NCBI RefSeq assembly: GCF_001956695.1
Contig: NZ_CP019070.1
Span: 1,984,001-2,048,000 of the forward strand
DNA length: 64,000 nt
From: Poseidonibacter parvus
GTDB taxonomy: Bacteria; Campylobacterota; Campylobacteria; Campylobacterales; Arcobacteraceae
Direction: 5' to 3'
Shown: piece by piece, positions 1-64,000 of the stretch
How positions within the stretch are numbered: the first letter of the stretch is position 1
How the letters are laid out: every line of letters begins with the position of its first letter
Position numbers and translations under genes: made by a program
Notes under the pieces: generated by a model
The model's database searches: none
Told to the model about the DNA's origin: nothing
What the model saw: only the letters and a program-made list of their open reading frames with translations

Positions 1-623
1 CTAATATTACCAACAAACAATACAAAGTCATAGTTTTTTGCATCACACAAAGACAAAGCAACTGCACCTGGAGATCTAAATTTTATATTTTTTTGTCTTA
101 ATTTTGTACAAATATTGGGATATGCATATGCTCTTTCAAAAATACCTATTTTTTTATTTGAAGTAATTAATAAATTATCTCTGTTATCTAATAAATACTC
201 GTATTTTACTTCTTCATCAAATGCTTTATAAGTTAAAATTCCATTTACTAAATTACAAACAAATCCTGCTATAGTTTTATCATTTGAAACTAAGGCAATA
301 GAAGTTCCATAATAAGGTAAATTAGAAGAAAAGTTATCACTTCCATCAAGAGGATCAATTATAATATCAAAGTTTTTATCATCAGATAAACGTCCGCACT
401 CTTCTGAATAAATATTTCCAAATACTTCAAGATATCTAATAAATATCTCTTCAGCAATTAAATCTATATTCAGCGTTTTATCGCCACCATATCCAATTTG
501 TTTTGAGTAGTTTAAGTCTTCTAGTTTGAGTTCATTGTTTATATATGTTAGTAGCTCTTTATTAGCTAATATCACAGCCTTTATAAAAGTGCTTTTATAA
601 AGGTCTGTAATTTGAGTTTTCAT
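1..623 (-). CDS. Inositol monophosphatase family phosphatase (CysQ/SuhB-like), partial
   Basis: This is the N-terminal ~207 residues of a metal-dependent sugar/nucleotide phosphatase; the C-terminus runs off the left edge of the window. I translated it from the minus strand. The family's first metal-binding Glu sits in SEECG, and the metal-binding motif IDPLDGSDNF follows, as expected of the Li-sensitive FIG superfamily (inositol monophosphatase, CysQ 3'-phosphoadenosine-5'-phosphate phosphatase, FBPase-like). The ATG overlaps the gltD stop codon (TAATG), so the gene is probably translationally coupled to gltBD. The family is clear. Which substrate it uses (inositol-1-phosphate or PAP) cannot be decided from the N-terminal part. 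Confidence 0.85.
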   Translation of the reverse strand, partial: MKTQITDLYKSTFIKAVILANKELLTYINNELKLEDLNYSKQIGYGGDKTLNIDLIAEEIFIRYLEVFGNIYSEECGRLSDDKNFDIIIDPLDGSDNFSSNLPYYGTSIALVSNDKTIAGFVCNLVNGILTYKAFDEEVKYEYLLDNRDNLLITSNKKIGIFERAYAYPNICTKLRQKNIKFRSPGAVALSLCDAKNYDFVLFVGNI

Positions 624-1999
624 TATGCTAAAGTTTGAATCATTACTCTTGCAGCATCTCTACCATCAGCAGCTGCTGTTACAGCTAAGTGAGCACCTCT
701 TTGACAATCTCCACCTGCATATACTTTTGAGTTTGAAGTTGTAAATTTATTATTAGTTACAACTCCTCCCCATGAATTAGTTTCTACATTTAAGTCATTT
801 AAGAATGCAGGAGCTTCAGGAGAGAAACCTAATGCCATAATAATAACATCAGCTTCTTCTAAATACTCACTTCCATCATTGATAACAACTTTTTGTCTTC
901 CTGATTCATCAGGTTCACTCATTGAAGTTGTAAGTAATTCAACACCAATTGCTGATTTGCCATCAGTTTTAAAAGATTTAGGGCTTACATTAAATACAAA
1001 TTCAACACCCTCTTCTTTTGCATTAACAACTTCTTTTTTAGATCCAGGCATATTCGCTTCATCTCTACGATAAAGACACTTAACACTAGAAGCACCTTCT
1101 CTAACTGATGTTCTAACACAATCCATTGCAGTATCTCCACCACCAATAACTACAACTTTTTTATCTTTAACATCGATATAATCAACATTTTTCTTTCCAA
1201 GGTTTCTTTTTTGAACGCCAGTTAAAAAGTTCATTGCAGGATGAACATTTGAAGAATTTTCACCATCAATTCCGGCATTTCTTCCAGCTGTTGCTCCAAG
1301 TCCTAAGAAAATAGCATCAAATTCATCTTCTAATTCTTTTGCTGTTTTATCTTTTCCAATTTCACAGTTTAAGTGTAATTTCATTCCAGCTTCAACTAAC
1401 CAACCTACTCTTCTATCAACAGTAGTTTTATCAAGTTTAAATCCTGGAATTCCATACATCATAAGTCCACCAGCTCTATCAGCTCGTTCGAACATTTCAA
1501 CATGGTAACCTTTTCTTAAAAGAAAAGTAGCAGCAGAAATTCCAGCAGGTCCAGAACCAATTACTGCAACTTTTTGTTCTTTTTTCTTTGAAGAGAATTT
1601 AGGTTTCATACCCTTAGCAAATGCTGTTTCTGAAATGTGTGTTTCAACAGCACCAATAGAAATAGCTCCATGACCTGTATTTAAAGAACAAGCACCTTCA
1701 CAAAGAACATCTTGAGGACAAATTCTTCCTAAAATCTCTGGAAAAGGAGATGTTTCATTTGATAAAGCAAATGCTAAATCTGGATTTTTTGTAGCAGTTT
1801 GTTTTAACCATGCTGGAATATAGTTTCCAAGTGGACAACCTGTATGACAGTATGGATCACCACACTGCATACATCTATCAGATTGTTCTTTTGCTCTTTG
1901 TTTTCCAAATACTTGATATACTTCATTGTAATCTTTTAGTCTTTGAAGAACATCTCTTTTTTCAGGATTAATTCTTTCGAATTTTGTAAAATTTAACAT
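623..1999 (-). CDS. gltD: Glutamate synthase small subunit
   Basis: 458 aa. This is the NAD(P)H-oxidising subunit, which passes electrons to GltB for glutamate formation from glutamine and 2-oxoglutarate. Visible features are the N-terminal Cys clusters for two 4Fe-4S centres (C43, C46, C51, C55, then C94, C100, C104), an FAD-binding GSGPAG motif near residue 148, a second GGGDTA nucleotide motif near residue 285 for NADPH, and a C-terminal GGDCQRGAHL FAD motif. Length is normal for the family. It starts 3 nt after the gltB stop with a GGAG site before the ATG, so gltB and gltD form one operon. Confidence 0.96.
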   Translation of the reverse strand: MLNFTKFERINPEKRDVLQRLKDYNEVYQVFGKQRAKEQSDRCMQCGDPYCHTGCPLGNYIPAWLKQTATKNPDLAFALSNETSPFPEILGRICPQDVLCEGACSLNTGHGAISIGAVETHISETAFAKGMKPKFSSKKKEQKVAVIGSGPAGISAATFLLRKGYHVEMFERADRAGGLMMYGIPGFKLDKTTVDRRVGWLVEAGMKLHLNCEIGKDKTAKELEDEFDAIFLGLGATAGRNAGIDGENSSNVHPAMNFLTGVQKRNLGKKNVDYIDVKDKKVVVIGGGDTAMDCVRTSVREGASSVKCLYRRDEANMPGSKKEVVNAKEEGVEFVFNVSPKSFKTDGKSAIGVELLTTSMSEPDESGRQKVVINDGSEYLEEADVIIMALGFSPEAPAFLNDLNVETNSWGGVVTNNKFTTSNSKVYAGGDCQRGAHLAVTAAADGRDAARVMIQTLA

Positions 2000-2002
2000 A
2001 TT

Positions 2003-5000
2003 CTAATCTCCCTCATCTGGATCCAGTGGTAACACTGTCATATTTTTAGGTTTAACCATCCAGAAGTTTCTAATTTCTGATCTAAAGTTTTGTAATATTC
2101 TATCAGCTTCAATACTTTCAGTCTCATGTAAATAATCTAATAATAGTCTTTTTAAATAAAGTCTTTCTCTTTCAGTATCATCTGTATCAATTCTTACTGC
2201 TTCGATTAACTCTTGATTCATTTTATCAACAAATGCTTTTTCATGATCATAAACAAATGAAATACCACCTGTCATACCAGCACCAAAGTTAATTCCAGTA
2301 TTTCCTAAAATAACTACAATACCACCTGTCATATATTCACAAGCATTATCACCTGTTCCTTCTACAACAGAAATACATCCTGAGTTTCTTACAGCAAATC
2401 TTTCACCTACAGCAGCTCTAATGTATAATTTACCACCAGTAGCTCCATATAAACAAGTATTACCACCACCTGCAAAGTTTTGACCTTGATGCTTAGGATT
2501 TACAATGATTTTACCACCATTCATACCTTTTCCAACATAGTCATTTGCAGCACCATCAAGATGTAAAGTCATACCTTTTGAAATAAATGCACCAAAAGAT
2601 TGACCAGCAATTCCTTTTAGATTAATATTAATAGAATTTTCTGGTAAACCAGTATCTCCATAATATCTTGCGATTTCACCAGAAATTAAAGCACCGAATG
2701 ATCTATTTAAGTTAGTAATTTCTGTATTAACTTTAATAGGTGAATTTGGGTTTTCAATTGTTCTATGAACTTTTTTAAGTAATTCTTTTTCATATTTATT
2801 ATCATCAAAAGGAGCATTTGTCTCTTTTTGACAAGTATCAATACCATCAATTCTTCTTAAAATATTTTGGAAATCAAACTTTTTAGCAAAATCATCATCA
2901 ATTACTTTTAATAAATCAGAACGTCCAACAATTTCTTCAATTGTTGAATAACCTAAAGTTGCTAAAATATTTCTAACATCTTGAGCAATAAATGTAAAGT
3001 AAGAAATCAATCTTTCAACTGTACCTTCAAAATGTTCTCTTAAAGTTTCATCTTGAGTTGCAACTCCAACTGAACATTTATTTGTATGACAGATTCTTAA
3101 AATTTTACAACCAAGAAGTGTAAGTGCAGCTGTACCAAAGGCATAAGACTCAGCACCAAGCATTGCAGCTTTAACAACATCAAGTCCTGTTTTTAATCCA
3201 CCATCAGTTTGAACATGAACAAACTCTCTTAAGTGGTTTGCTTTTAATGCATTATGAGCTTCTGAAAGTCCCATTTCCCAAGCATTACCAGCATGTTTAA
3301 GTGATGTTAATGGTGCAGCACCAGTTCCACCATCTCCACCTGAGATAATAATTTTATCTGCATATGCTTTTGCAACACCAGCAGCAATTGTTCCAACACC
3401 AATAGAAGATACTAATTTAACTGTAATTTTAGCCAATGGATTGATTTGCTTTAAATCAAAAATTAATTGAGCTAAATCTTCAATAGAATAAATATCATGA
3501 TGTGGTGGTGGTGAAATTAAAGTAACACCAGCAACTGTATGTCTTAATGTTGCAATAAGTGGAGTAACTTTATGTCCAGGTAATTGTCCACCTTCACCAG
3601 GTTTTGCACCTTGCGCAACTTTAATTTGTAACTCTTCTGCTGATCTTAAATATCCAGGTGTTACCCCAAATCTTCCTGACGCAATTTGCTTAATTTTTGA
3701 ATTCTTTAAAGTATTAAATCTTTTTGGATCTTCTCCACCCTCACCTGAGTTTGAAGAACCACCAATTGTGTTCATAGCTTGAGCAACAGCTTCGTGAGCT
3801 TCTGGAGAAATTGAACCACATGACATAGCAGCAGATGCAAATCTTTTGAAGATTTCATCTTGCGATTCAACTTCACTTACATCAATAGCTTCTTTATCTG
3901 AATTAAACTCAAAGAAATCTCTAATAAATTTTTTATCTCTTGTTTCAACTAATTCTTTTAAACTATCAAAATCAGAGATATCTTCTTTTTTACTTGCATT
4001 TTTATTATGCATTGCTTTTGTTGTAGCTGGACCATAATCATGGTATTCACCACCATTAGAATATTTATAGAAACCACCTAAATCAAGTGGGAACATATCA
4101 TTTTCTTCAACGTAAGCATTTATATGAGATTTTTCAATTCTTTTTTCAATATCTTCATATGTAAGTCCTGCTAAATCTGTATATGCACCTTCAAAACAGT
4201 CTTCAGTGATTTCATCAGATAATCCAATAACATCAAATAAACCTGAGTTTCTATATGAAGCAATAGTACAAATACCCATTTTAGACATGATTTTTAATAA
4301 TCCAGCATTAACTGCTTTTTGAGTATTTTTTAATAATCTTTGTAATTCATACTTAGATAATTTTTTACTTTTGTATAATGCAACAGTTGTAGCATACATC
4401 ATATATGGATAAATTGCAGTTGCTCCAAATCCAATTAGAACAGCAGCCATATGTGGATCATAAACTTCACCAGTTACTGGAACAATTGACACAGAATGTC
4501 TAGCTTCAGCTTTTAATAACTGGTGATTAATATACCCAACAGCCATTGCCATTGGAATTAATTTTGCTTTTTCTCCAACTGCTCTATCATCAAGAATAAT
4601 AACAGTAACATTATCTTCTTTTACAGCTTTTACAACTTTCTCAGATAATTCAACTAAAGATGCTTTTAAATCTGTTTTAAATGTAGTTGAGAAAGATCTA
4701 TTTTTATAATAAGCATCATATCTAGGAGATTCACTAAATCCAAATGAGTAAAGAATATCGAATTTCTCTTTCATTAAAATTGGACTTGTAGTTTTTAATC
4801 TTTTAGCAAATTCTGGTTGCTCAGATAAGATATTATGAATTTGTCCAAATCCAGTCTCTAAAGACATCACAACTTTTTCTCTGTATGGATCAATTGGAGG
4901 ATTTGTAACTTGTGCAAACTTTTGTTTAAAGAAATCTGTAAAGTTTCTGTTTACTTCAGAGAAACATGCTAATGGAGTATCATCACCCATAGAACCAACT

Positions 5001-6439
5001 GGTTCTTTTCCATCATTAGCCATTGGTTCAATCATTTGATCAATTGCTTCATAAGTAATATTAAAATACTTTTGTTTTTTCTCTAAATCTTCAAATACAT
5101 AATCACTTGTATTTAAGAATGAATCTTCAATATATTCTTGAATATAATCCATATCTTCATTTAACCATTTAGAGTAGTATTGAGATGATTTTAAGTAATC
5201 ATTAATATCATCTTCTTTTAAAACTTTTCCATGCTTAAGGTCAAGTGCGATCATTTCACCTGATTGAAGTCTTCCTCTTTCTAAAATATTATCTTCATCT
5301 AATTTTAATGTTCCATACTCAGAAGTAATATATAATTTATCATCTTTTGTAATTACATATTTAGAAGGTCTTAATCCATTTCTGTCAATTAAACAACCAA
5401 TATGTCTACCATCAGTTAAAGAGACTGCGGCTGGTCCATCCCAAGCTTCCATTGCAGTTGCAGTGTACTCATAAAATGCTCTTAAATCTGCATCCATATG
5501 AGGAGCATTTTGCCAAGGTGCAGGTACAAGTGATCTTGCTGCTTTAAAAAAGTCAACACCATTTGCTAACATAAATTCAAACATATTATCTAATGATGCA
5601 GAATCAGATGAACCTACTTGTAAAATTGGTAATATTCTAGCAATTTCAGCATCTGTAAAAATATCAGATTTTAATTGTTCTGATTTGATTTCTACATTAA
5701 ATCTATTTGCTTCAACAGAGTTAATCTCACCATTATGAGCAATTGCTCTAAACGGTTGTGCTAATTTCCATTGAGGTAATGTATTAGTTGAAAATCTTTG
5801 GTGAAATAATGAAAATGAGATTTTAAAATCTTCATCTCTTAAGTCAACATAAAAATGCTTAATATGCGTTGGCATAATAAGACCTTTATAAGCTATTACT
5901 TTAGATGAAAAAGTTGGAATATAAAAATCTTTTTTATCTATTAATTTATGCTCACACTCTTTTCTTGTTAAGTAAAGCATTGCATCAAATCTCTTTGATG
6001 ACATTAAAGTATTAGGTACTACAAATACTTGAATTATATTTGGTAAAGATGCTAGTGCTTGTGCTCCTAAGGCATCTGTATCTACAGGAACTGTTCTTCT
6101 TAATACTACTTTTAAGTCATTGCTTTCACAAAACTCTTCAAATGTATCTATATCAGATAAGTCTTTTGCGAAAATCATAGCAATACCATAAGTTTCAGGT
6201 AAATCAACACCTTCGTCTGTTGCTACTTTTCTCATAAAATAGTCAGGAATAGATAATAATAAACCAGAACCATCTCCAGTTTTACCATCCGCTGCTACTG
6301 CACCTCTGTGCATCATTCTTTCTAGTGAAGTTATCGCATCTTCTAAATTTTTGTGACTTTGTCTATTTTGCATATCAGCTACAAGACCAAAACCACAGTT
6401 ATCTTTAAAAGAAGTTAGTAAGTCTAAATTACAACCCAT
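2003..6439 (-). CDS. gltB: Glutamate synthase large subunit
   Basis: About 1478 aa, full length. Domains in order: class II glutamine amidotransferase, whose catalytic Cys is the C of NCGFG near residue 15; a central domain; the FMN-binding synthase domain (GGSSNSGEGGED and SGGDGGTGA loops); a Cys motif CHTNKCSVGVATQ for the 3Fe-4S cluster; and the C-terminal GXGXG beta-helix (GMNGGKIIV, GATGGKLYI). Two ATGs lie in tandem at 6442 and 6439. The AAGGA site is only about 3 nt from the first and about 6 nt from the second, so I prefer 6439. The residues before the Cys would be a propeptide removed during maturation, as in known GltB. Confidence 0.97.
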   Translation of the reverse strand: MGCNLDLLTSFKDNCGFGLVADMQNRQSHKNLEDAITSLERMMHRGAVAADGKTGDGSGLLLSIPDYFMRKVATDEGVDLPETYGIAMIFAKDLSDIDTFEEFCESNDLKVVLRRTVPVDTDALGAQALASLPNIIQVFVVPNTLMSSKRFDAMLYLTRKECEHKLIDKKDFYIPTFSSKVIAYKGLIMPTHIKHFYVDLRDEDFKISFSLFHQRFSTNTLPQWKLAQPFRAIAHNGEINSVEANRFNVEIKSEQLKSDIFTDAEIARILPILQVGSSDSASLDNMFEFMLANGVDFFKAARSLVPAPWQNAPHMDADLRAFYEYTATAMEAWDGPAAVSLTDGRHIGCLIDRNGLRPSKYVITKDDKLYITSEYGTLKLDEDNILERGRLQSGEMIALDLKHGKVLKEDDINDYLKSSQYYSKWLNEDMDYIQEYIEDSFLNTSDYVFEDLEKKQKYFNITYEAIDQMIEPMANDGKEPVGSMGDDTPLACFSEVNRNFTDFFKQKFAQVTNPPIDPYREKVVMSLETGFGQIHNILSEQPEFAKRLKTTSPILMKEKFDILYSFGFSESPRYDAYYKNRSFSTTFKTDLKASLVELSEKVVKAVKEDNVTVIILDDRAVGEKAKLIPMAMAVGYINHQLLKAEARHSVSIVPVTGEVYDPHMAAVLIGFGATAIYPYMMYATTVALYKSKKLSKYELQRLLKNTQKAVNAGLLKIMSKMGICTIASYRNSGLFDVIGLSDEITEDCFEGAYTDLAGLTYEDIEKRIEKSHINAYVEENDMFPLDLGGFYKYSNGGEYHDYGPATTKAMHNKNASKKEDISDFDSLKELVETRDKKFIRDFFEFNSDKEAIDVSEVESQDEIFKRFASAAMSCGSISPEAHEAVAQAMNTIGGSSNSGEGGEDPKRFNTLKNSKIKQIASGRFGVTPGYLRSAEELQIKVAQGAKPGEGGQLPGHKVTPLIATLRHTVAGVTLISPPPHHDIYSIEDLAQLIFDLKQINPLAKITVKLVSSIGVGTIAAGVAKAYADKIIISGGDGGTGAAPLTSLKHAGNAWEMGLSEAHNALKANHLREFVHVQTDGGLKTGLDVVKAAMLGAESYAFGTAALTLLGCKILRICHTNKCSVGVATQDETLREHFEGTVERLISYFTFIAQDVRNILATLGYSTIEEIVGRSDLLKVIDDDFAKKFDFQNILRRIDGIDTCQKETNAPFDDNKYEKELLKKVHRTIENPNSPIKVNTEITNLNRSFGALISGEIARYYGDTGLPENSININLKGIAGQSFGAFISKGMTLHLDGAANDYVGKGMNGGKIIVNPKHQGQNFAGGGNTCLYGATGGKLYIRAAVGERFAVRNSGCISVVEGTGDNACEYMTGGIVVILGNTGINFGAGMTGGISFVYDHEKAFVDKMNQELIEAVRIDTDDTERERLYLKRLLLDYLHETESIEADRILQNFRSEIRNFWMVKPKNMTVLPLDPDEGD

Positions 6440-6652
6440 CATTTTCCTTTATATATTAATCTTTATATATTCCATAGTAAAGTGCAATAATATACTTTAA
6501 ATTTGTTTAAAATATGGTTAAAATCCCTTACTTGAAATTTTACACTGAAATTTTAAATTCTTCTGTATCCTTAGTTATAGCAGTATTTTCAACATAAAAG
6601 TGAAACTAATGTATAATTATTATGCAACTTATTATTATCCTGATTTATTTAA

Positions 6653-6684
6653 ACTTAATTTTTTCTTTAAATGAAAAATTAAGT
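6653..6684. repeat. 11-bp inverted repeat in the gltB/dctP intergenic region
   Basis: Arms ACTTAATTTTT (6653-6663) and AAAAATTAAGT (6674-6684) are perfect inverted repeats around a 10-nt spacer. It lies upstream of the dctP -10 box, so it could be an operator. It lacks a T-tract suited to a terminator. Confidence 0.4.
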
Positions 6685-6763
6685 ACTTTTCACTATATTT
6701 ATTTAACAAAAAAAAACTTTTTGAATTTTATAAAAAATACATAATTGATACATAAGTTTAGAC

Positions 6764-6769
6764 TATAAT
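6764..6769 (+). promoter_or_regulatory. -10 box of the TRAP transporter operon
   Basis: A perfect TATAAT lies 31 nt before the dctP ATG in a T-rich context. No good -35 box is seen, as is usual for sigma-70 promoters of Campylobacterota. A strong AAGGAGA ribosome site precedes the ATG. Confidence 0.6.
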
Positions 6770-6800
6770 TTTTTCATATCAAAATTAAGGAGATATAATT

Positions 6801-7796
6801 ATGAAAAAATTACTATTAGGAACTATCGCAGCAGCAGTGGTAGCAAGTTCATCAATGGCAGCAGATTACACGTTAAAATTCTCTCACGTTGTAAGTGCAA
6901 ACACACCAAAAGGTAAAGCAGCAGATTTCTTTGAAAAAAGATTAGAAGAATTATCAGGTGGAAAAATTGACGTTCAAGTTTACCCATCGTCACAGTTATA
7001 TAAAGATAATGCAGTTTTAAAAGCATTAAGATTAAACTCTGTTCAAATGGCAGCACCATCTTTTTCTAAGTTTGGTAAAATTGTACCTCAATTAGCATTA
7101 TTTGATTTACCATTTATCTTTAGAGATGCAAAGCATTTACATGATGTTCAAGATGGTGAAGTAGGACAAGCTTTAAAAGATAAAGTAACTGCAAAAGGTA
7201 TTGTTGCATTAAACTATTGGGATAATGCATTTAAACAATTATCATCAAATAAAAATGCATTAACTATGCCAGAAGAAGCAAAAGGTCAAAAATTCAGAAT
7301 TATGTCTTCAAAAGTATTAGAAGCACAATTCCATGCAGTTGGTGCAAACCCACAAATGATGCCTTTCTCTGAAGTATACTCAGGTTTACAACAAGGTGTA
7401 ATTGATGCAGCTGAAAATCCAATTTCAAACATTTATACTAAAAAATTCCATGAAGTACAAAAATACTTAACTGTTTCTAACCACGGTTACTTAGGATACT
7501 TAGTAGTAATGTCTAAAAAATTCTGGAATAGCTTACCAGCAGAATTACAAGCAAATGTAACTCAAGCAATGAATGAAGCAACTGAAAAAGAAAGACAATA
7601 TGCAGCTGAATTAAATGATTCACAATTTGAATTAATTAAAGAATATGCTAAAAAAACTGGTAAATTAGAAATTAATGAATTAACTGCTGAGCAAAAAGAA
7701 GCTTGGAGAAATGCAGTTAGTAAAATTTACCCTGAGTTCTATTCTGACAGAAAAATCGGAAAAGAATTAATTGAGAAAACAATAGCGACTAAATAG
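6801..7796 (+). CDS. dctP: TRAP transporter solute-binding protein (DctP family)
   Basis: 331 aa. This is the periplasmic receptor of a tripartite ATP-independent transporter. A Sec signal peptide ends near SSSMA-ADY. The mature protein begins with the YTLKFSHV strand typical of DctP proteins and carries the family motifs around residues 160-215 (FRIMSS, NPQMMPFSEVYSGLQQG, DAAENP). The family Arg that binds the carboxylate is expected in the FRIM segment. It is followed closely by the membrane subunits dctQ and dctM, so it is the first gene of the operon. The substrate is probably a C4-dicarboxylate or another organic acid, but this cannot be fixed from sequence alone. Confidence 0.93.
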   Translation: MKKLLLGTIAAAVVASSSMAADYTLKFSHVVSANTPKGKAADFFEKRLEELSGGKIDVQVYPSSQLYKDNAVLKALRLNSVQMAAPSFSKFGKIVPQLALFDLPFIFRDAKHLHDVQDGEVGQALKDKVTAKGIVALNYWDNAFKQLSSNKNALTMPEEAKGQKFRIMSSKVLEAQFHAVGANPQMMPFSEVYSGLQQGVIDAAENPISNIYTKKFHEVQKYLTVSNHGYLGYLVVMSKKFWNSLPAELQANVTQAMNEATEKERQYAAELNDSQFELIKEYAKKTGKLEINELTAEQKEAWRNAVSKIYPEFYSDRKIGKELIEKTIATK

Positions 7797-7798
7797 TC

Positions 7799-8416
7799 AT
7801 GTTTAATCTAATCAGTAAAACTATAGGTTTTATAAATCAATCAATAGCAGCATTCGGTATAACAGCCGGTGTTGCTGTTGCTTTTACTAATGTTGTTGCA
7901 AGATATGCTTTTGATGCGTCATTAGTATGGGCAACTGAACTTACAATCTTTTTATTCTTATGGAGTGCTTTTTTTGGTGCTGCTTATTGTTTTAAAAAAG
8001 ATGCACATATTGCAGTTACAATTCTTTTAGATGTAATGCCTTCTAAAATTGCTAAAGGTATGCTTTTATTATCACATACAATTACAATTATTTTCTTACT
8101 TGCAGTTTCTTACTATGGATACGAATATCTATTATTAGTTGCAGATATAGATGAAAGATCGATTGATTTATGGGATATGCCTATGTGGGTTATATATCTT
8201 GTTATTCCAGTAGCATTTTTCTTTGCAGCATATAGAGTTGGTGAAAAAATTGTTCAAATTTTAAGAACACCACATGAAGAAGTTGTAGCTGAAAGTGAAG
8301 CTGAACAAGTATTAGCTGGAATGGGTGTTGCTGCAAAAGATAATGATAATGAACACGTAAAACATTTAAATGACATTGTAAAAGATGTTGAAAAGAAAAC
8401 AGGAGGAATGCTATGA
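7799..8416 (+). CDS. dctQ: TRAP transporter small permease (DctQ)
   Basis: 205 aa with four predicted membrane helices in residues ~10-165, the DctQ layout, including the conserved FLFLWSAFFGAAY segment. It starts 2 nt after the dctP stop and has no clear ribosome site of its own, so translational coupling is likely. After the last helix there is an unusual acidic, hydrophilic tail of about 50 residues (EEVVAESEAEQ onward) that standard DctQ proteins usually lack. The last codons overlap dctM. Confidence 0.9.
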   Translation: MFNLISKTIGFINQSIAAFGITAGVAVAFTNVVARYAFDASLVWATELTIFLFLWSAFFGAAYCFKKDAHIAVTILLDVMPSKIAKGMLLLSHTITIIFLLAVSYYGYEYLLLVADIDERSIDLWDMPMWVIYLVIPVAFFFAAYRVGEKIVQILRTPHEEVVAESEAEQVLAGMGVAAKDNDNEHVKHLNDIVKDVEKKTGGML

Positions 8417-9693
8417 GTGTAGGTTTATTATTTGGTATATTTTTCTTCCTTGTTCTTTTAGGAACACCTATTGCAATTTGTTTAGGTGTTGCAACTTTTA
8501 CTACAATGATGGTATTTACAGATATTTCACCAATTGAAATTTCTGCAATGATGTTTGAAAAAATTGAGCATTATTCATTAATGGCAATTCCTATGTTTAT
8601 TTTAGCTGGTAACTTACTTTCAAAAGGTAGTGCAGCTACTAGAATTATTGAATTTGCTAAGTCAATTGTAGGTCACTTACCAGGTGGTCTTCCTATTTCT
8701 GCTATTTTTGCATCTATTATTTTTGCAGCTGTTTCTGGTTCATCTCCTGCAACTGTTGTAGCAATTGGATCTATTATGTTTGGTGCAATTATTCAAGCTG
8801 GTTATCCTAAGAAATATGCAGTTGGAACTATTGCAACTGCTGGTTCTTTAGGTATTTTAATTCCACCTTCAATTGTTTTAATTGTATATGGAGTTACAGC
8901 TGAAGTTTCTATTGGTAGACTATTTATGGCAGGTGTTGTTCCTGGTATTATGTTAGGTATCATGATGATGGTAGTTACTTATATTGGTGCAAAAAGACTT
9001 GGGTTTAAAAGAACTGAACCTGCACCATTTAGAGTAAGACTAGCAAAAATGAAAGATGCTTCATGGGGTCTTATGACAATTGTTATTGTTATTGGTGGTA
9101 TTTATGGTGGTATCTTTACACCAACTGAAGCAGCAGCAGTTGCAGCAGTTTGGGCATTTGTAATTTCTGTATTTGTATACAAAGATATTAAAATGTCAGA
9201 GTTTTTTGACACAGCTTTAGATTCAGCAAAAACAACAGCAATGATTATGTTTATTATTGCAAATGCAATGTTATTTGCACACTTCTTAACAATTGAGAAT
9301 ATTCCTCAAGGAATTACAGAAGCATTAATTGAAGCAAATGTTGATAAATATATGTTCTTACTAATGGTAAACGTTTTATTAATCTTAGCTGGTTCATTTA
9401 TGGAACCATCTGCAATTATTATGATTATGGTTCCATTATTACTTCCAGTTGCGGTTGCACTTGGAATTGATCCAATTCACTTTGGTATTGTAATTACAAT
9501 CAATATGGAGCTTGGAATGGTATCTCCACCTGTTGGACTTAATCTATTTGTAACTTCTGGACTTACGGGTATGAGTATTAAAGACGTTATAGTTGCAGCG
9601 TTCCCTTGGACGATGACAATTTTAGCAGGATTATTACTTGTTACTTATATACCAGAAATTGCTCTTTGGTTACCAAATCTAATGTATGGTTGA
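8413..9693 (+). CDS. dctM: TRAP transporter large permease (DctM)
   Basis: 426 aa, about 12 membrane segments, the ion-coupled permease subunit. The DctM signatures are visible: LMAIPMFILAGNLL near residue 54, AAVSGSSPATVVAIG near 105, GYPKKYAVGTIATAGSLGILIPPS, the FTPTEAAAVAA re-entrant loop, and the C-terminal GMVSPPVGLNLFV. The ATG overlaps the dctQ stop (ATGA), with a strong AGGAGGA site inside dctQ. The operon ends at a terminator 25 nt downstream. Confidence 0.95.
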   Translation: MSVGLLFGIFFFLVLLGTPIAICLGVATFTTMMVFTDISPIEISAMMFEKIEHYSLMAIPMFILAGNLLSKGSAATRIIEFAKSIVGHLPGGLPISAIFASIIFAAVSGSSPATVVAIGSIMFGAIIQAGYPKKYAVGTIATAGSLGILIPPSIVLIVYGVTAEVSIGRLFMAGVVPGIMLGIMMMVVTYIGAKRLGFKRTEPAPFRVRLAKMKDASWGLMTIVIVIGGIYGGIFTPTEAAAVAAVWAFVISVFVYKDIKMSEFFDTALDSAKTTAMIMFIIANAMLFAHFLTIENIPQGITEALIEANVDKYMFLLMVNVLLILAGSFMEPSAIIMIMVPLLLPVAVALGIDPIHFGIVITINMELGMVSPPVGLNLFVTSGLTGMSIKDVIVAAFPWTMTILAGLLLVTYIPEIALWLPNLMYG

Positions 9694-9717
9694 TTTTAAA
9701 GTATATTATTTTTAATC

Positions 9718-9754
9718 AAAAGGGTAAGAGTTTTAACTCTTACCCTTTTTTTTT
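9718..9754 (+). terminator. Rho-independent terminator after dctM
   Basis: A 15-bp perfect stem, AAAAGGGTAAGAGTT (9718-9732), closes on its complement around a 2-nt loop and is followed by a run of T. It ends the dctPQM operon. Confidence 0.92.
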
Positions 9755-9837
9755 ACCTTGTTTTTAATTTTATTTTGTTTACTTTTTATTTACTTTCATA
9801 ACTTAAAATGTAAGTATTTAAATAAAAGGAAGATAAA

Positions 9838-10344
9838 ATGAAAAAAATTACAACAATTTTAACAATGACAACACTTTCACTTATGAGTTTAAATGCAGCT
9901 TCTTTAAGTGCAACTTTCGCAGATGATATTTGGAAAAAAACTGCAGTACCAAAATCAGAAGTTTGTAGTAATTTTAATACAAAAGCAGGTTCTACTCCTA
10001 GTATTAATTTAGAAAATATTCCTGCAAATACAGATAAAATCATATTAACATTTAGTGATGAAACATTTAAAGGAATGAGAGATGGAGGTCATGGAATAGT
10101 ATCTTACGCAGTTCCTACTAATTCTTCATCACTTACAATTCCATCAATGCAAGGTGAAACATTTACTCTACCAGTAGGATTTACAAGCGTAGTTAAACAT
10201 AGAGGAGAGAAATACAAAAAAACTCCTGGAGCATATTTAGCACCTTGTTCTGGTGGAAAAGGGAATACTTATAGTGTTGTAATTAAAGCTATGAGTAAAG
10301 ATAAAATATTAGATGCAACTAGTTTAACATTAGGTATATTCTAA
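9838..10344 (+). CDS. Exported protein with PEBP/YbhB-like features
   Basis: 168 aa. A signal peptide with cleavage after LNAA is clear, and the ATG has an AAGGAAG site. The mature part resembles the phosphatidylethanolamine-binding/Raf-kinase-inhibitor-like (YbhB/YbcL) family: TPSINLENIPANTDKI matches the 'SP-L-W--VPAGTKS' segment, and GAYLAPCSGGKGNTYSVVIKAM (split here around the Gly) matches the 'Y-GP-PP-G--H-Y' strand and the 'V-AL' strand that follows. The conserved metal/anion-site residues DPD and HW are not obvious, so this would be a divergent member. Two Cys could form a disulfide. Function unknown. Confidence 0.7.
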   Translation: MKKITTILTMTTLSLMSLNAASLSATFADDIWKKTAVPKSEVCSNFNTKAGSTPSINLENIPANTDKIILTFSDETFKGMRDGGHGIVSYAVPTNSSSLTIPSMQGETFTLPVGFTSVVKHRGEKYKKTPGAYLAPCSGGKGNTYSVVIKAMSKDKILDATSLTLGIF

Positions 10345-10408
10345 AAATTTTTATTATTTATTATTAATAACATTTGGATATACTATCAAAAAAATTTCAA
10401 GGTAACTA

Positions 10409-10600
10409 ATGAAAACTAAGCTAGTACAAATATTATTAATTTCTTTTTTAGTAATAACATTTCAAGGATGTATAGTAGGAACTGTTGTTTCTGCTCCTTT
10501 TAAAATAGCAGGAGCAGTAGTAAATACTGTTACACCAGATATTGTTGGAGATACAATATCTGGTACTGGTGATGTTATTGATGCTGTAATACCCTTCTAA
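10409..10600 (+). CDS. Small lipoprotein
   Basis: 63 aa. An N-terminal Lys-containing region, a hydrophobic stretch and a lipobox (F-Q-G-C, Cys21) make it a lipoprotein of about 43 mature residues, ending with a Gly/Val/Asp-rich segment (PDIVGDTISGTG). An AAGG site precedes the ATG. Its stop overlaps the start of a 40-codon membrane protein gene, so the two are probably expressed together. Function unknown; similar tiny lipoproteins with a 'VsaPfkiagavv' core are common in proteobacteria. Confidence 0.75.
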   Translation: MKTKLVQILLISFLVITFQGCIVGTVVSAPFKIAGAVVNTVTPDIVGDTISGTGDVIDAVIPF

Positions 10601-10722
10601 TGAATGATTTTCAATCTGAAATAATAGGTTTTTGTATAGTTGCAATTGTTGTAATTATGCTAGCCTTTTTTACATCCAAACTAGAAAAAAAATATAATAA
10701 TAAAGATCAAGAAGATATATAA
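10600..10722 (+). CDS. Single-pass small membrane protein (40 aa)
   Basis: Short reading frame found by eye. The ATG at 10600 overlaps the TAA of the lipoprotein gene (TAATG). The protein begins MNDFQSEIIG, has one membrane helix (residues ~8-25, FCIVAIVVIMLAFF) and a charged Lys/Glu-rich cytoplasmic tail ending DQEDI. Overlapping start and clear membrane topology support a real gene. Function unknown. Confidence 0.6.
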   Translation: MNDFQSEIIGFCIVAIVVIMLAFFTSKLEKKYNNKDQEDI

Positions 10723-10809
10723 GTTTTATTAATATAAATTTTCTTCTCAGTATGATATTTAATTATTATTTTGTTAGAATAAGATAAATATTACTAGCAA
10801 GGAAAAGTT

Positions 10810-12873
10810 ATGTCTACTCAAGTGAACAAGTTAAAAGGTTTATCTATTGGTAAAAAATTGACTATTTTTGGAATAGTCATTTTTACAGTTATTTTTATAA
10901 TTACTCTCATTAAATTTAACATTATTAAAGATACTCAAGAAGATTTTCAAAGATATTCACAAAAAGCTGTAACAGGTAAAGTATTAGCATTACAAATTGG
11001 GAAAGATTTAAATTATATAAGTCGTTGCACAAGAGATATAATGCTAGGAAATACATACGAAAAAAATATAGCAAAAATTCAAAAAAGTAAAGATAATATT
11101 ATTAAATCTTTTGAGGGATTAAAAACTACAGTTCAAGGAACTCCAAACGAGAAACAAAAACTTGAAGGAATAGAACAATCTAAAGAAAAAACTTTAGCAT
11201 TTATTGATGATGGATTCAATAAAATGAAAGCCTTAGCTAATATTGAAAGAACTCCTAATATTTTAGCTAAGACCTACCAAAGTTATAAAAAAGACGCAAC
11301 TCCATTAGCAAATGCTTCAAGAACTGCTTTTTCAAAAATTGTTAAAACAAAAGATGACGGTCTTAAAAGAAATACGATTAAGATACAAGATGAATTAGCT
11401 GACTTACTTACATTTATATTTATTGAAGCATTAGTTCTATTAGTTCTAATAATATCATATTTATTGTTCTTGACTAAAAATATAACTACATCATTAAAAG
11501 AGTTTTCTAAAGGATTAGTATCATTCTTTGATTTCTTAAATAAAAAAACAAATAATTCTGAACTTATTAAAATAAAAACAAAAGATGAATTTGCACAAAT
11601 GGCAGATATTGTAAATAGTAATATAGAAGCAATTAAACAAAACCTTCATGAAGATAAGGAATTAATAGATGATACATTAACTGTTATTAATAAAGTAAAA
11701 AATGGTTGGTATTCAGAGCATATAGAAGCTTCAACATCTAATGAAACACTTATAATTTTAAAAGATGGGATTAATGATATGATACATTCAACTAAAGATC
11801 ATATTTCCAATATTAATTTAACATTAGAAGAGTATTCAAATTATAATTATACTAGAAAGGTTGAACTTCAAGGTATAGAAAAAGGTGGTGTTTTTGAACT
11901 TTTGATTAATGATATTAATAAATTAAGAGATGCAATAAATACAATGTTACGTGAGAATAGAGAAAATGGTTTAACACTTGATAGTTCAGCACAAGTTTTA
12001 CTTACTAATGTAGAACAATTAAACTCTTCTTCAAATGATGCTGCTGTAAAATTAGAAGAAACCGCTGCTGCTCTTGAAGAGATAACTGGAAATATTAATA
12101 GCTCAACAGAAAAAATTGCTCAAATGTCAAACATATCAAACAGTGTTACATCTTCTGCAACACAGGGTGAAAATCTTGCTAGTAAAACTACAAATGCAAT
12201 GGATCAAATAAATGAAAAAGTAAGTGCAATTAGTGATGCGATTACAGTAATCGACCAAATTGCATTCCAAACAAATATTCTTTCACTAAATGCAGCAGTA
12301 GAAGCAGCAACTGCAGGAGAAGCAGGAAAAGGTTTTGCAGTTGTTGCACAAGAAGTAAGAAACCTTGCAAGTAGAAGTGCTGAAGCTGCAAAAGAAATTA
12401 AACACTTAGTAGAAGATGCAAATATTAAAGCTAATGAAGGTAAACAAATCTCTGATGAGATGATTAAAGGTTATGGAGGATTAAATAAAAATATTGATGA
12501 AACAATTCACTTAATTGATGATATTGCAACTTCTTCAAAAGAACAACAATCTGCAATTTTACAAATAAATGATGCAATTAATTCTTTAGATCAGCAAACA
12601 CAAGCAAATGCATCTGTTGCTACTCAAACAAATGATATTGCAAGAAATACACTTGTTATTGCAAATGATATTGTTAAAAACACTGATAATAAAGAGTTTG
12701 AGGGTAAAAGTTCAATAAAAAGTAAAGAATTAAATACAAAGAAACAAGAAATAAATATACCAGTAGTTAAAAAAAGTATTAAAAGTGAAACTAAGACTAT
12801 AAAAGAAAATGTTATAAAACCAACAAAAGTTGTTACTTCATCAAAAGATGAAGATGAATGGGAAAGCTTTTAA
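10810..12873 (+). CDS. Methyl-accepting chemotaxis protein
   Basis: 687 aa. TM1 lies at ~20-42, a helical periplasmic sensor at ~43-195 (four-helix-bundle type, no Cache motif), and TM2 at ~198-222. A long HAMP-like linker follows, then a kinase-control coiled coil whose hairpin tip carries [19 protein letters not shown] and the [15 protein letters not shown] segment. The C-terminus ends in DEWESF, so there is no NWETF-type CheR/CheB docking pentapeptide, although WESF is similar in character. An AAGGA site precedes the ATG. It stands alone, without che genes nearby. Ligand unknown. Confidence 0.95.
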
Positions 12874-12882
12874 TATATAAGA

Positions 12883-12911
12883 AATAGAAAAGATTTATCT
12901 TCTTTTCTATT
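12883..12911. terminator. Bidirectional terminator between MCP and histidine kinase genes
   Basis: Arms AATAGAAAAGA (12883-12893) and TCTTTTCTATT (12901-12911) form an 11-bp perfect stem with a 7-nt loop between convergent genes. It overlaps the last codons of the kinase gene. Confidence 0.65.
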
Positions 12912-14469
12912 TTAAATCTTTAGGAGTATGAATTCCAAACTTTGCTCCAAATTCAGTATTACGAACTCTTAATTTACCTTTCATATTTTTATCTACAATA
13001 ATCTTTGACATATATAAACCAATTCCTGTACCATTACTATCATCTTTAGTTGTAAAGTATGGCTCAAATATTTTTCCTTTTGGTTCAACTGTAATTCCAC
13101 CTGCATTATCTTCTATAAATAAAACAACATATTCATCCTCTTCATATGCAGAGATTTTTATTTCTGGGTTATCAATATTTTTTTCTATTAATGCATCTTT
13201 TGCATTTTTTAATATATTTAAAATAACTTGTTCATATTCATTTATATAAGTTCTTAATTTAATATTTTTATCAATATTAATATCAACATTAATTTTATCA
13301 CTTTCTAATGAACTAGAAACAATAGTCATAACAGAGTCTATAACTTTTGATAAGTAAAACTCTTCTTTTTCTTTTTTTGGCATGAAAAAATTTCTAAAGT
13401 CATCGATTGTATGAGACATATAATCTAATACTACATCTGCTTCATTTGCTTTTTTCTGCATTGTTTCATTATCAAGAGCGTTTATACTATGTTTAAATTT
13501 TATAAACATAAGAATTGAAGATAACTCAGATAAAGGCTGTCTCCACTGATGGGCAATATTTGATATCATTTCACCAAGGGCTATGAATTTCGATTTTTGC
13601 ACTAAAAGCTGTTCTTTTTCTCTATTTTTTTCGATTTCATCTTTGACTTTATTTTCTAAAGTTTTATTTAGATTTTCAAGCTCTTGTGTTTTTGCTTTTA
13701 CTTTGTTTTCATACTCTTTTAATACTTCTTCAATCTTTTGTGAAACTAAAATTGATATTAAAATACCAAGTGATAAAAACATAATAAATAAAACTACATT
13801 TTGCCCTACTTGCCTTTTAATACGTGATTCTAAATGTTTTCTTTTTAAAGAAATTTCTTTATCTATATCATCAATATAAACTCCAACAGCTAATACCCAG
13901 TTCCATTGTTTATAATATTTAAAATAAGAAAGTTTCTGCTGTACTTCTACACTTCCTGGTTTTTTATATGTATACTGAGTATATGATTCATTCTTTTCTC
14001 GAATATCTTTTAAGAAGTTTTCTCTAAACTTTATTCCATTTGAATCTTTAAAATTAGTAGAAATTAAACGTCCTACAATGTCTGGTCTGTTTGGATTTAC
14101 AAGAAGTTTTGCAAACTCATCTCCACCTTGAATATTATTTATCTCATATACAAAAAAGTAGTTACTTTTATTTTTCTCAAATCTAATATTATTAAGTAAT
14201 CGTATCGCATCTGCTTTTTGTTCTTTTAAACTTATATCTGTTTTTATAATATTATAGTTTAAAATATCAAGTACTGTGTCAACTTCTTTTTTTAGTGTTT
14301 TTTTCTTTATTTCATAATACTCTTCTTTAAATACTTTCATCTCCGATTCAAAATCTTCATAAGTATTTTTTACATAAAAATAAGTAATCATGAAAATCAT
14401 TGAAGACATAATAATTATAAAAATATAAATAGTAATTCTTGATAAGTTCTTTTCTGTTATTAGTTTCAA
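12907..14469 (-). CDS. Cache-domain sensor histidine kinase
   Basis: 520 aa. TM1 ~11-32, a periplasmic single-Cache domain ~50-200 (FFVYEIN and WNWVLAVGVYIDDID, typical of sCache_2), TM2 ~223-243, a coiled coil, then the HisKA-like helix with His307 in NIAHQWRQPL and a HATPase domain with N-box (NILKNAKDAL), G1 (DNAGGI) and G2 (GTGIGLYMSK) motifs. The start codon is TTG (14469) with an AAGGA site 5 nt upstream. It is divergent from an OmpR-type regulator gene only 66 nt away, so the two probably form a two-component pair. Confidence 0.93.
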   Translation of the reverse strand: MKLITEKNLSRITIYIFIIIMSSMIFMITYFYVKNTYEDFESEMKVFKEEYYEIKKKTLKKEVDTVLDILNYNIIKTDISLKEQKADAIRLLNNIRFEKNKSNYFFVYEINNIQGGDEFAKLLVNPNRPDIVGRLISTNFKDSNGIKFRENFLKDIREKNESYTQYTYKKPGSVEVQQKLSYFKYYKQWNWVLAVGVYIDDIDKEISLKRKHLESRIKRQVGQNVVLFIMFLSLGILISILVSQKIEEVLKEYENKVKAKTQELENLNKTLENKVKDEIEKNREKEQLLVQKSKFIALGEMISNIAHQWRQPLSELSSILMFIKFKHSINALDNETMQKKANEADVVLDYMSHTIDDFRNFFMPKKEKEEFYLSKVIDSVMTIVSSSLESDKINVDINIDKNIKLRTYINEYEQVILNILKNAKDALIEKNIDNPEIKISAYEEDEYVVLFIEDNAGGITVEPKGKIFEPYFTTKDDSNGTGIGLYMSKIIVDKNMKGKLRVRNTEFGAKFGIHTPKDLK

Positions 14470-14497
14470 GCTTTTCCTTGGTTAACCTTAATTATGC

Positions 14498-14509
14498 TAT
14501 GATATCATA
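14498..14509. promoter_or_regulatory. 12-bp palindrome in the divergent kinase/regulator promoter
   Basis: TATGATATCATA is a perfect palindrome centred in the 66-nt gap between the divergent kinase and response-regulator genes. It may serve as overlapping -10 elements or as an operator for the regulator. Confidence 0.35.
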
Positions 14510-14535
14510 AATTTTCTAACAAGGATTTTTAATAT

Positions 14536-15222
14536 ATGCAAGAAATATTGATTAATAAACTAAATGCTTTTAGAGTATTATATGTTGAAGATGAGAAAGG
14601 TATTAGAGAAAATATCAATGAAATATTAGAGCATTATTTCAAAGAATCTTATACTGCAAAAAATGCAAGTGATGCATATATAAAATATGTTCAGAATAAA
14701 CCTGATTTAATTATTACAGATATTCAAATGAACGGAGAAAATGGTCTTGATTTAATTAGAAAAATTAGAGAATCTGACTCTAAAACTAGAATAATTATTA
14801 CCTCAGCTCATACTGATTTAGATTATATGTTACAAGCTACTGAGTTACACTTAATTAAATATATAATAAAACCTATAACTCATGATAAATTAATGACTGC
14901 ATTAGAAGCATTCATTAAAAGCTATGATGAAAGTAAAATATATAGTTTAAATGAAAAATGGATATTCGATTTTAGTAAATCTGTTGTTACAAATAATGAA
15001 GAAGAATTTAACTTAACTAAAAAAGAGAGTTTATTTTTAAAACAGCTTATTACAAAGAATAGAATAATTACTTATGAAGAAATGGAAAATCTTATTTGGG
15101 ATGAAGATTCAGTCATGACAGCAAATGCAATGAGATTATTTATTAAAAACTTTAGAAAAAAACTGCCCCTTAAATCATTAAAAAATATTCAAGGAACAGG
15201 ATATAGATTAACTAGGGAATAA
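14536..15222 (+). CDS. OmpR/PhoB-family response regulator
   Basis: 228 aa. Receiver domain at 1-~125 with acidic pocket EDE (18-20), phospho-acceptor Asp62 in IITDIQMNG, and the conserved Lys in IIKPIT. A winged-helix DNA-binding domain occupies ~140-228 (NLTKKESLFLKQLI, MANAMRLFIKNFRKKL-like, GTGYRL end). It is divergent from the Cache histidine kinase, its likely partner. Its last codons overlap the 3' end of the convergent EI24 gene. Confidence 0.93.
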   Translation: MQEILINKLNAFRVLYVEDEKGIRENINEILEHYFKESYTAKNASDAYIKYVQNKPDLIITDIQMNGENGLDLIRKIRESDSKTRIIITSAHTDLDYMLQATELHLIKYIIKPITHDKLMTALEAFIKSYDESKIYSLNEKWIFDFSKSVVTNNEEEFNLTKKESLFLKQLITKNRIITYEEMENLIWDEDSVMTANAMRLFIKNFRKKLPLKSLKNIQGTGYRLTRE

Positions 15223-16045
15223 GAGCTATTTTTTCTTTTTCTTCTTTCTCATCTATCTTTGAATCTGGAATATCTAACTTATACATTTCTTCAAGCTTAA
15301 CAAAATAACCATTACCTAAATAAATAATATAAAAAACAGCAGTAAAAAGTGTAATAAATGGAATCATTGATACAAAATACAATAGTAGTGTTCTAAGTCT
15401 TACTGTATTTGCTTCTTTTTTATATATAACTTTAAACTCTTCTTGGCTTAATATTGTAGATGATACATCATAATTTAATAGCTTATGGAAAAAGTAATAC
15501 AAAGGTAAAGAAAAAGCAATTATATTAATCAAGGGTACAAAATATAAAGGAATAAACAATATAAATAATAACATCATCATTAATAAACTTTTAAATAATA
15601 CCCACAAAGGAGAAAGAAGTGTTCCAAAGCCATGTAAGCTTAGATGAGAATAATGCTTTTTATGTACTTTCTTTAAAATAATTGGTGTTAAAAATCCTAT
15701 TACAATAATAGTTAAAATCACAGATATATTTAAAACGACAATTGTTCCAACTGTGTATAGTAAAAATCCTGCTATATATGAAGTAAATGAGTACTTAAAT
15801 AAAAATATTATTACATAAGTAGCCCAAACAAAATAAAAAGGTGCGCTTTCATCAACTACTATTTCTTCACCATTTTGTGAGGCTTGTGCAATTTCTTGTA
15901 AAGCACTTATTCCAAAATCTGCAGCTGTAAAAAATAATATATATAAAAATATCATTGTTACAATCAATGGTATTAATGCGATTTTTAACATTTCTGATGT
16001 TAAGAAGTCTTTTACGCTTCTTGAAAAAATATCTACTTCACTCAA
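15212..16045 (-). CDS. EI24/CysZ-like integral membrane protein
   Basis: 277 aa with about five to six membrane helices. The layout (long N-terminal amphipathic segment, helices, a central PLWVLFKSLLMMMLLF stretch, IPLYFVPLINIIAFSLPLYY, then a hydrophilic loop and a last helix) fits the EI24 domain family that includes CysZ. The start is a TTG at 16045 with AAGGA 6 nt upstream. It overlaps the stop codon of the upstream radical-SAM gene, so the two are coupled. CysZ carries sulfate in enterobacteria; whether this protein does is unknown. Confidence 0.75.
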   Translation of the reverse strand: MSEVDIFSRSVKDFLTSEMLKIALIPLIVTMIFLYILFFTAADFGISALQEIAQASQNGEEIVVDESAPFYFVWATYVIIFLFKYSFTSYIAGFLLYTVGTIVVLNISVILTIIVIGFLTPIILKKVHKKHYSHLSLHGFGTLLSPLWVLFKSLLMMMLLFILFIPLYFVPLINIIAFSLPLYYFFHKLLNYDVSSTILSQEEFKVIYKKEANTVRLRTLLLYFVSMIPFITLFTAVFYIIYLGNGYFVKLEEMYKLDIPDSKIDEKEEKEKIALIP

Positions 16046-16935
16046 ACTATTTCCTTTTCATTTTTATCAAATCTAGTTCTATATTCACATTTTTGACAAA
16101 GTTCTTCTACTACTTCACCTTTTTTAAAACCATTTTGAATATTTTTAACTCTAGATGAACTTAAGATATCTTTTAATTGTGTATCATTTGTATTTCCAAG
16201 ATTAATACATGCGTTTTGATCTAAACAACATGGAACTACATCTCCTGATGTTAAAATACCAAAATGAGAATCTAAACCATAACAAAAACCTTTGTCTGAA
16301 ACAAAATCATTTTCTAAGCTAGGCCAGTTAAAATATTCATCAAAATTAAAAAAAACTTTCTTTGCAATTCTAATATTTTTAGGTCTTTGTTTATATACAT
16401 CCTCTATATCAATATTTGTATTAAAACATTCGTTCACTCTTTTAAAAACTTGAGTATTAAACTCTTTTGCACTTTTTGATTCATCTAAATTCCAGATTCT
16501 AAAATTTATAAAATATTCATGTTGTTTTCCTTGTGCATATTTTACAAAATCTAAAATAGGATTTAAATACTCATCAAGTGATTTCTTATGAGAGTTTGCA
16601 TTGTATGAATTTATTGAAAAGTTTATTTGTTTAATTGTTTTATTCATTAAAGCATCGTAATCTTTAGGGCTTATTTTATTAGCAGTTGTAGTTATATTTA
16701 CTTTTAAATCATTTTTTAAACTAATATCTAAGTATTCATTTAGATTTGATAGAACTAATGGGTCACCAACCATATGATAAGCTAACTCTTTTGTATAAGG
16801 TTTTAATTGCTTATTAATATCATCAAATTTCTCAAGTGACATTATTCCATTTGGAAGAATTTTTGGAGGACAAAAGGTACATTTTAAGTTACATATATTT
16901 GTAATTTCAATATGAACTTTTCTAAATTTTTTAAT
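16042..16935 (-). CDS. Radical SAM/SPASM-like protein, probable non-canonical ATT start
   Basis: About 297 aa. The first in-frame ATG (16842) would cut off the radical SAM cluster. Reading further upstream in the same frame gives IKKFRKVHIEITNICNLKC followed by TFC, the CxxxCxxC iron-sulfur motif at C15, C19 and C22, in the position it has in homologues that begin M-K-x-F/Y. No ATG, GTG or TTG exists in frame between the upstream TAG and this segment. An ATT (16935) has AAGG 8 nt upstream, and an ATC lies next to it. A C-terminal Cys-rich, SPASM-like region (VPCCLDQNAC, CQKC) would hold auxiliary clusters. Substrate unknown. It is coupled to the EI24 protein. Confidence 0.8.
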   Translation of the reverse strand: MKKFRKVHIEITNICNLKCTFCPPKILPNGIMSLEKFDDINKQLKPYTKELAYHMVGDPLVLSNLNEYLDISLKNDLKVNITTTANKISPKDYDALMNKTIKQINFSINSYNANSHKKSLDEYLNPILDFVKYAQGKQHEYFINFRIWNLDESKSAKEFNTQVFKRVNECFNTNIDIEDVYKQRPKNIRIAKKVFFNFDEYFNWPSLENDFVSDKGFCYGLDSHFGILTSGDVVPCCLDQNACINLGNTNDTQLKDILSSSRVKNIQNGFKKGEVVEELCQKCEYRTRFDKNEKEIV

Positions 16936-17006
16936 GATGTTAGCCTTAGTGATTATTTCTTGTGATTGTATCGAATCCTTAATAAAGACCTAATCAAGAA
17001 GTAACC

Positions 17007-17042
17007 AAGCTTTTATTATAATGCGCTTTAATAAAAAGCTTT
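17007..17042. promoter_or_regulatory. Imperfect palindrome with overlapping divergent -10 boxes
   Basis: AAGCTTTTATT and AATAAAAAGCTT flank ATAATGCGCTTT, giving a near-palindrome between the radical-SAM gene (minus) and the 107-aa gene (plus). ATTATAAT inside it reads as TATAAT on both strands, so it is a candidate shared promoter/operator. Confidence 0.45.
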
Positions 17043-17067
17043 AACAAATGTAAAACAAGGGTAATAA

Positions 17068-17391
17068 ATGGAAATGATTTTAAATGAAAATGATTTAGTT
17101 GTAGGTGCATCATTTGAAAATGGAACAATACAAGATTATATTGATGAAAATAAAACTTATGGATTAATTAGAATTGAAGACAGCACTGCAAATTGGTTTT
17201 TATTTAACAAGCAAGAAAGTGATGATGATTTACAAGAACTTTATAAAAATATTTTAAAGCAAGAGCATTTTATTCAAGATGATTTTGGTGAAGAAATTGT
17301 AATTTTTAATAAGCAAGGAAATAAATCTTTTGATGATTTTAGTAAAAAAATCGATGGTTATTTAAATGATGAAATGGGAAATATATTTTAA
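17068..17391 (+). CDS. Hypothetical acidic protein (107 aa)
   Basis: 107 aa, soluble, acidic, no membrane segment or recognised motif. AAGGG lies 6 nt before the first ATG, supporting this start over the ATG two codons later. It appears to be a small alpha/beta protein (strands around VVGASFE, YGLIRIED, WFLFNK, EIVIFNK). It stands alone between a divergent radical-SAM gene and a convergent membrane protein. Function unknown. Confidence 0.7.
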   Translation: MEMILNENDLVVGASFENGTIQDYIDENKTYGLIRIEDSTANWFLFNKQESDDDLQELYKNILKQEHFIQDDFGEEIVIFNKQGNKSFDDFSKKIDGYLNDEMGNIF

Positions 17392-17407
17392 ACCCATTTC
17401 TTCTTTA

Positions 17408-17434
17408 AAGAAGCTAATCAATAAATAGCTTCTT
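17408..17434. terminator. Hairpin between convergent genes
   Basis: AAGAAGCTA (17408-17416) pairs with TAGCTTCTT (17426-17434) around a 9-nt loop. T-tracts are weak, so efficiency is uncertain. Confidence 0.45.
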
Positions 17435-18151
17435 ATAAACAGTATCAAAGTTTTGAATACTGTTTATATTAAACTCTTCTTCTTTTTCTTTACTCCAATA
17501 TAAAAACCTATTTCTTAACTTATTAGTACTGTTTAAAAACTTTATACTATATGCTGTACCTATTATCAAATTAGAATTAGTGTCTATGAATCTATATTCA
17601 AACTCTTCATAAAGCTTTTTAAAATAGCTTTCTTTTTTTACTTTCGTAATTGTATATCTAGCTTTTTGCTTTTCATCTTCTAAAAAAGAATTATCATATT
17701 TATAAACATTTAAAAACACTCTTTTCTCATTATAAATATATTTATTAAATCTGTATCTTACAGTTGTAATATCAATAAATTTATTTATATAAGATTCATG
17801 TAGTCTTACAATATTATCTTTTTCAGTTTGACTTAGTGTTGATTTATATAAAGGATAGTTATAAACTCTTACAGTTGATAAGCTATCGATTTTCCCTTCA
17901 TCATTTTTTATAGGATATGAATAAATTGTCCTATTTTTCTGCACTATTTCATAATAGTTTTTAATCACATGTTTAAATATCAAATCTGAATACATCAAAC
18001 TTAAAAATCCTAATAATGCAATAAAAAAAACAATAAAACTTCTTGATAATCTATAAATTAAAAAACTAATAAAAAAACAAAAAGAAATATATGATAAATT
18101 AGCTGGTATAAATAAAAAACTTTCAGGTACTACTAACTCTAAAGGAGGCAT
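17414..18151 (-). CDS. Hypothetical membrane protein (245 aa)
   Basis: 245 aa. Two hydrophobic helices occupy residues ~10-60 (ISFCFFISFLIYRLS, FIVFFIALLGFLSLMY), followed by a ~180-residue hydrophilic domain rich in Tyr, Lys and Asn. No family recognised. It starts 3 nt after the stop of the 178-aa gene, so the two are a unit; no convincing ribosome site of its own is visible. Confidence 0.65.
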   Translation of the reverse strand: MPPLELVVPESFLFIPANLSYISFCFFISFLIYRLSRSFIVFFIALLGFLSLMYSDLIFKHVIKNYYEIVQKNRTIYSYPIKNDEGKIDSLSTVRVYNYPLYKSTLSQTEKDNIVRLHESYINKFIDITTVRYRFNKYIYNEKRVFLNVYKYDNSFLEDEKQKARYTITKVKKESYFKKLYEEFEYRFIDTNSNLIIGTAYSIKFLNSTNKLRNRFLYWSKEKEEEFNINSIQNFDTVYKKLFID

Positions 18152-18154
18152 ATA

Positions 18155-18691
18155 TTAACTTAAAAGATATGGTAAATCTCGTTTTAAACTCTCTAATAAG
18201 TTTTCATTTAAAAAAAGTTTACAATAGGCTTTATCATCATTTTTATAACAATTCGCACAAACATATCTATTTCTTTTGATTAATTCTAAGGCTTGTTCTA
18301 AATTAACTTGTAAAGCTTCATTATTTGTATAGTATAAATACATTTCATTTAAATTTTCTTCTAGATCATTATCTTTTAAAAATACAATTGATTCTTCCAT
18401 AAATTCAATTACATTCTCACCACTTTGCTTTATATTTAAAAAAGCATGTTTAACATCTTCAAATCTCATATCAAATTTTGCACCAACTAATAATAACTCT
18501 TTTAAATTTTTTAAATCATTTTGTTGAAAGTAGTATTGTAATAGTAAGTTTAAATAATGCTCTTTCACATCTGAGTCTAAATCTTCTATATATTCAAATA
18601 CTTCATTTGCATCATCTATTTTTTTATTATTTATTAATTCTTTGTGAATAACACCTATTTGGGAAATTATTTCGTGTAATCTATCGCTCAT
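18155..18691 (-). CDS. Hypothetical helical protein with C-terminal Cys cluster (178 aa)
   Basis: 178 aa, almost wholly alpha-helical in appearance (tetratricopeptide-like spacing of Leu/Tyr), with a C-terminal CANC...C segment (VCANCYKNDDKAYCKLF) that could bind a metal. An AAGG site precedes the ATG. It is upstream of and coupled to the 245-aa membrane protein. Function unknown. Confidence 0.68.
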   Translation of the reverse strand: MSDRLHEIISQIGVIHKELINNKKIDDANEVFEYIEDLDSDVKEHYLNLLLQYYFQQNDLKNLKELLLVGAKFDMRFEDVKHAFLNIKQSGENVIEFMEESIVFLKDNDLEENLNEMYLYYTNNEALQVNLEQALELIKRNRYVCANCYKNDDKAYCKLFLNENLLESLKRDLPYLLS

Positions 18692-18730
18692 ATAATACCT
18701 TATTAAAATTTGTCTAATTATATCAAATTA

Positions 18731-19600
18731 TTACACTACTTTAATAGGTACGTAAAAATCTAACTTAAAAGTATCATTATCTTCTAAATAATGATTTTGA
18801 TAATATATTGCATAAGAAGGAAGTGTTTTAGCTTCATAACCACTTTGGGGCATCCAATAATGATATATATAAGTCATAAGTTTAGCAACATCACCGTATA
18901 CACCTTCATAAGAGAATATCGCATATAAAGACTCAATAACCTCTAACTTACTAATTGAATTTGTTGCTTCAAAATCATCATCTACTTCAATTGCTGCTAC
19001 ATAATTACAATCTTTATAATCTGTAATAACAGGATTATCATGATAAAGACCTATTTGAGTATTGTTAAGTATATTTTTCTCATATGCAAAGGCAAGTAAT
19101 CTTTCCCATGTTTTTGATAAGCCTTCTAAATCATATCCTTTAAGTCTTAAATATGCACAAGTTTTTGAAGGAACTACTTTGATTTTTACATCAATATTTT
19201 TAAAATTTAAATAAAAATCTTCTTCTAAATTTAATGAATCATGTGAAAAGTTTTTATAAGCACCTTGTCTCCATTTTGAAGGTGTGTATTCAAATCTTTT
19301 TTTAAAGGCTTTTATAAAAGATGTATGAGAAGAGTAACCGCATAATTGACTTATTTCACTAATTGTTGAGTAAGTATTTGTAATAAGTAAATTTGCAGCT
19401 TTTTGTAATCTTATAGAGGTAATTCTTTCAAATAAATTCTCCCCTACTTCTTCTTTGAAAATTCTCAAAAAATGGTACTTACTTACACTATTTAATTTTG
19501 CTAGTTCATCCAAAGTAATATTTGTATCAATATACTTATAAATATAGTTAAGAGATTTATTTACAATATCAGCTCTTAGATGTTTTGTGTCTTTTTTCAT
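18731..19600 (-). CDS. AraC-family regulator with GyrI-like effector domain
   Basis: 289 aa. Two helix-turn-helix motifs at ~12-110 (LDELAKLNSVSKYHFLRIFK and SEISQLCGYSSHTSFIKAFKKRFEYTPSKWR) are followed by a GyrI-like small-molecule-binding domain at ~135-289 (VKVVPSKTCAYLRLKG). This is the Rob/SoxS-with-GyrI arrangement. The start ATG lacks a ribosome site, and an extended -10 box ends only 5 nt before it, so the mRNA may be leaderless. Effector unknown. Confidence 0.88.
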   Translation of the reverse strand: MKKDTKHLRADIVNKSLNYIYKYIDTNITLDELAKLNSVSKYHFLRIFKEEVGENLFERITSIRLQKAANLLITNTYSTISEISQLCGYSSHTSFIKAFKKRFEYTPSKWRQGAYKNFSHDSLNLEEDFYLNFKNIDVKIKVVPSKTCAYLRLKGYDLEGLSKTWERLLAFAYEKNILNNTQIGLYHDNPVITDYKDCNYVAAIEVDDDFEATNSISKLEVIESLYAIFSYEGVYGDVAKLMTYIYHYWMPQSGYEAKTLPSYAIYYQNHYLEDNDTFKLDFYVPIKVV

Positions 19601-19605
19601 AAAAA

Positions 19606-19614
19606 ATTATATCA
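19606..19614 (-). promoter_or_regulatory. Extended -10 box giving a possible leaderless araC-type mRNA
   Basis: On the minus strand TGATATAAT is followed by five T and then the ATG. Transcription would start at or next to the start codon. Confidence 0.55.
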
Positions 19615-19622
19615 CGAAAATA

Positions 19623-21998
19623 TTAAACTATAGGAATTTTTATAGTAAACTGTGCACCTTTATTTGTTTCATTATTATATGAAGTATCTACATTTTTAAC
19701 AGAAATAAAACCATGTATTTGTTTTGTAATAATTTGATTAGTCATATATAAACCAATACCTGTTCCAATAGATTCATGTTTTGTAGTAAAATATGGGTCG
19801 AAGATATGTTCTATTGCATTATCTTTTATTCCACCAGCATTATCTCTAAATTTAAGAATAATAGCTTTTTCTTCCTTTTTTATTGAAACGTAAAAATATT
19901 TTTCATGTTGAACTGTTGAGAATGCATCTTTTGCATTATTATAAATATTAAGTAAGGCTTGAATTAAAATATTTTCATTATAATCAAAATATATATCTTC
20001 ACATTTCTCTTCATATTGAATAAAATTACTATTAAAACTATCAATACTAAGCTCTCTAACTTTTTTTAGAGTATCTTTTAAATTTGTATTCTTAGAAGAG
20101 GATACGTCATCCTTAAAAAAACCTCTAAAGTCATCAATTGTTTTTGATAGATGTTGAGTATGATGATTAATTTTACTAAGAGTTTCTTTCATTTGTTCTT
20201 TATTAATTTCTTCATCAAACTCTAATGAAAGTTTTAATCCTGTTGATGCAGTTGAAATCACAGATAAAGGCTGTCTCCATTGATGAGCAATATTTCCAAT
20301 CATCTCTCCCACTGCAGCGGTTCTTGATTGTTGGAACATCATTCTTTGCTGAATTACGTGTTCTGTTATATCAGTTAAATAAGCTATAAACTCTGTTATT
20401 TCACCTTCTGAATTATTCAATGTTACTACATTTTCCAAAATCCATTTTTCTCTTTCATCTTTAGTTTTAATTACATAAGGCTCACGTTTAAAATATTTTG
20501 ATTTATTGCTTAAAGCTTCTTGAGACTTATTTCTAATTTCTTCAAGATATTTTTTATTTACTAAAGATGTAAAATCTACTTCTCCTGATGTAAATTCACT
20601 ATTCTTATATCCTGTTAATTTATAAATACTTTCAGATGCATATTCAACATCTTTATTTTTATTATTCTTCCATTTAAAAAGAACAACATCTCCTTTATCA
20701 AATAAAGATAATAAACCTTTTTGATATTTATTTAATTCTTCGGATAAGTATTTTGCAGTTATATCTTCTGAAATAGAACGATATCCTATTTTTTTACCAT
20801 TAAAAAATAATGATTCGATATAAACATTAAAATGTTTTATTTTCTTGTCTTTAGAAAAATTAGTAATCCGCCCCTTCCACATAAAGTCATTATTAAGTAC
20901 TTCCCACATTTTTGCAATATATTCACTAGTAGTACTAGAATGTTTCATTATTGAATGTGTTTTACCTATTAATTCACTTTCACTAAAACCCAATGTTTTA
21001 CAATAAGCTTCATTTGCATGTGTAATAATTCCATTTAGATCTGTAGTTAATATTAAAACATATTTATTTACCATTTCTTGCTGATTAATTACGTCTTTAT
21101 TAGCTTGAATAAGTTTTCTATTCATAATTTGTATTGATCGATTTTTATAAAGAATAAGTATAAAAACAATGATAAAAAAAGCAAGAGCATATGCAATTCT
21201 TGCAAAATCAATACCTTGATCAACTTTTATTTCAATCCATCTATTTACAATAGTATTTAACTGTTCTTCCGAAATTTGATTTAATGATTTTTGCATAATG
21301 GTGTTTAATAAAGGTTCATCATTTCTCGAAGCAATACTTAAATCTATATTAAATTCTAATTTCCCTGCAATCTTTAAATCAACGATTCTATGCTTTTGCA
21401 TGTTATAGCCAATAGCTGCCATAATATCTATATAGCCAAAAAGTTCTCCCTTTCTTACTTTTTGTAAACCTTCTTCTGCATTTTGTACTTCAACTATCTG
21501 AACTTTTGGATTGTTGTTTTTTAATACTTCAATAAAAGCATAACCTTTTACAATTCCAATTTTTCTATTTCCTATAGCTTTACTATCTTTTATAAAAAGT
21601 TGATCTAATTTAGTAGCAATAACAAAAGGTTCACTAGTATATGCATTTGTAAAGTTCATGCTATTTCTACGACTTTTTGTATTCATCGCAACAGGAAGGA
21701 TGTCACATTTTCTATTTTTTATATTTTCTAAAGATTGTGTCCATTGCTTTGTATGAATCAATATAATTGGCGTATTGATTTGCTTTGAGATTAAATCTAT
21801 AATATCTTTTGCAATACCTTTGTGATTTCCGTTTTTATCAATTTGTTCAAAAGGAAGCCAATTGGGTAAAACACACATTTTAATTTGCTTTTTTTCTTTT
21901 AAATATGAGTATTCTTCTTGAGTCAGTATATCAGTTTTATTTGTAGCAAATAAATTTGCAAAAAATATTATAAAAGTTAATAGAAAGATTTTAAACAT
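19623..21998 (-). CDS. Hybrid sensor kinase: periplasmic binding domain, PAS-PAS, histidine kinase
   Basis: About 791 aa. Signal/anchor at the N-terminus, an SBP_bac_3-type periplasmic binding domain at ~38-258 (amino-acid-binding protein fold; IKMCVLPNWLPFEQ, GYAFIEVL), TM ~267-288, two PAS domains (~310-415 and ~430-548), then His near residue 572 in NIAHQWRQPL, an N-box (NIYNNAKDAF) and G boxes (DNAGGI, GTGIGLYMTN). No receiver domain. Tandem TTG TTG ATG occurs at the start. AAGG lies 8 nt before the ATG at 21998, which I chose. No partner regulator is adjacent, so it is probably an orphan kinase. Confidence 0.92.
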   Translation of the reverse strand: MFKIFLLTFIIFFANLFATNKTDILTQEEYSYLKEKKQIKMCVLPNWLPFEQIDKNGNHKGIAKDIIDLISKQINTPIILIHTKQWTQSLENIKNRKCDILPVAMNTKSRRNSMNFTNAYTSEPFVIATKLDQLFIKDSKAIGNRKIGIVKGYAFIEVLKNNNPKVQIVEVQNAEEGLQKVRKGELFGYIDIMAAIGYNMQKHRIVDLKIAGKLEFNIDLSIASRNDEPLLNTIMQKSLNQISEEQLNTIVNRWIEIKVDQGIDFARIAYALAFFIIVFILILYKNRSIQIMNRKLIQANKDVINQQEMVNKYVLILTTDLNGIITHANEAYCKTLGFSESELIGKTHSIMKHSSTTSEYIAKMWEVLNNDFMWKGRITNFSKDKKIKHFNVYIESLFFNGKKIGYRSISEDITAKYLSEELNKYQKGLLSLFDKGDVVLFKWKNNKNKDVEYASESIYKLTGYKNSEFTSGEVDFTSLVNKKYLEEIRNKSQEALSNKSKYFKREPYVIKTKDEREKWILENVVTLNNSEGEITEFIAYLTDITEHVIQQRMMFQQSRTAAVGEMIGNIAHQWRQPLSVISTASTGLKLSLEFDEEINKEQMKETLSKINHHTQHLSKTIDDFRGFFKDDVSSSKNTNLKDTLKKVRELSIDSFNSNFIQYEEKCEDIYFDYNENILIQALLNIYNNAKDAFSTVQHEKYFYVSIKKEEKAIILKFRDNAGGIKDNAIEHIFDPYFTTKHESIGTGIGLYMTNQIITKQIHGFISVKNVDTSYNNETNKGAQFTIKIPIV

Positions 21999-22141
21999 CA
22001 ACAAGACCTTATAAATATCAATAATTTTACTATTATAGTATATATAACTTTATAAGAAGCATTATATACATTTCTTTACACTTTTAATAATAATTACAAG
22101 TTTTATTTTTTATTTTTATTAAAAAATATTTTAAGATAATT

Positions 22142-22176
22142 TTTTCTAAAATATAATTTTTTGAGATTTTAGAAAA
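22142..22176. repeat. 11-bp inverted repeat
   Basis: TTTTCTAAAAT (22142-22152) and ATTTTAGAAAA (22166-22176) are perfect inverted repeats with a 13-nt spacer. Confidence 0.45.
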
Positions 22177-22403
22177 GTCAATAAATCATAATAAATAACC
22201 AGCTAAATACTTTAAGTATAATTTTTTTCTAATATTATTTATTTATACAGCTTTAATTTTAGTATTCTTTCAATTAGCTATTAATACTTTCCACACAAGT
22301 AATATGTAATATAATCAGTAAAAAAATAATAAATACATATATTATCTTTTTATACTATTAATAATAAGTAAATAAAAATAATCTTCTAGTCATCTTAATC
22401 TTT

Positions 22404-22437
22404 TTAATTATAATAAAAAATCATTTATTATAATTAA
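22404..22437. repeat. 14-bp perfect inverted repeat
   Basis: TTAATTATAATAAA (22404-22417) and TTTATTATAATTAA (22424-22437) with a 6-nt loop. It contains only A and T and carries TATAAT on both strands, so it could be an operator over divergent promoters. Confidence 0.5.
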
Positions 22438-22568
22438 TAAAATAAGATATTTTATCTATAAAGATGCCTATTTATAGGAGTTTGTAAGAAGTTGATGAAA
22501 AAATGAATTTAAGTTGTTTGTAATTCTTATCTATGTATATTACGCAAATTTTAAAGGTTAATTTATAC

Positions 22569-23693
22569 ATGAATGAAAATAAAAATCTTCACTTATTTGA
22601 AGTATTCCCTTGGAATAAAAATTTTGAACTGGGAATTAAAAGAATTGATTCAGAGCACAAGCAAATCGTTAAACTTTTAAATATATTAGCAACAACTTTA
22701 ACTCATCCAGAAGAAAATGATATTACAAATATTTTAAAAAAACTCACAGAGTATTCAAATTATCATTTTGAATCAGAACAAAAGTTTTGGGCATTACATA
22801 TAAAAGATGAGACTTTAATACATAAACATAAACAAACTCATGAATCATTTCTACCAGAAGTTTATAAAATTCAAGAAGAGCATAAAAATAAACCTTTATA
22901 TATTACGGTTGAAGCAATAATTACATTTTTAATACGTTGGATTACCTTTCATATAATTGAAGAAGATAAAGGTTTATGCTTAATAATTTATGCTTTAAAA
23001 AAAGGATATACCTTAGAAGAAGCAAAAGTGATTTCTCAAGAAGAAATGGATGGTACAAACAAAGTATTAATTGAAACAATCTTAACTATGTATGAAGGTT
23101 TATCATCTAGAGCTATTTTGCTAATGAGAGAATCAAATGCAAGAATCAAAGCAGAAAAAGAACTAAAAAGAGCCAATAAGAAACTAGAAGAATTAGCTAT
23201 TACTGATCAATTAACAAAAGTATATAATCGTAGACATTTTGAAAATGTTTTTTCTTATGAATTAAAAAGAGCAACAAGAGCAAAGTCATTATTTAGTATT
23301 GTATCAATTGATATAGATTACTTTAAACAATTAAATGACACCTACGGACATCAAAGTGGAGATGCAGCTTTAATTTCTATTGGTAAATGCTTAAATGAAA
23401 TATGTAAAAGATTCGGAGATTTTGCGTTTAGAATTGGTGGTGAAGAGTTTGCAATAATTATTACAGATAGTAAAGATGAATCCGCAATTAAACTTTCAAA
23501 TAAACTACAAGAAAAACTTAAAAAGTTAGAAATAGCGAATAAAAATAGTGATATTTCTAATTATATGACTATTTCCATAGGTATTGTTTCTTTAATTCCT
23601 AGTACAAAGGATAATATAGATTCTATTATGAAAAGTGTAGACAAAAAATTATATCTTGCAAAAGAACAGGGTAGAAATCAAATAATAAACTAA
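22569..23693 (+). CDS. Bacteriohemerythrin-GGDEF diguanylate cyclase
   Basis: About 374 aa. The hemerythrin domain (~20-150) shows the di-iron ligand pattern DSEHKQIV, NYHFESEQ, HKHKQTHESF and WITFHIIEEDK. A short coiled coil (~185-205) links it to a GGDEF domain with an intact GGEEF active site and the product-inhibition I-site RFGD five residues upstream. It should make c-di-GMP in response to oxygen or redox state; this is inferred from the domains. An in-frame ATG 36 nt upstream (22533) has no ribosome site. The ATG at 22569 has AAAGG about 11 nt before it and starts directly before the domain. Confidence 0.93.
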   Translation: MNENKNLHLFEVFPWNKNFELGIKRIDSEHKQIVKLLNILATTLTHPEENDITNILKKLTEYSNYHFESEQKFWALHIKDETLIHKHKQTHESFLPEVYKIQEEHKNKPLYITVEAIITFLIRWITFHIIEEDKGLCLIIYALKKGYTLEEAKVISQEEMDGTNKVLIETILTMYEGLSSRAILLMRESNARIKAEKELKRANKKLEELAITDQLTKVYNRRHFENVFSYELKRATRAKSLFSIVSIDIDYFKQLNDTYGHQSGDAALISIGKCLNEICKRFGDFAFRIGGEEFAIIITDSKDESAIKLSNKLQEKLKKLEIANKNSDISNYMTISIGIVSLIPSTKDNIDSIMKSVDKKLYLAKEQGRNQIIN

Positions 23694-23725
23694 TTTATAC
23701 TATCATATCTAAACAAGGATTAGAT

Positions 23726-24769
23726 ATGGAAAGTATAATTGCAATAGAAGAACTAATTAATCAAACACAAAAACAAATTGATTTACAAAATTTGCAACTA
23801 CAAAGACATTACAGTGGAGAAGGTAAACTTTCATCATTAATTCTTGCATCAACAGAAAATACACTTGAAGTTGCTACAAATCAATTAAACAAATATAATA
23901 AAATATTAAAACGTCTTTTAGGTGAAGATGGGGAAAAATTAAATGAAGAGTATCGTTTAAGAATTGCATCAAAAAGAAAAAGATACTTCGATACTCAAGA
24001 CTCAAGAATAAAAGCTAATAAAGAACATTCTAGTGATATAAAACTTGCAGCAATTAGAATTTTAGGAGAATTACCTCAAGAAATTGAACTTGATGATGAG
24101 GATCTTTTTGAAATAGCAGTTAAATCTGCACATCTAACTCTTCCTGAACTAAATGAATTATCAAAACTTCTAGACACTATTAGAGTTGAATTTAATTCAC
24201 AATTAGAAAAAAATAAAGAAGAAGATATTAAACAAATAGCAACTCTTGATTATCTAATTCCTATTGTAATTTTACATTTTAAAATTTTAAGAGATAATAT
24301 TAGTCAAAGTATTCATGATAAAAATCTACATAATCAAGAACTACTAAAAGAAGGAAAAATTGAAAACTTCGAAAAAAAGAAATTTTCAACATGGCCTAAA
24401 TATCAAGACTGGTGGGTACGAGAACTTTGGGTTAGTCATCAAGCTTATTTTTCTTTATTTAAGTGGAAAGAGATTATAAATAAACAGTGTCAAACAACAG
24501 AACAAAAAAAAGCTTGGAGTATCATTTACGATAGATGGATAACTATTAAAAAACTATTAAATGATAAAGGAACACTTGCTTTTCACTATCATTATGTTTT
24601 TGATAAACTAATAGAGAAATATGCTAAACTCGAAGAAGAAATGGATGAAGAAAAAATGAATAATATAGAAAAAATATATTTAAAGCTTTCGGAAAAAGAA
24701 GACTTTGAAAAGAATTCTAATTTCCATAATATTATTACTCCTTACTATAAGTATAAAAAAAGTAAATAA
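23726..24769 (+). CDS. Hypothetical helical cytoplasmic protein (347 aa)
   Basis: 347 aa, highly charged, no signal peptide or membrane helix. The N-terminal ~100 residues look like a coiled coil. The middle contains a Trp-rich stretch (WPKYQDWWVRELWVSH). No family recognised. An AAGGA site lies 6 nt upstream of the ATG, and the gene follows the hemerythrin-GGDEF gene by 32 nt, so the two may be co-transcribed. Function unknown. Confidence 0.72.
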   Translation: MESIIAIEELINQTQKQIDLQNLQLQRHYSGEGKLSSLILASTENTLEVATNQLNKYNKILKRLLGEDGEKLNEEYRLRIASKRKRYFDTQDSRIKANKEHSSDIKLAAIRILGELPQEIELDDEDLFEIAVKSAHLTLPELNELSKLLDTIRVEFNSQLEKNKEEDIKQIATLDYLIPIVILHFKILRDNISQSIHDKNLHNQELLKEGKIENFEKKKFSTWPKYQDWWVRELWVSHQAYFSLFKWKEIINKQCQTTEQKKAWSIIYDRWITIKKLLNDKGTLAFHYHYVFDKLIEKYAKLEEEMDEEKMNNIEKIYLKLSEKEDFEKNSNFHNIITPYYKYKKSK

Positions 24770-24789
24770 TAAATATTAAGATTAATCTC

Positions 24790-25752
24790 TTACTTAAATT
24801 TGGTAAGTGCTATTAATCCTAATACTGTAATTATAATTCCTAGTACTCCAATTTCATTTGGAAAAACTGCATTTAAAAAAATCATTTCTCCAGCTAATGC
24901 AAAAAACACTTCACCTGATTGTGAAGCATCAACAGCAACAAGTTTTGAGGGTGTATTAGCATGAGACCTTGCATATAAAAATAATGATGTAGCAATTACC
25001 CCTGAAAGTATTGCAATAAAAGCAACACTAATTAATTGCCCGCTTGAAGGAACACTTGCATCTGTAAAAAAGTATAAAACAATCCAAAGAGGAAAACTTC
25101 CAAGTGTTAAAAGAAATACTTTTACAAAAGCATTATTTATTATAGTATTATCAATTAATTTTTCTTTTCTTTTTTTCTTCTCTTCCCATACAAGTTGATT
25201 TCCAATAGGATAGCAAAAAGCTGCAACTAAGACAGGGAAAAAGCCTAAAAATAATGCATCTAAATTATCAAAATCAAAATGACTAATATTTACAAGAGTA
25301 ATTCCTAAAAAAATAATAACAGTAAAAAACCAAATCTTTTTTGATAGCTTTTGACCAAAAAAAGATAATACAAATAAGGAAGCAAGTATTGTCATTTGCC
25401 ATGTTGTAGCAACTACCCAACCAGGAGAAAAATCAGCCACAAAACAAATAAGTGCATAAAAGAACCCAAATCCAATAGTTCCAGCAATACTCCAAAACCT
25501 AAAGTTTTCATAGTACTCTTTCAATACTAATTTAAAATATGAAATTCCTTTAAAAAAAATAAGTCCAATGCAAAGAAAAGCAAGAGTATATAAAAATCTA
25601 AGTGATGCGGAAAAATACCAATGCCCACCATCAAGAGATATAGCTCTATTTATTAAAAATGTAGCAGAAAAAAACAGTGCTGATATTAAACCAATTATTA
25701 GTAAAAAAGAAGAATTAGTTTCATACTTCTTTATAGTATTTTTTAAACTCAT
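24790..25752 (-). CDS. DMT-superfamily efflux transporter (multidrug-resistance EmrE-like family)
   Basis: 320 aa, ten predicted membrane helices as two EamA-like halves. The C-terminal half has ANTPSKLVAVDASQSGEVFFAL, characteristic of the family annotated as 'multidrug resistance efflux transporter'. The ATG follows directly on the TAA of the receiver-PAS gene (TAAATG), so it is translated by coupling. Substrate unknown. Confidence 0.82.
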   Translation of the reverse strand: MSLKNTIKKYETNSSFLLIIGLISALFFSATFLINRAISLDGGHWYFSASLRFLYTLAFLCIGLIFFKGISYFKLVLKEYYENFRFWSIAGTIGFGFFYALICFVADFSPGWVVATTWQMTILASLFVLSFFGQKLSKKIWFFTVIIFLGITLVNISHFDFDNLDALFLGFFPVLVAAFCYPIGNQLVWEEKKKRKEKLIDNTIINNAFVKVFLLTLGSFPLWIVLYFFTDASVPSSGQLISVAFIAILSGVIATSLFLYARSHANTPSKLVAVDASQSGEVFFALAGEMIFLNAVFPNEIGVLGIIITVLGLIALTKFK

Positions 25753-26964
25753 TTATTTAATATTATTTTCATCAATAATAAACATCAAGTCAATAATCTT
25801 TTTATTTTTAATTTCAAGATCTTTTATTAAAGATTTTATTTTTTCATGAGAGGTGTCAACTTCTTTAGTAAGAGTAATAATATCTTCTACTTGCTTATCT
25901 ATTTTAACTTTATGTAATTGAAGTGCATTAACATGCATTTCTATTTCACTTTTTTTATTCATCAACATAGTTGAATATTTCTCATCAAAAGTAGCAATGT
26001 CTTTTTCATATTTTCTTAATTGATTATCTTGTCTAAGAATCTTTGTATTTAGTTCATCAACTGTAACTTGATTGAAGTTATTTATGATTCTTTTTGAATT
26101 CAATAATTCTTCTTTTAGTTTTGATATATCTTTATGTAATAATTGTTCTTTTTTATTAGCTTCTTTAATATTCAAAATTACTTTTTTCTGAAAATCTCTT
26201 TTTTCTAAATTTTCTTTAGTAGTTAGAAAAGATATCGTTATAAATTCTTCATTATTATTATCTTCAATTTTAAAAATAGAATTATTTAAATAAAATACTT
26301 CTTTATTTTTTGATAAAAACTTAGTATTACCTTTCCAGAGTTTTCCATCTTTTAAGTAATCCCAAGTTTCTTTAATATACTTTGATGGTATTTCAGGATG
26401 TATAATATCTTTAAAATTTAAATTTCTTATCTCATCTTTTCCATATCCAGACATTAGTAGCATACTTTCATTCATATAAGTAATTGCCCCATTAGCTTTC
26501 ATTTTATAAATTAATGCTACTTTATCAACAGCTGAAATATAGTTTTCTACTTCATTATCTTTTATAAGTAATTTTTTCTTTAATAAAATTCTTTCTGATA
26601 ATAAATCAATTTTTTCAAGCAATTTTCCTTGACTTATAGGTTTAGATAAAAATGCATTAACATTTAAATCTATTAATTCTAAAAGTACTGAGGCTTCAAC
26701 TTCTTTACTTGTTATAATAAAGCCAATATTTGTATCTGAAAGTCTAATCAATTTTAATAAGTCTACACCACTTATAGCAGGTAACTCATCACTTGAAATA
26801 ATAATATCAATTTTATTCTTTTTATATAATTCATAAGCCTCTTTTCCATCATTTGCTTCAAGTATTACATTAAAATATTTTGATAAAATATTAAATAACT
26901 TCTTCCTATCATCTTCATCACTTTCTGCAATAAGAATAACTATATCTTCAAAACTTCCACTCAT
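25753..26964 (-). CDS. Receiver-PAS-coiled-coil protein with degenerate receiver
   Basis: 403 aa. Receiver-like domain at ~5-125, PAS domain at ~145-260 (ANGAITYMNESMLLMSGYG, FKDIIHPE), then a long coiled coil at ~265-395 and no output domain. In the receiver, alignment with the neighbouring intact regulator places Ser58 where the phospho-acceptor Asp should be (IISSDELP; the Asp is shifted by one), and the acidic pocket reads A-E-S-D. The conserved Lys (LSKPIS) remains. It probably works without standard phosphorylation. Operon with the DMT transporter. Confidence 0.88.
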   Translation of the reverse strand: MSGSFEDIVILIAESDEDDRKKLFNILSKYFNVILEANDGKEAYELYKKNKIDIIISSDELPAISGVDLLKLIRLSDTNIGFIITSKEVEASVLLELIDLNVNAFLSKPISQGKLLEKIDLLSERILLKKKLLIKDNEVENYISAVDKVALIYKMKANGAITYMNESMLLMSGYGKDEIRNLNFKDIIHPEIPSKYIKETWDYLKDGKLWKGNTKFLSKNKEVFYLNNSIFKIEDNNNEEFITISFLTTKENLEKRDFQKKVILNIKEANKKEQLLHKDISKLKEELLNSKRIINNFNQVTVDELNTKILRQDNQLRKYEKDIATFDEKYSTMLMNKKSEIEMHVNALQLHKVKIDKQVEDIITLTKEVDTSHEKIKSLIKDLEIKNKKIIDLMFIIDENNIK

Positions 26965-27042
26965 TTAAGTCCCTTATTTATAAACCGTATTGGCAATTAT
27001 ACTATAAATAGTCATTTGTTTAGTCTAAGTATATTATATTTA

Positions 27043-27864
27043 TTAAATTAATTTTAAATCTTTTAGATAATTTTCAATCATTGGTGAATAATCTTTTCTA
27101 CAAATTAAATATGTATCTAAATCAAAATCCATTTCTGTAATTTTTAATTTATCTAAATATCCATATTTTTCAACAATTTCTCTTGCAAATAAAGCTACAC
27201 CATAACCTGCATTTACACAAGCTAGAATCAATTCATAATTTTCCAAATTTATTCTTTTATAGATTCGTTTTTCTTCTTTGCTTAAATATTGTTCTAAAAA
27301 AATACGATTCAAATATCCATTTTTATACGCTAATATAGTTTTTTCAGGAACCTTATCTTTTGACTGAACCAAAACAAAATCTTCTTTAAATATATTTAAA
27401 ACCTCAATATCTTTATGATTTGGGTTTCCATTAACAAAAGCAATATCAAGCTTATAATCAAGTAATTCATCAATAAGATTAGTACTGCTATCTACTTTAA
27501 ACTCTAGCTTCATATTTTCAAAATCATTGTTTATTTTTTCTATAAATTTTGTTAATCTAATACTTGCATTTGATTGAGTTGAACCAATTTTTAAACGTTC
27601 TTGATAGTTGATATTTTGCATTTTTAATCTAGCTTCTTCAACTTTTTTTACAATATCAACTGCAAAGGGGAAAAGTTTTTCTCCTTCTAATGTTAGAACT
27701 ACACCACGATTTGTTCTATGAAAAAGTTCATAACCTAAACTTTTTTCAAGTTGCTTAATCCTTAATGTTACGTTTGATTGTGTAAAATTTAATTGCTTCG
27801 CACCTAATGAAATACTTTTTGTATCTACAACTGCTAAAAATACTTTTAATAAATTTGAATCCAT
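27043..27864 (-). CDS. LysR-family transcriptional regulator
   Basis: 273 aa. N-terminal winged helix-turn-helix at 1-60 (SISLGAKQLNFTQSNVTLRIKQLEKSLGYELFHRTNRGV, the LysR signature, split across the motif) and a substrate-binding effector domain at ~90-273. An AAGG site precedes the ATG. It lies 10 nt downstream of a TauE/SafE exporter gene in the same direction and may regulate it. Confidence 0.93.
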   Translation of the reverse strand: MDSNLLKVFLAVVDTKSISLGAKQLNFTQSNVTLRIKQLEKSLGYELFHRTNRGVVLTLEGEKLFPFAVDIVKKVEEARLKMQNINYQERLKIGSTQSNASIRLTKFIEKINNDFENMKLEFKVDSSTNLIDELLDYKLDIAFVNGNPNHKDIEVLNIFKEDFVLVQSKDKVPEKTILAYKNGYLNRIFLEQYLSKEEKRIYKRINLENYELILACVNAGYGVALFAREIVEKYGYLDKLKITEMDFDLDTYLICRKDYSPMIENYLKDLKLI

Positions 27865-27874
27865 ACTTAACCTT

Positions 27875-28618
27875 TTAAGAATTTAGAGTTTGAATAATCA
27901 ATGTTAAAGCAGTAAAAAATAGTACTACTTTTAAAATCTTTACATAAAACTTTGCATCAATAAATCTTTTAACTTTTGATCCAAGATACATTCCAAAGAA
28001 TACTACAACTAAAGTCATCATAGAAATACTAAAAGCTTCACCAGTAAATGTCCCAAAATATACAAATACTGATATTTGTCCAATTTTTGTAAATAAAAAA
28101 CACAAATTTGATAACTGTATAGTGTCTTTTTTACTATACTTCAGCTCTAGAGTATACATAATCATCAAGGGTGCTACTACATTTGTAAGGCCTGAGATTA
28201 TTCCTCCAAATATACCTAAACCGTAAGTAGATGATTTTGGATGAGTAGTAACAAATGAAGCATTGATTTTTATCAAAGATTGTAAAAGATAAAGTAAAAT
28301 AATAAAAGCTAAAAGCAGTTTAAAATATTCGGAATTTACATAAACTAAAAGAATAGTTCCTAAAGTACTTCCTATTATCATTAAAAGAATAATTACCCAA
28401 AACTTTTTTAAAGCTTCAAGAAAATTTCCTTCACTTAAAATACTCATTATATTTGCAAGCATAGTAGGTATTAACATAAAAAGTATTGTAGTTTGAATAT
28501 CTGTAAATAATGCAACTAAAGCAGTTGATATCATTCCAAAGCCAAAACCAATACTTCCGTGAACAACTGAAGCCCAAAAAAGAATAAAAGCCAAAGCAAT
28601 TATAAAATCTATTTCCAT
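27875..28618 (-). CDS. TauE/SafE-family sulfite/organosulfonate exporter
   Basis: About 247 aa with about eight membrane helices. The family pattern of two half-repeats is visible (HGSIGFGFGMISTALVALF near the start, GIFGGIISGLTNVVAPLMIMY in the second half). A longer frame begins at 28660, but the ATG at 28618 has AAGGA 7 nt upstream and starts right at the first helix, so I chose it. Operon with the LysR gene; a large inverted repeat lies just upstream. The substrate is probably a sulfur-containing anion. Confidence 0.88.
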   Translation of the reverse strand: MEIDFIIALAFILFWASVVHGSIGFGFGMISTALVALFTDIQTTILFMLIPTMLANIMSILSEGNFLEALKKFWVIILLMIIGSTLGTILLVYVNSEYFKLLLAFIILLYLLQSLIKINASFVTTHPKSSTYGLGIFGGIISGLTNVVAPLMIMYTLELKYSKKDTIQLSNLCFLFTKIGQISVFVYFGTFTGEAFSISMMTLVVVFFGMYLGSKVKRFIDAKFYVKILKVVLFFTALTLIIQTLNS

Positions 28619-28640
28619 ATGAGTATCCTTAATATTACAT

Positions 28641-28680
28641 ATAATTATTAGTAATACCAAATGATATTACTAATAATTAT
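28641..28680. promoter_or_regulatory. 16-bp perfect inverted repeat upstream of the TauE-LysR operon
   Basis: ATAATTATTAGTAATA (28641-28656) and its exact complement (28665-28680) surround an 8-nt spacer, 23 nt upstream of the exporter start codon. It may be the operator of the LysR protein. It could alternatively end transcription from the tRNA cluster, but it has no T-tract. Confidence 0.5.
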
Positions 28681-28771
28681 AGCTAAAAAGAATAAAAATT
28701 TTATAAATGAGTATTTAGTATTATTAAAAAAGTTAAATTTTGATTGATAAGGAATATTATAAAAGTACAAA

Positions 28772-28855
28772 TGGTACCAGTGACCGGGCTCGAACCGGTA
28801 CGCCCTAGGGCAAAAGATTTTGAATCTCTCAAGTCTACCATTCCATCACACTGGC
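28772..28855 (-). tRNA. tRNA-Leu (CAA)
   Basis: 84 nt with encoded CCA, a class II variable arm and anticodon loop TTCAAAA. Acceptor arm GCCAGTG pairs with CACTGGT. It lies beyond a strong terminator that ends the other tRNA genes and has its own candidate -10 box. Confidence 0.92.
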
Positions 28856-28865
28856 ACAATAATAA

Positions 28866-28871
28866 ATTGTA
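28866..28871 (-). promoter_or_regulatory. Candidate -10 box for tRNA-Leu
   Basis: TACAAT on the minus strand, about 10 nt before the mature 5' end and just downstream of the terminator hairpin. Confidence 0.35.
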
Positions 28872-28874
28872 GCT

Positions 28875-28928
28875 AAAAAAAAAGCTTCTAGCTAAAAGAA
28901 CTAAAAAAGTTCAAATAGCTAAAAGCTT
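28875..28928 (-). terminator. Strong hairpin terminator inside the tRNA cluster
   Basis: On the minus strand AAGCTTTTAGCTA pairs with TAGCTAGAAGCTT (one G-T pair), with an inner GAACT/AGTTC stem, followed by a run of T. It separates tRNA-fMet from tRNA-Leu. Confidence 0.8.
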
Positions 28929-28932
28929 AAAT

Positions 28933-29009
<77 letters not shown>

Positions 29010-29081
29010 GTTTGAAATACTTAAAGTATTTATTAGGAATTATATCATCATTAAAAAACTTCTTGCTTAAAGTTTAAAAAG

Positions 29082-29156
29082 TGGATGGGGTAGAAGGATT
29101 CGAACCTTCGAATGACGGCACCAAAAGCCGTTGCCTTACCACTTGGCGATACCCCA
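29082..29156 (-). tRNA. tRNA-Gln (TTG)
   Basis: 75 nt, encoded CCA, anticodon loop TTTTGGT. Weak T1-A72 pair as in other bacterial tRNA-Gln. Confidence 0.93.
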
Positions 29157-29192
29157 AGAATAAAGATTTTGTGCATTCACAACAAAATTTAA

Positions 29193-29270
29193 TGGAGCTG
29201 GTGAAGGGACTTGAACCCCCGACCTGCTGATTACAAATCAGCTGCTCTAGCCAAGCTGAGCTACACCAGC
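29193..29270 (-). tRNA. tRNA-Thr (TGT)
   Basis: 78 nt, encoded CCA, anticodon loop TTTGTAA, acceptor GCTGGTG paired with CACCAGC. Confidence 0.93.
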
Positions 29271-29317
29271 AACAATAAAATATTTCTAAAAAGCAATACC
29301 GATTGTATTCTTTTTAA

Positions 29318-29394
29318 TGGTGTCAAGAGAGAGACTTGAACTCTCGACCTCCGGCTTATGAGACCAGCGCTCTAGCCAGCTGAGCTACCTTGAC
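29318..29394 (-). tRNA. tRNA with CAT anticodon (elongator Met or Ile2)
   Basis: 77 nt, encoded CCA, anticodon loop CTCATAA, acceptor GTCAAGG with fully paired first base pair, so it is not an initiator. Sequence alone does not decide between elongator Met and the lysidine-modified Ile tRNA. Confidence 0.88.
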
Positions 29395-29409
29395 ATTGGC
29401 TAATAAAAT

Positions 29410-29486
<77 letters not shown>

Positions 29487-29503
29487 TTAACAAAATATTT
29501 AAG

Positions 29504-29580
<77 letters not shown>

Positions 29581-29635
29581 ACACTAATAGTAATAAAAAT
29601 GAACCTAAATAGTATTACTACTTCTATTTAGATAA

Positions 29636-29712
<77 letters not shown>

Positions 29713-29725
29713 ATACATTATACAA

Positions 29726-29802
29726 TGGTGGGTCTAGAAGGACTCGAACCTTCGACCACTCGGTTATGAGCCGAGTGCTCTAACCAGCTGAGCTATAGAC
29801 CC
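29726..29802 (-). tRNA. tRNA with CAT anticodon (Ile2 or elongator Met)
   Basis: 77 nt, encoded CCA, anticodon loop CTCATAA, acceptor GGGTCTA, which resembles the start of bacterial tRNA-Ile (GAT). Tentatively the TilS-dependent Ile tRNA, but not certain. Confidence 0.88.
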
Positions 29803-29811
29803 TGGTTAAAG

Positions 29812-29901
29812 TGGCGGACAGTGAGGGATTTGAACCCTCGATACCGTTGCCAGTATGCATCCTTAGCAGGGATGTGGTTTCAGCCACTCACCCAACTGTC
29901 C
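29812..29901 (-). tRNA. tRNA-Ser (GCT)
   Basis: 90 nt with a long variable arm, encoded CCA, anticodon loop CTGCTAA, acceptor GGACAGT/ACTGTCC. It is the first gene of the tRNA transcript. Confidence 0.93.
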
Positions 29902-29942
29902 GTTGTTTCACAAGTCTCGTTTATCACGAAATTTGGATGGGA

Positions 29943-29948
29943 ATTATA
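29943..29948 (-). promoter_or_regulatory. -10 box of the tRNA operon
   Basis: TATAAT on the minus strand about 42 nt before tRNA-Ser, with nothing else coding between. Confidence 0.5.
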
Positions 29949-30041
29949 ATCATATATCACTTAAAACATACTTAAAATATTTCTTTTAATATAAATAAAT
30001 AAAAAGCAATAATAAACTCTATTATTAAATAAAAAAAGTAG

Positions 30042-30047
30042 TATAAT
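30042..30047 (+). promoter_or_regulatory. -10 box of the Cache-GGDEF gene
   Basis: TATAAT 22 nt before the ATG, upstream of an AAAGG ribosome site. Confidence 0.5.
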
Positions 30048-30069
30048 ATATTAAGTTAAAGGTAAACTT

Positions 30070-31542
30070 ATGAAAAAAGTATTTAAACTTTACAACATCT
30101 TTATTTTTTTATTAATAATCTTTTTTATAGGACTATCATTTATTTATGAAAAAGAAGAAAATCAACTTAAAATAAATACTTTAAATAAAATTCAAACACA
30201 ATCAAAATACATTAATGAATACTTCTTAATTAATAAAGCTTTTATTTTATCATTAAAAAATAGTCTACTTGGTAATTTAAATATTGATAATTTAGTACAC
30301 CCTGCTTTTGGAAAAATAAAAAATAAAGAAAAAAAAGATATTTATAACATATTATGTAATGTTAATGATATAAAATCAACACTCAATGGTGTAGGCTCTT
30401 TAGCAAATATTGATATTGATACAATACAAGAAATAAATTCTATTTTATATCTTAATCCTTTGTTTAAAACTATTCTAAATTCTGAACATGACATACAATG
30501 GGTTTATTACTCATCTAAAAAAGAATTTATCTATATAGCACCAACAAATGAAGTATGGGATAAAAAGTTTCTAAAATATCTATATACAAAAGAGTTTTGG
30601 ACAGAAGCTATTCCTTCTAATAACCCTAGTGGAGAATTAATACTTACAAAAATCTACGATGATGGTGCGGGAAAAGGTTATATGACTACTTTATCTTTGC
30701 CAATATTTTTTGATTCAGAATTTAGAGGTATCCTATCAATTGATATAGCACTAAAAACTTTAAATAAAATGATTAATAATATTAAACTTCCAGGAAAAAT
30801 ATATTTAACAAATGAAGATGATTTAATAATTTCATCTAATCAAGTATTTAAATTAGATGAATATTTAGATAAAAAACATATTACATTTTCACTTGATTTA
30901 TTTGATAACAAATTAAAACTAGTTTATATTGAAAATAAAAAAAACAAAATCCTCACTATTTTATTAAATATTTTACCTATTGTTATACTTTTACTATTTA
31001 GTTTAATTATTGTTTATATATTAATGCATCAGGTTTTATTAATAAAAAAAATTAAAATAATAGCAAATAAAGATTTTTTAACTTCTCTTTTAAACAGACG
31101 TGCAATGATGCGAGAAACAATAAAACAACTAGAGATTGCAAATAGATATAATTTAAAAATGTCATTACTATTACTAGATATTGACTTCTTTAAAAAAGTA
31201 AATGATACATATGGACACCAAGCAGGAGATTTAGTAATACAAGAGATTTCTAAAATTCTTGCTAAAAATACAAGAGAATCAGATTTAGTTTCAAGATATG
31301 GAGGAGAAGAATTTTTAATTTTACTTTATAATACAGATGTTGATTCTGCATATTTATTAGCAGAGAGAATAAGAAAAGAAATTTTAAATTTAAAAATTAA
31401 AGGTATAAATTCTTCTTTGACTATTAGTATTGGATGCACTGAATATATAAAAGATGAATCTATAGATAGCTTTATAAATCGAGCAGATTGTTTACTCTAT
31501 AAAGCAAAAGAAAAAGGAAGAAACCAAACTATAAAAGCTTAG
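30070..31542 (+). CDS. Cache-GGDEF membrane diguanylate cyclase
   Basis: 490 aa. TM1 ~8-26, a periplasmic PDC/Cache domain at ~30-285 (IQWVYYSSKKEFIYIAP, YMTTLSLPIFFDSEFRGILSIDI), TM2 ~298-318, then a GGDEF domain with an intact GGEEF and an I-site RESD five residues before it. Predicted to make c-di-GMP in response to a small extracellular ligand. AAAGG precedes the ATG. It is a single gene between tRNAs and the convergent pyrF. Confidence 0.94.
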   Translation: MKKVFKLYNIFIFLLIIFFIGLSFIYEKEENQLKINTLNKIQTQSKYINEYFLINKAFILSLKNSLLGNLNIDNLVHPAFGKIKNKEKKDIYNILCNVNDIKSTLNGVGSLANIDIDTIQEINSILYLNPLFKTILNSEHDIQWVYYSSKKEFIYIAPTNEVWDKKFLKYLYTKEFWTEAIPSNNPSGELILTKIYDDGAGKGYMTTLSLPIFFDSEFRGILSIDIALKTLNKMINNIKLPGKIYLTNEDDLIISSNQVFKLDEYLDKKHITFSLDLFDNKLKLVYIENKKNKILTILLNILPIVILLLFSLIIVYILMHQVLLIKKIKIIANKDFLTSLLNRRAMMRETIKQLEIANRYNLKMSLLLLDIDFFKKVNDTYGHQAGDLVIQEISKILAKNTRESDLVSRYGGEEFLILLYNTDVDSAYLLAERIRKEILNLKIKGINSSLTISIGCTEYIKDESIDSFINRADCLLYKAKEKGRNQTIKA

Positions 31543-31554
31543 TTTCTGTATTTT

Positions 31555-32253
31555 TTATATATTAGCTAGTATTTTTTCTACTACAGCTTTAGGATTATCT
31601 GCTTTATAAATAGGACGTCCTACAACTATAAAATCTACTAAGTTTTCTTTTGAGAAAGAAATATCAGCTACCCTTTTTTGATCCCCTGAATCTTCACCAA
31701 AAGGTCTAATACCAGGACATAATGTAATAAATTCATTTGAAGTATTGTTTTTAATATCTAAGCTTTCAAAAGCAGAACAAACTACTCCATCAACTCCAGA
31801 CTCATAAGTATCAACTGCAAGCTTTGTAGCTTTAGTATTGATATCTTCATTATAAATAGCTTTAAACTCATCATTATCAAAAGACGTAAGAGCAGTTACA
31901 GCTATTACTAAAGGTTTATTTGGAATATCTTTGATTCTATTCATAACTTCACTCATAGCACGTTTACCAGCGCTTGCATGAACATTACACATATCAACTA
32001 AACCAAAATTAGCAATTTCTTCTGCTGCATCTGCCATTGTATTTGGAATATCATAAAGTTTTAAATCTAAAAATATTTTAAAACTAGGATTTATAGCTTT
32101 TATATCTTCTAAAAACTTTTTCCCATCTCTAATGTAAGATCTAAATCCAACTTTTAGCCAAACATCAAAATCTTTGATTTGTTCTACTAATGCTAGATTT
32201 TCTTTTGCACTTGGCAAATCTAAAGATACACAAAGTTTTATAGCTTTACTCAT
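31555..32253 (-). CDS. pyrF: Orotidine 5'-phosphate decarboxylase
   Basis: 232 aa. Catalyses the last step of UMP synthesis. The catalytic DxKxxD motif is visible as DLKLYD near residue 60, with [15 protein letters not shown] and [12 protein letters not shown] for phosphate binding at the C-terminal end. Length is normal. It starts 2 nt after the nusB stop with AAGG 7 nt upstream, so it is part of the ribH-nusB-pyrF operon. Confidence 0.96.
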
Positions 32254-32255
32254 CT

Positions 32256-32651
32256 TTATGCCTTAGAAACTTTATCTAAAAGTCCATTCATAAACTTTGG
32301 AGCTCCATCACTTGCAAGTTTTTTAGATAATTCAATTGCTTCGTTGATAATAATTGCTTTTTCAAGTTCAGCAAATTGAATTTCATAAACTGCAAGTCTT
32401 AAAATCGATTTTTCAACTGAACCAATATCAGCTAAAGTTCCTTGATTTAAATGAGAAATTATTTCCTCATCGATTTTGCTTAAGTTTTCAACAACTCCAT
32501 TAAAAAGATTTAAAGCAAACTCTTTTTGCTTGTTTCTAATCTTTTTGTCTTCTAAAATATCATCAACATATTTTACAATACCTTCATTACCTAAATCATA
32601 AGCGTATAAAAGACCAATTACAGATTCTCTTGCTTGTGTTCTTGTTGCCAA
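32256..32651 (-). CDS. nusB: Transcription antitermination factor NusB
   Basis: 131 aa, an all-helical RNA-binding protein of the rRNA antitermination complex. N-terminal R-x-x-[15 protein letters not shown] and C-terminal [21 protein letters not shown] motifs match the family. The start codon is TTG, directly after the ribH stop. The arrangement ribH-nusB is common in bacteria. Confidence 0.96.
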
Positions 32652-32652
32652 T

Positions 32653-33123
32653 TTATTTATCCATCGCTTTATATAAATCTAACATTTCAATAATTGTAAT
32701 CATAGCTTCTGCACCTTTGTTACCAACTTTTGATCCAGCTCTTTCGATTGCTTGCTCAATTGTATCTGTAGTTAAAACTCCATTTGATACTGGTAAACCA
32801 TGGTTCATAGCTGCTGTTGCAATACCTTTTGTAGCTTCTGCTGAAATGTAATCAAAATGAGGAGTTGCTCCTCTAATTACCGCACCAACACAACAAACAG
32901 CATCATATTTACCACTTGCTAATGCTTTTTCTAAAGCAAAAGGAATTTCAAATGCACCTGGTACTAAAATTAAATCTAAATTATCTTCATTTCCACCATG
33001 TCTTTTAAATGCATCTTCTGCACCTTCAACTAATCTATCAGTTATAATGTGATTAAATCTACCATTAATTACTGCTATTTTTTCATTACCAGTTAATCTT
33101 AAATTACCTTCAATAATATTCAT
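32653..33123 (-). CDS. ribH: 6,7-dimethyl-8-ribityllumazine synthase
   Basis: 156 aa. Penultimate enzyme of riboflavin synthesis. Conserved segments [36 protein letters not shown] (with the catalytic His) and [12 protein letters not shown] are all present. GGAG lies 6 nt before the ATG. First gene of the ribH-nusB-pyrF operon. Confidence 0.97.
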
Positions 33124-33242
33124 TTATTTCTCCAAAAAAATTAGTAATTTTATAAAATTACTCAATTATATTTATTTTATATTTTGCGATTATATCTAAA
33201 TTTTGATTAGTTTAAAGAAAAGAGTTTTTTTGTAGTTTATAA

Positions 33243-33259
33243 AAGGACTGTAAGTCCTT
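33243..33259 (-). terminator. Weak hairpin downstream of kdsA
   Basis: AAGGACT and AGTCCTT form a 7-bp stem with a 3-nt loop, 17 nt after the kdsA stop, followed on the minus strand by a short T-containing stretch. Confidence 0.5.
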
Positions 33260-33275
33260 CTATATTGTTTGTATG

Positions 33276-34076
33276 TTATTTGTAGTTTAATACATCTTGA
33301 ATAGCAAATAAATCATCAATTACTTTGTATAATTCATCTACTTGAACCATATTTGGTCCATCACTTAGTGCAACACTAGGATCTGTGTGAGTTTCGAAGA
33401 AGAAACCATCAACACCAACAGCTGCTGCTGCTTTTGCTAAAGAAGGAACAACAGCTGAATTACCTCCAGTTGTTCCTCCAGTACTTGGAACTTGCGCTGC
33501 GTGAGTTGCATCAAAAATAACTGGTGCATATTCTCTCATAGCAATAAGATTTTTCATATCAACTACTAATGCTCCATATCCAAATACATTTCCTCTTTCA
33601 CAAAGCCAAACACCATTTTTATCAGAAGTTTCATAATTAACTTCATCTATACCTCTAGTCTTTAGTATTTTCTCAACTGGATGCTTCATACTTCCTGCTG
33701 CTAAGAACTGACCTTTTTTGATATTTACTGTACAGTTTGTTTTTGCAGCTTCAACTAATAAATCAGTTTGTCTACATAGAAATGCTGGTATTTGTAAAAT
33801 ATCTAATACTTCACCAGCAGGTTTAGCTTGATATGATTCATGAATATCAGTTACAAGTTTGTATCCAAATTGTTTTTTTATTTCTTCAAAAAGTTTTAAA
33901 CCTTTTTCTAATCCTGGACCTCTATATGAGTCTAGGCTTGTTCTATTTGCTTTATCAAAAGAGGCTTTAAAATAAAACTCTACTCTTTTGTTTTCACTTA
34001 GTGGTATTAATTTTTCAGCAATTCTCATTACTGTATCTCTATCTTCTAAAACACATGGTCCTGTTAATATTTTCAT
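33276..34076 (-). CDS. kdsA: 3-deoxy-8-phosphooctulonate synthase
   Basis: 266 aa. Condenses phosphoenolpyruvate and arabinose 5-phosphate to make KDO 8-phosphate for lipid A-core. Signature segments [43 protein letters not shown] and FDATHAAQ are visible. Its ATG overlaps the stop of the upstream K+ channel-like gene (ATGA). Confidence 0.97.
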
Positions 34077-35764
34077 TTGTTTTTTCCTTTAAAAAATGTT
34101 CGTTTTTCTTCACCTGTTAATGCATAATGAAACTCATTTGCATTTTGACAAATATATTCTATATCGCTTTTTGCATGTTCATCACATGCTAATAAAATTT
34201 TATCCCCTATTTTTAAATTATGTTCAAAAATAGGTAGAAGAAGTATTTCTTCTTCTCTTTGTAAAAGTAATGGTACCACATTATTTCTCTGTTCTTTATT
34301 ATGTAAAGAAGTAGCTAAGATATCCAAAGATAAGGTATTTTTATTTTCTAAATGTTTAGTTAATTCTGGTGTATATTTTGAATTAATATATACTTCCATT
34401 ACTAAAGGATCATCATTAATATCTTCAACTAGTTTTCTAACTACTTTAGCCGCCCAATCTTCATCTTTTTTGATAATCATACGTAAAAACTTATCGGCTA
34501 AGGGGTTAATTAATGCATTCGCAGTTTTATTGATTAATATTTTTGAAGGCATGAAAATATGATTTATATTTGCACTTTCAAAAATAGAGTAATCTTCCAT
34601 TTCATTTTCTCTAACAATTGTCATAATATTAGGATTTAGTTTTTTTGCAGTTGCTAAAACTGAAAGATTTGTTGTATCGTCATTTGTAGCAGCAATAATT
34701 GCAACAGCATCTAATATTCCAACGTCTGAAAGCATTTGTTTATCATCTGCATTTCCAAAAGTTATATGAGACATTTCTTCTTGTGAGTAATTATTTATAT
34801 CATTTTTATTAATTTCAACTAATTCTGCTTCAATATTATTTGCTTTTAATTTTCGATATATTTTTCTACCCATTCTTCCATATCCACAAATAATATATTT
34901 TCCTTGTGGAAAAGTTGGAAGATTTGCACTCAAATTATCAATTTTATATAGCCACTTTTCTAGTTTAAATAAATTTGGTGCACTTAAAGCCATATTTACT
35001 TCAGAAGAAATAATTGAAAAAGGATTTGCGATAATCTCTACATCTAAATCTTTTAAATTTTCAGTGTGATTAATCGTTGTTGATTTCGCTGCAATTCTTA
35101 CGTGTTTATTAAGAAGTTTTGATGTTAATGCAATTTTTAAATTTAAAGCATCATCTTCAAATAAAGAAACAATTGCCTTACAATTATACTTTTTAATTCC
35201 CGCAAATTCTAATGCGTCAAGATTATAATTTTCAGAGTATAAAACAGGAACAGTGGGAGTAAAACTTTCTAAAATCAAGTGATTAATTTTATTCCTATCT
35301 TTTTCTATAACAACAGTTCTAACACCATTTTCAAGTGTTTTTTTAATAATTTCACTTGTGATTTGATTGTATCCTAGAATAATAATAAACTTGTCTTTTA
35401 AGTTTTTTACTTGTCTTCCAAACTTTGCACGTTCAAGTTCTTGTAAAAAAAGTTTGTCTTGAAGCAGTGAAACTAAAGAACCTATTCCATAAAACCATCC
35501 AAGAACAGTCAAATAAATAGAAAAAGTAACCCAAATTCTTTGAGAATAAGTAAACTCATATGGCGCTTCACCAAAACCAATAGTTGTAGCCATATAAGAT
35601 ACAAAATAAAAAGCATCAAAAATTCCCATCTGATGAGGATTACCATTCTTATCAATACCTTCTATTAATATTAGTCCAACAATTGAAATAGTGTAAGTTA
35701 TAATAATTACAAGAAATGGCGTACGCATTCTTTGTAATATTATAAATAAAGAACTGCTTTTCAA
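34073..35764 (-). CDS. Potassium channel-like protein with two RCK/TrkA domains
   Basis: About 563 aa. Two membrane helices flank a pore loop with the filter TTIGFGEAP, followed by two cytoplasmic NAD-binding RCK units: the first with a degenerate GYNQIT glycine loop, the second with an intact [12 protein letters not shown]; the second is followed by TrkA-C-like sequence. The longest frame begins at 35827, which would overlap the upstream gene by 50 nt without a ribosome site. A TTG at 35764 has AGG about 8 nt upstream, lies just after the upstream stop and starts the protein at KSSSLFIIL, so I prefer it. Coupled to kdsA. Confidence 0.85.
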
Positions 35765-35777
35765 ATTCTTACCTAAT

Positions 35778-36155
35778 TTATCGTTTTGATTTAAGTGTAT
35801 CTCCAACATATAAAGATACAGATACAATGTTTGCTAATAAAGCACCACCTGATAAAGAAACAATAATACCAATTATTTCAGCATCTACAACATATACATA
35901 AGCTGCAACTGTCCAAATAATAGCTGCAACAATTAACTGTATATCTGCAACTAGTGAAGTTGCAAGTAAAACAGAACCCATTTGTGTTTTATCACCAAGT
36001 TTTAATGTTGTTGCAATAATATTAATAACAATTGCAGCAAAAAGTTCATATTTACTATGTGCTTCTAATGAATGCATATCTCCATAAAAGAAACCAAAAT
36101 TTATAGTCATTGCTAATATAATAAAAAAACCTGATATTACCTTATCTAAGTTCAT
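35778..36155 (-). CDS. Four-helix membrane protein (DUF6394-like)
   Basis: About 125 aa, four membrane helices. It resembles a small Campylobacterota membrane family that I recall as DUF6394, often next to channel genes; this is recalled, not checked. An ATG at 36164 abuts GGAGG without spacing, whereas the ATG at 36155 has GGAGG 9 nt upstream, so I use the second. It overlaps the upstream FMN protein gene by 14 nt and precedes the K+ channel-like gene. Confidence 0.75.
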   Translation of the reverse strand: MNLDKVISGFFIILAMTINFGFFYGDMHSLEAHSKYELFAAIVINIIATTLKLGDKTQMGSVLLATSLVADIQLIVAAIIWTVAAYVYVVDAEIIGIIVSLSGGALLANIVSVSLYVGDTLKSKR

Positions 36156-37878
36156 GGTACTCATCCTCCAAATCTTTTCCGATATCTAATCTTCTTGCAA
36201 ATACTTTATCAATATTATCATGAACTCTTGAATCTTTATCTAAGAATAAAATTCTATGTTTATTTAATTGATTAATATTTTTTAATCCCATAATTGCAAG
36301 CATTCCCTTAACACTTTTTAATAAATTATTATGATAATTTCGTACTTTTTTAGCTTGTTTATATACAAAATATTTTTTTCTTTTACTTTTATCTTGTGTT
36401 GCTAATCCAACTGGACAAACATGCCCTGTTGTACCAGAACAATATCGTGCACGTATACAACCAGCACTCATCATAAATCCACGAGCTATTTGGATAAAAT
36501 CTGCACCAATTGCCATATTTATAATAATATCATCAGGCGTTAAAACTTTTCCACTGGCAATTATTTTAACTTTTTCTCTTATACCATATTCTTTTAAAAC
36601 ACTATCAGCTAAATAAATTGAATCTCTAATATTTAACCCAACTCTTTCCATCATTTCAATAGGAGCAGTGGCACTTCCTCCAGATCCTCCATCAAGTGAA
36701 ATAAAATCAGGATATCTGCTATCTGCTATATCAATTCTTCTTTTAATCTCAGCTGCATATGGTTCAATATTTTCAACATCTGAAATTACTATTTTTATAC
36801 CTACTGGTTTATCTGATAACTCTTGTAAAGTACCAATAAAATCAAATAATTCTTCAATAGTATTTGCATAAGGAAATCTATTTGGTGAAAATACATCTTT
36901 ATATGCTTCTACATTTCTATAATATGCAATTGCAGGTGTTACTTTATGAGCTGCTAATTTTCCACCAGTTTGTTTTGCACCTTGAGCTATTTTAATCTCA
37001 GTCATTTTACAAAAACGCATTGTTTTTTGATATCTATCTGGGTCAAAATTACCTTGCTTATCTCTTGCACCATAAAGCCCTGAACTTAATTGTAAAATGA
37101 TATCAGCCATATCTTCAGGCACTTCTTTTGGAAATTTCTCTAAAGGAGCATCCCAATTTATTCTGTGAAATAATTGCGATTTTAAATCAAATACATAAGT
37201 CTCTGCTTCTTTGTCTTTTCCAAAAACAAGATTTCTATATACATCTGCAGCCATTGCACCATTAAAGAAAAAGTCTACTATATCTTTTGCTTTTTTAGCA
37301 AAAGTACTTCCATGAACTATTTTCATATATTCAGGATTATATTTTTGATGAGTAATAAAGAAGTTTGATGTAACTCCACCCTCACCTGAATTTATAGGAA
37401 AACCTCCCATAAAAGCTCCTCGAACAAAGGCTCTTGTTCCTTCAGGAGAAATTGAACCATCACTCATAGCTGATCTTGCGATTATTGATTTTGCAGTATA
37501 AGGTTTTTTTCTATTTGCACCAAATGTAACTTCAAAATCTTGATCAACTTCATCATCATTTAATACTATATTTGCATGACGAATCATAAATTTTGGCTTT
37601 GGTAGAGGTTGCGAAGGAGAAAAAGAAGCATAATTTGGAACATCATTTGCAGCTTTATAAACCCAATCTAATTTATCTTTTGATTCATAAAACTTTTCAT
37701 CTCCAAAATATTGTCTAAAAGGTTCTCTTGCTTCTTCTAATACATATCTAAGTCTTCCGATAATTGGATAGTTTACCAATAACTGATGATCTCTTTGAAC
37801 ATATTTATCATGTATATACCAAGCTATCATTACAACAGCAAATAATATCCACTCATACGTGCTTAACTCTAAATCCAT
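36142..37878 (-). CDS. FMN-binding glutamate synthase-like protein (no amidotransferase domain)
   Basis: 578 aa. N-terminal membrane helix (~8-22, WILFAVVMIAWYIHD) and a GltB-type FMN/synthase domain with SGEGGVTSNFF, AQGAKQTGGKL, SLDGGSGGSATAP and a Cys cluster (CIRARYC, HVCPVGLATQD) corresponding to the 3Fe-4S region of GltB. There is no glutamine amidotransferase or GXGXG domain, unlike gltB at 2003-6439. Such proteins are annotated 'FMN-binding glutamate synthase family'; their activity is not settled. AAGGA precedes the ATG. Likely operon with the DMT transporter upstream and the membrane proteins downstream. Confidence 0.9.
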   Translation of the reverse strand: MDLELSTYEWILFAVVMIAWYIHDKYVQRDHQLLVNYPIIGRLRYVLEEAREPFRQYFGDEKFYESKDKLDWVYKAANDVPNYASFSPSQPLPKPKFMIRHANIVLNDDEVDQDFEVTFGANRKKPYTAKSIIARSAMSDGSISPEGTRAFVRGAFMGGFPINSGEGGVTSNFFITHQKYNPEYMKIVHGSTFAKKAKDIVDFFFNGAMAADVYRNLVFGKDKEAETYVFDLKSQLFHRINWDAPLEKFPKEVPEDMADIILQLSSGLYGARDKQGNFDPDRYQKTMRFCKMTEIKIAQGAKQTGGKLAAHKVTPAIAYYRNVEAYKDVFSPNRFPYANTIEELFDFIGTLQELSDKPVGIKIVISDVENIEPYAAEIKRRIDIADSRYPDFISLDGGSGGSATAPIEMMERVGLNIRDSIYLADSVLKEYGIREKVKIIASGKVLTPDDIIINMAIGADFIQIARGFMMSAGCIRARYCSGTTGHVCPVGLATQDKSKRKKYFVYKQAKKVRNYHNNLLKSVKGMLAIMGLKNINQLNKHRILFLDKDSRVHDNIDKVFARRLDIGKDLEDEYHELR

Positions 37879-37890
37879 AATATTCCTTTT

Positions 37891-38775
37891 CTAGCTTTTT
37901 TTGCTAGAGACTAAAAGTCCACTTAAAACTATAAGAAGTATACCAAAAGAAATCCAAATATCAGGAAATGCATCTCCTAAAAAGATTCCTAAAATAATTG
38001 AAAATGCAATATTAGAATAAGATATCGTTCCAATAATCCCAGCTTTTGCACAAGAATATGCTTTAGTCATATAAATTTGTGCAAATGTTGCAGTAATTCC
38101 TAATAAAACAATAAAATACCAATCATTTGCTTTTGGTACTACAAATGAAGCAAATAAGAAATCTAAATCAGGATTAGTATAAAAAGAACCAATAAGTAAG
38201 AGTATTAAAGGTCCAATTGTTCCTATTGTCATAAACGATAAAACAATAGCTCTTGAATCATAAAACTTACGAAGTTCTCTTATTGATGTATATGCTAAAC
38301 CTGCACCAACTCCACATAAAATTCCTAAATAGTCTGTTTTTTCTAAATTATCTGGATTAAAACCTGTCATAAATAAGATCCCAATAAAACCAACAAATAC
38401 ACCTAACCAACCTCTAAATCCAAGTTTTTCTTGAACAAATAAATAAGCAAATATTGCAGAAAATATTGTAGATGTTTTAGAAAAAGTCATAGCTTCAGCA
38501 AGTGGTATTTGAGCAATATTATAGAAAAAGAATAATAAAGCAATAAAACCAGCCATTCCTCTAAAAATTAAAAGCCACATTTTTCCACCAACTTGTGATA
38601 GTGGTTTTCTATAAATTGATATTAATATTAAAACAACTCCAAATACGTTTCTAAAAAAAACTACTTCAATTGAACTCATTGAGTTACTTAACTCTTTTGC
38701 AACTGCTCCCATAAAAGCAAATAACAATGAAGCAAATAACATATATTTAGCACCTTTTAGTACTTGATCTTCCAT
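37891..38775 (-). CDS. EamA-family (DMT) transporter
   Basis: 294 aa, ten membrane helices in two EamA repeats (FFRNVFGVVLILIS in the first; GILFGVGAGLAYTSIRELRK-like junction in the middle; SYSNIAFSIILGIFLGD in the second). Drug/metabolite transporter of unknown substrate. AGGA precedes the ATG. The start of this gene is divergent from murA. Confidence 0.9.
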   Translation of the reverse strand: MEDQVLKGAKYMLFASLLFAFMGAVAKELSNSMSSIEVVFFRNVFGVVLILISIYRKPLSQVGGKMWLLIFRGMAGFIALLFFFYNIAQIPLAEAMTFSKTSTIFSAIFAYLFVQEKLGFRGWLGVFVGFIGILFMTGFNPDNLEKTDYLGILCGVGAGLAYTSIRELRKFYDSRAIVLSFMTIGTIGPLILLLIGSFYTNPDLDFLFASFVVPKANDWYFIVLLGITATFAQIYMTKAYSCAKAGIIGTISYSNIAFSIILGIFLGDAFPDIWISFGILLIVLSGLLVSSKKS

Positions 38776-38912
38776 TATAATTCCTAATTTTTAAAGCGAA
38801 ATTGTAGTCCTTAATATATTAAAGAAAGGTTATTAGTTTCATTATTTAAAGCATACTTTAGATAAAATATCTACTTTATATACAATAACAATATATTTAT
38901 AGTAGGAATAAT

Positions 38913-40178
38913 ATGGAATATTTAAAAATTCTTGGAGAAAACAAACTATCAGGTGAAGTTTGTATTTCTGGAGCTAAAAATGCAGCATTACCTTTAATTG
39001 CATGTACAATTTTGGCAAAAAATGAGATTACAATGGGAAATTTACCAAATGTAGTTGATATCAATACTTTTTTAAAACTTATTGATAAACTAGGTGGTAC
39101 ATATACTAAAGATGGTCATAGTGCAAAAATATCAACTGCAAGTATAGATAAAACAACTGCAACATACGATATTGTAAAAACAATGAGAGCATCAATTTTA
39201 GTTTTAGGGCCAATTCTTGCTAGATTTGGACATTGTGAAGTTTCACTTCCAGGTGGTTGTGCAATAGGTCAAAGACCTGTTGATTTACATCTTAAAGCTT
39301 TAGAAGCAATGGGTGCAGAAATTATTATTAACCATGGATATATTGAAGCACGAGCTCCAAAAGGCTTAAAAGGTGCAAAAATTGTATTTGATAAAGTAAC
39401 AGTTGGGGGAACTGAAAATACTGTTATGGCAGCAGCTTTAGCCCATGGTGAGACTACAATTATTAATGCTGCAAAAGAACCTGAAATTGTTCAACTTTGT
39501 GAAGTAATTGCAAGTGCTGGAGTTAAAATAGAAGGTATTGGTACTTCAACACTAAAAATCACAGGAACAAATAAAGAACTGTTAGACATCAAAGATTTCG
39601 ATGTAATTCCTGATAGAATTGAAGCTGGAACATATATGTGTGCAGCAGCAATTAGAAATGAAAAAGTAAAAATAAACAATGTTATTCCTTTACATTTAGA
39701 TGCAATTACTTCAAAGCTTGAAGAAATGAATTTTGAAGTATTACAAGATAAAACAAGTGTAACTATTCTTCCTACAAATGAAATTAAACCTGTAAATATC
39801 ATTACAACTGAATATCCAGGTTTTCCTACAGATATGCAGGCTCAATTTATGGCACTAGCAACTCAAGCAAATGGTACTTCTACTATTGATGAGAGATTGT
39901 TTGAAAATAGATTTATGCATGTTAGTGAGCTTTTAAGACTGGGTGCTGATATTCACTTGAATGGAAACACAGCTACAATTAACGGTAAAAGTGGAACATT
40001 AAATGGTACAGATGTAATGGCTACAGATTTAAGAGCCTCATCTGCTTTAGTTTTAGCAGCACTTGTAGCAAAAGGTGAAACTAATATTCACAGAATTTAT
40101 CACCTTGATAGAGGATATGAAGACCTTGAAGGAAAGTTTGCAAAAATTGGTGCAAATGTAAAAAGGTTTACAGAATAG
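38913..40178 (+). CDS. murA: UDP-N-acetylglucosamine 1-carboxyvinyltransferase
   Basis: 421 aa. First committed step of peptidoglycan synthesis. The N-terminal SGAKNAALP, the fosfomycin-target Cys116 in [15 protein letters not shown], and the C-terminal [14 protein letters not shown] and HLDRGYE motifs are present. Since Cys (not Asp) is at the active site, fosfomycin binding is expected. AGGA precedes the ATG. It ends at a clear terminator. Confidence 0.98.
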
Positions 40179-40190
40179 AACACCTTTAAT

Positions 40191-40227
40191 AATGATGAGT
40201 CAAAATCTCTTGACTTATCATTTTTTT
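40191..40227 (+). terminator. Rho-independent terminator after murA
   Basis: A 13-bp stem (AATGATGAGTCAA with TTGACTTATCATT, one G-T pair), 6-nt loop, then seven T. Confidence 0.9.
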
Positions 40228-40280
40228 AAGTATAAATTAAATAGAATTATTTCAATTACACAAAAGGTGAAACTAATAAT

Positions 40281-41375
40281 ATGAAACTAGAAATCTCTTT
40301 ATTCAAATTTGACAAGAACTCTGATTATCTTCCATTCTACACTAAACATTTTTTAAAAATTAAATCAGAAAAAACACTATTAGATATTTTAAACACAATA
40401 AATGATGAAAGTACATTTGGTTATGAAAATGATGAAAACTTTGATTTAGTAGTAAATGGCTTATATTTAAAAGCCTCTACAACAATTGAAGAATTAGTTA
40501 AAAAGTTTGGGAAAGACTTAACAATTGATCCTATTTCAGTTAGAAGAGCAGGAAATGATTTAATTATCAATGACGACGACTTTAATAAAAAACTTTTAAT
40601 CTTAGATGACTTTATCAATCAAGAAGATAAAAAAGCTTATTCAAAATTAAAACAATACTATTATGCCTCAAATACTTTAGATTACAAAAGTGAATATATT
40701 GGTGATGCTGTTTTAATTTTAGCTTACGATTTAATCCAAGCTGATAAAACAAATGAAGTAGCTATTTTAAAAGTACTAAAAGAGCAAGAAGTTGGAGCTT
40801 CTTATCATACAAATTTAAAAAATAGAATATTTAATTTTGACACTAGTATTGAAGATAAAATTGTAAGTATTCAAAAGAAACTAGATTTAATACATAATGA
40901 TGAAGATAAAAACTTTAGAATTAATAATACTCTTATTATCGACTTTAAAAACTTTGAAGATTCAAATGAAATAAAACATGATTTTAAAGACTTTAATATT
41001 GCTTATTATCCTTCAAAAGAATGTGAGAAAGTAGATTCTTTATTAAATAATTTAAGTGCAAAGTTTTTAAGTCTTGATACTTTAAATTTAGACTTAGCAA
41101 AAAATACATTTAACAAAAATCAAGAAATTACATATTGTGTTGCAACTACAATTCTTTTAGATGCTTTTGATAATAATGCAGACTTTTTATTAGTTGACAA
41201 TGATGATGATTTTTATATCTTTGATTATAATAGAAAAGCTTTTGAGAAATTCTCAGGTAGAGATGTTATTTTACCTGTAATTCATGTAAATGAGTTACAA
41301 AAATTAGCAAGTGGTGAACATAAGATTGCAAATGAAACACTTACAAAGCATCAAATTAATCCTGAAATAATATAA
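40281..41375 (+). CDS. Hypothetical protein with ferredoxin-like N-terminus (DUF5644-like)
   Basis: 364 aa, soluble, acidic, Asp/Asn-rich. The first ~110 residues have the look of the N-terminal domain of succinate dehydrogenase iron-sulfur subunits (KLEISLFKFD..., LLDILNTIND, LVVNGLYLKA, LTIDPI), but the cluster cysteines are absent. I recall a Campylobacterota family DUF5644 with this layout; not checked. The C-terminal half is unrecognised. It is followed 10 nt later by the HNH-like gene, so the two form an operon. Confidence 0.72.
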   Translation: MKLEISLFKFDKNSDYLPFYTKHFLKIKSEKTLLDILNTINDESTFGYENDENFDLVVNGLYLKASTTIEELVKKFGKDLTIDPISVRRAGNDLIINDDDFNKKLLILDDFINQEDKKAYSKLKQYYYASNTLDYKSEYIGDAVLILAYDLIQADKTNEVAILKVLKEQEVGASYHTNLKNRIFNFDTSIEDKIVSIQKKLDLIHNDEDKNFRINNTLIIDFKNFEDSNEIKHDFKDFNIAYYPSKECEKVDSLLNNLSAKFLSLDTLNLDLAKNTFNKNQEITYCVATTILLDAFDNNADFLLVDNDDDFYIFDYNRKAFEKFSGRDVILPVIHVNELQKLASGEHKIANETLTKHQINPEII

Positions 41376-41385
41376 GGAATACTTA

Positions 41386-42000
41386 GTGATATTAGATTCA
41401 ACTTTTGTAATTTCTTCAAGTTTACTTATTGCTTGTTTAATTCCTCTTTTTATTTATAGAAAAAAGGTTTTTCCTTTTGTCTATAAAACAGGAAGTTTAG
41501 AAATATTTATAAAAGATTTGAAAATTCATATGAATGATAATCATCCAAAAATAAATTTTGATTATTCAATAATTCAAAAAACAAAAGATGAAAAAGATAT
41601 AAGAATAAGAGAAACATTAATAGTTGAAGATATTATTAATCAATTTTATTATTTTGAATATCAAAAAAATACACAAAATGGTATATCAAGAGATAAACTT
41701 TGGAAAGGATATGAAGAAAAATCATTTTCAAATCCAAAAACTCCTAATGATTGGCAAGAAAGACGTGAGCTTGCATGGCAAAGAGATAAAAACAAATGTA
41801 ACAGATGTGGAACAAAAATAAAATTAGAAGATGTATTTACTACTTTTGCAAAAGATATATCAAAAGGTGGTGGTTATAACTTTGAGAATATTATAATTTT
41901 ATGTTCAGATTGTAATAAAATTTTAAATGCAAAGAATCCTAAAAATACAATAGCGTCATTAAATTTAAATGATGATTTAATGAAACTTGTAAGAGGATAA
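41386..42000 (+). CDS. Membrane-anchored HNH-like zinc protein, probably degenerate
   Basis: 204 aa. An N-terminal membrane helix (~7-24), a linker, then an HNH-type zinc fold at ~125-185: ERRELAWQRDKNKCNRCG, GGGYNFENIIILCSDCNK. Both CxxC pairs are kept, but the metal-binding His pair of the beta-beta-alpha motif and the final His of 'CH' appear replaced (TTFAKD; CN). Nuclease activity is therefore doubtful. The start is GTG with AAGGA 7 nt upstream. Operon with the preceding gene. Confidence 0.75.
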   Translation: MILDSTFVISSSLLIACLIPLFIYRKKVFPFVYKTGSLEIFIKDLKIHMNDNHPKINFDYSIIQKTKDEKDIRIRETLIVEDIINQFYYFEYQKNTQNGISRDKLWKGYEEKSFSNPKTPNDWQERRELAWQRDKNKCNRCGTKIKLEDVFTTFAKDISKGGGYNFENIIILCSDCNKILNAKNPKNTIASLNLNDDLMKLVRG

Positions 42001-42012
42001 AATAGAAAGCAG

Positions 42013-43968
42013 TTAATTTCCTAAAATTTCTGCAACTCTTTTTTCATGTTCAATTCTTCTATTTATTTCTTCATTTTGACTTATTAATTGAACTTCTTCA
42101 TTTTTAACTTTTTGATATTTCTTTTCTAATTCAAGTAATTTGTTTTTATTCTTTTTTTTACTAACTACTTCCTCAATTTGTTTTTCTTTTAGTTTTATTA
42201 ATGTTTCTTCTAAATATTTATCTTCTAATTGTTTTAACTGTGCTAATTCATTTCGAACATAGGTTAAATCTTTTGATTTTGGAATAATATAAGGAGTTAC
42301 AATAATTACTAAACTTCTTTTTCTTATATCACTCTTTTTATGAGTAAACAATTTTCCCAGAACCGGTACTTCACTAACTCCTGGTACTTTACTTCGTATT
42401 GACTCTACTTTATCTTCAATTAATCCACCTAAAATAACTGATTCTCCATTTTTAACAATAGCTGTAGTTTTAACTTCTTTTTTTGTAGTGTCTGCATTTC
42501 CACTATTAGTTACAGTTGTTTTTACATCTTCTAGTATTGTATTAATTTCTAAAGTTACTTTATTATCATTTGAAATTCTTGGTTTTACTTTTAATGTTAA
42601 ACCAATATCTTCTCTTTTAAAGTTTTCATTCTTTGTACCTCCATCGCTCAAACTTGATGAAGTTTTTACTGAAATTGTTTCACCCACATAAATAGAACTT
42701 TCTTTATTGTTTATAGCTAAAATTGAAGGCTCTGAGACAATATCTAAAGCTCCGTCTTGATCTAACAAACTAATAGAAGCACCCAGTGCTAATCCTGCAC
42801 TTATTGTAGGTATTGATAAGCCAATACTTGATGGAGCAAAGGCAAGTGCATTACCACCATTTAAATTTGAAGCAAAAGTGCTTAAACCTTTACTTTTAGA
42901 ACTACCACCTGATATTCCATATTTTATTCCTACTTCATCAACAAGAGAATTAGTAACTTCTATAATTCTAGCTTGCACATAAACTTGAGCTTTTTCTTTA
43001 TCAAGTTGTTTTATAATTAGATTTAAAGAATCAATTTCATCAATACTACCTACTAAAACAATTGAATTTGATTCTTCATCAAGAGATGAAATAGGTTTTA
43101 ATTTTATATCTTCATATTTTTTCTTTTCTATTATTGCATCAATTATTTTTATAACACTTTTTGCTTCAACATTTTTTAAAGATACTACTTCTACAACTTT
43201 TTTTATATATAAATCTTTTTTATCAATATCTTTAATATAATTTTTTATATATTTGATATTTTTCTTACTTCCTACAATAGATAAAGAGTTATTATTAATA
43301 TTAGGAACTACTGATACTTTTTGGGTTTCTATGTTTTCATTAAAAACTGATTTGATTACTGCATCTAAATTTTTAATAGCATCTAGTACATTTATATTTT
43401 TTAACTCAATAATTTCAACACTTTTTTTTGCTCCTAAAGTCATAATATTAACAACTTTTTTAATAGTATTAATATTGTCTTTAAAGTCAGTAATTATTAA
43501 AGTATTTGACTCTTTATTTGTTACAAGTTTTGCATTTTTTGAAAGTAAATGATTTATTTTAGAAGCTATATAATCAGCATTTGCATTATGTACTGTGAAT
43601 ATTTCTGTAAGCATTTGATAATAAAGTGTTTTTTTATTTCCATTTATTATAGGTACATTATTTTTTATACCTTCAGAAATTTTTATAACTCTTAAAATAT
43701 TTTCATCATGAACAAGAGTAAAACCTTTTGATTGTAAAGAGTAGTTTAATATTTTTACTAACTCTTTTTTACTTAAAGCTTTAGTAGAAATAAAATCAAC
43801 GGTTCCTTTTATATCTTGTGTTACTAGTATATTTTTATTAATTAGTTTAGAGGTAATTTTAACTAATTCCATTATTTTTAATTCTTTAAAATTTATATCT
43901 ATCTTTTCATTGCTAAGAGATATTGTACTAAATATAAATATTAGAAAAGTGATTTTAAGTAAGTTCAT
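42013..43968 (-). CDS. GspD-type secretin
   Basis: About 651 aa. Signal peptide (LLKITFLIFIFSTISLS), N0/TonB-like domain (IDINFKELKIMELVKITSKLINKNILV), repeated N1/N2/N3 modules (NTLIITDF, SNSIVLVGS), the secretin core with VYVQARIIEVT and ESVILGGLIED and the tip VPVLGKLF, ending in a long coiled coil (~590-651) in place of an S-domain. No lipobox. The ATG at 43968 has GGAG 8-9 nt upstream and is preferred to one at 43986. No other type II secretion or pilus gene is nearby. It lies at the end of the adhesin-export gene run, 54 nt after yigZ. Confidence 0.9.
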   Translation of the reverse strand: MNLLKITFLIFIFSTISLSNEKIDINFKELKIMELVKITSKLINKNILVTQDIKGTVDFISTKALSKKELVKILNYSLQSKGFTLVHDENILRVIKISEGIKNNVPIINGNKKTLYYQMLTEIFTVHNANADYIASKINHLLSKNAKLVTNKESNTLIITDFKDNINTIKKVVNIMTLGAKKSVEIIELKNINVLDAIKNLDAVIKSVFNENIETQKVSVVPNINNNSLSIVGSKKNIKYIKNYIKDIDKKDLYIKKVVEVVSLKNVEAKSVIKIIDAIIEKKKYEDIKLKPISSLDEESNSIVLVGSIDEIDSLNLIIKQLDKEKAQVYVQARIIEVTNSLVDEVGIKYGISGGSSKSKGLSTFASNLNGGNALAFAPSSIGLSIPTISAGLALGASISLLDQDGALDIVSEPSILAINNKESSIYVGETISVKTSSSLSDGGTKNENFKREDIGLTLKVKPRISNDNKVTLEINTILEDVKTTVTNSGNADTTKKEVKTTAIVKNGESVILGGLIEDKVESIRSKVPGVSEVPVLGKLFTHKKSDIRKRSLVIIVTPYIIPKSKDLTYVRNELAQLKQLEDKYLEETLIKLKEKQIEEVVSKKKNKNKLLELEKKYQKVKNEEVQLISQNEEINRRIEHEKRVAEILGN

Positions 43969-44022
43969 TGTTTTAACTCCATTCAAAAGGGAATCAAGTA
44001 TACAATTAAATAATTTAATGTA

Positions 44023-44595
44023 TTATAAAAGTATTATATTTCGAGGAAGTTGTATTTTTAATTGCTCTAATTCTTCTTGGCTTAATTCTATATTTACAAT
44101 TATTTCATTTGAAAAGTCTTTTTTTACTATAGTGATATTTTCTTGTTTTAAGAGATATTCTAGTTTTGATAGTTCAGAGTATTCACATTTTAATCTTGCT
44201 TGTTCAAGTTTTTTATATTCAAAGAGTTCACTAATATTTATAACATCATTAATACTAGCAGAATAAGCGCGAACTAAACCACCTGTTCCTAGTTTAACTC
44301 CACCAAAATAACGAACTATTATTACAGCTGTATTGATTAAATCATTTCCTGCTAATACAGTAAGAGAGGGTTTTCCTGATGTACCTTTTGGTTCTCCATC
44401 ATCACTACAATTTTCTACAATTTGCTCAAACTCATTTAAGTGTCTATAAGCATATACAAAATGACGAGCTTTTGGATGTTCTTGTCTTAATTCTTGCATG
44501 GTTTTATCAAAATTATCATAAGGCATAAGATATGCAACAAATTTTGATTTTTTTTCTTCATAAGTATTTTGGAATAATTCTTTTATATATTTCAA
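44023..44595 (-). CDS. YigZ/IMPACT-family protein
   Basis: 190 aa. The N-terminal UPF0029/IMPACT domain shows SKFVAYLMPYDN, HPKARHFVYAYR, SDDGEPKGTSGKP and RYFGGVKLGTGGLVRAYS; the C-terminal DUF1949-like part follows. Normal length. Start codon TTG with AGGA upstream. The family includes E. coli YigZ; its biochemical role is uncertain. Last gene but one of the long minus-strand run. Confidence 0.94.
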   Translation of the reverse strand: MKYIKELFQNTYEEKKSKFVAYLMPYDNFDKTMQELRQEHPKARHFVYAYRHLNEFEQIVENCSDDGEPKGTSGKPSLTVLAGNDLINTAVIIVRYFGGVKLGTGGLVRAYSASINDVINISELFEYKKLEQARLKCEYSELSKLEYLLKQENITIVKKDFSNEIIVNIELSQEELEQLKIQLPRNIILL

Positions 44596-44602
44596 ATTAT
44601 TC

Positions 44603-45535
44603 CTATTTAATATTGTTTATCTTGAAAAAACTTTCTGCTCTTTTATAGCCTTTATCTTTGGCTTCTCTAATTAAATCTATACCTTTATCAACATTTCTAG
44701 GTACCCCATAACCATGATAATAATATAAACCTACATGAAATAGCGCAGTTAAACTATTTCTTTGTTTTGCTTTACTATACCAGTAGAAAGCTTTTTTATA
44801 ATCTTGTGATACAACTTTACCTGAACCATAAATATTAGCTAGTTTTATCATAGCTGGCAAATTATTTTGCTTTGAAGATTTAGTTAATAAATCAACTGCT
44901 TTATCAATATCTTCAGGGATCCCATCAGCTGTTAAATACATCATAGCAAGGTTTGCTTGTGCTATTGCATTTGAAGCATCTGAAGCTTCTTTAAACCAAT
45001 AAAAAGCCTTCTTTTTATCTGTTTTAACACCTCTACCTGTATAATACATTTTTCCAAGATTATTTTGTGCAATAATAACACCTTGTTTAGCTGCTTTTTC
45101 ATACCATTCAAAAGCTTGATTAACTTTATCTTCATTTGTACTAAGATCAAATAACATTGCAAGATTTAATTGTGCTAAACCGTAACCTGCAAGTGCAGCT
45201 TTTTCATACCATTTTTGAGCTTCTTTTAAATCTTTTTTAACAACATCACCTAAATAATACATATGAGCTAAATTATTTTGTGCGACTAAGTTACCATTTA
45301 AAGCAGCTTTTTCGTACCAGAAGAATGCTAATTCTTTATTACTATTAACTCCAATACCTTTATAATTCATAAGTGCTACATTATATTGGGCATTAGCATC
45401 ATCATTTAGAGCAAGTTCACTAAATTGCTCATATGCAATTATATATTTTTTATCTTTGAAATTTTGAGTTGCTTCATCAAATGTGAGTGCAAATGAGTTT
45501 ATAAAAAAGATAGATATAAATATAAAAAACTTCAT
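44603..45535 (-). CDS. Exported Sel1-repeat protein
   Basis: 310 aa. Signal peptide (FFIFISIFFINSFA) and about seven Sel1-like helical repeats of ~36 residues (for example AQNNLAHMYYLGD, AFEWYEKAAKQG, AQNNLGKMYYTGRGV). Such proteins act as periplasmic scaffolds or adaptors; here it lies directly downstream of the exporter and LapD-like genes. AAGGA precedes the ATG. Partner unknown. Confidence 0.9.
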   Translation of the reverse strand: MKFFIFISIFFINSFALTFDEATQNFKDKKYIIAYEQFSELALNDDANAQYNVALMNYKGIGVNSNKELAFFWYEKAALNGNLVAQNNLAHMYYLGDVVKKDLKEAQKWYEKAALAGYGLAQLNLAMLFDLSTNEDKVNQAFEWYEKAAKQGVIIAQNNLGKMYYTGRGVKTDKKKAFYWFKEASDASNAIAQANLAMMYLTADGIPEDIDKAVDLLTKSSKQNNLPAMIKLANIYGSGKVVSQDYKKAFYWYSKAKQRNSLTALFHVGLYYYHGYGVPRNVDKGIDLIREAKDKGYKRAESFFKINNIK

Positions 45536-45557
45536 AATAGATTTCCTTAGTTAATTG

Positions 45558-46475
45558 TTAATTAGTTTCCAAAGAGAATTCACTATTCTCTTTTAAATTA
45601 TTACTTTCAGTGATAATTTTATCTATTTCTTTATCATTTAAAGAACTTTTCATATTTACAATATCTTTCATATTATCTTTAAATTCATCAATTGATTCAT
45701 CACTATTTTGAATTTCTTCTTTTACATTACTGTTTTCAACAGTTTCTTTTTCTTCTTTCTTTTTAACAATTTTTATTGCTTTAGTTTCTAAAATAGTATT
45801 TTCCATAATTGGATTTAAAATATTACTATTTAAAATATCTTCATTAACATCAAGAATATTATTGCTTTTATTTATTTTTAGATCTGTATCAAGAAATATA
45901 TCTGCTTTTATATTATCAATAGTATTAGCATTATTTCTTTTTTCTGAAATTAAAATATTTTTTATAATTTTATTATCATCTGGTTTATTAGTTAATAAAT
46001 AATTATAACAATTTAAACTATTAAAATCAGAAGAAAAATAGCTAGAACAAGATTCCCATGTAGTATTTATTCCTAATAAGTAATCTAACCTATCCCAAAA
46101 TAACTTATAAACATTATTATTGATTTCTTTTTTATCATCAAAGTCAACTGCATCAGTTCTTTTAATACTTAAAATAGCTCTTGATTCATTTTCAAATTCA
46201 TGTACTTCTAAAATCCAAGTATCTAACATTAAATCTACTCTTATAATACTATTTTGAAAAACAACTTTTTCAACTATTATATTGTCTCTATAAGAATTTA
46301 TAATAAAATCATTATTTTTATTTTCTTTATTTGAAAGAGAAAAAAGTATTTTACTAGCATGAAAAATTGCATCTTTTGAAATATTAGGATATGTCTTTTT
46401 TGTAATAACAGAACCTTTTGCAAAGGCAGTACCTGTTGAAATTAGCAAGACTATTAATAATATATATTTATTCAT
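45558..46475 (-). CDS. Unknown exported protein in the adhesin-export operon
   Basis: 305 aa. A signal peptide (cleavage near AFAKG) precedes a ~140-residue globular domain (YPNISKDAIFHASKILFSL, WILEVHEFENESRAILSIKR, YKLFWDRLDYLLG) with a Cys pair at WESCSS and SLNCYN, then ~150 residues of low-complexity, Asn/Glu/Lys-rich sequence likely unfolded or coiled. I do not recognise it. It occupies the slot next to the LapD-like gene where LapG often lies, but no Cys-His-Asp protease pattern is visible, so it is not LapG. Confidence 0.72.
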   Translation of the reverse strand: MNKYILLIVLLISTGTAFAKGSVITKKTYPNISKDAIFHASKILFSLSNKENKNNDFIINSYRDNIIVEKVVFQNSIIRVDLMLDTWILEVHEFENESRAILSIKRTDAVDFDDKKEINNNVYKLFWDRLDYLLGINTTWESCSSYFSSDFNSLNCYNYLLTNKPDDNKIIKNILISEKRNNANTIDNIKADIFLDTDLKINKSNNILDVNEDILNSNILNPIMENTILETKAIKIVKKKEEKETVENSNVKEEIQNSDESIDEFKDNMKDIVNMKSSLNDKEIDKIITESNNLKENSEFSLETN

Positions 46476-46486
46476 TTAATACAACC

Positions 46487-48664
46487 TTATCTATTTATTG
46501 CGTATATATCTAATTTACTTAAATATCTATAATCATTATCTGATTCTACGTTTTCTGCTAAAATTTTAACATCATTTAATTCACCAAAAATAACTATATT
46601 TTTTACTCTATGTTTCTTAATTAAATCATTGTGAACATTTTGAGTAAGGTCTCTATCCATTTTTATATAATCAATCTTAATTGATGCCAATTCTTCTAAT
46701 GGGAACTCTTTTGTTTTGAACCTTTTGATTAAAATCTGGATATTTAAATCATTCATTAGTTTAACAAATTCACTAAATTCTACTTTATATGCAGAAGCAG
46801 AGTATGATGTAATACTAAATAAAATATGTGATAAAGTATCAGCTTTTTGTTTTGATAAAGTAGTAATAAACTCTATAAAACTAATACTAGAAATAGTTTT
46901 AATTGATAAATTAATAGCTAATTTATAATCAATTTTATTTGCTTCAATAAAATTAATTGTTTTTAATATAACTTCTTTATCAAAATCTTCATTTAATCTG
47001 AGTTTCTCACTTATAGCAATAAAAGAACCTATTGGAAGTACTTTTCCTTCATTATCTTTAAGAATTGGTTTTAATTCTTTCATAAGTAATTTATTTTCTA
47101 ATGAATATGTATCAAAAATAAAATCAATTGTAAAATTACTATTAGAAATAATTGATTTAACTTTATCTTCTAAAGCTAAAACATTTTTTTGAATTTGAGA
47201 TTCTTTTATGATTACACTACAATTAATATTATTTAACATAGCACTATTATAAGCTTCTTCAACAGATTTCATAATAGAGTTTGTTGTACCATAAGCATCA
47301 AAAGGTGTTCCACCTATATGGAAAATATTTTCAGGTAGTTTATAACTTTTTGTAATTTGAACTAATAGACTATCTATAATTTTATTTGAAAATGCTAATG
47401 CTTGTTCATAATTAATTTCTCTTGCAATTATAATAAACTCAGACCCATAGAACCTATAAAAATTTATGTTTTTTTCTTTATAATCAGAAATAATATTATT
47501 TATGATATTTGTAAAAGATAAAATAAAGTTATCAGTATTTAAAGACCCATTTAATTTAACTATCTCATCTAATTTAGCAATCTTTAATGAAAATAAATAT
47601 CCTTCACCTGAGTAAACAAACATACTCTTCATATCAATATCAAACATTTTTTTGTCAGGTAAGCCTGTTAAGTTATCAGTTAATAGGTTTCTTTCTAAAG
47701 TCTCTTTATTAATATTTAATTCATTTTTTAAAGAAGCAATATTACTAGATAGTTTAGAAAGATTAGTAAGTACTTTATTGTAATCTTTAATTTTAGAGAA
47801 TTTATTAGTATTTATATTTGTAAATTTTGAGTTTAGCATATTAAGTACTACTGCATCTAAATATCTAAGAGGTTTTAATAAATATTTTCTTTTTAAATAT
47901 TTTTGATACAACCACACTAATAAAAACATCAATATACAAATAACTGTAGAATATATAAGTAGTTTTTTTAGAAAAGAGACTATGTCTTGTTCAATAAAAG
48001 TATTGTTTTTCTTATATTCAATATTTGCGAAAACAATATTTTTAATAATTAAATCTTTTTTAATCGCATCTTGAGGATCAATTTTTGCAAACGAATCAAT
48101 AAAACTTTCTTTTTTCTGTTTTTCAGTACTATCTTTGTAAATATCAAAAAGATTGATATCTACAAAAATTAAAAAATTTTTAATCTCTTCATTTTTGAAT
48201 AATTGATATCGTATTACAACTTTTTCATTTTTATCAAAAGTTGCTGAGGGGATAAACTCATAAAAAGAGTTACCTGCTAATTTCTGAATTTCTCCATATT
48301 TATAATCTACTGTTACATTTGTAAGATTCCATGAACTATCATTAAAACTTTTTGTTTGGAATAGTAAGGTATCTTTATTAAAAAGATATCTATTTTGTGT
48401 AATCTTTATTTCTTTTATATACTTATCTTTTTTAATATTTTGATTAATAAATTGAATTGAATTTTTATCAAATAAAAGTACTTTCTCTTTAATTTGATTA
48501 TTGAACTTCTCAATACTTAATTCATAATTTACATTTGAATATTCAATACTTTTATTTTTATAATCAATAAAAAAAGACCAGATTGTAAAAAACAGTATTA
48601 AAGAAAAGATGAATGTTAAAAGTAATACATTTTTAATTATGTCTTTTTTATTTTTTTTTAACAT
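46487..48664 (-). CDS. LapD-like degenerate GGDEF-EAL membrane protein
   Basis: 725 aa. TM1 ~11-33, periplasmic LapD/MoxY-like N-terminal domain ~35-232, TM2 ~234-254, HAMP-like linker, degenerate GGDEF domain ~325-480 and degenerate EAL domain ~495-725. The GGDEF signature reads YGSEF (406-410). In the EAL domain the EAL tripeptide is not found (MKELKP region) and the DDFGxG loop is IKRFKTKEF, although KIDYIKMD is kept. Both activities are therefore probably lost, as in LapD, which binds c-di-GMP and controls retention of large adhesins. Its ATG overlaps the TolC-SPOR stop (TAATG), tying it to the exporter. Confidence 0.88.
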   Translation of the reverse strand: MLKKNKKDIIKNVLLLTFIFSLILFFTIWSFFIDYKNKSIEYSNVNYELSIEKFNNQIKEKVLLFDKNSIQFINQNIKKDKYIKEIKITQNRYLFNKDTLLFQTKSFNDSSWNLTNVTVDYKYGEIQKLAGNSFYEFIPSATFDKNEKVVIRYQLFKNEEIKNFLIFVDINLFDIYKDSTEKQKKESFIDSFAKIDPQDAIKKDLIIKNIVFANIEYKKNNTFIEQDIVSFLKKLLIYSTVICILMFLLVWLYQKYLKRKYLLKPLRYLDAVVLNMLNSKFTNINTNKFSKIKDYNKVLTNLSKLSSNIASLKNELNINKETLERNLLTDNLTGLPDKKMFDIDMKSMFVYSGEGYLFSLKIAKLDEIVKLNGSLNTDNFILSFTNIINNIISDYKEKNINFYRFYGSEFIIIAREINYEQALAFSNKIIDSLLVQITKSYKLPENIFHIGGTPFDAYGTTNSIMKSVEEAYNSAMLNNINCSVIIKESQIQKNVLALEDKVKSIISNSNFTIDFIFDTYSLENKLLMKELKPILKDNEGKVLPIGSFIAISEKLRLNEDFDKEVILKTINFIEANKIDYKLAINLSIKTISSISFIEFITTLSKQKADTLSHILFSITSYSASAYKVEFSEFVKLMNDLNIQILIKRFKTKEFPLEELASIKIDYIKMDRDLTQNVHNDLIKKHRVKNIVIFGELNDVKILAENVESDNDYRYLSKLDIYAINR

Positions 48665-51600
48665 TATTTAATCTCATTACTTTGTGCTAGATCAAAATAT
48701 GTATAGTTTTCTTTGTATGCATCTTGTTTTCTATATATTTTTTCAGTTCTAGCTAGATTTATTTTTAATATATCTTCAGGTAATTCAAGAAGTATATTAT
48801 TAGCTTCTGCTTCATTTTCAAAGATTTTATACATTATTTTTATTTTATTTTTATTGTTTAAAAGTCTTACAACAAATATATCTTCTTTTAAGTCATAAAT
48901 ATTAAGAAAATATTTTAATTCAGTTTCATTATTTACACTTGCTAATAGTATTGAATAATATTCTTTTGGAGAATTTAAAAATTCAAATTTGAAATCTTGA
49001 TCATTATACTTATCAATAGCAATAAATTCTAAATATTCTTTAGATTGATTTATTTTTTTTAACTCATCTTTATTTTTAGAATCTTCTATATTTTCCTCTA
49101 TTTTATTCTCTATAATTTTGTCATCAATTACTTGTAAAGATTTAATACCGATTTTTTCAACTGAGCAATTAAAATCTTTTAATAGTAAAGGATTGATTTT
49201 TTTTAGATTTTTTTCTGCTTCTTCTTTTGTTTCATATAAACCATAAACAATATTTTTGTTTTTTGTTTTAGTTAATTGAGAATTGAAAGTAAAAACTTTG
49301 ATATTATATTTTAAATCATATTGATTTAAAAAACTATTTATAACATCATCTTTTGTGTCTGAAAAAGTAATTATATTAATTGTATATAAGTCTTTATTTT
49401 CTGATATAAATGCTTTAGTCTTTTTAGTATTAAGAATTTCGTTATCTATATTATTTTGAGCTTCTTGTAATGGAACATGTTCAACTTTTGGCACTTGTAT
49501 TAAAGTTGGAATTTCTATAACTTCATCATTTTCTGTATTTTCTTCACTTAGAGTAGTTTCTTCAATTTTAGTATTACTATTAGCAAAGAAATTACTTACT
49601 GTTGTAAATAGGTTTGCTTCTTCTTTTATTTCTTCGATTTCTGTTAATGTTTCAATAGAAGAAAGGTTTTTAGTTTCTATTTCTACTTCTGGTACTATTT
49701 CAATTTCAGGCTGTTTTGCCAATTGAGGAATTAAATTTTTAGTTTCTTCTTCTAATGTTAATTTTTCAATCTCTTTTTCTGTATTTTTTTCTTCTTTTTC
49801 TTTACTAGTAAATAAATTACTTACTTTTGAAAATAAGCTATCTACTAAGCCTTTTAAGTTTTTATCATTTGAAATATCTACATTCTTTAATGAAACTGGA
49901 TCTTTATACACCGTATTTGAAGAAACTTTTATATATTCATATTCAGGTTCTTTTTCTTTAACTTCAGTATTTAAATCAATATTTGCATTATATAAAGCTT
50001 GTTCTTTAGAGATTTTTTGAATTACTGGATAGAAATTATTTTTAATATCACCTAAATCATTAATCGCTAATTGAGCTTCATCATAATTTTCATAAATACC
50101 ATATACCCATCTAAATAGTTTTTTAGAATCAACATAAGTATAAGCAAATGAATTATCATATAAATTTATTTTTTCAATCAAAATATCTTCTAATTCTTTC
50201 ATTTCATTGAATGAAGTTATATTAATTGTATAGAATTCAGGATTAGCATTTAAAAACTTAGTTTCAAACTCTTTATTTAAAACAAGTTTATCTTCTTTTT
50301 TAATTTGTTTGATTTTCTCAATAGTATTTGTTTTTTCTACTATTTTAATCTCAGGAGGTACAGGTTTAATCTTAACTTCTAAACCTTTTAAATAATCATT
50401 GTAAAGTTTTTTTACATCTCCTATTTTTTTAAGACTTAATTCTTTTCCAAGATCTTTATTTTTCATTTTTTCTAATTGTTTTAAAGCTTCTTCTTCATTT
50501 TTATAAATACCAAAAGTTACTTTTGTATTTATATTTAAATCATCTACTACATCATAAGAGAAGGCTTCTTTATCAAAGTCATTTATTTTAATAAAATTAT
50601 TTGCTTTTAGTATATTATCAAATAAACCAATATCTATTGTATAGTATTCATTATTAGCAGATAAAAACTTACTCATAAATCTTATTATATTTTCATCTTT
50701 TAAAGCTTTAGAGATTAGTGTTTCTTTAATTTTTTCTTGTTCTTCTAATTCTTCTTGTCTTTCAATTCTTTCTTTTTCATCTAAAAACTTATCATCAATA
50801 TAAACATCTTGTGTATATCCGCTTTTTGAGAAATCAATAAATCTTGGATGTTCAGGATCAATGTCAAAGAATGCTAAAATATCTCCTGTGTATTTTAATA
50901 AAGTAAAGAAATCTGTAATATTGTTTTTTTCATAAGAAATCAATTCTACTTCTGCTGAATTTAATGACTTTTGTCCTTGAAGTAAAACTTGTAAGTCTTG
51001 GTCACCTAATTTGAACTCTTCCCAATAAGCTTCAACCATTTTTCTTAAAGCTATAACTTCTGATATATTACTTTTTAATGATTCATTAGTAGAATTTATT
51101 GCAGTAAATAACTTAGATACATTCCATTTTAATTTTCTTTTTTCTTCATCTAATTTAAAATTTAATTCTCTAATTGAACTATAAGAGTTTAAAACTTTAT
51201 TTTTATCTCTTCCACCGTTATATAAATTATATGAAAGCTTAACTAAACCATTGACAGCCTCTTCTCTTGTTTCTGAACCATCTTGATCCATAACATTATC
51301 AACTGAAAACTCTAAATCAACTTTTGGTAAAAAATTTGATTCTTTTGATTTTAAATTGAACTTTTCTGCTTCAATTGAGTTATAGTAGTTTCTTAATTCT
51401 TTATTTCTTTTTAATGCTCTTTCATATAATAAGTCAAAAGTAGTAACATTAATATTAAAGTTTTTTTCATAAGGTAAAGTTTCTAAATAAACTTCACCAA
51501 CGATGTATTCATAATATCGTAAGGATTCAATAAACTTAGATTTAACTTTAATTTGTTGTGTTTTAGCATTAGAAACATTTGCTTTAATTGCTGTTAAATC

Positions 51601-52308
51601 ACCAATAGAAGCTGCTCCATTTTCGTATTTTATACTAACAATATCTAATATTTTATTTAATTTCTTCATATTAGAATCACTAGTTAAAACAGTTTTATAT
51701 GAGAAAACAACATCAAAATATGCTTTGATAGCTTTAGTTACTTCTTCTGATAAAACTAAGTAATATTGATTTTTAGCTAAATCTAATTTTTTCTTTAGGT
51801 TTTCAACATCATTAGTTGTTGCTCCACCTGCATATAAGTTTTGATTTAAAACAAATTTATAATTTCTATCATCATAATATCTAAATGCATTTGTTCTATC
51901 ATCAGCAGTATTAGTAGCTCTTGTTTTTCCTATTTCATATTCGAAATTTAAAGTAGGATAGTAACCTGCAATTGCATCTTTTAATTTAATTTCATTTTGA
52001 ATAACTTTTTCTCTAGAAGCTTTCAATAAATCACTAGTAGATACTGTTTCTAAAACAACATCCATAAGAGAAACTCTTTTATAATTATCAACATCAATAT
52101 CAGATATTCTTGAATAAGAGTTTAATGAAGGATATGAAGGGTTCATCTTTTTTTGAATTTCTTTTTCACCTAAAAAAAGAGACAATTCATTTAATTTATC
52201 TTCTTTCTCTTCAATAATAAAATTTTTATCATCTTTATTAATTAATTTATCATTATCCGCATTTGCACATAATGATAAGATTATTAAAGATAGCAATTGT
52301 TTCTTCAT
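48664..52308 (-). CDS. TolC-family outer membrane channel with four C-terminal SPOR-like modules
   Basis: 1214 aa, more than twice the usual TolC length. Signal peptide 1-17; TolC/OEP channel ~75-480 (two repeats, YAGGATTNDVENLKKKL and YNGGRDKNKVLNSY turns). The C-terminal ~700 residues hold four SPOR-like modules at about 553-632, 690-765, 972-1055 and 1115-1190. Each begins with Y-Y/T-S/T-I and contains a GIY/GLY/IF turn followed by an EA-rich helix (GIYKNEEEALKQL, GIYENYDEAQLAI, GLYETKEEAEKNL, IFENEAEANNI). Acidic linkers separate them. SPOR domains bind denuded peptidoglycan; a TolC carrying them would be anchored to the wall. Probable LapE-type channel of the type I exporter in this operon. 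Confidence 0.88.
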   Translation of the reverse strand: MKKQLLSLIILSLCANADNDKLINKDDKNFIIEEKEDKLNELSLFLGEKEIQKKMNPSYPSLNSYSRISDIDVDNYKRVSLMDVVLETVSTSDLLKASREKVIQNEIKLKDAIAGYYPTLNFEYEIGKTRATNTADDRTNAFRYYDDRNYKFVLNQNLYAGGATTNDVENLKKKLDLAKNQYYLVLSEEVTKAIKAYFDVVFSYKTVLTSDSNMKKLNKILDIVSIKYENGAASIGDLTAIKANVSNAKTQQIKVKSKFIESLRYYEYIVGEVYLETLPYEKNFNINVTTFDLLYERALKRNKELRNYYNSIEAEKFNLKSKESNFLPKVDLEFSVDNVMDQDGSETREEAVNGLVKLSYNLYNGGRDKNKVLNSYSSIRELNFKLDEEKRKLKWNVSKLFTAINSTNESLKSNISEVIALRKMVEAYWEEFKLGDQDLQVLLQGQKSLNSAEVELISYEKNNITDFFTLLKYTGDILAFFDIDPEHPRFIDFSKSGYTQDVYIDDKFLDEKERIERQEELEEQEKIKETLISKALKDENIIRFMSKFLSANNEYYTIDIGLFDNILKANNFIKINDFDKEAFSYDVVDDLNINTKVTFGIYKNEEEALKQLEKMKNKDLGKELSLKKIGDVKKLYNDYLKGLEVKIKPVPPEIKIVEKTNTIEKIKQIKKEDKLVLNKEFETKFLNANPEFYTINITSFNEMKELEDILIEKINLYDNSFAYTYVDSKKLFRWVYGIYENYDEAQLAINDLGDIKNNFYPVIQKISKEQALYNANIDLNTEVKEKEPEYEYIKVSSNTVYKDPVSLKNVDISNDKNLKGLVDSLFSKVSNLFTSKEKEEKNTEKEIEKLTLEEETKNLIPQLAKQPEIEIVPEVEIETKNLSSIETLTEIEEIKEEANLFTTVSNFFANSNTKIEETTLSEENTENDEVIEIPTLIQVPKVEHVPLQEAQNNIDNEILNTKKTKAFISENKDLYTINIITFSDTKDDVINSFLNQYDLKYNIKVFTFNSQLTKTKNKNIVYGLYETKEEAEKNLKKINPLLLKDFNCSVEKIGIKSLQVIDDKIIENKIEENIEDSKNKDELKKINQSKEYLEFIAIDKYNDQDFKFEFLNSPKEYYSILLASVNNETELKYFLNIYDLKEDIFVVRLLNNKNKIKIMYKIFENEAEANNILLELPEDILKINLARTEKIYRKQDAYKENYTYFDLAQSNEIK

Positions 52309-52314
52309 TTATCT

Positions 52315-53076
52315 CTACTTTTTAATTGTGATTACTAAATATCCATTAGTATCATCAATTTTTTCTTTTATATTTGGTTCTTTTGTTAAATCAATTTTAA
52401 CGTCTTTCTTTTCATAACCAAACTTTCTTATTAAGTTTCTTGTACTTATAGTTCTTGCAAGTGATATCTGTTTTGAAATAGTTGCACTTAACTGTTTTTT
52501 CATATCTTTTGTATATATATGAATTTCATGTTTTCCACTTCTTTCTTTTGCAGAACTTAAAAACTGTTTTATTTTTCTTGTAATTCCATCATCTACAAAT
52601 ATCTCATTACTTTTATATGTAACGATTAAGTAATCTTTATTTTCAATAATTTTTTGATTTTCATCATTTGTTTCATTTTTATCTGCTATATCAATACCTG
52701 CTGATTCAATTTTATTACTTTTTTCTGCACTATTTTGATTTTCATTTACTTCAATTTGATTTTGTAAAGTTAAAATTCTTTGCTTTTGTTCGTTAATAAT
52801 TTTAATATTAATATCTGAATTTGAATTTGATCCAGCACTAGGGTCTGTAACTTTTTTTGTATTAAGTTCATTTTCCTCACTTGACCTATTATTATTTAAA
52901 ATAATATCATCATTGGAAATTGAGCCTGTATAAGAAACTTTATATTTAAATTGTGCGTAATAACCTAGATTTACTAAAACTACTAATAAGAATAATAGTA
53001 ATACTAAAATTACTGAAGAAAAAATATCAACAAATGATGGCCAAGGGTTGAACTCATCTTCACATCTAGACGCCAT
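52315..53076 (-). CDS. MotB/OmpA-like partner of the MotA-type channel
   Basis: 253 aa. A short cytoplasmic N-terminus, then PSFVDIFSSVILVLLLFLL, in which Asp17 begins the single membrane helix as the proton-carrying Asp does in MotB/ExbD-type proteins. A periplasmic linker of low complexity follows, then a C-terminal OmpA/MotB-like domain (~150-253; ISLARTISTRNLIRKFGY). The peptidoglycan-binding signature is weak. It starts 3 nt after the MotA-like gene stop and precedes the TolC-SPOR gene by 6 nt. Likely an ion-channel stator subunit. Confidence 0.82.
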   Translation of the reverse strand: MASRCEDEFNPWPSFVDIFSSVILVLLLFLLVVLVNLGYYAQFKYKVSYTGSISNDDIILNNNRSSEENELNTKKVTDPSAGSNSNSDINIKIINEQKQRILTLQNQIEVNENQNSAEKSNKIESAGIDIADKNETNDENQKIIENKDYLIVTYKSNEIFVDDGITRKIKQFLSSAKERSGKHEIHIYTKDMKKQLSATISKQISLARTISTRNLIRKFGYEKKDVKIDLTKEPNIKEKIDDTNGYLVITIKK

Positions 53077-53079
53077 ATA

Positions 53080-54228
53080 CTATCTTTTATTCTCTTGATT
53101 GTCTTTATTTTGTAAAGATTCCACTAGCTGCACAAGTAATTTATTATTTTCTTCTTGCAACTGTAAACTTTTTTTGATTGTCTTATGTTCTGATAAAATT
53201 ACACTTGATATCTCTTGTAATGACTCTTCAATAAGTTTTGAATTTGAGTATTGATTTACATTAGATTCTTTCATAATTTCTATCATGTTTTTCAATAATA
53301 TAGATTCATTATCTGTTTTATGGATATTATGATCTAGCTTATCAGCAATTTTCATAAACATCTCTTGAGACACTTGATTTGATCTTTCCATTTTATCTGT
53401 AAAATCTCCCATTGTGTCAACAAAAATATCAATAAATCCAGCACTCATAGGAGATGAATTATCTGAATTAGAAACTAAATTAATATTTCCAATATCATCT
53501 GTGCTAGACAGTGAATCAATACTTGTATTATTTGATTCAACAATTTTACCTTTCATCCAATCTTGTACATCTTCGACAAACGCAGACTGATTTCTAGTTA
53601 AAATATATTGCATTACATTTAGAATAATTGCAGAAGCAACACCGAATAAAGAAGAGGCAAACCCAATAGCCATACCACCAAGAGGTCCAGAGAAACCTGT
53701 CATGATTTCTCCAATATCAATATTATCTCCACCAAAAGATAAAATAATACCTCCCATTTCATCAATGGCTACAAGAAGTCCTGTAAATGTACCAAAAAGT
53801 CCTAGCATTAATGAAGTACCAACGAAGAAAGCTGTATATCCTTTTTGTTGGAAGAATTGTCCTTCTAACCAATCGATAACTTCATGAGCTTCTTGTTGAG
53901 TAAAATATAAAACACCTTTCTTAGCTCTTCTTTGGAACATATGCGCAATAGTTGCAGGCATTAATCCAGTAATACCTTCTAAGTAAAACTCTAAACTTTT
54001 ACCTGTTTTATAAGCTAAGATACCGAAGGTACCAGCAAGCATTGTAAGTCTAATTGCAGATTGATAAACAACTAATAAACCAATTAAGAACATTGTTGTA
54101 ATAGCAACATTAAATGTTAATGTTGACATAAAGAATGTATATACTAAAGAAAAGTTAGCATAAATAGTAAAAACGATAAAAAGCATTACTACAAAAAATA
54201 TTTTTAATATTTTTATACGTCTCATCAT
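53080..54228 (-). CDS. MotA/TolQ/ExbB-family proton channel protein
   Basis: 382 aa. Helices at ~7-30 and ~37-60, then a cytoplasmic region, then two channel helices at ~138-165 and ~180-215 with the family motifs LMLGLFGTFTGLL and GPLGGMAIGFASSLFGVASA. A ~160-residue C-terminal tail is predicted to be helical/coiled. Two ATGs lie in tandem; AGGA is better spaced (6 nt) for the second (54225). Adjacent to the MotB-like gene, so the pair should form a MotA5B2-type complex driven by proton or sodium flow. This is family knowledge, not shown here. Confidence 0.9.
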   Translation of the reverse strand: MMRRIKILKIFFVVMLFIVFTIYANFSLVYTFFMSTLTFNVAITTMFLIGLLVVYQSAIRLTMLAGTFGILAYKTGKSLEFYLEGITGLMPATIAHMFQRRAKKGVLYFTQQEAHEVIDWLEGQFFQQKGYTAFFVGTSLMLGLFGTFTGLLVAIDEMGGIILSFGGDNIDIGEIMTGFSGPLGGMAIGFASSLFGVASAIILNVMQYILTRNQSAFVEDVQDWMKGKIVESNNTSIDSLSSTDDIGNINLVSNSDNSSPMSAGFIDIFVDTMGDFTDKMERSNQVSQEMFMKIADKLDHNIHKTDNESILLKNMIEIMKESNVNQYSNSKLIEESLQEISSVILSEHKTIKKSLQLQEENNKLLVQLVESLQNKDNQENKR

Positions 54229-54234
54229 CTATCC

Positions 54235-55185
54235 TTAAAACATGAATAGTAATATAGATATCACTAAACCAAGAGCTACTGTAGTAACAGTTTTTGTCAT
54301 ATTATCAACAATATTTACAAAAGCTCCACTACCTTCAACTTTTTCACCTAAAATGATATAACCAATGATTACTCCATTAATATCGGCTACTTCTTTATAT
54401 GTTTTAAAATATTCTTCATTTACACTATATCCATCTATTTTAAAATTAGAAAAGGCTTCTTTACCTTCTGTTAATATGTTTGAGAAGAATTGTCCATCAT
54501 AATTTCGTTCTTCAACTTTTAAATCATTAACAATTGTTCTGTAACTTCCATTTTTTGCATCAATACTTACATTTGCAAGCATTCTTTCTTCTAGTAAAAA
54601 TAGAAATATACCTTGTCTGTTTCGTTCTATATCTTTTTTAAGTGTAAGAATACTTTCCTTAACTTCAATAACACCTAAAACGTTTTCACCATCTAAGATA
54701 GGTTCTAAATAGACTATATTTGGTCCAGATGGAAGTACTTCAATACCATATAATGCAGTCTTTCTATTTATTGTTGTATTAATACTATTTCTAAATTGAT
54801 TAGTTTGATTTACAGTAGAATAAAATACTAAAGAAGTAGAGCCAAATCCAGCTTCTACTAAACTATTATTGTAATTTGTAATTATAGGGTCTATTAAAGC
54901 TTTGTTATTTAGGTTATTTTTAAAAGTGTCGTTTATTTTTAGTCCTAAAACTAATTTACTAAAACCTTTTTGTTTATCTTCTAGTTTATGTTCTAAACTT
55001 GATTTGTAAACATTAGACATATTTAAATATACTTCATTCCCTACGCTTTTTGTCATACTTGTAAGGATATACATTGACAAAAAAATACCAGTTATTGCGA
55101 GTAGAGTTAAAAGAGTAAACCAAAGGCCTTTCTTCTTTTTTAATTCACTAAGTAAATTTTGTAACGCTTTAATAAAACTAAACAC
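54235..55185 (-). CDS. Cache-domain membrane protein without output domain
   Basis: About 316 aa. N-terminal helix ~20-42, a periplasmic Cache-like sensor at ~45-285 (SLVFYSTVNQTNQF, GPNIVYLEPILDGENVLGVIEVKES, GVIIGYIILGEKV) and a C-terminal helix ~300-318, ending five residues later. It looks like the sensor part of an MCP or kinase without any signalling module. An ATG at 55191 directly abuts AAGG; the GTG at 55185 has correct spacing, so I chose it. It lies between the HlyD gene and the MotA-like gene and is 6 nt from the latter. Confidence 0.78.
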   Translation of the reverse strand: MFSFIKALQNLLSELKKKKGLWFTLLTLLAITGIFLSMYILTSMTKSVGNEVYLNMSNVYKSSLEHKLEDKQKGFSKLVLGLKINDTFKNNLNNKALIDPIITNYNNSLVEAGFGSTSLVFYSTVNQTNQFRNSINTTINRKTALYGIEVLPSGPNIVYLEPILDGENVLGVIEVKESILTLKKDIERNRQGIFLFLLEERMLANVSIDAKNGSYRTIVNDLKVEERNYDGQFFSNILTEGKEAFSNFKIDGYSVNEEYFKTYKEVADINGVIIGYIILGEKVEGSGAFVNIVDNMTKTVTTVALGLVISILLFMF

Positions 55186-55199
55186 CCACATCCTTTTCG

Positions 55200-55218
55200 T
55201 ATAATAGTCGCTATTATA
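55200..55218. promoter_or_regulatory. 8-bp palindrome overlapping an internal -10 box
   Basis: TATAATAG and CTATTATA surround a TCG spacer in the 95-nt gap between the HlyD and Cache genes. TATAAT on the minus strand could start an internal promoter for the motor/TolC/LapD part of the unit. Confidence 0.45.
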
Positions 55219-55286
55219 TTTATATTTTGCTTACTTAATTATTAAAGTTCCCTATTTTAGAGCTAATTAGGGCTTAATATTATTAT

Positions 55287-56564
55287 TTATTGTTCACTTA
55301 ATGCATTTTTTCTAATATTTTTTAGTGGTTTTAAAATATATTCTAGTACTGTTTTTTTACCAGTTAAAATATTTACATTTGCAACCATTCCAGGTAGAAT
55401 TGGAAGATCAGGTGCAAATTGATTTACATCAGCTCTAATTTTTGCAATATAATAAATATTTCCTGTTCTATCCTCAAAACTATCAGAAGATATTAAAATC
55501 AATTTACCATTTAGTAATCCATATTTAGAAAAATCATAAGCTGTTATTTCAACTGATACATCTTGACCTTCCCATATAAAGGCTCTATCTGAACTCTTTA
55601 TTTTTGCTTCAATTGTCAATGTATCTTCAATAGGAGTTATTTCTGCCATCTTATCTCCAGGCTTTACAATACCACCTTCTGTATAGAAATATAGTTTATT
55701 TATTATTCCATTTACAGGTGAAATAACTGATTTTCTAAGTTCTCTATCATCATTTGCTTTGTTCTTTTCAATTAATTTATTAATCTCATTTTTAACTTCA
55801 GAATACTTTCCTAATAGTTTACTTCTAACTTCAGACTTAACACTATTTATTTTTCTATTTGCTTCTTCAATTTCTTGTTGTAAAATTGGAATATTATTTC
55901 TAGTTTCTTCTATTTTTGTAACAATATTTTGTTTTTTTGATAATTCTGAAATATATTCTTTTTTAGATGTAACTTTTTTTCTTAATAATTCATCTAAAAT
56001 TTTCATGTTTTCAATAGCTAAATTTAATTCTATTGTTAGGTTATTATATTTGATTTTTGTTTCTCTTAATTTATACTCTTTTTGTCTTGCTTGATCTCTT
56101 GCAATATCAATTTTTCTTTTGTTATTTTCTAATTCTTCATAAAAAATATTTGTTTCATTTCTTATAATATCAGGAATTTTTGATTTTAGTTCATCTGAAA
56201 ATTTGATTTTTTTCTTATTATCAATTAAAGATTCTAATCTAATTAATACAGCTTGGAATGTTAATAAGTCTAGCTCTTTTGATACAGAATCTGCTTTAAA
56301 AAACTCGTTTGAAAGTGTATAAATAATATCACCTTTTTTTACACTATCACCCTCTTTTAATAAAATACTTGAAACTATTCCGCCTTCAAGGTTTTGTAAA
56401 ATTTTAGTTTGACCTGAAGGTACTACTTTTCCAGAACCTCTTACAACTTCGTCAACTTGACTAAAATATGCCCATGAAAGGAAACATATAAAAAACAACA
56501 TTATTGGAATTACAGTAGTATAATAATTCCAATCTTTTTCTTCAAATAATCTATTATTTTTCAT
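55287..56564 (-). CDS. HlyD-family periplasmic adaptor (LapC-like)
   Basis: 425 aa. TM ~15-33, N-terminal biotinyl-lipoyl half (VVRGSGKVVPSGQTKILQNLEGGIVSSILLKEGDSVKKGDII), long coiled-coil hairpin ~130-260, second lipoyl half (SPVNGIINKLYFYTEGGIVKPGDKMAEI) and C-terminal beta-barrel. It bridges the ABC exporter and TolC in a type I system. It starts 1 nt after the stop of the ABC gene. Confidence 0.94.
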   Translation of the reverse strand: MKNNRLFEEKDWNYYTTVIPIMLFFICFLSWAYFSQVDEVVRGSGKVVPSGQTKILQNLEGGIVSSILLKEGDSVKKGDIIYTLSNEFFKADSVSKELDLLTFQAVLIRLESLIDNKKKIKFSDELKSKIPDIIRNETNIFYEELENNKRKIDIARDQARQKEYKLRETKIKYNNLTIELNLAIENMKILDELLRKKVTSKKEYISELSKKQNIVTKIEETRNNIPILQQEIEEANRKINSVKSEVRSKLLGKYSEVKNEINKLIEKNKANDDRELRKSVISPVNGIINKLYFYTEGGIVKPGDKMAEITPIEDTLTIEAKIKSSDRAFIWEGQDVSVEITAYDFSKYGLLNGKLILISSDSFEDRTGNIYYIAKIRADVNQFAPDLPILPGMVANVNILTGKKTVLEYILKPLKNIRKNALSEQ

Positions 56565-56565
56565 C

Positions 56566-58680
56566 TTACTTCTTTTCTTGTAAAGCTTTTAATACAGTAT
56601 CTCTTGGTCCATCTGCTACTACTTTTCCTTGATTTAACACAATAACTCTATCAACTAGTTCTAGTGCTGCAAATCTATGAGTAATTACAATCAATGTTTT
56701 TTTCTGTAATATTTGTTTCATATGAGAGATTAATGATTTCTCTAACCCCACATCTAAACCTGTTGTTGGCTCATCTAAAAGTAAAATCGAAGGGTCTTTT
56801 AATAAAGCCCTTGCAAGTGCAACTAAATGTCTTTGACCAACAGATAAATTACAACCTCTCTCCCCTACTTGTAATCCATCACCTTGACCTGATTTTTTAA
56901 CTAAATCTTCTAATCCTGTTATTTTAATTAATTGCATTAATCTTTCTTTACTAACAGGAGTTGAAAGTTCAATATTTTCTTTTAAAGTTCCAGAAAATAA
57001 AAATGGTTCTTGAGGCATAACACCAATATTTTGACGTATTTCGATAGGATGAACTGTTGATATTTCATGCCCATCAATATAAACAGAACCTTTTGTAGGG
57101 CTATCTAAACCTGTTAAAATACGCAAGAATGTACTTTTTCCAGCTCCTGTTTGTCCTATAATACCTACTTTTTCACCCTCTTGAATTTTAATATTACAGT
57201 TTTCTAAAGAAGGATATTTACTATTTTTATAATAAAAATCTACATTTGAAAATTCAATATTTCCTTTTATTTTACCCAATCCTATTTCTATATTTTTATC
57301 ATTTTCTAAAGGTAGGTGCCAAAAATCATTGATATTATTTAAAGATTCTTTTATTTCTTTAAATTTTATTGCCATCATTGAAGTTTGAATTATTGGTATC
57401 ATTGCTCTACTTGAAAGAATAGTAACAGCAATTAATCCCCCAACTGTAAGGTTTTTATTTGCTATTTCAAATACTCCTACAACTATAACTAACATTGTTA
57501 CAAACTGAATTACAGTTTGTGATAGGTTTAATGAAAAAACATTTAAAGATTGAATTTTTAATGCTATTGAATCTGTAACTGCAATAATATTTCTCCAATT
57601 AAAAAGTTTAGTTGAACGTGCATTTGAAAGTTTAATAATTTCACTTCCTTGAATAGTTTCAACTAAGTATGCATGTTTTGCTTGTACATTTTCAATATTC
57701 TTTTTACTTAAATTAGAAATTGGTATTTGCATAAATATATTAAATAATAGAATTAATATTGCAGTTATAAAAGGAACTAAAGCAACCATTGGAGAAATGA
57801 TAAAAATTACAGTAATTGCTAAAAAGAAGAAAGGTAAATCAATTACTTGGACAACTGATTTTGTTGCAAAGAAGTCTTTTATTTGGGCTAATTCTCTAAA
57901 TAAATTTGCTTTTGTACCTACTAGCATATTATCGTATTGAGCTTGTAAACTTAATACTCTTTTTAATAATTCTTCTTCTAAATAAACACCTAATTCTTTT
58001 CCAACTTTTTCAATAATATGATTTCTAACACTTTTAAAATATACATCAAAAAGTAAAATAATAACTACACCAATAGCTAAAACAAATAGTGTTTCAGTTG
58101 CATTATTAGGTACTACTCTATCATAAACACTCATGGTAAATAATGGTACAGCTAGTGCAAAAATATTTATAAAAAATGTTAGAAAACCTATTTCTATATA
58201 TGAACGCCAGAATTTCTTAACAGGATTCCAGAACCATTCTTTTCCCTTTACTTCATCAAGAACTTTTTCTTTTTGAGGATCTCTAAATACTAATATTGCT
58301 TTTTTAAATTTTTTTAAATAACTTAGGTCTTTTTTTATTTCTTCTTTACTTACAGGATCAAAAAGAAAGCACTCTTTTCCTTTCTTTTGTAAAATAAAAG
58401 GTTTGTTTTTACTATCAAAAATAATACAAGGTAAAAAATGATTTGGAATATCAATAGCTTTCATATTTCTAGAAACAGCCGTTAAGCCAACTTCTTTTGC
58501 TACATCAATTGCTAATTCTTCTGTAAAACCTTTATCAGACTTTGCACTAAAATTAACAATTGTTTCAATAGAAATATCTCCAAAATAAAAGTCTAATAAA
58601 TATTTTAAAGAGAAGAGTAAAGGAAACTCTTCTCTACTTAGACCACTATTTTCGATTTCTACATTTTCTTGATTTTCCAA
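56566..58680 (-). CDS. Type I secretion ABC exporter with degenerate C39 domain (LapB-like)
   Basis: 704 aa. N-terminal C39-peptidase-like domain ~15-135 in which the expected catalytic Cys position holds Ser/Leu (LLFSLKYLLDFYF), so it should bind rather than cleave its substrate; membrane domain ~155-430 (six helices); ATPase with Walker A GQTGAGKST (509-517), signature LSVGQ (612-616), Walker B ILLLDEP (632-638) and H-loop THR. This architecture is that of LapB-type exporters of giant adhesins. The start is TTG with AAAGG 7 nt upstream. 9 nt after the TPR-glycosyltransferase gene. Confidence 0.95.
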   Translation of the reverse strand: MENQENVEIENSGLSREEFPLLFSLKYLLDFYFGDISIETIVNFSAKSDKGFTEELAIDVAKEVGLTAVSRNMKAIDIPNHFLPCIIFDSKNKPFILQKKGKECFLFDPVSKEEIKKDLSYLKKFKKAILVFRDPQKEKVLDEVKGKEWFWNPVKKFWRSYIEIGFLTFFINIFALAVPLFTMSVYDRVVPNNATETLFVLAIGVVIILLFDVYFKSVRNHIIEKVGKELGVYLEEELLKRVLSLQAQYDNMLVGTKANLFRELAQIKDFFATKSVVQVIDLPFFFLAITVIFIISPMVALVPFITAILILLFNIFMQIPISNLSKKNIENVQAKHAYLVETIQGSEIIKLSNARSTKLFNWRNIIAVTDSIALKIQSLNVFSLNLSQTVIQFVTMLVIVVGVFEIANKNLTVGGLIAVTILSSRAMIPIIQTSMMAIKFKEIKESLNNINDFWHLPLENDKNIEIGLGKIKGNIEFSNVDFYYKNSKYPSLENCNIKIQEGEKVGIIGQTGAGKSTFLRILTGLDSPTKGSVYIDGHEISTVHPIEIRQNIGVMPQEPFLFSGTLKENIELSTPVSKERLMQLIKITGLEDLVKKSGQGDGLQVGERGCNLSVGQRHLVALARALLKDPSILLLDEPTTGLDVGLEKSLISHMKQILQKKTLIVITHRFAALELVDRVIVLNQGKVVADGPRDTVLKALQEKK

Positions 58681-58689
58681 AAAATACCT

Positions 58690-60477
58690 TTAGCTTATTT
58701 TGATTTTATATTGTTTTGAGATTTTTGCAATTAGTGATTGAAAAACACTGTCCCAAGATCTATTTGTTTTCTGTCTAATTAGTTTTGCACTTGGATACCA
58801 CTTTGTTGTTTCACCTTTGTTTGTCCATCTCCAATCAGGTATTTTTTGTAATGGAATAAATACTTGTTTATTTATAGCTCCCGCTAAATGTGCAACTGAA
58901 GTATCAGAAGAAATAACAAAATCTAATTTATTAATTAATGAAGCTGTTTTATCAAAATTAACTAATTTGTCTGTTAAATCAATAATATTTTTTTCATATC
59001 CATATTTTTTAATATCTTCACTTCCATCACCTACTTGTAATGAATAAACATTTATTTTTGGATTTTTAATTAATGGTTCTAAATATTTTAAATCAAATAC
59101 TTTTCCATCATAACTTTCACCAGTTAAGGATGCACTCCAGCAAATACCAATATTAATTTTACCTTTTGTTTTTTTAATATCAAAAGAATCATCATCTTTT
59201 ACTATTAAGTATGGGTTCTTAATTGGTAAGTCACTAATGTTTTTCATTTCTAAAATATATGGCATACTCATTATTGAAAGTTGATAGTCAAAATTTGGTG
59301 TTTTTTCACTTCTATCAACAATAGTATCTATTTCTTCAATTCTAGAGAATAATTCTTTTAATCCTTCTCTACATTTAACAGCAATTTTACATCCATACTT
59401 TTCTTTTAATTGTGGCAAGAACCTAATAAATTGAATACTATCTCCATATCCTTGTTCTGAATGAAGAAGTAAAGTTTTACCTTTAATATCTTCTTTCCCT
59501 GTGAATAATGGTTTTGAAAAAACATCTTTATTTTTTATAATATGAGGAATCATTTCCTCTTTTCTAAATCTCCACTCATATTCTTTCCAACCATTTTTAA
59601 AATCTTGATTAGCAAGATACATTGTTGATAAATCAAAATGTGCATTTACAAACTTTGGATTCAATTCAATTGCTTTTTTATAAGCTTCAATTGATTTTTT
59701 AGAAAAACCTAAATATTTATATGAAGTCCCAACATTACTATATGCATTTTCACCCTTAGGGTCTAGTTCAATTGATTTTTCATGTAACTTTGAAGCTTTC
59801 TTATAATCAAATATTTTATTGTAAACATTTCCAAGATTTGTATAAGCACCACTATGATTTGGCATTTTTTCAATAGCTTTTTCTAAAGACTCAATTGCTT
59901 TATCATAATCTTTAGCTTTATTATAAGCAGCACCTTTATTACTATAAACCTCATTATAATTTGGATCAGTTTTAAGTGCAATTTCAAAAATTTCTGCTGC
60001 TTTTTTATATTCTTTTTGTTTATATAAAACAACACCTATATTATTTACAGATTTTGCATGTTTTGGATTAATTTTAACTGCTTCTTTATAAGCTGCAATT
60101 GCTTTATTATTATCTCCAATTGTTTCATAAATAATTCCAAGATTATTAAAAGCATTAAAATCATTTGGATTTAATTTTATAGAATCACTGTAAGCACGTA
60201 TAGCCATTTTATAATTTTTAATTTCTTTAAAGGCATTTCCAATATTATTGTAAACAGATTTATTTTTTGGATTTAATTTTATAGCCTGAAGATAACACTT
60301 AATAGCAGTATTCACGTCACCTTTTGATTTATATATCACACCAAGGTTTCCATAGGCTTCTGAATTCTTTGGGTTTATTTTTATAATCTCTTCATATTTT
60401 AATTGAGCATTTGTAAGATCTTTTTTCTTATAAAACTCTATAGCTTCACCAAAAAGTAATTTTTGTTTTTCTATCAT
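58690..60477 (-). CDS. TPR protein with C-terminal glycosyltransferase-like domain
   Basis: 595 aa. About nine tetratricopeptide repeats of 34 residues span ~1-310 (unit pattern AYNNLGN-x-y-K-A-I-x-x-Y-x-x-A-I-x-L-N-P). The C-terminal ~270 residues resemble the GT-B fold of heptosyltransferase/GT9-type enzymes (LLLHSEQGYGDSIQFIRFLP, INIGICWSAS, VISSDTSVAHLAGA). Proteins with this fusion are often next to secreted, Thr/Ser-rich adhesins. Here it lies between the adhesin and its exporter, so O-glycosylation of the adhesin before export is an attractive inference. Activity not shown. Confidence 0.88.
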   Translation of the reverse strand: MIEKQKLLFGEAIEFYKKKDLTNAQLKYEEIIKINPKNSEAYGNLGVIYKSKGDVNTAIKCYLQAIKLNPKNKSVYNNIGNAFKEIKNYKMAIRAYSDSIKLNPNDFNAFNNLGIIYETIGDNNKAIAAYKEAVKINPKHAKSVNNIGVVLYKQKEYKKAAEIFEIALKTDPNYNEVYSNKGAAYNKAKDYDKAIESLEKAIEKMPNHSGAYTNLGNVYNKIFDYKKASKLHEKSIELDPKGENAYSNVGTSYKYLGFSKKSIEAYKKAIELNPKFVNAHFDLSTMYLANQDFKNGWKEYEWRFRKEEMIPHIIKNKDVFSKPLFTGKEDIKGKTLLLHSEQGYGDSIQFIRFLPQLKEKYGCKIAVKCREGLKELFSRIEEIDTIVDRSEKTPNFDYQLSIMSMPYILEMKNISDLPIKNPYLIVKDDDSFDIKKTKGKINIGICWSASLTGESYDGKVFDLKYLEPLIKNPKINVYSLQVGDGSEDIKKYGYEKNIIDLTDKLVNFDKTASLINKLDFVISSDTSVAHLAGAINKQVFIPLQKIPDWRWTNKGETTKWYPSAKLIRQKTNRSWDSVFQSLIAKISKQYKIKIS

Positions 60478-60510
60478 TTTATTTCTACCTTCTAATTATA
60501 TAATTTTTGA

Positions 60511-60516
60511 ATTATA
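60511..60516 (-). promoter_or_regulatory. -10 box upstream of the TPR-glycosyltransferase gene
   Basis: TATAAT on the minus strand 34 nt before the ATG, between the adhesin stop and the exporter genes. Confidence 0.5.
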
Positions 60517-60562
60517 TCTAATTTTTTTGTTTTTAATAAATAATTATTAAAAATAATTTTTA

Positions 60563-60591
60563 TACAAGTACTTAGAACTTAAATACTTGTA
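60563..60591 (-). terminator. Hairpin after the adhesin gene
   Basis: TACAAGTA and TACTTGTA form an 8-bp stem with a 13-nt loop, 5 nt after the adhesin stop, with an A/T-rich tail (TATAAAAATTATTTTT). It could partly end adhesin transcription. Confidence 0.5.
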
Positions 60592-60596
60592 TTCTT

Positions 60597-63500
60597 TTAC
60601 ACATCAGTTAAATCAATCGTAAGTGTTGTATTTCCTAAATTATAAGTTGTATTATCACTTATATCACTATTCGTATTTCCAGAATTATAACTATTTCTTT
60701 CTGTTGAACTTGAAGTATCAGTAAATTTAATTAAATCTGCTTGTGTTGATGTTAAAGATAAAGTTAAATTACCAGTTGAACTTCCTGTCCATGATTGAAT
60801 TAATGCATCAGTGAATTCAAATTCTGTACCTGTATCTGCAGTATCCAAGTTTAAAGTTCTTATATCTAGTTTTTCTATATTTGTAAAAGATGATGCATGT
60901 CCAAATTCAGTATCACTACTTATTGAATTAGAATTACCTGTTAACTCAACATTATCTGTATTCGATCCACCATCAATATTAAAGTTATCAATATTACTAA
61001 AGTTTAAAGCAAAAGTATCATCGCCTGCTTCACCATTTACATTAGTAGGTTCATCTCCACTTAACGTGATATTATCATTTCCACTTGAAAGATTTAAATT
61101 TTCAAGATTTGAAATGTTGCTAAAATCTAAATCTCCAGAAACAGCTGTATCAAATGCTAAAGTGTCATCACCATTACCAAAATCTAAGATATCACTACTA
61201 TCTAGTTCATCAAAATTAATATTTAGAGTATCATCGCTTATTCCAAATGTTGCATCTATAACTCCACTTGTATCTGCAAAAATAGACTCTACATCATTTG
61301 TTGCAGCTGTTCCTGTAATTGTTGCATTATAATCAGCATCCATAGTAATACCTGCATCCTGAAGTGCTTCAATTTCAGTACTTGTTCCTGTAACACCTGT
61401 AATACCTGATGCATCTACTGTACCTGTTCCATTTGTAGTATTAAGTGTAGTAATTGCATTTGCTGTTTCAGTTCCAGCACTTAATGTTGAATCAAAATTT
61501 GCTGGATTCGTATCAAGATCACTTAACGCTGCATTAATTTCTGACACACTTCCATTAATTGCAGTTAAGTTTGAGCCATCAATTGTACCGTTTCCATTAG
61601 CCGTATTTAATGTTGTTATATCTGTAGCATCAACAGAAGCTGCGCTAAGTGTAATATTTGTATCTTCACTTGTATAACCAGCTATTGTAGTAGCTTCAGA
61701 AATACTTACAGTATCATCTATTGTAATATTCTCATTTCCAAGACCATTATATTCACTAACATTTGTATCATAAATATTAGTTAATTCTGCTGCTGTACCG
61801 TTAATAGTATGTATAGATGTTAATGCACTTACATCAATTTGTTGGTTTGTTTTACCATTTAGAGCAACCAAATCAGCAGCATCTTGATTACCAGCAGTTA
61901 CGGTTATAGTAATCTCATCAGTTGAAGCTGTAGTCAATCCATTTAAAATTGAAGCATCATTTGATGTCGCAGTTGCTGTTACTACACCTGTTGCAGAGTC
62001 TGCATTTATTGTATTTATATCTGCAACACTTACACTTCCACTTACATCTACTGCTAAACTTCCATCTGTTACTGTTGTGATTGTTGAATCTGTTGCTAGT
62101 ACATCTTTTACATCTGTTGCATTACCAGTTAATTTTGTAATTACTGTTGCATTTATTGCTATTCCTGTTTTTGAATCGATTGTTTTTAAATCTGATGCTG
62201 ATGTATCTGCCGCTGCCATATTTACTGTGATGTCATCATTATCATCTGTTGATAATCCAGTTAATGTTCCAGCAACCCCTGTATTTGCTGTTGCAGTTAC
62301 TACTCCACTTGTTGAAGATATTGTATTTATATCTGTTACTGAAATATCTCCACCTGTTATTGTTACATCTTCATCTCCATCTAACAATACTAAACCTGTT
62401 ACTACATCTGTAATTGTTCCATCATCTTGTGTTACTTCTTCAATTGTTGATACTGTAAAGTTATTAACTTTTGCATTTAAATTAACTAAATCACTCGCAT
62501 TTACACTTGTATCTGTTGTTGTAAATGTTATTACATCATCTACGCCTACATCTACATCTGTAATTGCATCTAATGTTGCTTTTACTGCTCCTGCTGTGAT
62601 TGTTGCTGTTACTACTCCACTTGTATCTCCAGCTATATCATTTATTACTGAAGCTGCTACTGTATCATCTACATTTATTGCTTTTGTTCCAAGTCCTGTT
62701 ATTGTTCCTGCTGTATTTGCAGCTAGTGCTGTCTGTATAGATGTTGCTGTTCCTGTTAATTCAGTAATACTGCCTGCATCTACTGCAACACCTGTTGCAC
62801 CGTTAATTATATTTATATTTGCAGCATCTGTACTTGCTGCTTCTAATTCAACTGTAATCATATCTGTATTACTTGTTGTTAATCCTGCTAACGTTGTTGC
62901 ATTTCCTGTATCTACTGTTCCTACTGTTACTACACCTGTTGCAGAGTCTGCATTTATTGTATTTATATCTGCAACACTTACACTTCCACTTACATCTACT
63001 GCTAAACTTCCATCTGTTACTGTTGTGATTGTTGAATCTGTTGCTAGTACATCTTTTACATCTGTTGCATTACCAGTTAATTTTGTAATTACTGTTGCAT
63101 TTATTGCTATTCCTGTTTTTGAATCGATTGTTTTTAAATCTGATGCTGATGTATCTGCCGCTGCCATATTTACTGTGATGTCATCATTATCATCTGTTGA
63201 TAATCCAGTTAATGTTCCAGCAACCCCTGTATTTGCTGTTGCAGTTACTACTCCACTTGTTGAAGATATTGTATTTATATCTGTTACTGAAATATCTCCA
63301 CCTGTTATTGTTACATCTTCATCTCCATCTAACAATACTAAACCTGTTACTACATCTGTAATTGTTCCATCATCTTGTGTTACTTCTTCAATTGTTGATA
63401 CTGTAAAGTTATTAACTTTTGCATTTAAATTAACTAAATCACTCGCATTTACACTTGTATCTGTTGTTGTAAATGTTATTACATCATCTACGCCTACATC

Positions 63501-64000
63501 TACATCTGTAATTGCATCTAATGTTGCTTTTACTGCTCCTGCTGTGATTGTTGCTGTTACTACTCCACTTGTATCTCCAGCTATATCATTTATTACTGAA
63601 GCTGCTACTGTATCATCTACATTTATTGCTTTTGTTCCAAGTCCTGTTATTGTTCCTGCTGTATTTGCAGCTAGTGCTGTCTGTATAGATGTTGCTGTTC
63701 CTGTTAATTCAGTAATACTGCCTGCATCTACTGCAACACCTGTTGCACCGTTAATTATATTTATATTTGCAGCATCTGTACTTGCTGCTTCTAATTCAAC
63801 TGTAATCATATCTGTATTACTTGTTGTTAATCCTGCTAACGTTGTTGCATTTCCTGTATCTACTGTTCCTACTGTTACTACACCTGTTGCAGAGTCTGCA
63901 TTTATTGTATTTATATCTGCAACACTTACACTTCCACTTACATCTACTGCTAAACTTCCATCTGTTACTGTTGTGATTGTTGAATCTGTTGCTAGTACAT
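60597..64000 (-). CDS. Giant repetitive type I-secreted adhesin (LapA/Bap-like), C-terminal part
   Basis: At least 1134 codons; the N-terminus lies beyond the window and the frame is open at 64000. An ATG at 63809 inside the repeats is not the real start. The protein is rich in Thr, Asp, Val, Ala and Gly and has no Cys in the visible part. From 61976 rightward it consists of 316-residue units, each made of roughly six related ~50-residue beta-rich segments (pattern ADINTI-N-SGVVTAT). Non-identical repeats follow, then an acidic RTX-like region (SGNDNITLSGDE, VNGEAGDDTF) and a C-terminal secretion region with LTSTQADLIKF and STLTIDL-type ends. Together with the adjacent T1SS genes this supports export through the type I pathway. 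Confidence 0.92.
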   Translation of the reverse strand, partial: VLATDSTITTVTDGSLAVDVSGSVSVADINTINADSATGVVTVGTVDTGNATTLAGLTTSNTDMITVELEAASTDAANINIINGATGVAVDAGSITELTGTATSIQTALAANTAGTITGLGTKAINVDDTVAASVINDIAGDTSGVVTATITAGAVKATLDAITDVDVGVDDVITFTTTDTSVNASDLVNLNAKVNNFTVSTIEEVTQDDGTITDVVTGLVLLDGDEDVTITGGDISVTDINTISSTSGVVTATANTGVAGTLTGLSTDDNDDITVNMAAADTSASDLKTIDSKTGIAINATVITKLTGNATDVKDVLATDSTITTVTDGSLAVDVSGSVSVADINTINADSATGVVTVGTVDTGNATTLAGLTTSNTDMITVELEAASTDAANINIINGATGVAVDAGSITELTGTATSIQTALAANTAGTITGLGTKAINVDDTVAASVINDIAGDTSGVVTATITAGAVKATLDAITDVDVGVDDVITFTTTDTSVNASDLVNLNAKVNNFTVSTIEEVTQDDGTITDVVTGLVLLDGDEDVTITGGDISVTDINTISSTSGVVTATANTGVAGTLTGLSTDDNDDITVNMAAADTSASDLKTIDSKTGIAINATVITKLTGNATDVKDVLATDSTITTVTDGSLAVDVSGSVSVADINTINADSATGVVTATATSNDASILNGLTTASTDEITITVTAGNQDAADLVALNGKTNQQIDVSALTSIHTINGTAAELTNIYDTNVSEYNGLGNENITIDDTVSISEATTIAGYTSEDTNITLSAASVDATDITTLNTANGNGTIDGSNLTAINGSVSEINAALSDLDTNPANFDSTLSAGTETANAITTLNTTNGTGTVDASGITGVTGTSTEIEALQDAGITMDADYNATITGTAATNDVESIFADTSGVIDATFGISDDTLNINFDELDSSDILDFGNGDDTLAFDTAVSGDLDFSNISNLENLNLSSGNDNITLSGDEPTNVNGEAGDDTFALNFSNIDNFNIDGGSNTDNVELTGNSNSISSDTEFGHASSFTNIEKLDIRTLNLDTADTGTEFEFTDALIQSWTGSSTGNLTLSLTSTQADLIKFTDTSSSTERNSYNSGNTNSDISDNTTYNLGNTTLTIDLTDV
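61976..64000. repeat. 948-bp tandem repeats within the adhesin gene
   Basis: Two complete units (61976-62923 and 62924-63871) and the start of a third (63872-64000). All stretches I compared between units are identical at DNA level. The period of 948 bp equals 316 codons, so changes in copy number keep the reading frame. The array continues past the window. Confidence 0.95.

Follow-up and report, generated by a model that had tools for sequence, protein, structure and literature searches.

The window, by which we mean the whole 64,000-nucleotide stretch of the Poseidonibacter parvus genome analysed here, carries a run of minus-strand genes in which an ABC exporter, a HlyD adaptor, a TolC channel and an RTX substrate are found together, and the locus is a type I secretion system (T1SS). 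Its channel gene (48664–52308, minus strand, 1214 aa) has an ATG start and zero internal stops and encodes a TolC body followed by four SPOR units; the plus-strand reading of the same interval was rejected as stop-riddled. These coordinates had been given correctly by a sequence-only reading of the DNA, which did not state the strand.

The surrounding genes are likewise on the minus strand. At the edge of the window lies the C-terminal part of a giant RTX adhesin (60597–64000), the ORF of which continues to genome position 2078256 and in whole encodes ~11,219 aa with 117 GGxGxD motifs; in 15 genomes the adhesins adjoining the block are of RTX type and span 7,900–15,200 aa. A TPR-repeat protein (58690–60477; Pfam TPR) separates the adhesin from the T1SS ABC transporter of the LssB subfamily (56566–58680; TIGR03375, 735 bits) and the HlyD-type adaptor (55287–56564; TIGR01843, 343 bits), both of which score above cut-off. 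Next to these are a membrane protein with a Cache-like sensor domain (54235–55191; weak Pfam dCache_3, synteny), a MotA/ExbB/ZorA-like protein of 382 aa (53080–54228; MotA_ExbB 16.1 bits against a Pfam cut-off of 22.9, ZorA-like 18.7 bits against an NCBIfam cut-off of 100, synteny) and a MotB-like protein of 253 aa (52315–53076), which adjoins the channel gene. On the other side, base 48664 is common to the channel gene and that of a LapD-like GGDEF–EAL receptor (46487–48664; NCBIfam LapD 125 bits, below the cut-off of 1020; EAL 90 bits; synteny). A secreted or lipoprotein-like protein (45558–46475) follows, some orthologues of which bear a C-terminal SPOR-like domain, and the block ends with a Sel1-repeat-like protein (44603–45535), placed by synteny, its repeat character being read from the sequence. 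The order Cache protein, MotA-like, MotB-like, TolC–SPOR, LapD-like and lipoprotein was kept in nearly all orthologue loci fetched from Campylobacterota.

A TolC channel with a tail of four SPOR domains

Residues 1–77 (52078–52308) comprise a signal peptide and a stretch modelled at low confidence (pLDDT <50 for residues 1–69), and residues 78–484 (50857–52077) form the TolC channel. Pfam OEP (PF02321) matched the whole protein in 2 stretches at 128 bits (cut-off 22), and VIA-align superposed this region on E. coli TolC over 400 residues (Z 31.6, rmsd 2.9), with the barrel and helical tunnel of that fold; the match to TIGR01844 (172 bits) was under the cut-off of 225. A TolC-type channel had been proposed for residues 1–480, and its identity is confirmed, although the true extent is 78–484.

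SPOR (PF05036) scored 41.4 bits on the whole protein against a Pfam cut-off of 21, so that both profiles which the sequence-only reading had suggested searching for, OEP and SPOR, exceed their cut-offs. Scored singly, units 1, 2 and 3 (18.2, 18.1 and 14.8 bits) fell slightly below that value, and unit 4 gave no Pfam SPOR match. A family HMM made from orthologues recovered four units, at residues 554–636 (unit 1, 50401–50649), 691–773 (unit 2, 49990–50238), 974–1055 (unit 3, 49144–49389) and 1116–1198 (unit 4, 48715–48963), with E-values from 5e-14 to 4e-25 (unit 3, 5e-14; unit 4, 3e-18). As the four stretches had themselves served to seed this HMM, we took independent support from AlphaFold2, VIA-align and profile matches to DamX.

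The AlphaFold2 model of the tail contains four β–α–β–β–α–β domains, most blocks having pLDDT 77–98 and unit 4 being modelled at high pLDDT. Foldseek with the four-domain model returned nothing at E <0.001; a second look with VIA-align was clearer, with SPOR structures among the top matches for units 1–3 (unit 1, RlpA Z 7.5 and CwlC Z 6.0; unit 2, DamX Z 8.4; unit 3, DedD Z 5.3). Searched against the PDB, the profile of unit 2 matched a DamX chain at E 5e-6 and that of units 3 and onward did so at E 1e-11. The whole-protein Pfam score, the structures and the DamX profile matches led us to reject a chance SPOR match. The four SPOR-like units of the sequence-only reading, and its fusion of TolC to SPOR, are thus upheld by profile and by fold, and the RNP-like topology, absence of which it had said would count against SPOR, was modelled in every unit. 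It had also described the linkers as acidic; this holds overall, mainly through linker 2 (residues 774–973, 49390–49989; 200 residues, net charge −21, pLDDT mostly <50), but not for linker 1, which is slightly basic (+3).

A putative glycan-binding site in unit 2

We compared the units with the ligand positions of the RlpA and FtsN SPOR domains (PMC6895207). Across 34 orthologues, the unit 2 position equivalent to Gln270 is Asn in 32 and that equivalent to Arg309 is Lys or Arg in all 34, while the other ligand positions are Ser/Thr (34/34), Phe (30/34) and Leu/Trp (34/34). This conservation does not extend to units 1, 3 and 4: in unit 1 the Gln position is Glu or variable and a distinct conserved pattern is present, and the outer units are variable. 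By alignment, then, unit 2 alone appears to keep a conservative version of the glycan site, and the earlier proposal that the SPOR units bind denuded glycan is partly supported, most readily for unit 2.

Such a site could serve as an address. The SPOR domains of DamX, FtsN and RlpA go to septal denuded glycan (PMC6895207), and the array, with the avidity that it would bring, might place the channel at sites rich in such glycan (the septum or new pole) and thereby display the adhesin at the pole, load bearing being beside the point. The conservative site of unit 2 fits this explanation, but the change from Gln to Asn there, and the loss of the site from the other three units, may mean weaker glycan specificity; with the domain exchange on related channels described below, we consider it unlikely.

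Wall-binding domains recur on related channels

In Campylobacterota, T1SS channels bearing SPOR recur; the domain sits at either end of the protein and alternates with an OmpA-type one. Two channels, a P. parvus paralogue (25.4 bits) and the G147 orthologue (26.0 bits), have an N-terminal SPOR domain that exceeds the Pfam cut-off. C-terminal ones scored just under it on two P. parvus paralogues (13.7 and 16.5 bits, the former reaching 52 bits by the family HMM) and on channels L219 and L222 (19.1 and 19.9 bits). Eight sampled T1SS channels carry a C-terminal OmpA domain (32–110 bits). In genus g22 (family f3), the channel N-termini resemble SPOR by eye and can be aligned with the own-genome N-terminal SPOR, but they were unseen by Pfam and weak by hhalign (36%) and were not counted.

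OmpA domains bind ordinary stem peptides, which are present cell-wide. Their presence in place of SPOR on related channels makes a septum-specific role unnecessary, and the alternation speaks more for wall tethering in general than for a division-site function. The wall-binding modules on related pores of the phylum belong to two unrelated folds, which suggests wall tethering of these pores.

Orthologues carry 2–5 SPOR units, the outer ones divergent and with no invariant column, as might be seen if all units beyond unit 2 were C-terminal passenger copies of a decayed, neutral repeat expansion with no selected function. We regard this as very improbable, since the outer units retain confident folds and open frames across long divergence and SPOR-like domains recur on separate proteins, such as the operon lipoprotein of genus g8, which has gained one. 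More units were found with longer adhesins (raw Spearman 0.71, n=15), but the relationship lost its significance once phylogenetic contrasts were applied (r 0.28, p 0.31) and is left out as support.

The channel and its partner genes

Of 298 sampled genomes, the same 16 have both the MotB-like gene and the TolC gene, and none has one without the other; with the adjacency of the two genes, this bears out the link between channel and MotB-like subunit drawn in the sequence-only reading. Asp17 of the MotB-like transmembrane helix is invariant across 30 sequences. The C-terminal domain is weakly OmpA-like, with weak Pfam OmpA matches in 9 of 30 family members and alignment to OmpA domains at an hhalign probability of 62%; a PDB profile search with the family gave no useful match. 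The locus of complete genome G001 no longer contains MotAB, HlyD, ABC or adhesin genes, and the TolC ORF left there is missing its signal-peptide region, which suggests a dedicated channel. Five related MotAB-type systems in one genus have a channel without SPOR, so a tether is not needed by every such system.

Strict co-occurrence would also be expected if the SPOR-fold units chiefly docked onto proteins (the MotB-like subunit, the LapD periplasmic domain or the lipoprotein) to link the channel with motor or c-di-GMP state, and bound the wall little. In keeping with this, C-terminal SPOR units accompany the LapD, lipoprotein and Sel1 genes where the locus ends are intact, no LapD-like gene lies near SPOR-less or N-terminal-SPOR MotAB-type channels in the loci fetched, and unit 1 has its own conserved pattern with Glu at a ligand position. 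However, the OmpA swap points to the wall as the common target and unit 2 keeps its glycan site, and we judge docking as the main function to be quite improbable.

Comparison with known systems

Like this locus, Salmonella SPI-4 (SiiABCDEF) is a giant-adhesin T1SS with a MotAB-like pair; its MotB-like SiiA binds peptidoglycan, and SiiAB controls adhesin retention with no known protease, but its channel, SiiC, has no described SPOR tail (PMC12607715, PMC6272769). SPI-4 also differs in having no LapD-like gene and in its substrate, SiiE, which has BIg domains and not RTX. Pseudomonas Lap (LapA/E/B/C/D/G) and Desulfovibrio Dvh share the LapD-like GGDEF–EAL receptor and a TolC-like channel that retains a giant adhesin (PMC13090378), whereas the block in the window has a MotAB-like pair and channel SPOR domains. 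It contains no LapG, the genome's three BTLCP (LapG family) genes all lying elsewhere. Nor is there a LapG-type [TPA]AA[GT] site near the adhesin N-terminus, the sole such motifs being at residues 6138 and 10983, which makes the Lap part of the model weak.

DamX, FtsN, DedD and RlpA share the SPOR fold, and DamX is nearest in sequence to units 2 and 3-onward among solved structures, but they are division proteins or a wall enzyme, whereas here the domains are arrayed on an export channel, with Asn replacing the conserved Gln in unit 2. E. coli TolC, which has the same channel fold, works with a lipoprotein partner, YbjP, and its equatorial domain has been proposed to contact the wall (PMC13082787); it carries no domain dedicated to wall binding, and YbjP does not seem to be an avid peptidoglycan binder. 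In agreement with the sequence-only reading, which knew of no such T1SS component, we found no description of a TolC–SPOR, Campylobacter T1SS–SPOR or TolC–OmpA fusion in the open-licence papers searched.

A proposed tether for a giant adhesin

We propose, with a probability of roughly 0.62, that this is a SiiAB/Lap-like T1SS in which the exit channel for the giant RTX adhesin is tethered to peptidoglycan, holding or placing the adhesin. The HlyD and ABC components would hand the unfolded adhesin to the TolC body, and the flexible tail would be expected to emerge close to the periplasmic equator of the channel, where its SPOR domains could grip glycan strands; judged by its residues, unit 2 is the likeliest binder, and the other units may add reach or avidity or have different partners. 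If the adhesin N-terminus remains plugged in the channel, the tether would fix both to the wall, so that a pull on the adhesin would be transmitted to the sacculus and the channel kept beside the MotAB-like (SiiAB-like) motor, the MotB-like subunit of which is probably wall-bound also. The LapD-like c-di-GMP receptor and the lipoprotein would probably control retention.

More tentatively, and with some doubt on our part, the T1SS exit channels of Campylobacterota may be a wall-anchored class that acquired interchangeable wall-binding modules on several occasions, whether SPOR at one or the other terminus or OmpA. Within the MotAB-type branch, the array of SPOR domains might then act as a tension-bearing tether tuned to adhesin size and cooperate with a wall-bound motor in holding or reeling adhesins of ~1 MDa-plus. 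A channel with a putative wall-binding array, a motor gene that strictly co-occurs with it, and relatives with no array or with another fold together make it possible to test directly how giant adhesins held by TolC resist a pull and what role SiiAB-type motors play in type I secretion.

A TolC-type channel carrying an array of SPOR domains

The channel gene (48664–52308, minus strand) encodes a protein of 1,214 residues, TolC-SPOR, that matched the Pfam families OEP (128 bits) and SPOR (41.4 bits; cut-off 21) when searched whole. Cut singly, SPOR units 1 to 3 (residues 554–636, 691–773 and 974–1055) scored 18.2, 18.1 and 14.8 bits against the same cut-off of 21, and unit 4 (residues 1116–1198) gave no match. 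AlphaFold modelling of residues 500–1214 revealed four β-α-β-β-α-β domains at high confidence, joined by low-confidence linkers.

Second-look structural alignment matched unit 2 to the DamX SPOR domain (Z 8.4, rmsd 2.3, 83 residues), unit 1 to those of RlpA (Z 7.5) and CwlC (Z 6.0), and unit 3 to DedD (Z 5.3); residues 78–498, taken from a model of residues 1–788, aligned with Escherichia coli TolC (Z 31.6). The DamX sequence was also matched by profiles of unit 2 (E = 5e-6), unit 1 (E = 0.07) and the outer units, from unit 3 onward (E = 1e-11), and profile–profile comparison supported the relatedness of these three unit types. The sequence-only reading had taken the C-terminal units for SPOR folds, to be abandoned if profile or structure comparison said otherwise; because of the Pfam, model, structural and profile results, that assignment stands.

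TolC-SPOR lies in a conserved block beside a giant adhesin

Orthologues were found in 38 of the 104 genomes of the host family (13 of 20 genera), and named records with orthologues include Arcobacteraceae (Aliarcobacter, Arcobacter caeni, Halarcobacter, Malaciobacter halophilus), Sulfurimonas and Sulfurospirillum. Another record, labelled as a Helicobacter pylori PMSS1 MAG (L131), has an Arcobacteraceae-type block, and its taxon label is probably wrong. Complete orthologues range from 743 to ~1,400 residues with 2–5 SPOR units, of which units 1 and 2 are constant and the remainder differ in number and spacing.

Where contigs were long enough to judge, nearly all loci kept the order Cache protein, MotA-like, MotB-like, TolC-SPOR, LapD-like, lipoprotein-like, Sel1-like, with HlyD and ABC genes mostly upstream, at times on the opposite strand. 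The exception is the complete genome G001, whose locus (L057, G001:C1:330000-349000) no longer contains the MotAB, HlyD, ABC or adhesin genes; its TolC ORF begins past the signal-peptide region, and transposase-like ORFs lie near. The Sel1 gene of this degraded locus is split. Among 298 genomes of the phylum, the TolC and MotB-like profiles each hit 16, the identical 16.

The adjacent adhesin ORF (60597–64000, minus strand) runs beyond the window, occupying G000:C1:2044597-2078256 of the window's own genome, and reads ~11,219 residues without a stop from its first start codon, with 117 GGxGxD motifs. Syntenic adhesins in 14 other genomes span 7,900–15,200 residues, nearly all sharing an N-terminal segment; the orthologue in genome G092 (L193/L172/L161) has ~15,170. 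Adhesin length rose with SPOR number (Spearman 0.71, p = 0.003, n = 15), but contrasts on a tree of conserved proteins gave r = 0.28 (p = 0.31), so that the relation is suggestive only.

A wall-tethered exit channel is the favoured reading

We consider TolC-SPOR to be a wall-tethered exit channel that holds the giant adhesin, at a probability of roughly 60%. The anatomy, synteny, co-occurrence, folds, residue conservation and recurrence of wall-binding modules are direct observations; building on these, the tail would bind the wall, the tethered channel would bear force and couple to the MotAB-like motor, and c-di-GMP may control the system. Less likely, the tail may place the channel at septa or poles or dock to partner proteins, or the SPOR repeats may have grown passively. 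An Asp is invariant in the transmembrane helix of the MotB-like family, whose C-terminal domain weakly resembles OmpA; these traits match the SiiAB pair of Salmonella, whose SiiA subunit is a peptidoglycan binder and where proton flow influences how the adhesin is retained (PMC12607715, PMC6272769). The LapD-like protein scored far below the LapD equivalog cut-off, and a LapG-type site was absent near the adhesin N-terminus.

RlpA touches denuded glycan through Gln270, Arg302, Arg309, Arg311 and Phe274, and FtsN counterparts include Gln251, Trp283 and Arg285 (PMC6895207). At the ligand positions of unit 2, read from alignment to DamX in 34 orthologues, we found Asn (32), Ser/Thr (34), Phe (30), Leu/Trp (34) and Lys/Arg (34); the usual Gln is present in a canonical SPOR domain of the window's own genome. 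In unit 1, Glu stands at the Gln position in 16 of the 34, the Trp position is polar and residues are otherwise mixed; the outer units are likewise mixed. Unit 2, which keeps the site in conservative form, would therefore be the probable site of glycan binding, and equal binding across the array should not be assumed.

Wall-binding modules recur on related channels

TolC proteins without SPOR domains (458–464 residues) accompany MotA-like and MotB-like proteins in five genomes of a single genus from a different family; the MotA-like proteins of these systems (L112–L116) have 700–790 residues, with a long C-terminal extension that looks helical. In genome G147 the TolC adjoining the MotAB-like pair bears an N-terminal SPOR domain (26 bits). 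The window's own genome has three more SPOR-bearing T1SS channels. In one the domain is N-terminal (25.4 bits), and the channel's locus also includes genes for a LapG-family protease and a LapD-type GGDEF/EAL protein; in two it is C-terminal (13.7 and 16.5 bits, both below the Pfam cut-off).

Related T1SS channels of other Campylobacterota carry a C-terminal OmpA domain (32–110 bits; cut-off 27.2). These channels include L213–L217 and L223–L225; in several, thrombospondin type 3 repeats precede the OmpA domain. A further TolC channel (L218:1269-3431) has a C-terminal Sel1 repeat (44 bits); the window's block likewise ends in a Sel1-like protein. In genus g8 a SPOR-like domain has likewise been added to the C-terminus of the operon lipoprotein (L081:14964-16379, L084:3671-5098 and L086:14197-15786; 13.5–16.7 bits, below the Pfam cut-off). 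The window's lipoprotein (45558–46475) lacks the lipobox Cys of its orthologues (STGTA versus FTGCS).

That two unrelated wall-binding folds occur at either channel end and on a neighbouring lipoprotein is the main argument that wall tethering would be the selected function of these modules. Each component (SPOR domains, TolC channels, MotAB-linked T1SS) is known; no description of the TolC-SPOR fusion, SPOR arrays or their recurrence turned up in the open-licence papers searched.
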